This document shows, piece by piece, positions 1 through 36,101 of a stretch of DNA of 36,101 nucleotides. Location of the stretch: NCBI GenBank assembly GCA_002868945.1, contig PKTX01000055.1, positions 1 through 36,101 of the forward strand. The letters run 5' to 3'. The notes beneath the pieces are model-generated. The model did not search any database and was not told where the DNA came from. It saw nothing but the letters and a program-made list of their open reading frames with translations. The position numbers and the translations under genes are program-made. Source of the DNA: Desulfobulbaceae bacterium (GTDB lineage Bacteria > Desulfobacterota > Desulfobulbia > Desulfobulbales > SURF-16). Position 1 is the stretch's first letter. Each line of letters opens with the position of its first letter.

Positions 1-100
1 TTCGTTAAATAGCTCTGCTATTCGCCTCAAATCCATGTAAATCTGGCCTTGATTTTTCGAATTTTCGCTACGATTCTCTAAGTCCGACAGGCTCCTAGTA

Positions 101-2269
101 TCAACTGCCCGATGCAGCGGTTCGGTGACGGATTTCAAAGGCGTGCAGGCTTTTGCGGGAACGGCTGAAATCCGGGGGGGTGGCGGGGCCGGATATGTCG
201 AGGATGCTGAAATGCCGGCCCAGTTCCTCGTCCAGGTGAAAGGTGCGGCTCTGGCAGAAAAAGAGCAGAAGGCCATTCTCCTCCAGCAGGGCCATGGCCG
301 CGGCAATCAAGGGGCCATGCTGTTCTTGGACAGCAAGACCCTTGGCGCCCTTCTTCCCTCTCTTGACAAGGGCGGCCGGGGCAAGATGGATCAGGTCGTA
401 CCTCTCCACCTGCCGTTTTCGTAGCCAGCTCAGGCAGTCGGCCTTGTCCAGTTTGTGGCGCTGCGGATCAAAACCATTTAAGACCAGATTTTTCCTGGTC
501 CAGGCCAGGGCTGTAGCAGTGGGATCGATACTGGTGGTGCTGCGGGCGCCTGCCATGGCGGCATGGAGAGTGGCGGCGCCCGTGGAGCAGAAAAGGCTCA
601 AAAAACGGCTGCCTTCCGCCATTTCCCCGATACGGAGCCGCAGGGAACGTTGCTCCAGAGAAAGACCGCTGTGGCGCGTCGTCGGGCCGAGGTTGACCAG
701 AAAACGGCAATCACCCTCCTCCACCTCCAGCAGACGCTCCTTGCCTTGTTTCCCGTTTCTGGCAGACCCGCCCGGCTGACGCTCCCTGCTGCTGAAAAAG
801 ATACGGTTGCGCTTACAGTCAAGCAGGTCGGCCAGGGTATTGATGATCTCTCGACGCCGGGCCCTGGCCTTCTCCCTGCTGACCGAGGCGGGGGCGGCAT
901 ACTCCCGGACCAGGATCCAGGGACCATAAAGATCAATGGTCACATTATACTCCGGCATGTCGCGGTCGTAGATGCGCAGGCAGCTGATCTTCTCCTTGGC
1001 GGCCCACTTGAGCAGCGGTTTACTATTCTTTTTGAGACGGTTGGCCAGTGGCGAGGCGGGCGGTGCGCTGCTCAGCCGCCATGGTCCCTGGGCAACGGTC
1101 GGGGCCTGCACCTCATGGAGGCGCAGGGTGCAGGGAATGGGACCGTTGAAGAAACGATGATGGGCCACGTTTTCCTGGCCCAGGGCGTCAAGAAGGTCCG
1201 GATTGCCGGCAAAAACCGCCAGGCGCCAGTTGACAAAATGACGCCCGGCAAGGCGGCCCAGGCAGCGATAGAGGTATTTGACTTCATCCCTGGCAGAGAG
1301 ACGTTCGCCATAGGGCGGATTGGTCACCAGGAGGTGGAAGCCGGCCGCCTTCTGGGTCGGCGGCCGAAGGCGGGCCAGTTCGCGACGTTCCACGTGAATC
1401 TTGCCGGTGAGACCGGCCCGCTCGATGTTGGCCAGGGCCGCCTTGATGGCGGCCGAATCCGCATCAAAGCCGAGCAGGCGTGGCCAGGGCCGCTCAAGTC
1501 CGGCCTCCTCGCGGGCCATGGCCTCATTGACCAGCTCCTGCCAGATCCGGGCCTGGTGGCCGCGCCATTTCAGGAAGCCGAAATAACGACGGTCCAGTCC
1601 CGGTGCCACGTCGCCAATGATCTGGGCTGCCTCAATGAGCAGCGTTGCTGAACCGCACATGGGATCAAGGACGATATCGTTGCCGGCCATGGCCGCCGTG
1701 ACACCGGCCTTGCTGACAATGGCGGCGGCCAGGGATTCCTTCAGGGGAGCCTGGCCGCCCTCCAGGCGATACCCGCGCCTGTGCAGGCTGGCGCCGCTCA
1801 GATCAAGGCTAAGCTGGGCCATATCCTCCTTGAGATAGAGGTGCAGGCGGATATCAGGCTGCCTGCTGTCCACCGTCGGTCGGTGCCCCTCCCTGTCACG
1901 AAAATAATCCACCACCGCATCCTTGACCCTGAGGGCGGCGAAATGGCTGTGTGTGACGGTGGAGTTGCTCAGCACGCAGTCCACGGCCAGGCTGCTGTCG
2001 GCACCCAGGTGGTTTGACCACTGCATGGCCCGCACCCCTTCATAGAGGGCATCGCTGTCCTTGGCCGCAAAGCGGTCCAACACCACAAGCAGGCGGGAGG
2101 CAAAGCGCGACCAGAGACAGACGCGGTAGGCCTCCTGCAGGTTGCCTTGCCAGGTCACGGCGCCTCTCTCTACCTCTACCTGCCGGCTGCTGAAACGGTT
2201 TATTTCATCGGCCAGCAGTTCTTCAAGGCCGCTGGAGCAGGTGGCGATGAGTGACAGGACGGTGTTCAT
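101..2269 (-). CDS. rlmL: Bifunctional 23S rRNA guanine methyltransferase RlmKL
   Basis: About 722 aa. In the family this fused enzyme makes m2G2445 (RlmL half) and m7G2069 (RlmK half) on 23S rRNA during ribosome assembly in the cytoplasm. The order seen is an N-terminal THUMP-like region (about 1-160), a SAM-binding Rossmann domain with a DPMCGSATLL motif near residue 202 and the N6/N2-methylase NPPY motif near 317-320, then a second Rossmann domain near 560-690 (motif LFCSTGAATLHAA). The length matches the gammaproteobacterial fusion. I start at 2269 (MNTVLSL) and not at 2293, because GGGGAGG lies just before it and the start overlaps the upstream acyltransferase stop as ATGA, which suggests translational coupling. 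Nothing looks broken. Confidence 0.9.
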   Translation of the reverse strand: MNTVLSLIATCSSGLEELLADEINRFSSRQVEVERGAVTWQGNLQEAYRVCLWSRFASRLLVVLDRFAAKDSDALYEGVRAMQWSNHLGADSSLAVDCVLSNSTVTHSHFAALRVKDAVVDYFRDREGHRPTVDSRQPDIRLHLYLKEDMAQLSLDLSGASLHRRGYRLEGGQAPLKESLAAAIVSKAGVTAAMAGNDIVLDPMCGSATLLIEAAQIIGDVAPGLDRRYFGFLKWRGHQARIWQELVNEAMAREEAGLERPWPRLLGFDADSAAIKAALANIERAGLTGKIHVERRELARLRPPTQKAAGFHLLVTNPPYGERLSARDEVKYLYRCLGRLAGRHFVNWRLAVFAGNPDLLDALGQENVAHHRFFNGPIPCTLRLHEVQAPTVAQGPWRLSSAPPASPLANRLKKNSKPLLKWAAKEKISCLRIYDRDMPEYNVTIDLYGPWILVREYAAPASVSREKARARRREIINTLADLLDCKRNRIFFSSRERQPGGSARNGKQGKERLLEVEEGDCRFLVNLGPTTRHSGLSLEQRSLRLRIGEMAEGSRFLSLFCSTGAATLHAAMAGARSTTSIDPTATALAWTRKNLVLNGFDPQRHKLDKADCLSWLRKRQVERYDLIHLAPAALVKRGKKGAKGLAVQEQHGPLIAAAMALLEENGLLLFFCQSRTFHLDEELGRHFSILDISGPATPPDFSRSRKSLHAFEIRHRTAASGS

Positions 2270-3291
2270 GGCCGGGCCTCCCCGGTGCGCCATTTTTGCT
2301 GCAGATGGTTAACAAGGCGCTTGAGACGCTCTTCCAGGAGTCGGCAGAAGAGGATGAACAGGGGGGAGAGGGCAATGGTCAGCAGTGCACTGATGACACT
2401 GCCGTGCACGATGAGACCCATTTTCTCCAGCAGACTGTAGTACAAGAGGTGAAAGAGGTAGAGGGAGTAGGAGTATTCACCAATGAGAATGAGGCCCCTG
2501 ACCCTGTTGGCCGGTATGCTAAAACGGGCCCGCAGGCTACTGTAGACCAGCAGCACGGTAGCGCTTACAAAAAAAGGGGCAATGAGCAGGGCGTCCTGGA
2601 TGGCTATGGTGTCCTGCGGCCGGGTGGCCCAGACTCCGCCGCTGAAAAAGAGGCAGGCGCCGAGCAGCAGGGGGTAATCAAGGTCGGACCTGCCGGCATG
2701 ATCCTGCCTGAAACCGGCCAGGCCGAGTCCCAGGGCAAAGAGAAGCAGGTGGCCCAGGAAAAAGTCGCGATAGACAAAGTAGTCCGATGCAAAGGGCAGA
2801 CCCAGGCTGAAGTAGAGACCCTGCAGCAGGGCGGCCGTGCCCAGAACATGGCCCAGGTAGCCCCGGAGCCCCTTGGCGCGCAGCAGCTTATAAAGAAAGG
2901 GGGCGATCAGGTAGCATTGCAGGAGAGAGCTGATGAACCAGTAGATGCCCGAGGCCTGGTGCAAAGGAAAAGCGGTTATGGTGGCCAGGGAGTAGGTCTT
3001 CTGCCAGAAGAGGGCGGCACAGAGCAGGGCCAGCCAGTAGAGGGGGTAGATGCGCAGCAGTCTTTTGCGGTAAAAGGCCGTGACGGCATGGCTGTTTAGT
3101 TCCCCCAGGCCGGCCAGGGAAAAGGAGAGGCCGTAGCCGCTCAAGACAAAAAAGAGGGCAATGACACCGTTGGCATAACCGGCATACATGGTGGTGAGGT
3201 GGGCATTGACATAATGGTTGACCAGGACTGCCAGGATGGCAATTCCTTTGAGGAGAGAGGTTTTCTGGCGATCTGTCAAGGCGCTATCCAT
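2266..3291 (-). CDS. Acyltransferase 3 family integral membrane protein
   Basis: 341 aa, strongly hydrophobic, with about ten predicted membrane segments. The N-terminal pattern (KGIAILAVLVNHY, then FFVLSGYGLS) is typical of the acyltransferase-3 (OafA/NolL-like) family, in which a histidine in the first segment is needed for O-acetylation of surface polysaccharide or lipid. The substrate cannot be told from the sequence and no glycan genes are adjacent. The stop overlaps the rlmKL start (ATGA), so the two are probably one transcript, an unusual pairing that looks positional and not functional. Family assignment is firm, substrate unknown. Confidence 0.8.
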   Translation of the reverse strand: MDSALTDRQKTSLLKGIAILAVLVNHYVNAHLTTMYAGYANGVIALFFVLSGYGLSFSLAGLGELNSHAVTAFYRKRLLRIYPLYWLALLCAALFWQKTYSLATITAFPLHQASGIYWFISSLLQCYLIAPFLYKLLRAKGLRGYLGHVLGTAALLQGLYFSLGLPFASDYFVYRDFFLGHLLLFALGLGLAGFRQDHAGRSDLDYPLLLGACLFFSGGVWATRPQDTIAIQDALLIAPFFVSATVLLVYSSLRARFSIPANRVRGLILIGEYSYSLYLFHLLYYSLLEKMGLIVHGSVISALLTIALSPLFILFCRLLEERLKRLVNHLQQKWRTGEARP

Positions 3292-3371
3292 AGCTTCACC
3301 GGGGTGGTAGTGTTCAGCCGTCTAGCACTACAGGCAACCTGCAGCAAGGCAGACAGGTAGTGATGCGTTAC

Positions 3372-3386
3372 GCCTGCTTTGCAGGC
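3372..3386. other. Small perfect hairpin in the acyltransferase-panE gap
   Basis: GCCTGC, TTT loop, GCAGGC: a 6-bp perfect dyad in the 179-nt gap between panE (upstream on the minus strand) and the acyltransferase gene. There is no T-run on either side, so it is not a classical terminator. It may stabilise or partly terminate the panE transcript. Confidence 0.3.
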
Positions 3387-3470
3387 ATTCCTGGAAGGGT
3401 TTATTTTGCTTGTTGTTCGGGGCCACAGCACTTCCCAGTTCCTTGTGACGATCTCCGGCGAGAAATGAGG

Positions 3471-4400
3471 TTACGAAGGGGGAGCCAGGCAGCGGGTCTT
3501 CTGCAAAACCTGCTGCACTAGTAATGCATTTTGCGGGGCAGGCATAGATAATTTTGCCGCTTCGGCCTGCAGGGCGCCGTTGATGGCCATGATTTCCGTG
3601 CTCCGGCCCTTGCGGGCATCCTGCAGCATGGAGGAGATATTATCGGCCGTGGCTCGGCAGACATCCAGGGCATGGCCCACCGGATCAACACCGACGTCAA
3701 TACCCTTGCATCGGGCAATATGGGCACTCTCCTCCACCAGGGCCACAAGCCGGGCCCGGGCCTCGTCAATCTTCAGGAGCTGGCCGTTGGCGCAGTCGTA
3801 GAGCACGGTGAGGCCGTTGATGCCGGCATTGACCAGGAGCTTTTGCCAGAGCCGGCTTTCAATGTTGTCCACCACCTCGGTGGTAATACCGGCGGCGCTT
3901 AAGAGGTGGGCAACGCGGCCCAGCTTGTCATGCAGCCGGGCCGGCGCGGCCTGCGGCTGGAGAAAGCCCAGGGCCGTGGCCCCGTTACCGCCATGGCGGA
4001 CAACACCTGGTTCAATCAGGGTGGCGCCCTGGGCCGTGACGCCCGGCACCAGACCGGCCCCGGAATCGCGGAAGAGGTGAAGATGGCCGATGCCGTTTTG
4101 CAGGCCGATAGTCAGGCAGTCGGTGGGCACTCTTTGGCGCAACGCGGCCAGGACTTCGGCCACCTCTGCAGATTTAACGGTGACAAGCACCAGGTCCGCC
4201 TGCTGCAGGCAGGCGTGATCAGCGGTAATGGGCAGGGCCACGCTGCTCTTCCCGTCTGACCTGACCAGGGTGAGGCGATTGGCCAAGGCGGCGGCCCGCC
4301 GGGCATTGTGATCGACAAGGGTGACCTGTCTACCGTTTGCCGCCAGGCAGGCACTAAAGAGGCAACCCAGGGCCCCTGGGCCGATGACCACAATCTTCAT
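3471..4400 (-). CDS. panE: 2-dehydropantoate 2-reductase
   Basis: 309 aa, the usual length for PanE/ApbA. The family reduces ketopantoate to pantoate with NADPH in pantothenate (coenzyme A) biosynthesis, in the cytoplasm. An N-terminal Rossmann nucleotide motif GPGALG is at residues 7-12. The NADPH-domain lysine lies in TVKSAEV (K76) and the second conserved lysine in LWQKLLVNAGINGL (K187), followed by the expected Asn residues of the C-terminal helical domain. The first glycine pair reads GPG where GAG is common, which is tolerated in the family. It has no pantothenate-pathway neighbour here and is separated from the next gene by a repeat-bearing gap. Confidence 0.87.
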   Translation of the reverse strand: MKIVVIGPGALGCLFSACLAANGRQVTLVDHNARRAAALANRLTLVRSDGKSSVALPITADHACLQQADLVLVTVKSAEVAEVLAALRQRVPTDCLTIGLQNGIGHLHLFRDSGAGLVPGVTAQGATLIEPGVVRHGGNGATALGFLQPQAAPARLHDKLGRVAHLLSAAGITTEVVDNIESRLWQKLLVNAGINGLTVLYDCANGQLLKIDEARARLVALVEESAHIARCKGIDVGVDPVGHALDVCRATADNISSMLQDARKGRSTEIMAINGALQAEAAKLSMPAPQNALLVQQVLQKTRCLAPPS

Positions 4401-4528
4401 GGCAGATACCCTAACAGCCCGTTGGGAAAGGTAGCGAGCGAAGCTGAGGCGAAAAATGCGCGCCCGCAGGAGGTAAGGGAGCCTGCGACACTCCCGGTAG
4501 CCTTGGGGTCCTGTTTACATGGGGTTTA

Positions 4529-4643
4529 GGAGCATTTCGGAGTCTCGCTCCGCTCGCTTAGCTCAAGCCGAATTTTGACGACGCATCAGCAGATAGCGAA
4601 CGAAGAGAGACCTTCGAGCGCAGTAGTTTTTCAACGGGCTGCT
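4529..4643 (+). repeat. Dispersed intergenic repeat, copy 1
   Basis: About 115 nt, one of three copies in the window (others near 12754-12870, inverted, and 33081-33192). The best conserved part is 4561-4601, from GCTCAAGCCGAATTTTG to GCAGATAGCGAAC, nearly identical in all copies. The copy ends in TTTTTCAACGGGCTGCT. The complementary terminus AACAGCCCGTTG also occurs at about 4412, so the whole stretch 4412-4643 may be one element bounded by inverted ends. No transposase is encoded. Confidence 0.75.
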
Positions 4644-4645
4644 CA

Positions 4646-4697
4646 AGACAAAGGCACAGAAACACCGAGGTTGCCCCGATCTCTCTGTGCCTTGTCT
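4646..4697. repeat. Long inverted repeat of the aaggcaca type
   Basis: AGACAAAGGCACAGA (4646-4660) pairs with TCTGTGCCTTGTCT (4684-4697), one base bulged, across a 23-nt loop. It directly abuts repeat copy 1 and lies downstream of the lipoprotein gene. The arm sequence resembles the larger inverted repeat at 35976-36056. The rest of the 369-nt gap 4401-4769 shows no gene. Confidence 0.6.
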
Positions 4698-4769
4698 AAG
4701 AAAAGAATCGCGCCGGCAAGGGTGGCTATGCCGCGCAGACGCGGGCATGGGCCGTCGGCAACAAAACGA

Positions 4770-5639
4770 CTATTTGCTGATCACCGCCTTTTCAACCAGG
4801 GCCTCGTAAAAGTAGCCCATGCCGAAATCCTTTTTGGCGGCAACTGTACCTTCAATCAGAACAATATCGCCCTCATTCGCCATTTCATCGGTGGTTACTA
4901 CCAGGTCGTGGCTCTTATCGGAGGGGGTACCGGTGCCATCCTGGATATGCAGCCAGTTGGTGCCCATAATCTGCGGCGACACCTTGACCACCTTGCCGCG
5001 CACCGTGACCTTCTGGCCATTGAGGTCATCGGCCTGGGCAAATACTTCCTCCACGGTACGACCATTATCACCCTCGGCCTTGGCAACCTGGATCTCCTGA
5101 GGAGTCACTACGGCCTTGGTGCTGCCGCCCGAGGCAGCCACAGCATCCATGTTCGGGGCACCACCGCCGGCGCTCAAGGCATCCGAGAAGCTCTCTTCAA
5201 CGGAAGCACCGGAGAGATCCATGCCGGCGTGGGGGTTGGTCGCGGCGCCATCCGCCAGGCCGGAGGAAAAGACGATCTCGTCAAAGGTGCGGTTCAGGGA
5301 GGGGCTATGGAAGTCCTTCATCACCGGGCCGTTACCCAGGCTGATCTCCTGACCTGTTTCCACCTTGGTCTGGCCCATGGCCACCCAGATTTTCTTTTCA
5401 CCATTGTCCAGGTGTATGTAGGTATAGCCGCCGCTGTCAAAGGTCTCAACCACCGTGCCGGTCAGGGCAGTGTCACTGACCGGTGTGCCGGCCTGCATGG
5501 TCTGTTGCCCTGCCGTGACCTGGCTGGATGGTGTGGTTGCTGATTTCTGCGCCTGGTCGCCACTGTCGTTTGAACAGCCGGTCAGGGTCAGTGTCAGGGC
5601 CATGGCGGCTGCCAGGTAAATTTTCCTTGTTTTGATCAT
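4770..5639 (-). CDS. Putative lipoprotein with two OB-fold-like domains
   Basis: 289 aa. A signal peptide (residues 1-21) ends in a lipobox LTGC with the lipidated Cys at 22, followed by a low-complexity Ser/Thr/Gln linker, so the protein is probably membrane-anchored and periplasmic. Two similar beta-rich units follow, one around residues 55-125 (GTVVETFDSGGYTYIHLDNG) and one around 190-285 (TVRGKVVKVSPQIMGTNWLH). Their pattern resembles the small OB-fold domains of NrfJ-like or bOB-fold exported proteins. No catalytic residue is evident and the function is unknown. The gene stands alone between a repeat region and the clpA 3' end. Confidence 0.7.
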   Translation of the reverse strand: MIKTRKIYLAAAMALTLTLTGCSNDSGDQAQKSATTPSSQVTAGQQTMQAGTPVSDTALTGTVVETFDSGGYTYIHLDNGEKKIWVAMGQTKVETGQEISLGNGPVMKDFHSPSLNRTFDEIVFSSGLADGAATNPHAGMDLSGASVEESFSDALSAGGGAPNMDAVAASGGSTKAVVTPQEIQVAKAEGDNGRTVEEVFAQADDLNGQKVTVRGKVVKVSPQIMGTNWLHIQDGTGTPSDKSHDLVVTTDEMANEGDIVLIEGTVAAKKDFGMGYFYEALVEKAVISK

Positions 5640-5824
5640 GATTCACCTCAGGTATGAATAAAGCGGAACGCGGAACGATGAAGGTATAACGAATTCATCA
5701 GAATTAATATATATCAATAACGTATGACGCCGATTATCGCCATAGGGTTCATTTTTTTATAAAAAAGAGAAGTGGGGTACCAAGAACGGAGACAGGGACC
5801 GGGCTGTCAGCCGCGCCCTGGGAG

Positions 5825-5859
5825 GACACACGGGGCACGTCTGACATGCCCCGTGTGTC
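5825..5859. terminator. 13-bp perfect hairpin beyond clpA
   Basis: GACACACGGGGCA (5825-5837) pairs perfectly with TGCCCCGTGTGTC (5847-5859) over a 9-nt loop. It starts 11 nt beyond the clpA stop on the minus strand. No U-run follows, so it may terminate inefficiently or protect the clpA mRNA 3' end. The rest of the 230-nt gap to the lipoprotein gene is AT-rich with no gene. Confidence 0.55.
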
Positions 5860-5869
5860 TGGCTGAAGA

Positions 5870-8098
5870 TCAGGAATCATAGGAGAAGTGGAAACCATCC
5901 TGGCCGCGGCCCACCTTGACATGCCCGCCGCCTTTAAGGCTGCCGAAGAGGATTTCATCGGCCACGGCATCGCCGATTTCCGTCATGATCAAGCGCCGCA
6001 GGGGACGGGCCCCGAAGCTTGGGTCAAAGCCGTGCTTGGCCAGCCATTTGCGGGCCTCCCGGCTGAGCGAGATGGCGACCTTGCGTTCGGCCAGTTGGGC
6101 GGAGAGCTCAAGGATGAGCTTGTCGACAATCTTTTCGACAATATCAATACCGAGCTGGTTGAAGGAGATAATGTCGTCGAGACGGTTGCGGAACTCCGGT
6201 GCAAAGAGATCCTTGATCGCCTTCTGGTCTTTACCGGTGTTGTGGGAGACAAAACCCATGGGCTGATTGGTCATCTCGCGGGCGCCGGCATTGGTGGTCA
6301 TGATGATGATGACATTGCGGAAATCGGCCTTGCGCCCCGAGTTGTCGGTGAGGGTGGCGTGATCCATGACCTGCAGGAGGATGGAGAAGATGTCCGGATG
6401 GGCCTTTTCAATCTCATCCAAAAGCAGCACGCAGTAGGGATGTTTGCGAATGGCATCGGTGAGCAGACCGCCCTGATCAAAGCCGACATAGCCGGGAGGG
6501 GCGCCGATGAGGCGGGCCACCGCATGTTTTTCCATATACTCGGACATATCGAAACGTTCAAAATGGATACCCAGGCCATGGCTGAGCTGGCGGGCCACCT
6601 CGGTCTTGCCGACACCGGTGGGACCGGCAAAGAGGAAGGCGCCGGTGGGACGTTGGGGATCCTTGAGGCCGGCCCGGCTGCGCTTTACGGCCGTGACCAG
6701 GGCGTCAATGGCGTGGTCCTGGCCGAAGATGAGGAGCTTGAGGGCACCGTCCAGCCCCTTGAGCTTTTCGGCGTCCGAACCGGAGATATTCTTGGCCGGA
6801 ATATGGGCCATGCGGGCAATGGTGCTCTCCACATCACGCACGGTGATGGTCCGTTTTTTACCCTTGAAGCCGTGCAGCCTGAAGGAGGCGCCCACCTCAT
6901 CCAGCACGTCAATGGCCTTGTCGGGCAGGAACCGGTCGTTGAGATAACGGTCGGCCAGCTCGGCCGTCACCTTGACGGCGGCGTTGGAGTAGGTCAAGTT
7001 ATGGTGTTTTTCGTAACGGCCCTTGAGGCCCTTGAGGATGGCAAAGGTCTCTTCCACCGAGGGCTCCTCCACGTCGATCTTCTGAAAGCGGCGGGCCAGG
7101 GCGCGATCCTTTTCCACATAATTCTTGTACTCCTCATAGGTGGTGGAGCCGATGCAGCGTAGCGTGCCGTTCTGCAGGGCCGGTTTGAGAAGGTTGGAGG
7201 CATCCATGCTGCCGCCGCTGGTGGCGCCGGCCCCGACAATGGTGTGGATCTCATCGATGAGGAGGATGATATTGGGGTCCTGTTCCACCTCGTTGATTAC
7301 GGCCTTGAGGCGTTCCTCAAAATCACCCCGGTACTTGGTACCGGCCAGCAGCGCCCCCATGTCCAGGAGACGGAGCTGACAGGTGGCCAGCAGATCGGGC
7401 ACCTTGCCCTCATGCACCTGCAGGGCCAGGCCCTCGGCCAGGGCGGTCTTGCCGACCCCTGGTTCACCCACCAGCAGAGGGTTGTTCTTTTTGCGGCGGC
7501 AGAGCACCTGCATGATGCGCTCCAGCTCTGATTTGCGGCCGATGAGCGGATCTATATGGCCCTCGGCGGCCCGCTGGCTGTAATTGATGGTATACGCCTC
7601 CAGGGCGTTGCCGCTTTTGCGGACCTCCTGGGGGCAGCAGCTCTTGTTGAGGGCGGCAAAGGGATCTTCCTGTTCGAGACGGTGGGAGATGTAGTCCACC
7701 ACGTCGAGGCGGGCCAGGCCCTCGGCCTCAAGATAGTAGACGGCAAAGGAATCGGGCTCATTAAAGATGGCGGCCAGCACATCGCCGGAGTCCACCTCCT
7801 TTTTGCCGCAGCTCTGCACATGGGCAATGGCCCGTTGCAGGACACGGTTAAAGCCGATGGTCTGGATGGGGTCGGAGATCGATTCCCGATCCAGCAGCGG
7901 CATATTACTGGCAAAGAAGGATTCCAGATTGACCTTGAGGTTGTCGACATTGCCGCCGCAGCCGATAATGATGCGGCGGGTCATGTCGTCGTGCAGGAGG
8001 CCGTAGAGGATGTGCTCCACCGTCACATGTTCATGATGTCGGGTCTTGGCCTCGCGAATGGCCATAACCAGGGCTATTTCTACTTTTTGACTTATCAT
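5870..8098 (-). CDS. clpA: ATP-dependent Clp protease ATP-binding subunit ClpA
   Basis: 742 aa, the standard length. ClpA is the AAA+ unfoldase that threads substrates into ClpP. Seen in order: a double Clp-N repeat (about 1-140), the first AAA+ module with Walker A GEPGVGKT (211-218) and Walker B ILLIDEIH (about 278-285), and the second AAA+ module with GPTGVGKTE near 493 and an [10 protein letters not shown] Walker B. A ClpP-docking loop PMGFVS stands where E. coli ClpA has IGL. The C-terminal D2-small domain is intact. clpS lies 9 nt upstream, forming the usual clpS-clpA operon. clpP is not in the window. Confidence 0.95.
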
Positions 8099-8107
8099 GG
8101 CAGCGGC

Positions 8108-8422
8108 CTACATCTGTTCAAGGGAACATTTTAAAGGATATTCATGCTGGCGGGCCAGGTCATGCACCAGGGCCATTTTGGTCTCTGCTATGTCCCTGGT
8201 ATAGACACCGGCAACGCCGATTCCCTGCTGGTGGACATTCATCATGATCCGAGTGGCATCCTCTGTTTTCTTGTGAAAGACGGTCTCCAGGACCATGATG
8301 ACAAAATCCATGGAAGTGTAGTCATCGTTGTGGAGCAAAACCTTGTAGAGCGGCGGTTCTTTGACCTGGTGTCGCTCCTTTGAGGCCACGCCTCCCTTTA
8401 TGTCGTTTTCTGCTATCGCCAT
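8108..8422 (-). CDS. clpS: ClpA adaptor protein ClpS
   Basis: 104 aa. The family delivers N-degron substrates to ClpA and blocks SsrA-tagged ones. The core is canonical: YKVLLHNDDYTSMDFV (N-end-rule pocket with the NDD and the conserved Met), then VHQQGIGVAGVYTRDIAETK and the C-terminal PLKC. An AAGGAG sits about 12 nt before the start, slightly far. The gene is immediately upstream of clpA with a 9-nt gap, as expected. Confidence 0.95.
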   Translation of the reverse strand: MAIAENDIKGGVASKERHQVKEPPLYKVLLHNDDYTSMDFVIMVLETVFHKKTEDATRIMMNVHQQGIGVAGVYTRDIAETKMALVHDLARQHEYPLKCSLEQM

Positions 8423-8483
8423 TGTCGCAAACTACTCCTTAATAGTCAACGCGCCACAGGTGCTTTCTTGGGCCCTGCGGCGG

Positions 8484-9824
8484 TTAGACAAGCATGGAAA
8501 AGAAAAAGTTCTCTAAAATCAAAGAGTCTCGAACTGCTGATCCTTTTAATTTAAATTCAGCCAAAAGCAAGGCCGCCAGAGCGTTGATCAGCTCCTGACG
8601 AGTAAAACCTTCGGCCTGCTGAAAACCCTTGTAGATGACAAAGGGGTGGCCCTTGAGAAACTCGGAGTCGGCCGCCGCCTCTTTGATGGCTGCCAGATAG
8701 CCCTTCTGGAAAACGCCAAAGGACTGGCCGGAGCGATAGGCGGGCGTGCCTCTCTCCTGCAGGGCCCGGAAAAAGAGGAGCTTGCGAATGAGGTTGCGCA
8801 GGCCGGCGATGATCACCAGGGGGTGGAGGCCGGCGCCGAGCAGGCGGCTCTGCAGGTAGAGGGTGCGGTTCAGGTCACGGCCGGCAAAGGCGTCGGTGAG
8901 CTCAAAGATGGCCTCTTCGCGGGTCAGGCCGGTAACGCTATTGACGTCATCAACATTGACCACCTCTCTGTCGTCGCAGTAGAGGCAGACCTTTTCCGCC
9001 TCGCGGACCGCTGCCACCGGGTGAAAGCCCACCCGCGCCATGAGCAGCTCCATCACCCTGGGGCCGGGCCGTTTCGCCATCTGGCTGAAGGTCCGGTTGA
9101 TCAGCTCCCTGATAACAGCCTCCTGATCCTTGCGGGCGGCGCCGGTCTGGCCGCTCTCCACCGACAGGTCGACAATAACGCCGATCTCGTCAATGGTCTT
9201 GTATAATTTTTTGCGTTTATCAACGCTTTCCGTTAGCAGGAGAAGGTGGTTGCTCTCCGGAATGCCCTTGGTCAGGGTGGCCTGCACCAGATCGGCCTGG
9301 TCCGTGCTGCTCCGGCTGCCGGTGGGTTGTTCCAGGAGGCGGCCCTTGGTCCAGGCCACATCATCGGGGCGGCTGAAGCCAAAAAGCGTGCGCCACTGGC
9401 CGGCGCTCAATTCGCTGAGGTCGTCATCCGCCTCCAGGCCGCCGAGAGCGGCGAGCTGTATCAGATAGCGCGTCGCCTTGTCCGCCTCGTTGTTGCGGTG
9501 TGCCTTGACGGCCCGTTCCCATATCGACTTGCCCACCGCCTTGGAGTGAAAGAGACGGGAGTCGACAACCCGAATGACCTGAGGAGCGCCAAAGAGGCTG
9601 AAGGTACGCAGCTCGTTCATGGTCTGCGTGACATCTTCCTGGTCACCGTCAACACTGCGCAGGTTCCGGGCGCGGCTCTTTTCGTCAGGTAGCAGCCGGT
9701 TGGCGATCTCGCGGCCCGCCTGGCTGCAGAGATAGCGTTCACCAAAAACCAGATAGACCGGATGGCGGGCGCCCTTGTCCATGTCGGTGAGCAGGGTTGA
9801 CAGATCGTGACGGGTGTACTTCAT
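8484..9824 (-). CDS. holA: DNA polymerase III delta subunit (clamp-loader)
   Basis: About 446 aa from the preferred start at 9824 (MKYTRHDL). The reading frame stays open to 9935, but those extra 37 residues do not look like HolA, and AGGT precedes 9824. HolA opens the beta clamp within the clamp-loader complex. Recognisable parts are HPVYLVFGERYL at the N-terminus, the FSLFGAPQVIRV segment, SNHLLLLTES, and the helical collar domain with REEAIFELTDAF. It is longer than typical HolA (about 340 aa), mainly because of a roughly 90-residue insertion between about 95 and 185. It lies 61 nt upstream of clpS and could be cotranscribed with it. Confidence 0.85.
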   Translation of the reverse strand: MKYTRHDLSTLLTDMDKGARHPVYLVFGERYLCSQAGREIANRLLPDEKSRARNLRSVDGDQEDVTQTMNELRTFSLFGAPQVIRVVDSRLFHSKAVGKSIWERAVKAHRNNEADKATRYLIQLAALGGLEADDDLSELSAGQWRTLFGFSRPDDVAWTKGRLLEQPTGSRSSTDQADLVQATLTKGIPESNHLLLLTESVDKRKKLYKTIDEIGVIVDLSVESGQTGAARKDQEAVIRELINRTFSQMAKRPGPRVMELLMARVGFHPVAAVREAEKVCLYCDDREVVNVDDVNSVTGLTREEAIFELTDAFAGRDLNRTLYLQSRLLGAGLHPLVIIAGLRNLIRKLLFFRALQERGTPAYRSGQSFGVFQKGYLAAIKEAAADSEFLKGHPFVIYKGFQQAEGFTRQELINALAALLLAEFKLKGSAVRDSLILENFFFSMLV

Positions 9825-10030
9825 TTTTACCTGCGGGTATAACGTAAAAAAAGCTGTGAAGGCCAAGGTGAACGGCGCCCCCTGCCAAGGAGCGGCGGCC
9901 TCGCCTCTGCCTGAAGGAGTTGCCTGAATCGTCAAAAAAGGTGATAAGGCAAAAGGTGCCCGCCATCAGGTATAAATAAAAAAGAGGGGCACGTAAACCC
10001 GCAAAGCATTTTTATGGAAAAGGAAGATTC

Positions 10031-10900
10031 ATGTTTCTAGGCGCGCATATGTCGGTGGCCGGCGGCCTCTATCTGGCTATTGAGCGGATCCGCAGGGTGG
10101 CAGGTACCGCCCTGCAGATCTTCAGCCGTAATCAGCGGCAGTGGCAGGCCAAGCCCATCAGTACCGAGGAGGCTGAGCTTTTTGGCCGGGCCTGGCGGGA
10201 GTGGGGCGACTATCCGGTGGCAGTGCATGCCTCCTATCTCATCAATCTGGCCGCTGACAAGCCCGAGATGCGGCGCAAGTCGATTAAGGCCCTGGCCGCC
10301 GAGCTGCAGCGGACCCAGGCCCTGGCCATCCCCCATATCATTCTTCATCCCGGCTCCCATGGCGGTCTTGGCTCGGAGGCGGGCGTGGCCCGGGTGGCGG
10401 CCAGCCTTGATGAGGCCTTTGCCCTGGTCCCGGAGGCGGCGGCCCCCATGATCCTCCTGGAGACCACGGCCGGCCAGGGCACGGCCCTGGGCAGTACTTT
10501 TGAGGAGCTGGCCGCCATCCGTGCCGCCGGCAAGAATGGGCGGCGCCTCGGAGTCTGTCTTGATACCTGCCATATTTTTGCGGCCGGCTACGATATTGGC
10601 AGTGCCCAGGGCTATGAACAGACCATGGTCGACTTTGACAGAATCATCGGCCTGCGGCATCTCCACTTTATCCATGTCAACGATTCCAAGAAGCCGCTGG
10701 CCTCGCGGGTGGATCGCCATGACCACATCGGCGCCGGCGCCATCGGTCTCAAAGGCTTCCGAATGCTGATGACCGATGCCCGCCTGCAGCAGCTCCCCAA
10801 GACACTGGAGACCCCCAAGGGCGAGGATCTGGCCGAAGATCTGGAAAATCTGCGCATTTTACGTGAACTTGCCGCCGGCGGCGTGACCGGCGAGCCATGA
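10031..10900 (+). CDS. nfo: Endonuclease IV (AP endonuclease)
   Basis: 289 aa, usual length. The enzyme cleaves DNA 5' to abasic sites using three zinc ions. Family-2 AP endonuclease signatures are present: HPGSHGG, the LETTAGQG metal-site motif, CLDTCHIFAAGYD, and HVNDSK...DRHDHIGAGAIG. The start is supported by AAGGAAG upstream. It is divergent from holA. Its TGA overlaps the start of dinB by 4 nt (ATGA), making a compact base-damage and bypass operon. Confidence 0.93.
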   Translation: MFLGAHMSVAGGLYLAIERIRRVAGTALQIFSRNQRQWQAKPISTEEAELFGRAWREWGDYPVAVHASYLINLAADKPEMRRKSIKALAAELQRTQALAIPHIILHPGSHGGLGSEAGVARVAASLDEAFALVPEAAAPMILLETTAGQGTALGSTFEELAAIRAAGKNGRRLGVCLDTCHIFAAGYDIGSAQGYEQTMVDFDRIIGLRHLHFIHVNDSKKPLASRVDRHDHIGAGAIGLKGFRMLMTDARLQQLPKTLETPKGEDLAEDLENLRILRELAAGGVTGEP

Positions 10901-12093
10901 GTGCCGGGGCCATTATCCATCTGGACATGGACGCCTTTTATGCCTCGGTGGAGGTCCTGGATAATCCGGAGCTGGCCGGCCGGCCGGTTATTGTCGGCGG
11001 CAGCAGCGATCGGGGTGTGGTGTCGGCCGCCTCCTATGAGGCCAGGGCCTATGGCGTTCATTCCGCCCAGCCCATGGTCACGGCTCGGCGTCTCTGTCCC
11101 GGCGGTGTCTTTCTGACCGGGCGCATGGCACGCTATCAGGAAATATCCCGCCGGGTGATGGCCATTTTCAGCAACTATACCCCCCTGGTGGAGCAGGTCT
11201 CGGTGGATGAGGCCTTTCTCGATGTCAGCGGCTGTGGCCGCCTGCTGGGTGATGCCGAGCAGATCGCTGTGGCCATTCGGAGCCGGGTGCGCCGCCAGGT
11301 AGGCCTGACGGTGTCGGCCGGGGTTGCCGCTTCCAAGCTGGTGGCCAAGATCGCCTCGGACCGGCAGAAGCCGGACGGCCTCACCGTGGTGCCGGCCGGC
11401 GGCGAGGCCGACTTTCTCGCCCCCCTGGACATCAGCTGTCTGTGGGGGGTGGGTGCCAAGACCATCCCCAGCCTTCACCTCCTGGGAGTAAAGACCATCG
11501 GCGACCTGTGCCGTTTCGAGCTTGATTTTCTGGAGCAGCGTTTCGGCAAGCAGGGCCGGCACATGTACTTCTGTGCCCGCGGCATTGACCAGCGCCGGGT
11601 GCAGATCGGCGAAACAGTGAAGTCCATCGGCAACGAGGAGACCTTCAGCAGGGATCTCACCGGTCTGGAGGAGATCAAAAAGGAGCTTCTCTTTCTCTGC
11701 TTCAAGGTGGGGGAGCGCCTCAGGGCCCAGGAGCTCAGGGGCCGCACCGTGACCTTGAAAATCAAGTATGCCGATTTTTCCACGGCCAGCCGTTCCGTCA
11801 CCCTGGCCCGGGCCACAGATGACAGTCGCCACCTCTATCAGGTTATCGAGGGCCTGTTGGCCAAGACCCAGGCCGGTGTCAGAGCGGTGCGACTGGCCGG
11901 CCTCAGCGTCGCCGGCCTCAGTGGAGGGGGTGAACCCTGCCAGGCCGATCTCTTCAGTCGGGAGCAGGAGAAGAATCGCCGGCAGCTCTCCCTGGCCATG
12001 GACGCTATTAACCGGCGTTACGGCTCGCTGACCATCAAGCCGGCCATTCTGGCTGAAGAGAGGCGGGCGGCACCTAAAAAGATGGGGGAGTAA
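10897..12093 (+). CDS. dinB: DNA polymerase IV (Y-family translesion polymerase)
   Basis: 398 aa. Catalytic carboxylates are visible in HLDMDAFYASVE (D10) and SVDEAFLDVSG (D104, E105), with the nucleotide-binding SYEARAYGVHS between them. Thumb (VSAGVAASKLVAKIAS) and little-finger regions follow. A likely beta-clamp binding motif QADLF lies at residues 349-353, followed by about 45 further residues that are rich in charged amino acids. Translation is probably coupled to nfo by the ATGA overlap, so AP-site incision and lesion bypass would be made together. No LexA-like box was identified with confidence. Confidence 0.93.
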   Translation: MSAGAIIHLDMDAFYASVEVLDNPELAGRPVIVGGSSDRGVVSAASYEARAYGVHSAQPMVTARRLCPGGVFLTGRMARYQEISRRVMAIFSNYTPLVEQVSVDEAFLDVSGCGRLLGDAEQIAVAIRSRVRRQVGLTVSAGVAASKLVAKIASDRQKPDGLTVVPAGGEADFLAPLDISCLWGVGAKTIPSLHLLGVKTIGDLCRFELDFLEQRFGKQGRHMYFCARGIDQRRVQIGETVKSIGNEETFSRDLTGLEEIKKELLFLCFKVGERLRAQELRGRTVTLKIKYADFSTASRSVTLARATDDSRHLYQVIEGLLAKTQAGVRAVRLAGLSVAGLSGGGEPCQADLFSREQEKNRRQLSLAMDAINRRYGSLTIKPAILAEERRAAPKKMGE

Positions 12094-12108
12094 GGATCCT
12101 TGTTGGCT

Positions 12109-12456
12109 CTACCCCTTTTCCTGCTCCTCGGCACACCGTACGCACAGGGTGGATTCGGGTATCAGCAGGATGCGGCCCATGGGGATGGTTTCGCCGCACT
12201 CAAAGCAGATGCCGAAATCAGGGTCATCCACCTGGGTGAGGGCGTGCTGCAGGCGGGCCAGCTTGCGTTTGGCATTGCCCAGGGCCGCCTGGTTGATGCC
12301 CTGGCTGCTGATCGCCTCCATCCTGGAGAGGCGGCCCACCGCATTGTCCGGCGCAATGGGGCGGCTCAGCTCATGTAACGCGGCCACCTGGTTCGTGGCG
12401 GCCTCGATCTCCGCCATTATCCTTTCTTTAATCTTGCTGCGTTGGGGGTCTTCCAT
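12109..12456 (-). CDS. DksA/TraR-type C4 zinc-finger protein
   Basis: 115 aa. The C-terminus carries a four-cysteine zinc finger, CFEC (84, 87) and CVRC (105, 108), in the DksA/TraR arrangement. It is preceded by a helical hairpin (about 5-75) as in DksA-like regulators that enter the RNA polymerase secondary channel. The coiled-coil tip lacks an obvious DxxDxA acidic motif, so a ppGpp-cofactor role like true DksA is uncertain. The gene ends 15 nt from the dinB stop, convergently. The start at 12456 has no strong Shine-Dalgarno and an internal Met (residue 14) is an alternative. Confidence 0.8.
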   Translation of the reverse strand: MEDPQRSKIKERIMAEIEAATNQVAALHELSRPIAPDNAVGRLSRMEAISSQGINQAALGNAKRKLARLQHALTQVDDPDFGICFECGETIPMGRILLIPESTLCVRCAEEQEKG

Positions 12457-12557
12457 GGTAATTTACGCGAAAATTTGTCAGCCGGCCGGCTCATCGCCGC
12501 TGGCCCAATCAGGTAGTTTTCCTTGAAAAATTCACCCCTATGTAAAGAGGTCACAGT

Positions 12558-12755
12558 ATGAGATCAGTCGACGAACTCTGGGACGATATCGGCGCTCTGG
12601 CCGAGGAGTAGGCCCTCCATGTCATCACCAAACTCTACGCCAGCTATGAAGGCCGGTTGAGCCGCGACCCGGAAAACGAGGCCTGCCGGCAGTTCTTCCA
12701 GGAACTTGACAATGCCATCAGCCAGACCCTGGAGTGTAACCTCAATCGCCGTTAA
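12558..12755 (+). pseudogene. Small ORF interrupted by one in-frame TAG
   Basis: A well-placed AAGAGG precedes ATG at 12558. The frame reads MRSVDELWDDIGALAEE, then TAG at 12609-12611, then continues ALHVITKLYASYEGRLS and on to NLNRR and TAA at 12753. Composition and amphipathic helical character look the same on both sides, so the 65-codon frame appears to be one small helical protein. A single change (GAG to TAG in the run GAG GAG TAG) explains the stop. TAG is the normal stop of several other genes here, so recoding is unlikely. I do not recognise the family with certainty. It could be a nonsense allele, a sequencing error or a 17-residue peptide. Confidence 0.5.
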
Positions 12756-12870
12756 CAGCCCGTTGAAAAACTACTGCGCTCGAAGGTCTCACTTGGTTCG
12801 CTATCTGCTGATGCGTCGTCAAAATTCGGCTTGAGCTATGCGAGCGGAGCGAGACACCGAAATGCTCCTG
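12754..12870 (-). repeat. Dispersed intergenic repeat, copy 2 (inverted)
   Basis: Begins with AACAGCCCGTTGAAAAACT, overlapping the TAA of the interrupted small ORF, and runs to AAATGCTCCTGAG. It is the reverse complement of the copies at 4529 and 33081, with the same conserved core around 12794-12834. It lies in the gap 12457-12909, which otherwise holds only the small interrupted ORF. Confidence 0.75.
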
Positions 12871-12909
12871 AGCCCTCTATGAACTGCATCCCAAGGGTAC
12901 TTCCTGTGT

Positions 12910-14265
12910 CTATTCAATGTTGAGCTTCTTGATTTTCCGCCAGAGTGATACCCGGTCAATGCCCAGGGCCTTGGCGGCCGCAGTCTTGTTGTAAGCCGTT
13001 TCCTTGAGAATCCATTCAATATAGGATTTTTCCACCTCCTCAATGCTGGCATATTTATCCGTGCTCTTGCGGAAGGTCTGCAGGCCCATGTTGCGGAGAT
13101 CGTCGGGGATATCGGCCAGCCCGAGGCTGGTGTCGTTGCTCAGGGCGACGCCGCGCTCAATGATGTTTTCCAGCTCACGGACATTACCGGGAAAGTCATA
13201 GCCCTGCAGGGTCTCAATCACCTCGGCGCTGGCCTCGGCCACCTTTTTACCCATGGCGCTGTTGTATTTGTCCAGAAAGAACTGGACCAGGAGGGGAATG
13301 TCATCCTTGCGTTCCGACAGGGGCGGGATTTTCAGGGAGACCACGTTGATGCGGAAGTAGAGATCCCGCCGGAAGTTGCCGGCATCGACCTCGTCCTTGA
13401 GGTCGCGATTGGTGGCGGCGACAAAGCGCACATTGACCTTGATCGGGCTGGTGTCGCCGATCCGCATGATCTCCTTTTCCTGCAGGACCCGGAGGAACTT
13501 GACCTGCATGGAGGGCGTCATTTCGGTGATTTCATCGAGGAACAGGGTGCTGCCGTCGGCAATCTCCACCAGTCCTTTCTTGTCCTCGTCCGCCCCGGTA
13601 AAGGCCCCCTTGCGATGGCCGAAGAGTTCATTGGTCAAGAGTTCTTCGTTAAAGGCACCGCAGTTAATTGACAGCATTTGCCGGCCATGGCGCGGGCTGC
13701 GGCTGTGGATCAGTTTGGCCAAAAGCTCCTTGCCGGTGCCCGACTCGCCGCTGATGACGACATTGGTATCAGTGGCGGCAATCTGGTCGGCCATTTCCAG
13801 CAGACTGCGCATCTGCCGGTTATGGGTGATAAGCCGGGGCTGTTCCCTCTGCTGGAGCACCTGTTTCTGAAGAACCTCCACCTCCTCCTTGAGCAGAACC
13901 TTTTCCACGGCCTCGCGCACCACCTTGCGCACCTCGGCAAGCTTGAAAGGCTTGGTCAGGTAGTGGTAGGCGCCGCTCTTCAAGGCCTCAATGGCGGAAT
14001 CAATCGATGAGAAACCGGTGATCATGATCACCTCTGTCTTGGGATAGAGTGATTTGACCCGGCGCAGCACCTGCATACCGTCTATCTGCGGCATCTTCAG
14101 GTCGGTGAGGACCAGGGCAAAGGCCTGCCGGTCCAGACAGGAGAGGGCCTGCTTGCCGCTGCTTGCCGCTGTGACACGGTAGCCCTCCTTGCGGAGAACG
14201 AGGCTGAGGTTTCTTAAGGCCACCTCTTCGTCGTCAATGACCAGGATTTCAACGTCAGACATCAA
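12910..14265 (-). CDS. Sigma-54-dependent response regulator (NtrC family)
   Basis: 451 aa. Receiver domain (4-120) with phosphoacceptor D55 in VLTDLKMPQ, the switch Thr region (MITGF) and KPF at 106-107. AAA+ domain (about 145-385) with Walker A GESGTGKE (173-180) and the sigma-54 contact loop GAFTGA (220-225). A Fis-type HTH at the C-terminus (AAAKALGIDRVSLWRKIKKL). The gene overlaps its sensor kinase by 4 nt. The divergent promoter region carries a -24/-12 sigma-54 promoter and two dyads, so this protein is the obvious candidate activator of the UspA-LCIB-Ehr cluster and perhaps of itself. The signal sensed is unknown. Confidence 0.92.
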   Translation of the reverse strand: MMSDVEILVIDDEEVALRNLSLVLRKEGYRVTAASSGKQALSCLDRQAFALVLTDLKMPQIDGMQVLRRVKSLYPKTEVIMITGFSSIDSAIEALKSGAYHYLTKPFKLAEVRKVVREAVEKVLLKEEVEVLQKQVLQQREQPRLITHNRQMRSLLEMADQIAATDTNVVISGESGTGKELLAKLIHSRSPRHGRQMLSINCGAFNEELLTNELFGHRKGAFTGADEDKKGLVEIADGSTLFLDEITEMTPSMQVKFLRVLQEKEIMRIGDTSPIKVNVRFVAATNRDLKDEVDAGNFRRDLYFRINVVSLKIPPLSERKDDIPLLVQFFLDKYNSAMGKKVAEASAEVIETLQGYDFPGNVRELENIIERGVALSNDTSLGLADIPDDLRNMGLQTFRKSTDKYASIEEVEKSYIEWILKETAYNKTAAAKALGIDRVSLWRKIKKLNIE

Positions 14266-15659
14266 GATTTCTCCTTGCCCGGCAGGTTAATGATAAAGGC
14301 GGCGCCGGCCTGACGCTGCAGATCAATGTGGATGGTGCCGCCGTGCTGGCTCACTATTTCATGGACGATAAAGAGACCGAGGCCGGAACCCTGCCCGGTA
14401 TCCTTGGTGGTAAAGAAGGGGTCGAAAATTTTGTCCTTGAGTTGCACCGGAATGCCCGGCCCGTCATCGGCAATGACTATTTTTATGCCGCCCTGTTTCT
14501 GCCAGGCCTTGATCTGGATAATCCCCTTGCCGGCCAGGGCGTCAATGCTGTTTTTCAGGAGATTCAAAATGGCCTGCTGGATTTTCTGCTTGTCGACAAA
14601 GACGGAGAGCTCCTCCCCCACGGCCAGACGGATCTCGACGCCCCTGGGGATCTGGCCCTTGAGCAGCAGGACAATTTCCTGGAGCAGGGCGCGCAAGGGA
14701 TAGTGTCGGCGCTGAAAGTTTTCATGACGGGCCAGGGAGAGCAGGGTCTGGACAATGGAGATGGAGCGCTGCGTTTCCAGGTGGATCTGGTCGAGTAACT
14801 GGTGGGCCAGGGGGGTGTTGGCCGGGCCGATTTCTTCATCAAGCAGTTCGGCGGAGCTGGAGATGTTGGAGAGGGGGTTGTTGAGCTCATGGGCGACACC
14901 GGCCAACATGGTGCCCAGCGAGGCCAGCTTCTCCGACTTGACCAGCTGTTGCTGGCGTTTCTTGAGCTCGCGACTCATGCGATTAAAGGCGGAGATCAGA
15001 CTGTTTATCTCATGGTTTGAACTGGTAAAGGGCGCCTCGACAAAGTTGCCGGTGGCAATGAGGGCCGCATGCCTTTCAAGCTTCTTGAGGGAGGAGACAA
15101 TGCCCCGGCCCAGCAGGGCGGCTGCCGCGCTGAACAGGACGATGAGCAGGGGCAGGGTCAGCAGCAGGGTGTTGCTGATCAGGCGAATGAGACGCTGGAT
15201 GGCCCGGCGCTCCATGACCACCAGATCCTCGGTGAGCATGATCAGTTCGTTGCCCTGTTCACGAATAAGGGCGGCCAGTTCGCGGGAAAGCTCGCTATGG
15301 CCCAGGCGGGCAAAGGTGGCGCCGTAGTCCTGCAGGGCGCTGCGCACCGTGTTGATATCCTGCTGGGAACTCAATCTGACAAAGAGCTCCTCGTTGTCGG
15401 CCAGCTGCCCGGTGAGGGCGTCCAGGTACATTTCCCCCTGTTGCAGCGCCTTCGGGTCGTTGTAGAGCAGAAAGTTTTTCTCCATGCGCCGCACCTCCAG
15501 GGTGTTTGCCAGGAAGGTGTCCACGGTCTCGATATTGTGAAGTTTGCCCTCGATGCGGCTGACAATCCAGTAGGTAATGGTGGAGATCCCCACCATAAAG
15601 GCGAGCAGGAGATAGAACCAGAACATGATTTTGCTGCGAATACCGCCGGGCTGTTGCAT
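14262..15659 (-). CDS. HAMP sensor histidine kinase
   Basis: 465 aa inner-membrane kinase. TM1 about 11-33, a helical periplasmic sensor of about 130 residues (34-163), TM2 about 164-186, HAMP about 187-238, then HisKA with H257 in VAHELNNPLSN and a C-terminal ATPase domain with the DGPGIP, FFTTKDTGQGSGLGL boxes. The GVAHELNNPLSN H-box is typical of NtrB-like partners of NtrC regulators, matching the overlapping downstream gene. The sensor part is all-helical, like a four-helix bundle, and no ligand-binding residue can be named. Confidence 0.9.
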   Translation of the reverse strand: MQQPGGIRSKIMFWFYLLLAFMVGISTITYWIVSRIEGKLHNIETVDTFLANTLEVRRMEKNFLLYNDPKALQQGEMYLDALTGQLADNEELFVRLSSQQDINTVRSALQDYGATFARLGHSELSRELAALIREQGNELIMLTEDLVVMERRAIQRLIRLISNTLLLTLPLLIVLFSAAAALLGRGIVSSLKKLERHAALIATGNFVEAPFTSSNHEINSLISAFNRMSRELKKRQQQLVKSEKLASLGTMLAGVAHELNNPLSNISSSAELLDEEIGPANTPLAHQLLDQIHLETQRSISIVQTLLSLARHENFQRRHYPLRALLQEIVLLLKGQIPRGVEIRLAVGEELSVFVDKQKIQQAILNLLKNSIDALAGKGIIQIKAWQKQGGIKIVIADDGPGIPVQLKDKIFDPFFTTKDTGQGSGLGLFIVHEIVSQHGGTIHIDLQRQAGAAFIINLPGKEKS

Positions 15660-15727
15660 TTTTTTTCACCGAAAAAGGGCTGCCGGTAGAGGGGGCCGGC
15701 CAGGATAAGAACCATCGTACACCCTTA

Positions 15728-15744
15728 TGTTGCATAACGCAACA
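15728..15744. promoter_or_regulatory. Upstream dyad 1 (putative activator site)
   Basis: TGTTGC, ATAAC, GCAACA: perfect 6-bp arms with a 5-nt spacer. The same arms recur at 15814. Its centre lies about 187 bp upstream of the predicted start site of the sigma-54 promoter at 15898 and about 75 bp upstream of the kinase gene, so it could serve both directions. NtrC-type activators bind such paired dyads at -100 to -200. Confidence 0.6.
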
Positions 15745-15813
15745 GCATGTTCGGTAATGAAACGCGCTTGAACTGTATGTTTTCCGGTGGAAAATTTGGT
15801 ATGCCATGGTTTG

Positions 15814-15831
15814 TGTTGCAAATACGCAACA
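15814..15831. promoter_or_regulatory. Upstream dyad 2 (putative activator site)
   Basis: TGTTGC, AAATAC, GCAACA: the same arms as dyad 1 with a 6-nt spacer. The two centres are about 86 bp apart, close to eight helical turns, and this one is near -100 to the predicted transcription start. That is the normal geometry for enhancer sites of sigma-54 activators. Confidence 0.6.
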
Positions 15832-15896
15832 TGGCCGGAAGGACCTCTTCGGAGGTAACTTGTTGAACTTACTAGTATAAAAATTTTTCGGCGCTC

Positions 15897-15912
15897 CGGC
15901 ACGGGAAATGCT
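15897..15912 (+). promoter_or_regulatory. Sigma-54 (-24/-12) promoter
   Basis: CGGCACGGGAAATGCT contains the invariant GG (15898-15899) and GC (15910-15911) exactly 10 nt apart and the CACG that usually follows the GG. Transcription would start near 15923, about 63 nt before the GTG of the UspA-like gene. No minus-strand GG-N10-GC was found in this gap. The neighbouring NtrC-type regulator and the two dyads support the call. The remaining bases of the 326-nt gap show no gene. Confidence 0.7.
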
Positions 15913-15985
15913 GATTGAGGGCGCAGCCATGTGATGAGCATGGATCCGGCAATTTTTCTTTTCAAATGGATCGACAGGGGCATGT

Positions 15986-16405
15986 GTGCGCAGGAAAAAA
16001 GTTGGCAACAAGAAGGTACTCCTGATCACCAACTCCTCTGACCTGGGCGAGGATGTTCTGCGGCACGGCATCAATCTCAGCAAGCGGATGGATGCCGGCC
16101 TTGAGGTTCTCCACCTGGTCACGGCCCCGCAGGCGAAACAGGCCGCCGAGCATTTCCAGGCCCTGGTCGCGGCAATGGAGCCGGCCGAGCCCCTTCCCTA
16201 CAGTCAGTTTGTCGGACAGGGTGAATTTGTCGGCGAGGCCCTTGACTACGCCCGAAACAAACGGAACCTGCTCTGCGTTATTCTCTATCCGGACAGTGAC
16301 GGCGGCCGGGAAAGGCAGGGCAAGGGCCAGAGAAGATTCAAGGAAGTTATGCAAATGTTGAACTGTCCGGTGGTGGTTTACAGCGGCAGTCCAGTCTATC
16401 TGTGA
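15986..16405 (+). CDS. UspA-like small protein
   Basis: 139 aa, GTG start with AGGGG 5 nt before it. The beginning (KKVLLITNSSDLGEDVLRHGINLSKRMDAGLEVLHLVT) has the alternating strand-helix pattern of the universal stress protein fold, and the end (NCPVVVYSG) resembles the final strand of that fold. The ATP-binding G-2x-G-9x-G(S/T) motif of UspA is not evident, so nucleotide binding is doubtful. It is the first gene after the sigma-54 promoter and likely heads the transcript that includes the LCIB-type gene. A signalling or chaperone role toward the complex is possible but unproven. Confidence 0.65.
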   Translation: MRRKKVGNKKVLLITNSSDLGEDVLRHGINLSKRMDAGLEVLHLVTAPQAKQAAEHFQALVAAMEPAEPLPYSQFVGQGEFVGEALDYARNKRNLLCVILYPDSDGGRERQGKGQRRFKEVMQMLNCPVVVYSGSPVYL

Positions 16406-16429
16406 GATAATTTCAGTAAGAGGATGAAC

Positions 16430-16672
16430 GTGAAAGTACTTATCGGCATTACCCAGGATTTAGAGACGGCAAAGAGCGATTTGACCCATAAGTTCAACAG
16501 CTTGGGAAACACCACCGAGGTGGGCCCCTTCAAGTCCAGGGAGGAGGCGGAGAACTGGAAGACCTTTATGATGAAGAGACGCCAGAACTATGAAGAGATC
16601 GCCTCGCAGGCAGCGCCGGCCGAGGATGCCCTCTGGTTTGGTTTCACCGTGGAAAGCCCGGTTCTTCATTAA
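16430..16672 (+). CDS. Small hypothetical protein
   Basis: 80 aa from GTG 16430 (MKVLIGITQDLE). I prefer this start to ATG 16424 because AAGAGG at 16418-16423 abuts the ATG with no spacing but is 6 nt from the GTG. No signal peptide, no membrane segment and no cysteine. The protein has the rhythm of a small alpha/beta protein, with GPFKSREEAENWKTFMM resembling SPOR-like or small cytosolic regulators. No family is recognised. It sits 24 nt after the UspA-like gene and 19 nt before the LCIB-type gene, so it is almost certainly in the same operon. Confidence 0.7.
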   Translation: MKVLIGITQDLETAKSDLTHKFNSLGNTTEVGPFKSREEAENWKTFMMKRRQNYEEIASQAAPAEDALWFGFTVESPVLH

Positions 16673-16691
16673 ACATCAGGGAGTGGCGCCC

Positions 16692-17891
16692 ATGTGGCGC
16701 ACCAGACCAATGCCTCATACATACTTTAAACCAAGTATTATCCGCAAACTGGCGCCCTTTAAGGTGGATGGCCTGGCCATTCCCTATGCCGAGTTTGTCC
16801 CCAAGCTCTACAACCTCTGCATGACTCTGGGGTTTCGCAAGGGCTTGATTATGCCGTCCCGAGCCTTTTGCTCGGACGAAAATCAGGGCTGGCCCATCAT
16901 TCTGCTCACCAAGCATTTCGGCACCTTTCCCTTCAATCATGGGCGGGTGGGCGGTATTGTCGCCATTGATCGGCATGGGCCCCACGCCCATCACGGCGAG
17001 GACTCGGTGATCGTGCAGGCCAGTCATGTGGGCTATGATCCCATCAGCGGCGTCTACGGCAAGTGTACCCGTCCCAAGATGGAGGGTACCTGCATCTCCG
17101 AGTCGTGCGGCAAGATAACCCACGTTATCACCCCCTACCTGGAGCAGTATCACTTTGCCCGGGAGAGGATCTTTCTGCATCGGCACGAGAACGGCACCCA
17201 TCTGATCACGGTCAAGAACTCCTTTATTGATTTTGACTCGCATCCGGTGAAAAACGGCCTGGTCCTGAACCTGGAAAGTATTGTCAAGATCAATGAGAAC
17301 GGCAAGATTCTGCCGGTGACCGCCATCAGCACCAGCCAGACCTATGAGGTGTGTGACGAATTTCGGCGGCGCATTGACGAGAGCGGCTATACCTGGAAGA
17401 CAGGGGAGGGAGAAGGCATCGGCACATATCTCACCGATGATCTTTTCTACTTTCGTGAAGATTTCCATGAGACGGATGAGTCGATCCTGCTGGAGCGCAA
17501 TCTCATTGAATTCATGCCCACCATTGTCACCTCCCGCAATCCGCCGTTGCGGGCGGCCAAGATCAATATCCAGCTGGAGTTTGCCCGTACGGTGGAGTCG
17601 ATTCGGCGCGGCGCCGAGTATGACAACAAGAATCTGCTCTATGTGGCGGGGCTGAATGTCGATCTCTCCGAGTTTGAGGGCCACCCGGCCACCACCTACT
17701 TTGTGCCCTGGGCCGCCCATATCCAGCTCAAGGACGGCACGCCGGTGGAGTACACCCACCCCCTGGAGCAGGAACGCCTCTATGCCTTGCTCATGGAGCA
17801 GAACAGCCTCAATCCCGAGCAGGCGGACCTCAAGGAAGAGATCGGCCGTATGCTGGCCGCACCCCGTTTTGATATCCGGTCGCCCAAATGA
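16692..17891 (+). CDS. LCIB-type (beta-like) carbonic anhydrase family protein
   Basis: 399 aa from ATG 16692 (GGGAG 8 nt upstream). The frame is open further back but that part overlaps the preceding gene. The segment 45-145 has the pattern I associate with the LCIB/LCIC family of beta-type carbonic anhydrases: FCSDEN (C60, D62), FPFNHGRVGGIVA, then QASHVGYDP (H112) and CISESCGK (C139, with C134 nearby), a plausible Cys-His-Cys zinc site with a catalytic Asp. No signal peptide or membrane segment, so it is cytoplasmic or membrane-peripheral. The C-terminal 250 residues are extra to the core and not recognised. It lies between the sigma-54-driven small genes and the Hyf/Ehr genes, which suggests work with that complex. 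Function is inferred, not shown. Confidence 0.65.
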   Translation: MWRTRPMPHTYFKPSIIRKLAPFKVDGLAIPYAEFVPKLYNLCMTLGFRKGLIMPSRAFCSDENQGWPIILLTKHFGTFPFNHGRVGGIVAIDRHGPHAHHGEDSVIVQASHVGYDPISGVYGKCTRPKMEGTCISESCGKITHVITPYLEQYHFARERIFLHRHENGTHLITVKNSFIDFDSHPVKNGLVLNLESIVKINENGKILPVTAISTSQTYEVCDEFRRRIDESGYTWKTGEGEGIGTYLTDDLFYFREDFHETDESILLERNLIEFMPTIVTSRNPPLRAAKINIQLEFARTVESIRRGAEYDNKNLLYVAGLNVDLSEFEGHPATTYFVPWAAHIQLKDGTPVEYTHPLEQERLYALLMEQNSLNPEQADLKEEIGRMLAAPRFDIRSPK

Positions 17892-17958
17892 AGCCTGACG
17901 TAGAGCAAAAGAGTCTGAAGCAGGGCGGCTTGCCGCCTGGTTGGACCGCCCTGCCGCC

Positions 17959-17975
17959 GCCCGGCGCCGCCGGGC
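17959..17975. other. GC-rich hairpin between the LCIB-type gene and hyfB
   Basis: GCCCGGC, GCC, GCCGGGC: a perfect 7-bp stem with a 3-nt loop in the 260-nt gap before hyfB. There is no T-run after it (next bases CGGTATTC). It could attenuate or separate the two message segments. Confidence 0.45.
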
Positions 17976-18028
17976 CGGTATTCTGAGTATCGCCCCCCAT
18001 GTAAAAGAGTTTAGCGGCCAGGTGTAGA

Positions 18029-18054
18029 GCCCTGTTCCACCATGTGGACAGGGC
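18029..18054. other. Second hairpin before hyfB
   Basis: GCCCTGT (18029-18035) pairs with ACAGGGC (18048-18054) and inner CCAC with GTGG over a CAT loop, leaving one bulged T. No T-run follows. With the hairpin at 17959 it forms a structured leader ahead of the Ehr genes. No -24/-12 or clear -35/-10 promoter is visible in the gap. Confidence 0.45.
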
Positions 18055-18151
18055 GGCGGCAAGAGGTGCGCCATGGTCGGCCTGCATGAGAAAAAAACGC
18101 CCCGGCGCCAGGATCGGGGCGACAGCCTATAACAATGTGGAGGAAGGAGAG

Positions 18152-20110
18152 ATGGACACCCTGTTTGTGTCGTTTGTGGTAATTCTGGCGGGAGGAGTGA
18201 TGGCACTCCTGCTGGCCCGCCGGTTTAACCTGATGAAGCTGGTAACGGTTGCCGTTATGTCGTGTGGTTGCGGGATAGGCCTGGTAAAGAGCCTCTCCTT
18301 GCTCCTGAGTCAGGCGCCCACCGCAGAAAAGAGCTGGGCCTGGCTCCATTTTTTTGAGCTCACCTTTAAGGTGGACAGTATAGCCCTCTTTTTTCTGATC
18401 CCTCTGTTTGCCGTGCCGCCCCTGGCGCTGTTCTACAGCCTGCAGTACATGGCGGATCAGCAAAAGAGGGTGCGGGTGGCGGTTAACTACTTCTTCTTTG
18501 CGATACTGGTGGCCTCCATGGCCCTGGTGGTCATGGCGGCCAATATGATTACCTTTGCCCTGGCCTGGGAGATCATGTCTCTCTCCTCCTTTTTTCTGGT
18601 GGTCTTTGACTATCAGGTCAAGGCCAACCGCCAGGCCGGCTATCTCTACTTCATCTTTGCCCAGGCCGGCGCCATGTTTCTCTTTGCCGCTTTTGCCCTG
18701 CTTTACAGCCACACGGCAAGCTTTGATTTTGCCGCCTTCGCTTCGGTCCCGGAAAAGGCCAAACTGCTCATCTTCCTGATCGCCTTTATCGGTTTCGGCT
18801 CCAAGGCGGGTATTTTCCCCCTGCATATCTGGTTGCCCAAGGCCCATCCGGCCGCCCCCAGTCATATTTCGGCCATCATGTCCGGTGTGATGATCAAGAT
18901 GGGTATCTATGGAATTTTCCGTATCTATCTACTGCTGGACGCCGCCACCCCCATTATCGGTCAGGTGGTCCTGGTTACCGGTATGATCACCGGCGTCCTC
19001 GGCGTGGTCTACGCCCTGGCCAAGCAGGATATCAAACAGCTCCTGGCTTACAGTAGTGTGGAAAATATCGGCATTATTCTCATTGGTCTGGGTATCGGCA
19101 TGGTGGGTGTCTCGGAGCAGAATCAGGCCATGGCCTTTTTCGGTTTTGCCGGGGCCATGCTGCACCTCTTCAACCACTCCATCTTCAAGTCCCTGCTCTT
19201 TATGGGGGCCGGCGCCGTTCTGCACCAGGCCAAGACGAAGAATATCGACCAGCTCGGCGGTCTGATGAAACGGATGCCCATTACCGGTCGCACCTTTCTG
19301 GCCGGTTCCGTGGCTATTTCCGGCCTGCCGCCCTTCTGCGGTTTTATCGGTGAATTCCTCATCTATTACGGGGCCTTTCATGGCATCAACAACCAGCGTT
19401 TCTCCTTTATCCTGGCCATCCTTGCCATTGTCTCCCTGGCTGTCATCGGCGGCCTGGCCACGGCCTGTTTTACCAAGGTGGTGGGCCTGGCCTTCCTGGG
19501 TGAACCGCGCACCGAACAGGCTGCCCGGGCCACCGAAGCGGCCTGGGGCATGGGCCTGGTGATGATCGTCATGGCCGCGGCCTGCCTGGTGATGGGGGTG
19601 GTGCCGGAGCCCTTTATCCGCCTGGCCTTTGCCGGGATCAGGGATGTCGGCTTTACGGCCGGCTATGACACGCAGGCCTTTTTGGCTGTGGTCCGCCAGC
19701 TCTCCCAGGCCATTCTCATTTTCCTGGCCCTTCTGGCGCTGGTCAGCCTGCTGCGCAAGGTGCTTTACCGCGGCAAGGAGATCGGCAGTGGCTCCACCTG
19801 GGGCTGCGGCTTTACCCAACCCACGGTGCGCATGCAGTACACAGGCACATCATATGCCGCTGAGATTATAGATTTTTATCGGCCATTTGTGCCGGTCAGA
19901 CGCCTCTACAGCGGCATCAGCCGGATCTTTCCCGGCAAGACCACCTGGGAGACCGGTGTCGACGATGTGGCGGAGATCAACTACATGCAGCGGCTGATCA
20001 AGCCGCTCCTGCAGTTCTTAAACAGTCTGCGCTGGATTCAGCACGGCAACATTCAGCTCTATATCGCCTATATCATTGTCGCCATTATCGTCCTGCTCCT
20101 CTTTTTGTAG
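18152..20110 (+). CDS. hyfB: Hyf/Ehr-type complex antiporter-like subunit (HyfB/NuoL-like)
   Basis: 652 aa from ATG 18152, chosen over an upstream in-frame start because AAGGAG precedes it. About 14-16 membrane helices. The proton-channel module is typical of NuoL/M/N: E140 in AWEIMSL (TM5), K218 in GSKAGIFPLHIWLP (TM7), then K230 and K249. A long C-terminal extension follows helix 14 (TWGCGFTQPTVRMQYTGTSY), a feature of HyfB/HycC-type subunits, and ends with one more helix. It moves ions across the inner membrane as part of the complex encoded by the next five genes. It is the first gene of the hyfB-C-E-F-G-I-like run. Confidence 0.88.
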   Translation: MDTLFVSFVVILAGGVMALLLARRFNLMKLVTVAVMSCGCGIGLVKSLSLLLSQAPTAEKSWAWLHFFELTFKVDSIALFFLIPLFAVPPLALFYSLQYMADQQKRVRVAVNYFFFAILVASMALVVMAANMITFALAWEIMSLSSFFLVVFDYQVKANRQAGYLYFIFAQAGAMFLFAAFALLYSHTASFDFAAFASVPEKAKLLIFLIAFIGFGSKAGIFPLHIWLPKAHPAAPSHISAIMSGVMIKMGIYGIFRIYLLLDAATPIIGQVVLVTGMITGVLGVVYALAKQDIKQLLAYSSVENIGIILIGLGIGMVGVSEQNQAMAFFGFAGAMLHLFNHSIFKSLLFMGAGAVLHQAKTKNIDQLGGLMKRMPITGRTFLAGSVAISGLPPFCGFIGEFLIYYGAFHGINNQRFSFILAILAIVSLAVIGGLATACFTKVVGLAFLGEPRTEQAARATEAAWGMGLVMIVMAAACLVMGVVPEPFIRLAFAGIRDVGFTAGYDTQAFLAVVRQLSQAILIFLALLALVSLLRKVLYRGKEIGSGSTWGCGFTQPTVRMQYTGTSYAAEIIDFYRPFVPVRRLYSGISRIFPGKTTWETGVDDVAEINYMQRLIKPLLQFLNSLRWIQHGNIQLYIAYIIVAIIVLLLFL

Positions 20111-20197
20111 GGCGCAGAGGTTACGTCACCCATTGTCATTGCCGCCGCCGGGTCCTGGGCCCGGTTGGGCGGCAGCAACATAAACTCGAGGTCTGAG

Positions 20198-21115
20198 ATG
20201 GAATCCATACTCTCATTGTGCTTTGCAATTCTGATCGCCCCCCTTCTGCCCGCCGTTATTCAGAAGGTAAAGGCCTTTTTTGCCGGGAAACAGGGGCCGC
20301 CCCTGCTGATAAACTACTACACCATGATCAAGCTCTTCCGGAAGGGCTCGGTCTACAGTACCAGTACAAGCTTTGTCTTTCGAATGGGACCGGTGGTCGG
20401 CTGCGTCACCAGCCTTATGATGCTGCTCTTTTTTCCCCTGGCCGGCATCAAGCCGCTTTTCTCCTTTCACGGTGATGTGCTCATCCTCTTCTATCTCATG
20501 GGGCTCGGCCGCTTTTTCACCATTCTGGCGGCCTTGGACACGGCCTCGCCCTTTGAGGGCATGGGGGCGGCCCGCGAGGCCTTTTTCTCCACCCTGGCCG
20601 AGGCCACTGTCTTCGGTATTCTCATTCTCTTTTTCCGCATCACCGGCAGCCTCAGCTTTGCGGAATTTTTCTCGGGCAGGCATGTCATCTCTCTGAGCAG
20701 CGAGCATGGCGCCCTCCTTCTTCTGGTTATTGTCGCCCTCTACATCGTCATGCTCACGGAAAACTCCCGGGTGCCGGTGGATGATCCCGCCACCCATCTT
20801 GAGCTGACCATGATCCACGAGGTGATGATTCTGGACCACAGCGGCCCGGATCTGGCTCTCATCGAGCTGGGGGCCTGGTTCAAGCTCCTCTTTTATTCGG
20901 CCTTTCTCTCCATGCTCATTGAGCCCTTTCACCTGGAGAGCGCCCTGCTCAACAGCCTGCTCTTTTATGCCGTGGTCTGTTTTATCTACATCACCATCGG
21001 CATGGTGGAGTCCATTACCGCCAGATATAAGATGAACATGGTACCCAAGTTCGTCCTGACACCCTTTGCTCTGGTCTTTTTTGTCACCATTCTCACCATG
21101 GAGCTGGTCAAATGA
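20198..21115 (+). CDS. hyfC: Hyf/Ehr-type complex subunit HyfC (NuoH-like)
   Basis: 305 aa from ATG 20198, supported by GAGG, although the frame is open to 20165. Eight predicted membrane helices. The NuoH signature regions are present: LDTASPFEGMGAAREAFFS and the loop ENSRVPVDDPATHLELTM with EVMILDHSG, which contact the peripheral arm and couple redox chemistry to ion movement. It overlaps hyfE by 4 nt (ATGA). In complex I this subunit forms the quinone chamber floor. In group-4 hydrogenases the equivalent subunit has the coupling role without quinone. Confidence 0.9.
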   Translation: MESILSLCFAILIAPLLPAVIQKVKAFFAGKQGPPLLINYYTMIKLFRKGSVYSTSTSFVFRMGPVVGCVTSLMMLLFFPLAGIKPLFSFHGDVLILFYLMGLGRFFTILAALDTASPFEGMGAAREAFFSTLAEATVFGILILFFRITGSLSFAEFFSGRHVISLSSEHGALLLLVIVALYIVMLTENSRVPVDDPATHLELTMIHEVMILDHSGPDLALIELGAWFKLLFYSAFLSMLIEPFHLESALLNSLLFYAVVCFIYITIGMVESITARYKMNMVPKFVLTPFALVFFVTILTMELVK

Positions 21116-21765
21116 TTGTTCTTTCTGATTTTTTGCTCTCTCTGACCCTGTTGTCGGTCCTTCTTTCCCTGGCCTCCAATCGGCTCATGGCCCTGGTCAA
21201 GATCATGGCCTTTCAGGGGATTGTCGTCTCGCTTATTCCTCTGGTGCTGGAGCAGCATCAGGACCTGGCCATGGGCTCCATTCTCATGCTGCAGGTCATG
21301 ATTCTTATCAAGGGCTTCCTGATCCCCGGCTTTATTTACATGGCCCTGACAAAGATCAAGATCAAGCGCGAGATCGAACCCATCATCGGTTATCACGCCT
21401 CGGTGTTTGCCGGTCTCTTCTTCATCCTGCTCTCCGCCTTTATTACGGATCGGCTTGATATCAGCCTGCCAGGCGGCCAGGTTCTGTTGATGATCACCGC
21501 CATCACCACCCTGGCGGCAGGGCTTTTTCTGCTCATGAGCCGCCGCAAGGCCATTACCCAGGTCATCGGTTACCTGATGATGGAAAACGGCATTTATCTG
21601 TTCGGCACGGCCCTGGCCAAGGAGACCCATACCCAATATCTGGTGGAGTTCGGCGTCCTGCTCGATCTCCTGGTGGGCATCATGGTCATGGGCATCGTCC
21701 TTCACAACATCAACAGCACCTTTGATGATGTGGATACCGCCCTGCTCGGCCAGTTAAAGGATTGA
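21112..21765 (+). CDS. hyfE: Hyf/Ehr-type complex subunit HyfE (NuoK-like)
   Basis: 217 aa, about six membrane helices. The C-terminal half carries a NuoK-like helix with a buried glutamate in LMMENGIYLFGTAL, the expected acidic residue of the NuoK lateral channel. The N-terminal half is extra, as in HyfE. It starts inside the hyfC stop codon, implying translational coupling. A hyfD-like gene, found between hyfC and hyfE in E. coli hyf, is absent here. A 108-nt gap with weak hairpins (about 21830 ATGGA/TCCAT) separates it from hyfF. Confidence 0.88.
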   Translation: MIVLSDFLLSLTLLSVLLSLASNRLMALVKIMAFQGIVVSLIPLVLEQHQDLAMGSILMLQVMILIKGFLIPGFIYMALTKIKIKREIEPIIGYHASVFAGLFFILLSAFITDRLDISLPGGQVLLMITAITTLAAGLFLLMSRRKAITQVIGYLMMENGIYLFGTALAKETHTQYLVEFGVLLDLLVGIMVMGIVLHNINSTFDDVDTALLGQLKD

Positions 21766-21873
21766 TGGCGCCGCCAAAAGTCGCCAACGGCCTTGTTGCG
21801 ACAATTTGTGCGTAGCCATCATTGAAATGGATTTTTTTACGATTCCATCAACCTTAAGGTAAGGATATATAAA

Positions 21874-23301
21874 ATGTTAGAGTTCACCTGCCTCATCCCA
21901 CTGTTTACCGGGATTATCGCCATGTTTATGCCGGCCAGGCTGGGTCGGATAATCCTGCTGGTAACGGCTGTTCTCCACCTGCAGCTCACTGTCTTGGGCT
22001 GGTTCGGCAAGGTCACCCCGTCTTTGCCCGGCTATTTTGCGGCGCCGCCGGACGGCCTGCTGGTGCTGCTTGTCACCTCCTTTATCTTTCTGTTTATCTC
22101 CGTCTATGCCGTCTTTTATATGCGGGAGACGGAGATGGCCAGTGAGCCGCACTATATCGGCGCCACCCTCTTCTTTCTGGCCTCCATGTCCATGGTGGCC
22201 CTGGCCGATCACCTGGTGGTCCTGTGGATCGCCATTGAGGCCACCACCCTGATGAGCGCGCCGCTTATCTTCCTGACCCGTTCCAAGTCAGCCCTGGAGG
22301 CCACCTGGAAATATGTGCTCATCTGTTCGGTGGGTATTGCCCTGGCCCTGCTCGGCTGTTTTTTCATTGTCATGGCCATGGCCAGCAATCATCTGGATGT
22401 GGGCATCACCTTCTCCTCCCTGGGCCAGGTGGCCGAGCAGCTTGACCCGGTCTGGCTCAAGGCCGGCTTTATCTTTCTTGTCATCGGCTATGGCACCAAA
22501 ATGGGCCTGGCCCCCATGCATACCTGGCTGCCGGACGCCCACAGCGAGGCGCCGAGCCCGGCCTCGGCCCTGCTGTCCGGGGCGCTGCTCAACTGCGCCT
22601 TTCTGGGAATCTATCGCAGCCATCAACTGCTCTACCAGGCCGGTCTGGGCGACTTTTCCAGCCGGATCCTCATCGGCTTTGGGCTGCTTTCCATGCTTGT
22701 CGCGGCAATCTTCATGTATAACCAGACCGGTTATAAGCGGCTGCTGGCCTACTCCAGTATCGAGAATATGGGTGTTATCGCCTTTGGGATCGGCATCGGC
22801 GGCCTGGCCACCTATGGTGCCATGCTGCACCTGATCCACCACTCGCTGATCAAGTCGGCCCTCTTTCTCTCCTCGGGGAATATCCTGCTGGGCTACGGCA
22901 GTAAATTGATCAACAAAACCGGCAACATGGCCAAGCTCTTGCCCAAGACATTCGCCCTCTTCATGGCCGGTTTTGCCGGTATCTCCGGCTTCCCGCCCTT
23001 TGGCATCTTTGTCAGTGAGCTGCTTATTATCATCGGCGCCTTTCAGCAGGGCAATACCATCAGCGTCACCATCTTTATCTTTGCCCTGATTCTGGTCTTT
23101 GCCGGGGCCGCGCGTCTGGTGATGCGCATGTGTTTCGGCAGAAACGACGAAGAGATTCTGGTGCCGGAAAGCTATGGCCGGCTGCTGCCGCCTCTGGGGC
23201 TTTTGCTCTCTTCAGTGCTTCTCTGTGTCTGGTTGCCTGACACTCTCTATGAAAAAATTCTTTCGGCCATTGCCACTATCGGAGGTGGGATACATGGATA
23301 A
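21874..23301 (+). CDS. hyfF: Hyf/Ehr-type complex antiporter-like subunit HyfF (NuoN/M-like)
   Basis: 475 aa, about 14 membrane helices. The channel residues are visible: E122 in WIAIEATTL (TM5), K209 in GTKMGLAPMHTWLPDAHSEAPSP (TM7/8). It has no C-terminal extension, unlike hyfB. AAGGTAAGG lies before the start. The stop overlaps hyfG by 8 nt. Together hyfB and hyfF give two ion-pumping units. Confidence 0.9.
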   Translation: MLEFTCLIPLFTGIIAMFMPARLGRIILLVTAVLHLQLTVLGWFGKVTPSLPGYFAAPPDGLLVLLVTSFIFLFISVYAVFYMRETEMASEPHYIGATLFFLASMSMVALADHLVVLWIAIEATTLMSAPLIFLTRSKSALEATWKYVLICSVGIALALLGCFFIVMAMASNHLDVGITFSSLGQVAEQLDPVWLKAGFIFLVIGYGTKMGLAPMHTWLPDAHSEAPSPASALLSGALLNCAFLGIYRSHQLLYQAGLGDFSSRILIGFGLLSMLVAAIFMYNQTGYKRLLAYSSIENMGVIAFGIGIGGLATYGAMLHLIHHSLIKSALFLSSGNILLGYGSKLINKTGNMAKLLPKTFALFMAGFAGISGFPPFGIFVSELLIIIGAFQQGNTISVTIFIFALILVFAGAARLVMRMCFGRNDEEILVPESYGRLLPPLGLLLSSVLLCVWLPDTLYEKILSAIATIGGGIHG

Positions 23302-24799
23302 GCTGCTTCATATACGTAACGGCGAAAAGGTCAACCGGGCCGAGATCCCCTGCCTGCCCTTCAGCCAATTCCGTCAAACCCTGCTCGATTTTGCCGAGGA
23401 GGGCGGTCAGGTTGTCCAGTTCTTTGCTTACCAGGAGAGCGACGCCGTCAAGCTGCTGGCCGTGCTGCGCAGCGACAGGCTCTTTGTCACGGGCTGCGAG
23501 GCGCCGCAGAGCTTTGACTCCCTCACGGCGGTCAGTGAAAAATTTCATATGTTCGAGCGGGAAATAGGCGAGCAATACGGCCTCAAGGCCGAGGGCCATC
23601 CCTGGCTGAAGATGGTGCGCTATCACAAGAATTACAGCGGGACGGCCGATGTCTTCGGCAATGACTATAGTCAGGATATCCCCGGCAACTATCCCTACTT
23701 CACGGTGGAGGGTGAAACGGTCCACGAGGTGGCGGTGGGACCTGTCCATGCCGGTATCATCGAACCGGGCCATTTCCGTTTTCAGTGCTGCGGCGAACGG
23801 GTTTTTCACCTGGAGATCCAGCTCGGCTACCAGCATCGCGGCGTGGAAAAATTGTTGCAATCCGTCCCCCTGAAGCGTCTGCCCATCATTGCCGAGACCA
23901 TTGCCGGTGACACCACCATCGGCCACGGCCTCTGCCAGGCCCAGGCCTTGGAGGCCCTGGCTGACCTGCAGGTGGACGACGGCGCCAGGGTGGTGCGCAC
24001 CATTGCCCTGGAGCTGGAAAGGATCGCCAACCATATCGGTGATCTCGGCGCCCTGAGCCTGGATGTGGCCTTTAATCCGCCGGCCGCCTATTTCGGCCGG
24101 ATCAGGGGGGAATATCTCAATCTCAGCCAGATTCTGGGCGGCAGCCGTTTCGGCCGCGGCCTGGTGAGGCCGGGAGGGGTCACCCATGTCATGGGCGAGG
24201 AGCAACGGCGGTTGCTCAGTGACAAGCTGGCGGAATTGACGCCGGAGGTGGAGCACGTCAACGAGCTTATCTTCGGTTCTCCCAGTGTCCAGGCCCGTTT
24301 TGACAACACCGGCACGGTACGTCGGCAAGATGCCGAAAAGATCGGCCTGGTGGGCTATGCCGGCCGGGCCAGCGGTCTTGCCTATGACGCCCGGGTCAGC
24401 TTTCCCAGCGAGTGCTATGCCGAACTGCCGGCCAACCGTAATCTAAAGACCGAAGGCGACGTCTGTTCCCGGGCCACGGTGCGCCGGGAGGAGATCATGC
24501 ACTCCACCGGCTTGATCAATCTGCTGCTGGCCCGCAGCCAAGAGGCCAAGAGCTATACGCCGGAGGAGCTCAACCTGGCGCCGCAATCGCTGGTGGTCAC
24601 CCTTAATGAGGGCTGGCGCGGCGAGGTATCGCACTGCATCCTCACCGATGACCAGGGCAAGATTATGCGCTACAAGGTCAAGGATCCCTCCTTCCACAAC
24701 TGGACAGGTCTGGCCCTGGCCCTGCGTGATGAGGGAATCTCCGATTTCCCTCTCTGCAATAAGAGCTTCAATCTCTCCTATTGCGGATTTGACCTATAA
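23294..24799 (+). CDS. hyfG: Hyf/Ehr large subunit (NuoC-NuoD fusion) lacking [NiFe] ligands
   Basis: 501 aa from ATG 23294 (GGAGGT upstream, 8-nt overlap with hyfF). A NuoC-like 30-kDa domain (about 1-125) is fused to a NuoD/hydrogenase large-subunit domain (about 140-501, with VGPVHAGIIEPGHFRF and LEIQLGYQHRGVEKLL). Group-4 hydrogenases have CxxC in an ERxCGIC motif and a C-terminal CxxC. Here the first site reads ETIAGDTTIGH, with A204 and T207 in the cysteine positions. The C-terminus reads NLSYCGFDL, with S495 and G498 in them, and only stray cysteines at 488 and 497. Hydrogenase activity is therefore not expected. This is the hallmark of Ehr (hydrogenase-related) complexes, whose substrate is unknown. 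Confidence 0.88.
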   Translation: MDKLLHIRNGEKVNRAEIPCLPFSQFRQTLLDFAEEGGQVVQFFAYQESDAVKLLAVLRSDRLFVTGCEAPQSFDSLTAVSEKFHMFEREIGEQYGLKAEGHPWLKMVRYHKNYSGTADVFGNDYSQDIPGNYPYFTVEGETVHEVAVGPVHAGIIEPGHFRFQCCGERVFHLEIQLGYQHRGVEKLLQSVPLKRLPIIAETIAGDTTIGHGLCQAQALEALADLQVDDGARVVRTIALELERIANHIGDLGALSLDVAFNPPAAYFGRIRGEYLNLSQILGGSRFGRGLVRPGGVTHVMGEEQRRLLSDKLAELTPEVEHVNELIFGSPSVQARFDNTGTVRRQDAEKIGLVGYAGRASGLAYDARVSFPSECYAELPANRNLKTEGDVCSRATVRREEIMHSTGLINLLLARSQEAKSYTPEELNLAPQSLVVTLNEGWRGEVSHCILTDDQGKIMRYKVKDPSFHNWTGLALALRDEGISDFPLCNKSFNLSYCGFDL

Positions 24800-24839
24800 A
24801 ATTCCCACCTCTTCCAGGTGAAAGATAGAAGGTGTTATC

Positions 24840-25583
24840 ATGTTAAAAGTATTGAAAAACAGGTTGGAGCAGGGGCATCGCACCTCGCGATATCCCAAGG
24901 AGCAGATTCATCTCTACAAGAGATTCCGCGGCCTGCCCAAGGTCAACAGCAGCTGCCGGGCCGAGCTGGTGCAGCAGTGCGCCGCCGCCTGCCCGCAGGA
25001 TGCCATCATGGCGGATGCCTGCCGGATCGATCTGGGCCGCTGCGTGTTCTGCGGCCTCTGTGAGACCCTGTCCGCCGGCGAATTTGTCACCTTCAGCCAG
25101 AATTTCGAGATGGGGACGGCGCAGCGCAATGATCTTTTTACCAGTGGTGATCTGCCTGCCCTGGCCGACCACGCCCAAAAGCACTTCAAGAAACTCTTTG
25201 GTCGCTCCCTGCAGTTACGCCAGATTTCAGCCGCCGGTTGCAATGCCTGTGAGGCGGATACCAATGTGCTCAACACGCCCTTTTTTGATCTGTCGCGTTT
25301 CGGTATCCAGTTCGTGGCCTCGCCGCGCCATGCCGACGGCATCCATGTGACCGGACCGATTTCCGAAAATATGCGGGCCGCCACCCTGGAAACCTTTGCA
25401 GCGGTGCCCAGCCCCAAGGTGGTTATTGCCAGCGGCGCCTGCGCCATCTCGGGCGGTCCCTTTCACGGCAGTGAGGATATTGTCGGCGATCTCAACAGTA
25501 TCATTCCGGTGGATCTCTACATCCCCGGCTGCCCGCCGCACCCCCTCACCACCCTGCATGCCCTGCTCAACTATTTCAAGTAA
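24840..25583 (+). CDS. hyfI: Hyf/Ehr small subunit (NuoB-like) with ferredoxin-like N-terminus
   Basis: 247 aa. The C-terminal half is NuoB-like with all four cluster ligands: C134 and C137 (AAGCNACEAD), C201 (ASGACAISGG) and C231 (IPGCPPHPL), so the proximal [4Fe-4S] cluster should be present. The N-terminal 80 residues look like a ferredoxin. One complete half remains, C68, C71, C74 with C51-Pro, but the first CxxCxxC is replaced by scattered C39, C47, C61, so probably one cluster is left. HyfH-type and HyfI-type proteins thus seem merged. It is the electron-handling partner of the ligand-less large subunit. Confidence 0.87.
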   Translation: MLKVLKNRLEQGHRTSRYPKEQIHLYKRFRGLPKVNSSCRAELVQQCAAACPQDAIMADACRIDLGRCVFCGLCETLSAGEFVTFSQNFEMGTAQRNDLFTSGDLPALADHAQKHFKKLFGRSLQLRQISAAGCNACEADTNVLNTPFFDLSRFGIQFVASPRHADGIHVTGPISENMRAATLETFAAVPSPKVVIASGACAISGGPFHGSEDIVGDLNSIIPVDLYIPGCPPHPLTTLHALLNYFK

Positions 25584-25592
25584 GCCGTAACC

Positions 25593-26141
25593 ATGAGTTG
25601 TCTGGTGCAATGTCGGAAGGATCTGGGCCGCCTCCTCCATCTGGCCCGGCAGGTGGAGCTGCGGCCCGCGCCGCTGGTCAGCGAGCATGCCGTCATGGCG
25701 GAGATCGCGGCCTCCTTTGCCGGGAATGGTGGCAGCACTCTTCTCTATGTGGTGGGGGAGGATGGTGTTCTCAAGGGCGCTATCAGCCTGGCAGACATCC
25801 TGCGCTACCTCTTTTTCTATCAGCATGATCCCTACTCGCCGCCGGCAACCCTGCGGCAACTGGCCCGGACTGAAAGCGCTGCAGGCTTCATGCGCCGGGC
25901 CCTGAGCGTCAGGATGACCGAAGAGGTGGTGGATGTTCTTGAGAAAATGACGGCAGCAGCCCTTACTGAATGCGCGGTGGTGGATGACAACGACCGGCTC
26001 CTGGCCCGGCTGAGCATGACCGACCTGGTCCACTATTACCGGCAGGTGCAGAATCGGTGCAGCGATGCGCCCGAAGAGTGGTTGCCGCCGGGAGTCAGCG
26101 GCGCAGCTCCAACTGCACCGGACAGTGGTCGGAACCCATAA
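25593..26141 (+). CDS. CBS-domain-pair protein
   Basis: 182 aa, cytoplasmic. Two CBS motifs are visible, about 20-70 (HAVMAEIAASF...LLYVVGEDGVLKGAISLADIL) and about 105-150 (VVDVLEKMTAAALTECAVVDDNDRLLARLSMTDLV). Between them is a longer linker as in CBS pairs that bind adenine nucleotides. It starts 10 nt after the hyfI-like stop, so it is probably the last gene of the Ehr operon and may report energy charge to the complex or to the carbonic anhydrase system. Its 3' end overlaps the convergent nth-xth gene by 47 nt. The Shine-Dalgarno is weak. Confidence 0.75.
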   Translation: MSCLVQCRKDLGRLLHLARQVELRPAPLVSEHAVMAEIAASFAGNGGSTLLYVVGEDGVLKGAISLADILRYLFFYQHDPYSPPATLRQLARTESAAGFMRRALSVRMTEEVVDVLEKMTAAALTECAVVDDNDRLLARLSMTDLVHYYRQVQNRCSDAPEEWLPPGVSGAAPTAPDSGRNP

Positions 26142-27540
26142 TGTCGCTTAAAATGGCGGCGCCCTTGAGCCGCTGCCTGCTGCCGGCATCAACAATGAAG
26201 TAATCGATCCGCCAGCCGATATTCTTGCGCCGGGCGTTAAAGCGGTAGCTCCACCAGGTGTATTGGCCCGGCTCTTGATTGAAGAGACGGAAGGTGTCGA
26301 CATAGCCGGAGGCCAGAAAGGTGTCGAGCCAGGCCCGTTCCTCGGCGCTGAATCCTGGATTCTTTTCGTTGGCCTTGGGGTTGGCCAGGTCGATCTCCTT
26401 ATGGGCCACATTGAGATCGCCGCACAGCACCACGGTTTTTTGGGCGGTCAGTTCATCGACAAAGTCGTGCAGGGCCCTGTTAAAGGCGAGCTTGTAGTCA
26501 AGGCGGCTCAGGCCGGGCTGGGCATTGTGGAAATAGGCATTGACCAGGAAAAAGGAGTCAAATTCAAGGGTAAGCAGGCGTCCTTCGCTGTCAAACTCGT
26601 CGCGGCCCAGACCGGTGATGACCCGGATCGGTTTGAGCCGCGTATAGACGGCCAGGCCCGAGTAGCCCTTTTTCCGGGCAGCGGCGAAATAGGCCTCGTA
26701 GCCGTTCATCCCGGTAAGCTCTGCCGAGAGTTGTTCGGGGTGGGCCTTGGTCTCCTGGATGGCCATGATGTCAGGCCCCAGCCCCTGAACAATATCGACA
26801 AAGCCTTTTTTTGCCGCGGCCCGGATGCCGTTGACATTCCAGGAGATGAGGCGCAGAGTCGGGCGCTCCTTGTGGCGTGGCCGCGGCAGGCGGCGCGGCG
26901 TCACCCCCAGCTTGGGGCAATAGGCGGCCAGTACACATCGGTCACAGTGGGGGCCCACCGGTTTGCAGGTCCCCTGGCCAAAGGCGACCAGGATGGAGTT
27001 CACCGTCAACCAATATTTTTGCGGCAGTTTGCGACGCAGGGCCATTTCCGTCTGCTCCGGGGTTGTGGTCTCCACATAGCCCCAGATATTCATGATGCGG
27101 TGGACATGGGTATCCACGCAGATGGCCGGCTTGCCAAAGGCCACGGCCAGGACAAGATTGGCGGTCTTGCGGCCGACGCCGGGCAGGCTGAGAAGATCGT
27201 CAAGCTCGGTGGGTACCTTGCCGCCGAAGGTGTCCAGGGCGGCCGGCAGGGCTGCCAGATAGCGGGCCTTATTCTTAAAAAAGCCCACCGGATAGATCAG
27301 TGTGCGGATCTCCTCCTGGCTGAGGGCGGCAAGCGCCGTTGCCTCCGGCGCCTTTGCAAAGAGGCGGCTGCAGGCCTTGGCCGTGGTTTCATCCTTGGTG
27401 CGGGCCGACAGAATAGTGGCCACCAGCACCTTGAAGGGATCCTTGCTCTGCACGGCTATGAGGTCCACCACCGGCACCTGGTAGGAGGCCACCTCCTGCT
27501 TGAGGAGAGCGAGAAAGAGGTCGATATTTATGTCTGGCAT
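26095..27540 (-). CDS. nth/xth: Fused endonuclease III - exonuclease III
   Basis: 481 aa in one uninterrupted frame. Residues 1-212 are an endonuclease III: HhH LPGVGRKTA (119-127) with the catalytic K125, catalytic D143 in CVDTHVHRI, and the [4Fe-4S] ligands C192, C199, C202, C208 with exact C-x6-C-x2-C-x5-C spacing. Residues about 228-481 are an exonuclease III/AP endonuclease: ISWNVNGIRA, catalytic E263 in IQETK, GDLNVAH, WRIDYFIV and the terminal SDHCPV. A DNA glycosylase/AP lyase and an AP endonuclease would thus act from one polypeptide in base excision repair. The linker (about 212-228) is short and basic. A fused bifunctional enzyme is unusual. It lies convergent to the CBS gene. Confidence 0.9.
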   Translation of the reverse strand: MPDINIDLFLALLKQEVASYQVPVVDLIAVQSKDPFKVLVATILSARTKDETTAKACSRLFAKAPEATALAALSQEEIRTLIYPVGFFKNKARYLAALPAALDTFGGKVPTELDDLLSLPGVGRKTANLVLAVAFGKPAICVDTHVHRIMNIWGYVETTTPEQTEMALRRKLPQKYWLTVNSILVAFGQGTCKPVGPHCDRCVLAAYCPKLGVTPRRLPRPRHKERPTLRLISWNVNGIRAAAKKGFVDIVQGLGPDIMAIQETKAHPEQLSAELTGMNGYEAYFAAARKKGYSGLAVYTRLKPIRVITGLGRDEFDSEGRLLTLEFDSFFLVNAYFHNAQPGLSRLDYKLAFNRALHDFVDELTAQKTVVLCGDLNVAHKEIDLANPKANEKNPGFSAEERAWLDTFLASGYVDTFRLFNQEPGQYTWWSYRFNARRKNIGWRIDYFIVDAGSRQRLKGAAILSDIMGSDHCPVQLELRR

Positions 27541-27644
27541 GGCGTAATTTATCAGCTGTCAGGCAAAGACATCTCTTGGTAGTTTCGCCTATTTTTTTGG
27601 GTCAGGTGTGTCAATGGAAAAATAAAAAAAACTTCTCATACCCC

Positions 27645-27672
27645 TTGACTTTCCCGGTCAGAGCGCTAAGAC
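27645..27672 (+). promoter_or_regulatory. Putative sigma-70 promoter of the beta-carbonic anhydrase
   Basis: TTGACT (27645-27650) and TAAGAC (27667-27672) with a 16-nt spacer. The -10 is only a fair match. It overlaps a small dyad GCGCTA-AGAC-TAGCGC (27663-27678). A TTGACA also occurs at 27744-27749 but lacks a convincing -10. The rest of the 352-nt gap 27541-27892 holds no gene. Confidence 0.4.
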
Positions 27673-27690
27673 TAGCGCACCTTACCTTGA

Positions 27691-27712
27691 AAAATGAATC
27701 AATATTCATTTT
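27691..27712. promoter_or_regulatory. Perfect palindrome, putative TetR-like operator
   Basis: AAAATGAAT (27691-27699), CAAT, ATTCATTTT (27704-27712): perfect 9-nt arms, of the TGAAT-N4-ATTCA kind used by several TetR-type and FadR/PsrA-type repressors. It lies just downstream of the proposed start site, where repressors usually sit. No TetR gene is in the window, so the binder is unknown. Confidence 0.5.
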
Positions 27713-27892
27713 AACCATAGGCATCGACTCTGCCATAGTTTTTTTGACAATGCCCCGGTTTGAGGTGAATAGTGGTCATTCTTTTATTCTTGGCTTCACC
27801 GGGCCTTCTCAAGGTCTTATCAGCCGATTCCATCTCTTTGATGTGACCGACTTGTTGCGAAGCCGTAACGCCAGCAATAGTGAGGAAGTATC

Positions 27893-28489
27893 ATGGGAGT
27901 AGTTTCTTCAGTAATGCCCAATAGTGACCAAGCGCTTGCCATGCTTATGGAGGGTAACAGGCGTTTTGTCAATACCCAGGCAACCCATCCCCACCAAGAC
28001 CCTGAGTATCGTATTACCCTCGGCGGCGGGCAGATGCCCTTTGCCGCTATTCTGGCTTGTGCTGATTCACGGGTGCCACCCGAGGTGGTTTTTGACGAAG
28101 GTCTCGGTGATCTTTTCGTGGTGCGGGTCGCCGGCAATATTATCAATGATCAGCTCCTGGGTAGCCTGGAGTATGCCGCCGCCCACCTGAACACCCCCCT
28201 GATAATGGTCATGGGGCATACACGGTGTGGCGCCATTGGTGCCGTGGCCAGCGGCGCCGAGCTTGAGGGCCATATCGCCTCCCTGGCTCCGGCCATTCAG
28301 CCGGCCGTGGACAAGGTTCGGGGCCGGGAAGGAGATCTTACCGACAATGCCGCCAAGGAGGTGGCCCGCATGACCGCTGATGAGCTGCGCAATTCAGAGC
28401 CGGTGCTGGCCGGTCTGGTCAAGGCGGGCAAACTGAAGGTTGTGCCGGCCTTTTATGACCTTGAAACCGGTGTTGTGGAGCTCTTGTAG
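27893..28489 (+). CDS. Beta-carbonic anhydrase
   Basis: 198 aa, the usual length. Zinc ligands and catalytic residues are all present: C56, D58 and R60 in CADSR, and H109 and C112 in GHTRCG. It hydrates CO2 to bicarbonate in the cytoplasm, with no signal peptide. It precedes a SulP-type transporter by 314 nt, a pairing common for bicarbonate transport (BicA-like or fused CA-SulP proteins). A strong-arm palindrome and a fair sigma-70 promoter lie upstream. AGTGAGGAAGT precedes the start. Confidence 0.95.
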   Translation: MGVVSSVMPNSDQALAMLMEGNRRFVNTQATHPHQDPEYRITLGGGQMPFAAILACADSRVPPEVVFDEGLGDLFVVRVAGNIINDQLLGSLEYAAAHLNTPLIMVMGHTRCGAIGAVASGAELEGHIASLAPAIQPAVDKVRGREGDLTDNAAKEVARMTADELRNSEPVLAGLVKAGKLKVVPAFYDLETGVVELL

Positions 28490-28803
28490 AAGGGCGTGGC
28501 TGACACGCTGCTGTTTACATTTATTTTGATCTAAAATCTCTGTCCGGGGATTTGACCCGCCACACCCTGCCGACCTGCGAGGTCCTTTCTGCAGAGTTGT
28601 CGGAGGTCAGAACCAGGCTGCCGCCTGCAAACCGTGCAACAACGCTGCAGGGGATAAAGCAGGGATTTGGATGCAACCGTGATGCCTGTTCAGAAGTGAG
28701 GGAGGATCTCTTTTTTGCAGAGATCAAAGATCGTTTCTGAGTGAGCATCACCCGACTTCCGCCCGGTCTTGTTCCGGGCATATTTATGATGAGGAAAGAA
28801 AAA
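28490..28803 (+). other. Leader gap between carbonic anhydrase and SulP gene
   Basis: 314 nt without a convincing gene. It holds small hairpins GACCT-GCG-AGGTC (about 28575-28587) and GATCTC-ttttttgca-GAGATC (28705-28725), the second about 80 nt before the SulP start. No clear -35/-10 pair was found, so the transporter is probably cotranscribed with the carbonic anhydrase or has its own weak promoter. Confidence 0.4.
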
Positions 28804-31017
28804 ATGCTGACGAAAGTGTTGCCGTTTATAGATTGGTTCAAAGACTATGACGGCGGTAAGTTCAAAATCGACCTGATTGCCGGTATTACGGTGGCCATGG
28901 TCCTTATCCCGCAATCCATGGCCTATGCCCAGCTGGCCGGCCTGCCGGCCTATTACGGCCTCTATGCCGCATTTTTGCCGCCCATGGTGGCGGCACTGTT
29001 TGGTTCCAGTCGCCAGCTGGCGACCGGGCCGGTGGCGGTTGTCTCCCTGATGTCCGCCGCCTCCCTGGAACCGCTAGCCACGGCCGGCGGTCCGCAGTTC
29101 ATTGCCTATTCCATTGTCCTGGCCTTAACCGTGGGTGTTTTTCAGCTATCCCTCGGTGTGCTGCGGCTCGGTCTGGTGGTCAACTTCCTCTCCCATCCGG
29201 TGATCAACGGTTTCACCAATGCGGCGGCGATTATCATTGCCTCTTCCCAGTTCTCCAAGTTTTTCGGGGTCTATGTGGACAAGGCGCCCCACCATTACGA
29301 GACCATGATGCGCGTTGCTCAGGCGGCCATGGATTACACCCATATTCCGACGCTGCTTTACGGAGTCGGCGCCGTGGCTCTCATGGTTGTCTTGCGCCGG
29401 ATCAACCCGCGTATCCCCAATGTCCTGGCGGCGGTTGCCGTGACCACCCTGATTTCCTGGGGTACCGGCTTTAATAATGATGCCCATGTTGATCTCAACA
29501 CCATTGCGGTGGATGGCTTTGCCGAGAAAATCACGGAGTTCAACAATGTTGTCGCGCACATCAAGAGCCTGGGCGAAAAACGTGCCGCTCTGAACCAAAG
29601 GGTGGAAGAGCAGAAGAAGCATGATGCCGAAAGCGGCCACGGCGCCAAATCAGTCGCCCTCATCGGTCTGGAGGCCGAGGTTGCCATGCTCACCACCCGC
29701 ATGGAGGAGGCCAAGCATGAGGCCCACCTTCTCCGCACCGATCTGCGCGACATGAAGTTCGAGGCCGTCCGGAGCGGTGAGGGTGATATGGCCCGGTACA
29801 CCTTTTATGTCAAGGGCGCCATCCCGCCGGCGGTCAATGCCGATGGCAAGACCTGGCGGTTGAAGGTGGGTAATACCACCCTTGACACCGACAATCTCAA
29901 GATGATGGGTGGTGGCGCCATTGTCGGCGAGATTCCCAAGGGACTCAGTTTTGCCGTGCCCGGCACGGTCAAGGATCCGATGACCGGCGAAAAGATCGGC
30001 GAAAGCCTGCTCAGCCTCAAGACCTTCCTGAAGCTGCTGCCCACCGCAATTATTATCTCCCTGCTCGGCTTCATGGAGGCCATTGCCATTGCCAAGGCCA
30101 TGGCCGCTAAAACCGGTCAGAAGCTTGATCCGAACCAGGAGCTTATTGGTCAGGGTCTTGGTAATATTGTCGGTTCATTCGGCGGTTCCTACGCGGTTTC
30201 CGGTTCCTTTTCCCGTTCCGCCGTCAACCTGCAGGCCGGCGCGGTTTCCGGTATCTCTTCGGTGGTTACCTCCCTGGTGGTGGTCTTGACCCTCTTTTTC
30301 TTCACGCCGCTGCTTTACCATCTGCCCCAGGCCACCCTGGCCGCGGTTATCATGATGGCGGTTATCGGTCTTGTCAACACCAAGGGCTTTGACCATGCCT
30401 GGAAGGCCCAGTGGTATGACGGCTTTATCTCTATCCTGAGCTTCTGCGTCACCCTCTATTTTGCCCCCCATCTTGACAAGGGCATCATGGTCGGTGTGGC
30501 CCTGTCCATGGCCGTGTTCCTCTATAAGTCCATGCGGCCGGTGGTGGCCTCCCTCTCCCTCAACGAGGACAAGGTCTTGAAGAGTGCTGAACATTATCGT
30601 CTCAAGGGTTGTCGGCACGTGTCCGTGGTTCGTTTTGACGGACCCCTCTTCTTTGCCAATGCCAGCTATCTGGACGAGCAGGTTGCCAAGTTCCGCACCA
30701 TGCATCCTGATCTGCGTTATATCCTGCTGGATGCCAGGGGTATTAACGACATGGACGCCTCCGGTGAAGAGGCCCTGGCCATGCTGGTCCGACGGGTGCG
30801 CAGCGCCGGTCTCGGTTTTGCCATGAGCGGTACCAAGGGCCAGATTGTCGCAGTAATGCAGCGTACCGGGCTTTACAGTGAGATTGGTGCCGAGAATTTC
30901 TACGCGGATACCGAGGCTGCGGTCCGGGCTATTCTCGAAGAGATTCATGCAGATACCGATCTGCCGGCCGACGGCTGTGAAAAGTGCCCCCTGACCCGCT
31001 TTATTCCTGTTTCATAA
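28804..31017 (+). CDS. SulP family anion transporter with coiled-coil insertion
   Basis: 737 aa from ATG 28804 (GAGGAAAG upstream, open frame to 28741). SulP transporters move sulfate or bicarbonate with Na+ or H+. The N-terminal LIPQSMAYAQLAGLPAYYGLYAAFLPP signature is canonical, and the C-terminal part (about 595-715) is a STAS domain. Between the seventh or eighth helix (LISWGTG, about 221) and the GEIPKGL motif (about 376) an extra 147 residues (224-370) contain a charged coiled coil (HIKSLGEKRAALNQRVEEQ) and a beta-rich stretch. Typical SulP proteins have 500-600 aa. The C-terminus ends with a CEKC motif. Position after a carbonic anhydrase favours bicarbonate as substrate, but sulfate is possible. 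Confidence 0.87.
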   Translation: MLTKVLPFIDWFKDYDGGKFKIDLIAGITVAMVLIPQSMAYAQLAGLPAYYGLYAAFLPPMVAALFGSSRQLATGPVAVVSLMSAASLEPLATAGGPQFIAYSIVLALTVGVFQLSLGVLRLGLVVNFLSHPVINGFTNAAAIIIASSQFSKFFGVYVDKAPHHYETMMRVAQAAMDYTHIPTLLYGVGAVALMVVLRRINPRIPNVLAAVAVTTLISWGTGFNNDAHVDLNTIAVDGFAEKITEFNNVVAHIKSLGEKRAALNQRVEEQKKHDAESGHGAKSVALIGLEAEVAMLTTRMEEAKHEAHLLRTDLRDMKFEAVRSGEGDMARYTFYVKGAIPPAVNADGKTWRLKVGNTTLDTDNLKMMGGGAIVGEIPKGLSFAVPGTVKDPMTGEKIGESLLSLKTFLKLLPTAIIISLLGFMEAIAIAKAMAAKTGQKLDPNQELIGQGLGNIVGSFGGSYAVSGSFSRSAVNLQAGAVSGISSVVTSLVVVLTLFFFTPLLYHLPQATLAAVIMMAVIGLVNTKGFDHAWKAQWYDGFISILSFCVTLYFAPHLDKGIMVGVALSMAVFLYKSMRPVVASLSLNEDKVLKSAEHYRLKGCRHVSVVRFDGPLFFANASYLDEQVAKFRTMHPDLRYILLDARGINDMDASGEEALAMLVRRVRSAGLGFAMSGTKGQIVAVMQRTGLYSEIGAENFYADTEAAVRAILEEIHADTDLPADGCEKCPLTRFIPVS

Positions 31018-31083
31018 AGCAAGCGGCAGAGGCAGGGGGAAGGGCGTCTGCGACGTTGTTCCCCTCCTGTAGACATGTCGTAT

Positions 31084-31123
31084 AAAAAAACCAGGCTCCT
31101 CAAAGGGGGGCCTGGTTTTTTTT
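31084..31123. terminator. Rho-independent terminator after the SulP gene
   Basis: ACCAGGC (31090-31096) pairs with GCCTGGT (31110-31116), inner CC/GG pairs, flanked by an A-run (31084-31090) and a T-run (31116-31123), so it can work in both directions. It ends the carbonic anhydrase-SulP transcript 67 nt after the stop. Confidence 0.85.
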
Positions 31124-31295
31124 ATGGCAAAAGGCGGTATGGGCGGCAAACTGCCGCAGCAGGGGGCCAAGGCGTCACTTTTTCTTGACATAGGGGGACG
31201 TATTTGGTGAAGTTAAAAGGCCAATATGCCAGGAAAATGCTGGCTATTTTCCAGGGAATAGGCCGCATTGGCTTGCCTCAATATTTCATTTTTCG

Positions 31296-31464
31296 GTAAC
31301 TATCCAGCAGCACCCCATCTTGCCGCAGGCGGGCTGGCTCATGTTCCGAATGCACGCTTTGCCGTACCGTCTAGCGCGAACGGCGCTAGCAGCGAAGCGG
31401 CGCTGCTCAAACAGTTACCCTTTTGGTGGTTTTAGTTCTTTCCGGCACCAGGCTGGATAGTTAC
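31296..31464. repeat. 169-bp inverted-repeat-bounded intergenic element
   Basis: GTAACTATCCAGC (31296-31308) is matched by GCTGGATAGTTAC (31452-31464), perfect 13-nt arms. Inside are two adjacent perfect hairpins: CTAGCGC-GAACG-GCGCTAG (31371-31389) and AGCAGCG-AAGCGG-CGCTGCT (31388-31407). It encodes nothing obvious. It could be a small MITE-like mobile element or a structured RNA. The gap 31124-31519 is otherwise free of genes. Confidence 0.55.
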
Positions 31465-31519
31465 ATGCCTTTTTTTAATGTGACCTGCTGTTATACGTTT
31501 TTTATCGAAGGAGAGAAAG

Positions 31520-32392
31520 ATGAGTATTCGTGTGCAATTTACCTGTTGGGTGCTGCTGGTGAGTGTCCTTGCCATCGGCGCCCTGGGTTATGTGAGCTAT
31601 CAGTACAGTAAGGACGCCGCCCTGCAGGCAGCCTCTGATAAGGTCGCTATTCTGGGAAGTTACACGGATGCTGCCCTGCATTTTTCCCGCACCCAGGCCG
31701 TGCCCATGGTCAAGCACCTGGTGGGCGAGGAACGCTTTTATCCGGAAATCATGTCCGGTTTTGTCATGGCCCGTAATGTGGCCGACCGTTTCAAACAGAC
31801 CCAGCCCGGCTATACCATCAAAAATGCCACGGTGGACCCCCTGTGGCCGGAGAGCAAGGCCGATGATCAGGAGCTGAAGGTTATCTCCGAGCTCAAGCAT
31901 AGCAAGGCTGAAAAAACCACCGGTGTCATGAACAAGAAGGGCAAGGATTTCTACTATGAGGCCCGGGCCATGAAGGTGGGAGAAAAATGTTTGCGTTGTC
32001 ACGGCGACCCCAACGATGCCCCCAAGGACCAGATTATGATTTATGGCTCGGAAAACGGCTATAACTGGAAGGCCGGCGATGTGGTCAGTGCCATGTTCAT
32101 CTATGTACCGGTTTCCGATGCCCTGGCCGCTGCCAAGACCTCGGCCGTGAAACTGGTTGGCATGGGCACGGCCTGTATGGTCTTTGCCCTGCTGCTGGTC
32201 GCCCTTTTCTTCGGAATAAAGATTGTTACCCCCATTGAGACCCTGTCCAAGCGGACCGAGGAGATCAGTCTCGGCAAAAACCTGGATACGCCCATTACAG
32301 TCAAGCCGAATCGGGAAATTGGTGAACTGAGTCGAGCCATTGATCGTTTACGCCTCAGCATTGCCCGTCTGATCAATAAAAGGGGAAAGTAA
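31520..32392 (+). CDS. DUF3365/Tll0287-like haem sensor with HAMP
   Basis: 290 aa. TM1 about 8-30, an extracytoplasmic helical-plus-PAS-like region, a c-type haem site CLRCH (C157, C160, H161), TM2 about 211-235, then a HAMP domain (236-288). This arrangement is the DUF3365/Tll0287-like haem sensor. It ends right after HAMP, with no kinase, cyclase or methyl-accepting output domain, so it must act through a partner or is a truncated sensor. AAGGAGAG precedes the ATG. A TPR gene follows 206 nt downstream. Redox or gas sensing is suggested by the haem but not shown. Confidence 0.78.
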   Translation: MSIRVQFTCWVLLVSVLAIGALGYVSYQYSKDAALQAASDKVAILGSYTDAALHFSRTQAVPMVKHLVGEERFYPEIMSGFVMARNVADRFKQTQPGYTIKNATVDPLWPESKADDQELKVISELKHSKAEKTTGVMNKKGKDFYYEARAMKVGEKCLRCHGDPNDAPKDQIMIYGSENGYNWKAGDVVSAMFIYVPVSDALAAAKTSAVKLVGMGTACMVFALLLVALFFGIKIVTPIETLSKRTEEISLGKNLDTPITVKPNREIGELSRAIDRLRLSIARLINKRGK

Positions 32393-32598
32393 TCGGATGA
32401 AATTCAGCTCCAACAGAGAGGTGCAAGTGTCGTCTTGCCCTTGGAGAGCATTATTTTTTGAGTACGACGCGGTAAGCGAGCTCGCGAGACTCCGGGAGAT
32501 CGGGCTGGTTGGAATCTGCGGTGGACTTCAACCTGTCCGGCTCACAGACGGGTTTTGCGCTGAACAGGATTGTCACTAGCCATGCAAGGATGTGTGTC

Positions 32599-33027
32599 AT
32601 GAAGCAGATTACCAGTACCCTTGTTGCCGTGGCGCTTGTCCTCGGCAGCATGCCGCTTGCCGGGGCCGTTGATTGCCAGTCCCTCATCGAGCAGATAAAT
32701 GCCCAGCGCAACTTTCTGTTGCGCAAGGAGATGGTGGAGGAGGCGGCCAAACAGTGTCCAGACAACCCTGTGCTGATCTTCAAGTATGCCTTCAGCCTTG
32801 AGCGCTTCAACAAGCCGGAGGAGGCCCTCAAATATTATCAGAAGGCGGCTGCCCTTGATCCCGGCATGGCTCAGGCCTATTTTGGCCAGGGTGATATCTA
32901 TAATCATCTGCAGCGCTACGAAGAGGCCATTGCCGCCTATAACAAAGGGCTGGAAATAGACCCCACCAATGTGCGGGCCATCAAGTGCCGGATCAAGGCG
33001 GAGGAGCAGCTGAAGACCGATAAGTAG
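32599..33027 (+). CDS. Exported TPR-repeat protein
   Basis: 142 aa from ATG 32599 (AAGGA 8 nt before). A signal peptide (1-23, likely cleaved after AGA) is followed by Cys26, giving a periplasmic protein. Two canonical TPR units are visible around residues 57-88 and 92-124 (RFNKPEEALKYYQKAAALDP and RYEEAIAAYNKGLEIDP). Length and single-domain architecture suggest a protein-protein adaptor. It lies near a haem sensor, so it may serve a periplasmic cytochrome-related process. Not a known named family. Confidence 0.78.
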   Translation: MKQITSTLVAVALVLGSMPLAGAVDCQSLIEQINAQRNFLLRKEMVEEAAKQCPDNPVLIFKYAFSLERFNKPEEALKYYQKAAALDPGMAQAYFGQGDIYNHLQRYEEAIAAYNKGLEIDPTNVRAIKCRIKAEEQLKTDK

Positions 33028-33080
33028 AGGGCAGCCCGGGGCCCTTTTGCCGGATCGATATAAGGCCATCTTGAATAATT

Positions 33081-33192
33081 GCTGTTTCGGAGTCTTGCAG
33101 GTTCGCTTAGCTCAAGCCGAATTTTGACGACGCATCAGCAGATAGCGAACGATGAGAGAACTTCGAGCCTGGCAGTTTTTCAACGGGCTGCT
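33081..33192 (+). repeat. Dispersed intergenic repeat, copy 3
   Basis: Same orientation as copy 1. It runs from TGTTTCGGAGTC through the conserved core (33110-33150, GCTCAAGCCGAATTTTG and on) to CAACGGGCTGCT. It is somewhat diverged on its left side compared with copies 1 and 2. A possible fragment with GCAGGCTCGCTTA lies at about 33760. It separates the TPR gene from the HEAT-like gene. Confidence 0.7.
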
Positions 33193-33196
33193 AACG

Positions 33197-33276
33197 GCAG
33201 CCCCGCGAAAGTCGGTGGCGGCTGCGACCAAGGCGTCTGTTTGAGCGCCTTTTTTTTGTCACGCTCAGGTCGCGGC
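33197..33276 (+). promoter_or_regulatory. Putative attenuator upstream of the HEAT-like gene
   Basis: A 6-bp hairpin AAGGCG (33230-33235)/CGCCTT (33246-33251) is followed by T8 (33250-33257), terminator-like. Outside it GCTGCGACC (33221-33229) pairs with GGTCGCGGC (33268-33276), one wobble. The alternative GCAGCC (33197-33202) can pair with GGCTGC (33220-33225), which excludes the outer stem. The structures lie about 50 nt before the HEAT-like ATG. No riboswitch family is recognised. It may simply terminate the TPR transcript. Confidence 0.35.
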
Positions 33277-33325
33277 AAGGCGCGATGGTTTCGCCGGGCT
33301 GATCTGGCCTGAAGAGGGGTGGCCC

Positions 33326-33724
33326 ATGCTGGAGAGTGCTGAGATAAACGATGCGGAAATGGTCCGGGTCATTGCCGATTTTCTGGAACAGGGCCTGGTT
33401 GGCAATATCGTTGCCATGTTCAAGGCGGATACCGGCTATTATCGCTTGATTGGCCGCGTATTGCAGGATGAACGTTTTGCCGTGCGTCTCGGGGTTGCCG
33501 TGCTCTTTGAGGAGCTCATCGAACAGCGACCTGCCGAGGTGACCCTGGCCCTGCCTGCCCTGACCCCCCTGCTGCACGACGGCACCCCTGCCTATGTGCG
33601 CGGCGAGGCGGTCAACCTGCTTGGCATGATCGGCAGCAAGAAGGCCCTGGCCCTGATTGAACCCCTGGCCCATGATAAGGATCCGCAAGTGGCGGAGATT
33701 GTAAAAGATTTCCTGGCGAGATAG
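33326..33724 (+). CDS. HEAT-repeat-like protein
   Basis: 132 aa, cytoplasmic, all-helical. The C-terminal half (PALTPLLHDGTPAYVRGEAVNLLGMIGSKKALALIEPLAHDKDPQVAEIVKDFL) shows two HEAT-like repeats with the typical Asp and Arg spacing. GAGGGG precedes the start. HEAT proteins are scaffolds, and no partner is evident. It sits alone between a structured leader and the deaD promoter. Confidence 0.7.
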   Translation: MLESAEINDAEMVRVIADFLEQGLVGNIVAMFKADTGYYRLIGRVLQDERFAVRLGVAVLFEELIEQRPAEVTLALPALTPLLHDGTPAYVRGEAVNLLGMIGSKKALALIEPLAHDKDPQVAEIVKDFLAR

Positions 33725-33822
33725 TTTCTGCCCAGAAAGAGGTCGTTTCAGAACCTGGCAGGCTCGCTTATCTGTTCGAGATCATGGACTGCGGAAAAAA
33801 GGCCCATGCGGCATGAAAGTGA

Positions 33823-33851
33823 TTGTGCCGGCAGAGCATATCTGCTATAAG
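33823..33851 (+). promoter_or_regulatory. Sigma-70-like promoter of the DEAD-box helicase
   Basis: TTGTGC (33823-33828) and TATAAG (33846-33851) with an ideal 17-nt spacer. It would leave a 5' leader of about 130 nt before the deaD-like start at 33990, which is common for cold-inducible helicase genes. Confidence 0.5.
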
Positions 33852-33989
33852 TCTTGCCCTTTTCTTATCTGAAACCTTCCCCTGACAGCCGTCCTCTCAG
33901 CAAGCATCGTACTTGTGTTGCCGGACTGGTTGTTGAACCACCAGCGTCTTCCTGTTTGTATAAAGCATAGAAGGCAGTGAGGATAGCCA

Positions 33990-35726
<1,737 letters not shown>

Positions 35727-35793
35727 GGGGGCTTCTTTGCTCTGTGCGGCGCTGCTCCGGATGCGGCCTTTCACGCATGAATCTGGGGCACAG

Positions 35794-35912
35794 CCGAAAA
35801 GAGAGCATGTCTCAGAACATTCGGGGTGTATCCATACACAGTATGGCGCCGCCTCTTTTCGGGAGAATGACTTCTCTCCACACCACAGGGGGGCTTCTCG
35901 TGGCCCCCCCTG
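35794..35912. terminator. Cluster of inverted repeats downstream of deaD
   Basis: CCGAAAAGAG (35794-35803) pairs with CTCTTTTCGG (35853-35862), enclosing GTGTAT-CC-ATACAC. Next CAGGGGGG (35886-35893) pairs with CCCCCCTG (35905-35912). The second resembles a terminator stem but has no T-run. These probably end or stabilise the deaD transcript. No convincing gene lies in 35727-36101. Confidence 0.45.
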
Positions 35913-35975
35913 CCCGACAGGCTCCTCGTGCAGTGTATCACTTAAAGTTTTGTATATTTATGCAACTATGCCTTT

Positions 35976-36056
35976 AACCACAAAGGCACAAAGGCACAAA
36001 AACACGAAGAGCTTCTTGTTTTTATGTTTTTCTTTGTGCCTTCGTGTCTTGTGGTT
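35976..36056. repeat. Imperfect inverted repeat rich in AAGGCACAAA
   Basis: AACCACAAAGGCACAAAGG (from 35976) is mirrored by CTTTGTGCC and GTCTTGTGGTT (to 36056). The arm contains a tandem GGCACAAA. The same style of arm occurs at 4646-4697, so it is a recurrent intergenic palindrome. No coding content. Confidence 0.6.
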
Positions 36057-36101
36057 CGTATGCAATAACGAAATTCTACACGTACATTTAAGTTTTACGG
36101 A

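Follow-up and report, generated by a model that had tools for sequence, protein, structure and literature searches.

Introduction

Sigma-54 promoters under regulators of the NtrC/ZraR/AtoC type share a common layout, in which a protein with a receiver domain, an AAA+ domain carrying GAFTGA and a Fis-type HTH is paired with an adjacent HAMP kinase, and dyads about 100-190 bp from the start precede a -24/-12 promoter. The locus described here, in a 36,101-nucleotide contig of a Desulfobulbaceae bacterium (the window), has the same layout. It differs from those systems in having its own dyad, TGTTGC-N5/6-GCAACA, and a Usp-LCIB-Ehr operon as the target. Its regulator is no ZraSR/AtoSC equivalog and scores far under the curated cut-offs (AtoC 407 of 714 bits, ZraR 383 of 760).

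DVU0539 and DVU0946 of D. vulgaris are sigma-54 response regulators with apparent autoregulation whose targets include transport operons (PMC3333781; PMC4641369). In the reporter experiments described in the first of these, both gave transcription from pDVU0542, while DVU0539 lowered pDVU3025 (PMC3333781). The motif groups outlined in the 2015 study have TGT and ACA half sites separated by 9, 11 or 12 bp (PMC4641369); compared by description, our dyad A reads as TGT-N11-ACA and dyad B as TGT-N12-ACA. The difference lies in the targets, which are given there as lactate and transport operons.

As for the target, Ehr complexes are described in PMC6349859 as hydrogenase-related, without the Ni-Fe residues, and suspected of coupling redox to charge movement. 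The vectorial carbonic anhydrases DAB2 and NDH-1MS, as summarised in PMC13144422, resemble the present operon in that a beta-carbonic-anhydrase-like protein is encoded with complex-I-like membrane subunits. Here, however, an LCIB-type protein stands with Ehr subunits and not with DabA/DabB, and the likeness, known here from the genes, concerns the target and not the switch. PMC5744179 suggests sigma-54 control near RuBisCO, which is another system. Our literature search found no paper on the regulation of an LCIB/Ehr cluster or on LCIB together with Ehr, which is a weak negative with subscription journals mostly outside its coverage.

Results

The control region and its sites

Dyads A and B and a sigma-54-like site lie in the gap that separates the kinase start (15659) from the GTG of the first plus-strand gene (15986) (Table 1). 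The initial annotation had placed two TGTTGC-N5/6-GCAACA dyads about 86 bp apart here, and they are present with centres 86.5 bp apart. Exact matches to TGTTGC-N4..8-GCAACA occur in the 36,101 bases at A and B only (2 against 0.02 in shuffles), and exact dyads with a spacer of 5-6 are confined to this gap in the whole 3.7 Mb genome. The proposed positions near -100 and -187 are also arithmetically right against the predicted start. The regulator sites nevertheless number three, since a weaker site, A', had been overlooked. In the window it matches 8 of 12 arm positions and is weak alone. A genome-wide regulon defined by dyads alone was dropped as too noisy, because TGTTNC-N5/6-GNAACA hit 6-15 places per genome in six genomes against 1-8 for the reversed control.

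The sigma-54 site has GG at 15898-15899 and GC at 15910-15911, giving GG-N10-GC with CACG after GG, exactly as annotated. Against TGGCACG-N4-TTGCW it has two mismatches (C before GG; ATGC for TTGC), within the sigma-54-dependent class. Alone it is not significant, as the window holds 5 sites with at most two mismatches where 8.0 are expected. Since the site is at chance level by itself, the case rests on comparison, that is, on its conservation at a fixed place in all seven orthologous loci. The genome has its own rpoN (PF04552, 218 bits, contig C55).

Table 1. Coordinates of the control sites and genes in the window
Feature	Position	Strand	Remarks
NtrC-family response regulator, 451 aa	12910-14265	-	REC (D55), AAA+ with GAFTGA at 220, Fis-type HTH with GIDRVSLWRK
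Sensor histidine kinase, 465 aa	14262-15659	-	TM - helical periplasmic bundle - TM - HAMP - HisKA (H257) - HATPase
Putative -10 of kinase-regulator operon, TACGAT	15714-15719	-	TA-x-x-x-T hexamer at 17 bp in 7/7 clade-1 loci; predicted
Dyad A (distal regulator site)	15728-15744		TGTTGCATAACGCAACA; spacer 5; centre near -187
Putative -35 of kinase-regulator operon, TTGCGT	15737-15742	-	inside dyad A; predicted
Site A'	15748-15764		TGTTCGGTAATGAAACG; degenerate dyad 20 bp from A
Dyad B (proximal regulator site)	15814-15831		TGTTGCAAATACGCAACA; spacer 6; centre near -100
Sigma-54 (-24/-12) promoter	15897-15912	+	CGGCACGGGAAATGCT; predicted start near 15923; kept in 7/7 loci, 72.5-75 bp from B
Usp-like protein, first operon gene	15986-16405	+	PF00582 20.5 bits, cut-off 24; orthologue in 7/7 clade-1 loci, window included
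LCIB-like (beta-carbonic-anhydrase-like) protein	16590-17891	+	PF18599 20.4 bits, cut-off 25
HyfB/NuoL-like membrane subunit	18044-20110	+	first codon probably further in
NuoH-like subunit	20165-21115	+	
HyfE-like subunit	21112-21765	+	
HyfF/NuoN-like subunit	21874-23301	+	
NuoC/D-like large subunit, Ehr type	23174-24799	+	no CxxC
NuoI/NuoB-like fused subunit	24840-25583	+	
CBS-domain protein, possible last operon gene	25593-26141	+	
Sigma-70-type promoter of beta-carbonic anhydrase	27645-27672	+	conserved in 7/7
Beta-carbonic anhydrase	27893-28489	+	orthologue with pair in 7/7 genomes

The kinase and the regulator

The divergent NtrC-type activator and its kinase are both there. The regulator belongs to the bEBPs by its AAA+ domain (PF00158, 227.5 bits; Walker A SGESGTGKE at 172, GAFTGA at 220) and by a receiver (PF00072) and Fis-type HTH (PF02954) above cut-off; its closest solved relative is 4l4u, an NtrC-family protein. 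The periplasmic part of the kinase is predicted to be a helical bundle (about residues 33-165, pLDDT mostly 80-93) with a conserved LExRRxEKNxxLY segment. It matched no Pfam family at E 5 save two sub-threshold, chance-like matches. The best 50 matches listed in the fold search were kinase proteins, chiefly aligned through the kinase core, and were uninformative on the sensor ligand.

The same genome carries two tandem kinase-regulator pairs on contig C32 (locus L118, 5649-11461), whose regulators are 48% and 43% identical to that of the window and which have TGTTGC/TGTTAC-type dyads nearby. Cross-talk between these pairs and the pair in the window is possible.

The target operon

We assumed that the operon is continuous across gaps of up to about 250 bp. 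Its LCIB-like protein stays below the PF18599 gathering score (20.4 bits against 25) and found no PDB match by sequence up to E 1. In the fold search against the PDB the seven best matches were all LCIB-related (PtLCIB4, 6kfs 'CCM related protein', LCIB and LCIC), though weak (E 1.4e-3 to 0.17) and obtained with a model in which residues 86-136 fall below pLDDT 50. C94, D96, H146 and C173 are invariant in 24 aligned sequences; C94, H146 and C173, with the nearby D96, are candidates for the zinc ligands (Cys/His/Cys with Asp).

HyfB/E/F-like, NuoH, NuoCD and NuoB-like subunits, together with a large subunit without CxxC, assign the membrane complex to the Ehr type, and the lack of CxxC means that it is no NiFe hydrogenase. 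By analogy with the vectorial carbonic anhydrases, our hypothesis is that the LCIB-Ehr complex may be a vectorial CO2-hydrating system.

Two neighbouring genes are recorded here as side observations. A SulP-type transporter gene lies at 28741-31017 in the window, and ten LCIB loci that lack the adjacent pair (L005, L007, L009, L011, L016, L024, L030, L032, L034 and L039) also have one close to LCIB; this proximity suggests a functional tie of LCIB to anion or bicarbonate transport. On the minus strand, at 26095-27540, one ORF fuses HhH-GPD (endonuclease III-like) and endonuclease/exonuclease/phosphatase (exonuclease III-like) domains.

Conservation in the orthologous loci

Scanning with the LCIB-like protein gave 35 loci, five of which (L012, L013, L015, L022 and L023) have orthologous kinase, regulator and Usp genes in the same divergent order (kinase 58-61%, regulator 74-76% identity). 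The kinase search of the order (193 genomes) returned five further genomes at 58-61%, four of them being the contigs of L012, L013, L015 and L023 and one being new (L042). Together with the window this makes seven distinct genomes, which we call clade 1.

All seven share one layout, in which A is followed by A' 20 bp on and by B at about 87 bp, with TGGCACrrGAtATGCw 72-75 bp past B. In an alignment of the seven gaps, conservation is confined to the sigma-54 site, the three regulator sites and a short block on the kinase side of A, and the rest of the gap diverges. Dyad A is kept as GTTkCATwwyGCAACA and site A' as GTTC...TGmAAC in all seven. The clade-1 gaps hold 16 dyads with at most two mismatches (0.4 in shuffles), and each has its sigma-54 site (7/7 against 0.1 in shuffles). 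The search of related genomes upstream of orthologues thus recovered the same dyads in every genome with the orthologous pair, and the refuting outcome named by the initial annotation, non-conserved dyads, did not occur: dyads, spacing and sigma-54 site are kept in 7/7 and in a second, more distant clade.

The kinase frame of L015 (G105:C113) is interrupted by a single in-frame TAG. Its best match starts at residue 15, which places the stop codon probably close to the beginning of the frame, and translation from further downstream, an error in the assembly or decay of the gene could each account for it.

A second clade uses the same code before other operons

The next-best kinase matches, mostly at 40-46% identity, include 24 loci from eight families (clade 2, L046-L069; 11 of the 24 from genus g35), with kinases 41-46% and regulators 60-65% identical to those of the window. 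Dyads, A-B and B-promoter distances and recognition helix are those of the window. The operon is different and, in the loci examined for it, consists of Usp - small membrane protein - TauE/SafE - double Usp, or of CitMHS with NhaD-like transporters (as in L075; 'NhaD-like' is our interpretation of a CitMHS match), and not of Usp-LCIB-Ehr. A Usp-like gene is near on the opposite strand in 22 loci, and at least two dyads with at most two mismatches lie in the gap in 23. The 24 gaps hold 56 dyads (1.9 in shuffles), and 20 have a sigma-54 site within 420 bp (0.35 in shuffles). In the other four the site is further on (L062), weaker (L055), not scored (L048) or absent (L049); L049 faces another gene and has no dyad pair.

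The geometry holds over both clades. As picked by the script, the centres of A and B are 85-90 bp apart in 29 of the 31 loci; the correct pair in L065 is 87 bp apart, and L049 has no pair. From the centre of B to GG we measured 72.5-78 bp in 26 loci and 64.5 in one, with three loci not scored and one lacking the pair. Both clades keep the recognition helix IDRVSLWRK, the L050 sequence ending after it.

A composite pattern of A and B (at most two mismatches each) and the sigma-54 site at set distances matched 24 times in 1,044,743 bases on both strands. Of these, 23 were checked, and each falls in the intergenic region in front of this kinase; the remaining match is that of the window itself. 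L122 duplicates L015, which leaves 23 distinct loci. The scanned DNA includes the loci on which the pattern was trained, and the informative part is the absence of matches elsewhere. A stricter dyad-pair pattern gave 35 distinct places in 32 of the 193 genomes, against 0 for the reversed control. The kinase is adjacent in 23 of the 30 places examined as loci. Among the others, L146 has the dyad pair beside the regulator and L129, L150 and L156 beside a related one (43-45%), while L130 and L151 have neither kinase nor regulator nor the Usp/sigma-54 arrangement nearby. L131 (G126:C146) has a Usp-like gene downstream of the dyad pair and a perfect sigma-54 site. Neither kinase nor regulator was detected in the 3.1 kb covered there, and the gene is possibly a target controlled in trans.

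The control follows the regulator

We looked for sigma-54 sites with at most two mismatches in the 700 bp preceding the LCIB gene. Such a site occurs in 5 of the 35 LCIB loci, and these are exactly the loci with the pair (5/5 against 0/30 without it; among the 30, the upstream DNA of L009 and L033 is short, and some LCIB genes are not first in their cluster). L014 and L027, which are without the pair, have a single dyad each. A search for the kinase at 1e-80 in 26 genomes of the LCIB loci without the pair gave no match; the positive control for this query is its success in the 193-genome search. Since the loci without the pair are also without the sites, the control belongs to the regulator and not to LCIB/Ehr generally. 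The proposal of a sigma-54 switch for the LCIB/Ehr cluster therefore stands at the pair-bearing loci, but not as a general property of LCIB/Ehr, as the same code also precedes other operons.

A putative kinase-facing promoter overlaps dyad A

The odd conserved block between A and the kinase would be explained by a kinase-facing -10. The putative TACGAT hexamer lies 17 bp from TTGCGT within A, and TA-x-x-x-T is found at equal spacing in all clade-1 loci. The generic sigma-70 scan did not list this promoter and most clade-2 loci are without it; in most loci of that clade a different conserved block, GGACTTT-like on the kinase strand, follows A directly in place of a clear -10. Because the -35 would lie inside A, occupancy of A probably lowers transcription of the kinase-regulator operon. 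We consider it an even chance that the regulator represses itself through this sigma-70-like promoter. The dual behaviour of DVU0539 in the reporter data (PMC3333781) is of the sort proposed here for the regulator at A.

Beta-carbonic anhydrase as a possible second target

A beta-carbonic anhydrase orthologue (E <= 1e-60) is present in 7/7 genomes with the pair and in 0/6 LCIB genomes without it, a count that covers matches at this threshold, with other carbonic anhydrases outside it. Its promoter, TTGAC/TTGCA-N16/17-TA(A/T)GA(A/C), is conserved in all seven. In four of them (L112, L113, L114 and L116, some closely related and so not independent) a dyad with at most two mismatches starts 7-10 bases after the -10; the background rate of such dyads is 0.013 per 100 bases. 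The window, L115 and L117 have no dyad just after the -10. The site at 27853-27870 of the window (two mismatches) was not counted, as it lies about 180 bp past the promoter, unlike in the relatives. A protein bound just after the -10 would be expected to block transcription of the gene. These sites are suggestive of beta-carbonic anhydrase as a second target of the regulator, but do not establish it.

Discussion

The sites, their fixed geometry, their conservation and their co-occurrence with this regulator are direct observations. From these sequence comparisons, the control region is a genuine, strongly conserved sigma-54 enhancer region, most likely read by the neighbouring regulator. We put at roughly 0.8 the probability that it works as an NtrC-type enhancer switch, in which the adjacent regulator acts on A, A' and B to drive the sigma-54 promoter of the Usp-LCIB-Ehr operon. 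The membrane kinase would sense a periplasmic cue and phosphorylate the regulator. Regulator dimers would then bind the three sites, assemble an AAA+ ring, loop to the sigma-54 polymerase and open the promoter. The transcript would start at about 15923 and run through the Usp-like and LCIB-like genes into those of the Ehr-type complex. An occupied A may at the same time lower kinase-regulator transcription through the -35 inside it.

The dyads could instead be read by a paralogous regulator from contig C32, or by both, so that the adjacent pair would not be the sole input. In favour of this, IDRVSLWRK is also present in the paralogue regulators (46-48% identity), and TGTTGC/TGTTAC-type dyads lie at their loci; in D. 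vulgaris, moreover, the paralogous DVU0539 and DVU0946 bind one site (PMC3333781). Several of the paralogue dyads, however, have TGTTAC arms, and perfect paired dyads at the fixed spacing occur once in the genome, beside the adjacent pair, just as the sites are absent from LCIB loci without it. We regard this alternative as unlikely. The locus had also been called a self-contained switch: it does hold its own regulator, sites and promoter together, but self-containment may not hold everywhere, given the beta-carbonic anhydrase dyad in 4/7 genomes and the paralogous pair with the same helix in the same genome.

It is less probable still that the sites mainly repress, with the regulator shutting off the sigma-70 promoter of its own operon while the sigma-54-like site is a fossil or weakly used. 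The kinase-facing -10, kept 17 bp from an arm of A in 7/7 loci, and the departure of the window's sigma-54 site from the consensus at two positions would fit such a role. Against it, GGCAC-GA-ATGC is (near-)invariant in all seven loci at a near-constant distance, B is conserved though far from the kinase promoter, and the regulator retains GAFTGA. RNA hairpins, terminators or chance palindromes are very improbable: 6-bp stems with loops of 5-6 bases could fold, but no T run follows the dyads, A' and several orthologous arms are imperfect while their positions and sequence, as opposed to pairing, are kept, and the pattern is tied to one regulator family.

For the enhancer switch, the parts are those of a standard NtrC-type device, and the wiring appears to be undescribed. 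The novelty lies in the target, in a family-wide code in which three sites keep a fixed spacing and, possibly, in the connection with beta-carbonic anhydrase. One doubtful extension is that a single sensor pair swaps carbonic anhydrase strategies: when active, it would use sigma-54 to induce the energy-coupled LCIB-Ehr complex for CO2/bicarbonate and, in several relatives, would also shut off beta-carbonic anhydrase through the operator just after its sigma-70 promoter. If true, the Desulfobulbales would possess a switch for inorganic-carbon or pH homeostasis, derived from an enhancer cassette that drives other ion transporters elsewhere in the order.

The finding gives uncharacterised kinase-regulator pairs of one family an order-wide cis-regulatory code, made up of three sites at fixed spacing and a sigma-54 promoter. 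With this code, experiments on binding, regulon and inducing signal can be designed directly, and knowing the condition that induces the operon would hint at the role of LCIB-Ehr. One branch of the code is tied to this uncharacterised complex, which may handle CO2/bicarbonate in anaerobic sulfur-cycle bacteria.

Follow-up and report, generated by a model that had tools for sequence, protein, structure and literature searches.

An LCIB-type carbonic-anhydrase-like protein recurrently paired with a nickel-free Hyf/Ehr-type complex in sulfur-metabolising bacteria

Energy-coupled CO2 hydration is, to our knowledge, known from two systems, the cyanobacterial NDH-1MS complex and DAB, both of them found in autotrophs with RuBisCO-based fixation. 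The CupA protein of NDH-1MS is all-helical and has a His/Arg zinc site (PMC6981117), and DAB2 (DabA2-DabB2) consists of a beta-carbonic-anhydrase-like protein with a Cys/Asp/His/Cys site and a NuoL-type membrane subunit (PMC13144422). Ehr complexes are built from group-4-like subunits without Ni/Fe ligands together with antiporter-like subunits, and those described so far are associated with oxidoreductases, formate dehydrogenase among them (PMC6349859).

The window analysed here is a stretch of 36,101 nucleotides of Desulfobulbaceae DNA (contig PKTX01000055.1) in which an LCIB-type protein is encoded next to an ion-pumping complex. This protein resembled LCIB, LCIC and PtLCIB (PF18599; PDB 5B5Y, 5K5W, 5B5X and 6KFS) in the aligned Cys-x-Asp-Glu, His and Cys positions and in a fold that extended over residues 18-375, and it shared the CSDE motif with PtLCIB4. 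It differed from that family in being 399 aa long instead of about 240, in having large insertions and a Pfam score below the cut-off, and in belonging to non-photosynthetic anaerobes, with its gene adjoining the complex. As in NDH-1MS and NDH-1MS' with CupA, a complex I-like machine without the NADH module has a genetic tie to a candidate zinc carbonic anhydrase; however, the CupA fold is unrelated to LCIB, the core of the window complex is Hyf/Ehr-like and no RuBisCO was found in the host genome. DAB2 likewise pairs a beta-carbonic-anhydrase-like protein with a NuoL-type subunit and has the same kind of Cys/Asp/His/Cys site, but DabA is about 830 aa long with two beta-carbonic-anhydrase-like domains and an Asp-Arg dyad, and DAB2 has a single membrane subunit. 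DabA was rejected as an identity for the window protein because its profile (PF10070) had no match anywhere in the host genome, and it was absent from all 243 genomes of the host's order. The window complex and the Ehr complexes have the subunit set and the missing Ni ligands in common; the described Ehr partners are oxidoreductases, whereas the partner here is a carbonic-anhydrase-like protein. A search of the open-access literature, on LCIB with Hyf/Ehr complexes and on LCIB in Desulfobulbaceae, turned up no earlier description of this pairing.

A divergent LCIB relative with a predicted zinc site

The LCIB-like gene is a 399-codon open reading frame (positions 16692-17891, forward strand) with a Shine-Dalgarno-like ggag 8 nt upstream of the ATG. 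The exact start is uncertain because the majority of orthologues have their first residue where the window protein has M7, which gives an alternative start at 16710. The gene is present as a single copy in the host genome, and searches of plasmids and viral contigs found no relatives of its product.

The first-pass annotation had named the protein an LCIB-type carbonic anhydrase and had proposed an HMM search and a structure prediction as checks. The Pfam family LCIB_C_CA (PF18599) matched residues 29-147 over profile positions 1-120 with a significant E-value of 2.7e-4, but the score of 20.7 bits was below the curated cut-off of 25 bits; a close relative of the window protein scored 22.7 bits. 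NCBIfam held no family model for the protein, and a phmmer search of the PDB with the single sequence returned nothing at E 1. A profile of 28 relatives that were 63-85% identical to the window protein (6 of the 28 rows came from genome-search loci) matched PtLCIB4 chains and nothing else among the PDB sequences, and the match was weak (E 0.16) but placed CSDE on CSDE and His on His. With hhalign, the profile of the divergent family aligned at E 9.5e-6 to eight canonical bacterial LCIBs, proteins whose own PF18599 E-values are about 1e-50. The LCIB-type identity was thus borne out by kinship in three sequence methods and by the structural match described below, and qualified by the sub-threshold Pfam score. 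Judged from these alignments, the window protein is a divergent relative within the LCIB superfamily and no textbook member, since the Pfam match is significant yet below 25 bits.

The hhalign alignment placed C60, D62 and E63 on the C-R-D-E motif of the canonical LCIBs, H112 on their conserved His and C139 on the Cys of their ...CGAL motif. The codons for C60-S61-D62-E63, with the predicted first zinc ligand and catalytic Asp, are at 16869-16880 on the forward strand, followed on the same strand by those for the predicted ligands H112 (17025-17027) and C139 (17106-17108). C60, D62, H112 and C139 were invariant across the 28 relatives. Together with E63 they were also invariant in 41 of 41 non-degenerate members, down to 31% identity; these included locus L099 and locus L061, which is 31% identical and lies in another genomic context. 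These sequence alignments support the presence of the Cys-x-Asp-Glu/His/Cys zinc site of the LCIB family in the window protein, as predicted from the residues C60/D62, H112 and C139 in the first-pass annotation. The Arg beside the first Cys in the CRDE of canonical bacterial LCIBs is replaced by S61, and wild-type PtLCIB4 also has Ser at this position; a structure of a PtLCIB4 S47R mutant exists in the PDB. An Arg at the equivalent of S61 reportedly raises activity in this family. With S61 in place of the canonical Arg, the activity of the window protein could be low.

An AlphaFold2 model built on the alignment of the 28 relatives was weak, with a mean pLDDT of 61.7 and values below 50 in the zinc region (residues 58-101 and 123-148). 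The LCIB fold was nevertheless matched with it. A Foldseek search of 350,542 chains had entries of the LCIB family in its first seven places, and in VIA-align, with the same low-confidence model, the best six were LCIB/LCIC/PtLCIB4-type entries with Z-scores of 10.6-12.2 compared to 4.4 for the next; ranks 8-11 included three beta-carbonic anhydrase entries. The six LCIB structures aligned across model residues 18-375, and 197-221 of 221-248 residues were paired. This whole-length match suggests that the extra length consists mainly of insertions inside the LCIB-like fold plus a tail of about 30 residues, so that the earlier view of about 250 C-terminal residues outside the core fold was mostly wrong. 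A separate domain made up of the C-terminal 250 residues was rejected on the same VIA-align match, although hhalign with the C-terminal part alone gave a score inside the shuffled range, so that sequence by itself does not prove the match there.

The nickel-free Hyf/Ehr-type complex and its link to the LCIB-like gene

The complex genes are all on the forward strand. They begin with a hyfB-like antiporter subunit of the NuoL/DabB superfamily (18152-20110, start inferred; Proton_antipo_M, E 1e-57; NCBIfam hydrogenase 4 subunit B, 562 bits), followed by hyfC-like (NuoH; 20165-21115; Pfam NADHdh, E 4e-28), hyfE-like (21112-21765; NCBIfam hydrogenase 4 membrane subunit, E 1e-20) and hyfF-like antiporter genes (21874-23301; NCBIfam hydrogenase 4 subunit F, E 6e-99). 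Next come a hyfG-like (NuoCD) large subunit that lacks the Ni ligands (23285-24799; Complex1_49kDa, E 4e-32) and a fused NuoI-like/NuoB-like Fe-S subunit (24840-25583; Oxidored_q6, E 6e-25; hydrogenase-4 Fe-S subunit matches on the N-terminal half), in which one ferredoxin-type Cys motif is apparently broken. A CBS-domain protein is encoded 9 nt downstream of the complex genes (25593-26141; Pfam CBS, E 3e-11).

In 11 aligned large subunits, the window's included, the expected CxxC pairs of the hyfG-like protein were absent and just four scattered Cys were invariant. Apart from minor substitutions, the region of the Ni ligands read AETIAGDTTIGHG and the C-terminus read KSFNLSYCGFDL in 11 of 11. 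A group 4 [NiFe] hydrogenase, whose large subunit would hold Ni through four Cys of a CxxC pair, was rejected because these ligands are missing. The neighbour, which had been described as a respiratory-type complex, is complex I-like; it is a nickel-free Hyf/Ehr complex by its Pfam and NCBIfam subunits and its missing Ni ligands, and by predicted subunit set and lost ligands it fits the definition of an Ehr complex.

Across 26 loci in GTDB genomes and some 40 more from genome searches, most copies of the LCIB-like gene were directly upstream of a hyf-like operon, and in L034-L036 and L039 the gene was just downstream of it. In L069 two full-length LCIB-like genes stand in tandem before the hyf operon (13126-16219, reverse strand). 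Among 243 genomes of the host's order, 59 had a full LCIB-like gene and 6 had the degenerate form only. In the Hyf clade nearest to that of the window, 27 of 29 genomes had an LCIB-like gene (Fisher p 3e-17, kinship ignored). On the HyfG tree, adjacency to LCIB required six changes, of which at least three were forced by supported branches. In L067 and L068 the adjacency recurred with Hyf proteins that were only 37-47% identical and an LCIB-like protein close to that of the window. The association of LCIB with Hyf is conserved and repeated in Desulfobacterota. The first-pass annotation had considered an LCIB-type gene unusual beside a respiratory-type complex; the complex is there, but the pairing is no accident.

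A sizeable minority of LCIB-like loci had no hyf neighbour, and many related Hyf complexes had no LCIB-like gene. In several Hyf loci of the latter kind, SulP or DUF4170-like genes took its place (L160-L163, L165 and L167-L169); L160, L162 and L163 have tandem DUF4170-like small proteins right before hyfB. In the window itself, co-transcription of the LCIB-like gene and hyfB is uncertain because the gap between them is about 260 nt.

Neighbouring genes and inorganic carbon

The co-directional run that contains the LCIB-like gene starts with a small Usp-like protein (15986-16405, forward strand; Pfam Usp, E 7e-4, below cut-off), which had the same position in L024, L025, L070-L072, L118 and L124. 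It is followed by an 82-aa DUF4170-like protein (16424-16672, forward; Pfam DUF4170, E 0.009, below cut-off), homologues of which were found directly upstream of hyfB in many loci, LCIB-less ones included. A divergently oriented histidine kinase and sigma-54 response regulator pair (12910-15659, reverse; Pfam), a possible regulator, also adjoined the cluster in L070-L072, L118 and L124.

Downstream of the complex are a canonical beta-carbonic anhydrase (27893-28489, forward; Pfam Pro_CA, E 7e-38), with homologues 3' of the complex in L025, L118 and L124, and a SulP anion transporter with a STAS domain (28741-31017, forward; Sulfate_transp, E 3e-95; STAS, E 4e-14) that is a candidate bicarbonate transporter. 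A long, probably coiled-coil insert splits the permease-domain match of this SulP in two. BicA-like SulP proteins of group Ai are 700-900 aa long (PMC5840216), a range that includes the 758 aa of the window SulP, although length alone does not place it in that group. SulP homologues adjoined LCIB or hyf in many loci, and where hyf was absent SulP was often beside LCIB (L066, L121, L136 and L043). In these hosts, sulfate may be what the SulP proteins transport. In other Desulfobacterota, the LCIB-like genes of L061 (1854-4695) and L050 adjoin Na+/sulfate-type transporters of the DASS family. Two further genes in the window encode a Tll0287-like sensor domain plus HAMP (31520-32392, forward), close to the carbon cluster, and a 481-aa fusion of an HhH-GPD endonuclease III-like domain with an exonuclease III-like Exo_endo_phos domain (26095-27540, reverse).

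The host genome encodes acetyl-CoA synthase, and in the host's order LCIB co-occurred with this enzyme (56/59 genomes with the LCIB-like gene vs 125/184 others; p 1e-5, kinship ignored).

Possible functions of the pairing

We favour, with a probability of roughly 40%, the reading that the window protein is a zinc-dependent LCIB-type beta-carbonic anhydrase that interconverts CO2 and bicarbonate as the partner of an ion-translocating Hyf/Ehr complex without nickel. The analyses support the LCIB kinship, the aligned site, the missing Ni ligands and the repeated linkage to the complex and to SulP and beta-carbonic anhydrase genes; we infer zinc binding, CO2 hydration, contact with an antiporter-like subunit and the use of energy for one-way conversion. 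In the simplest model that fits all of these results, the zinc carbonic anhydrase would give or take protons at an antiporter-like subunit, for which HyfB is the candidate contact, and electron flow or an ion gradient would push the conversion of CO2 and HCO3- one way, a logic that has been reported for NDH-1MS (PMC6981117) and DAB2 (PMC13144422). For a host that has the acetyl-CoA pathway, a module of this kind would determine the intracellular pool of inorganic carbon. Either direction is conceivable, as hydration would trap carbon and dehydration would feed CO2-fixing enzymes.

A serious rival, quite possible if not likely, is that the protein is a soluble LCIB-type carbonic anhydrase that shares just its regulation with the complex and, uncoupled from energy, keeps CO2 and HCO3- in balance for carboxylases, formate dehydrogenase and CODH. 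Soluble carbonic anhydrases need no partner, and the loci where LCIB is beside SulP or alone, with no hyf, speak for this explanation. The conventional beta-carbonic anhydrase in the cluster counts both ways: its presence there favours this reading, but it would also make a second free enzyme redundant. Against a free enzyme speaks, in addition, that adjacency to hyf is repeated in distant Hyf lineages.

It is distinctly less probable that the protein serves the complex as a subunit with a structural or regulatory task, for instance as a CO2/HCO3- sensor or an assembly part, with a carbonic anhydrase activity that is secondary or already lost. This possibility is raised by 11 sequences (L100-L110), mostly from one genus, that have lost all of C60, D62, H112 and C139 and have kept the C-terminal core. 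In the tree their clade branches from inside the zinc-site family, and most of them have kept the position immediately upstream of hyfB, from which they are separated by 12-150 nt and often by only 12-40 nt; two genomes (G469 and G473) carry a zinc-less copy and a full LCIB-like copy elsewhere. Such a clade may have turned into a structural subunit or may have drifted to some other function. However, the site is complete in the window protein and in every member outside this clade, a pattern that implies selection for metal chemistry. Least probable by far is a different small-molecule substrate, for instance COS or CS2. Hydrolases of both with a beta-carbonic anhydrase fold are known among relatives in sulfur bacteria, and the hosts here include sulfur-metabolising Desulfobulbales and cable bacteria; against this reading, the closest fold is LCIB and not that of the COS/CS2 hydrolases, and the neighbours are a beta-carbonic anhydrase and SulP.

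The reading of an energy-coupled partner can be extended to a broader proposal, which is more doubtful and which we put forward as speculation. The pairing would then be a third, independently evolved energy-coupled carbonic anhydrase, with an LCIB-type enzyme on a nickel-free Hyf/Ehr complex driving one-way CO2/bicarbonate conversion in RuBisCO-less bacteria of the acetyl-CoA pathway, and in one lineage the metal site would have been lost while the subunit stayed as a structural part.

If the partner reading is true, sulfate reducers and cable bacteria would extend active handling of inorganic carbon to the acetyl-CoA route. Nickel-free Hyf complexes that are now without a role would gain one, and the LCIB known from algae would be tied to a membrane machine. 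The recurring pairing of LCIB with the complex in sulfur-metabolising bacteria suggests an unrecognised, energy-driven interconversion of CO2 and bicarbonate that operates without RuBisCO.
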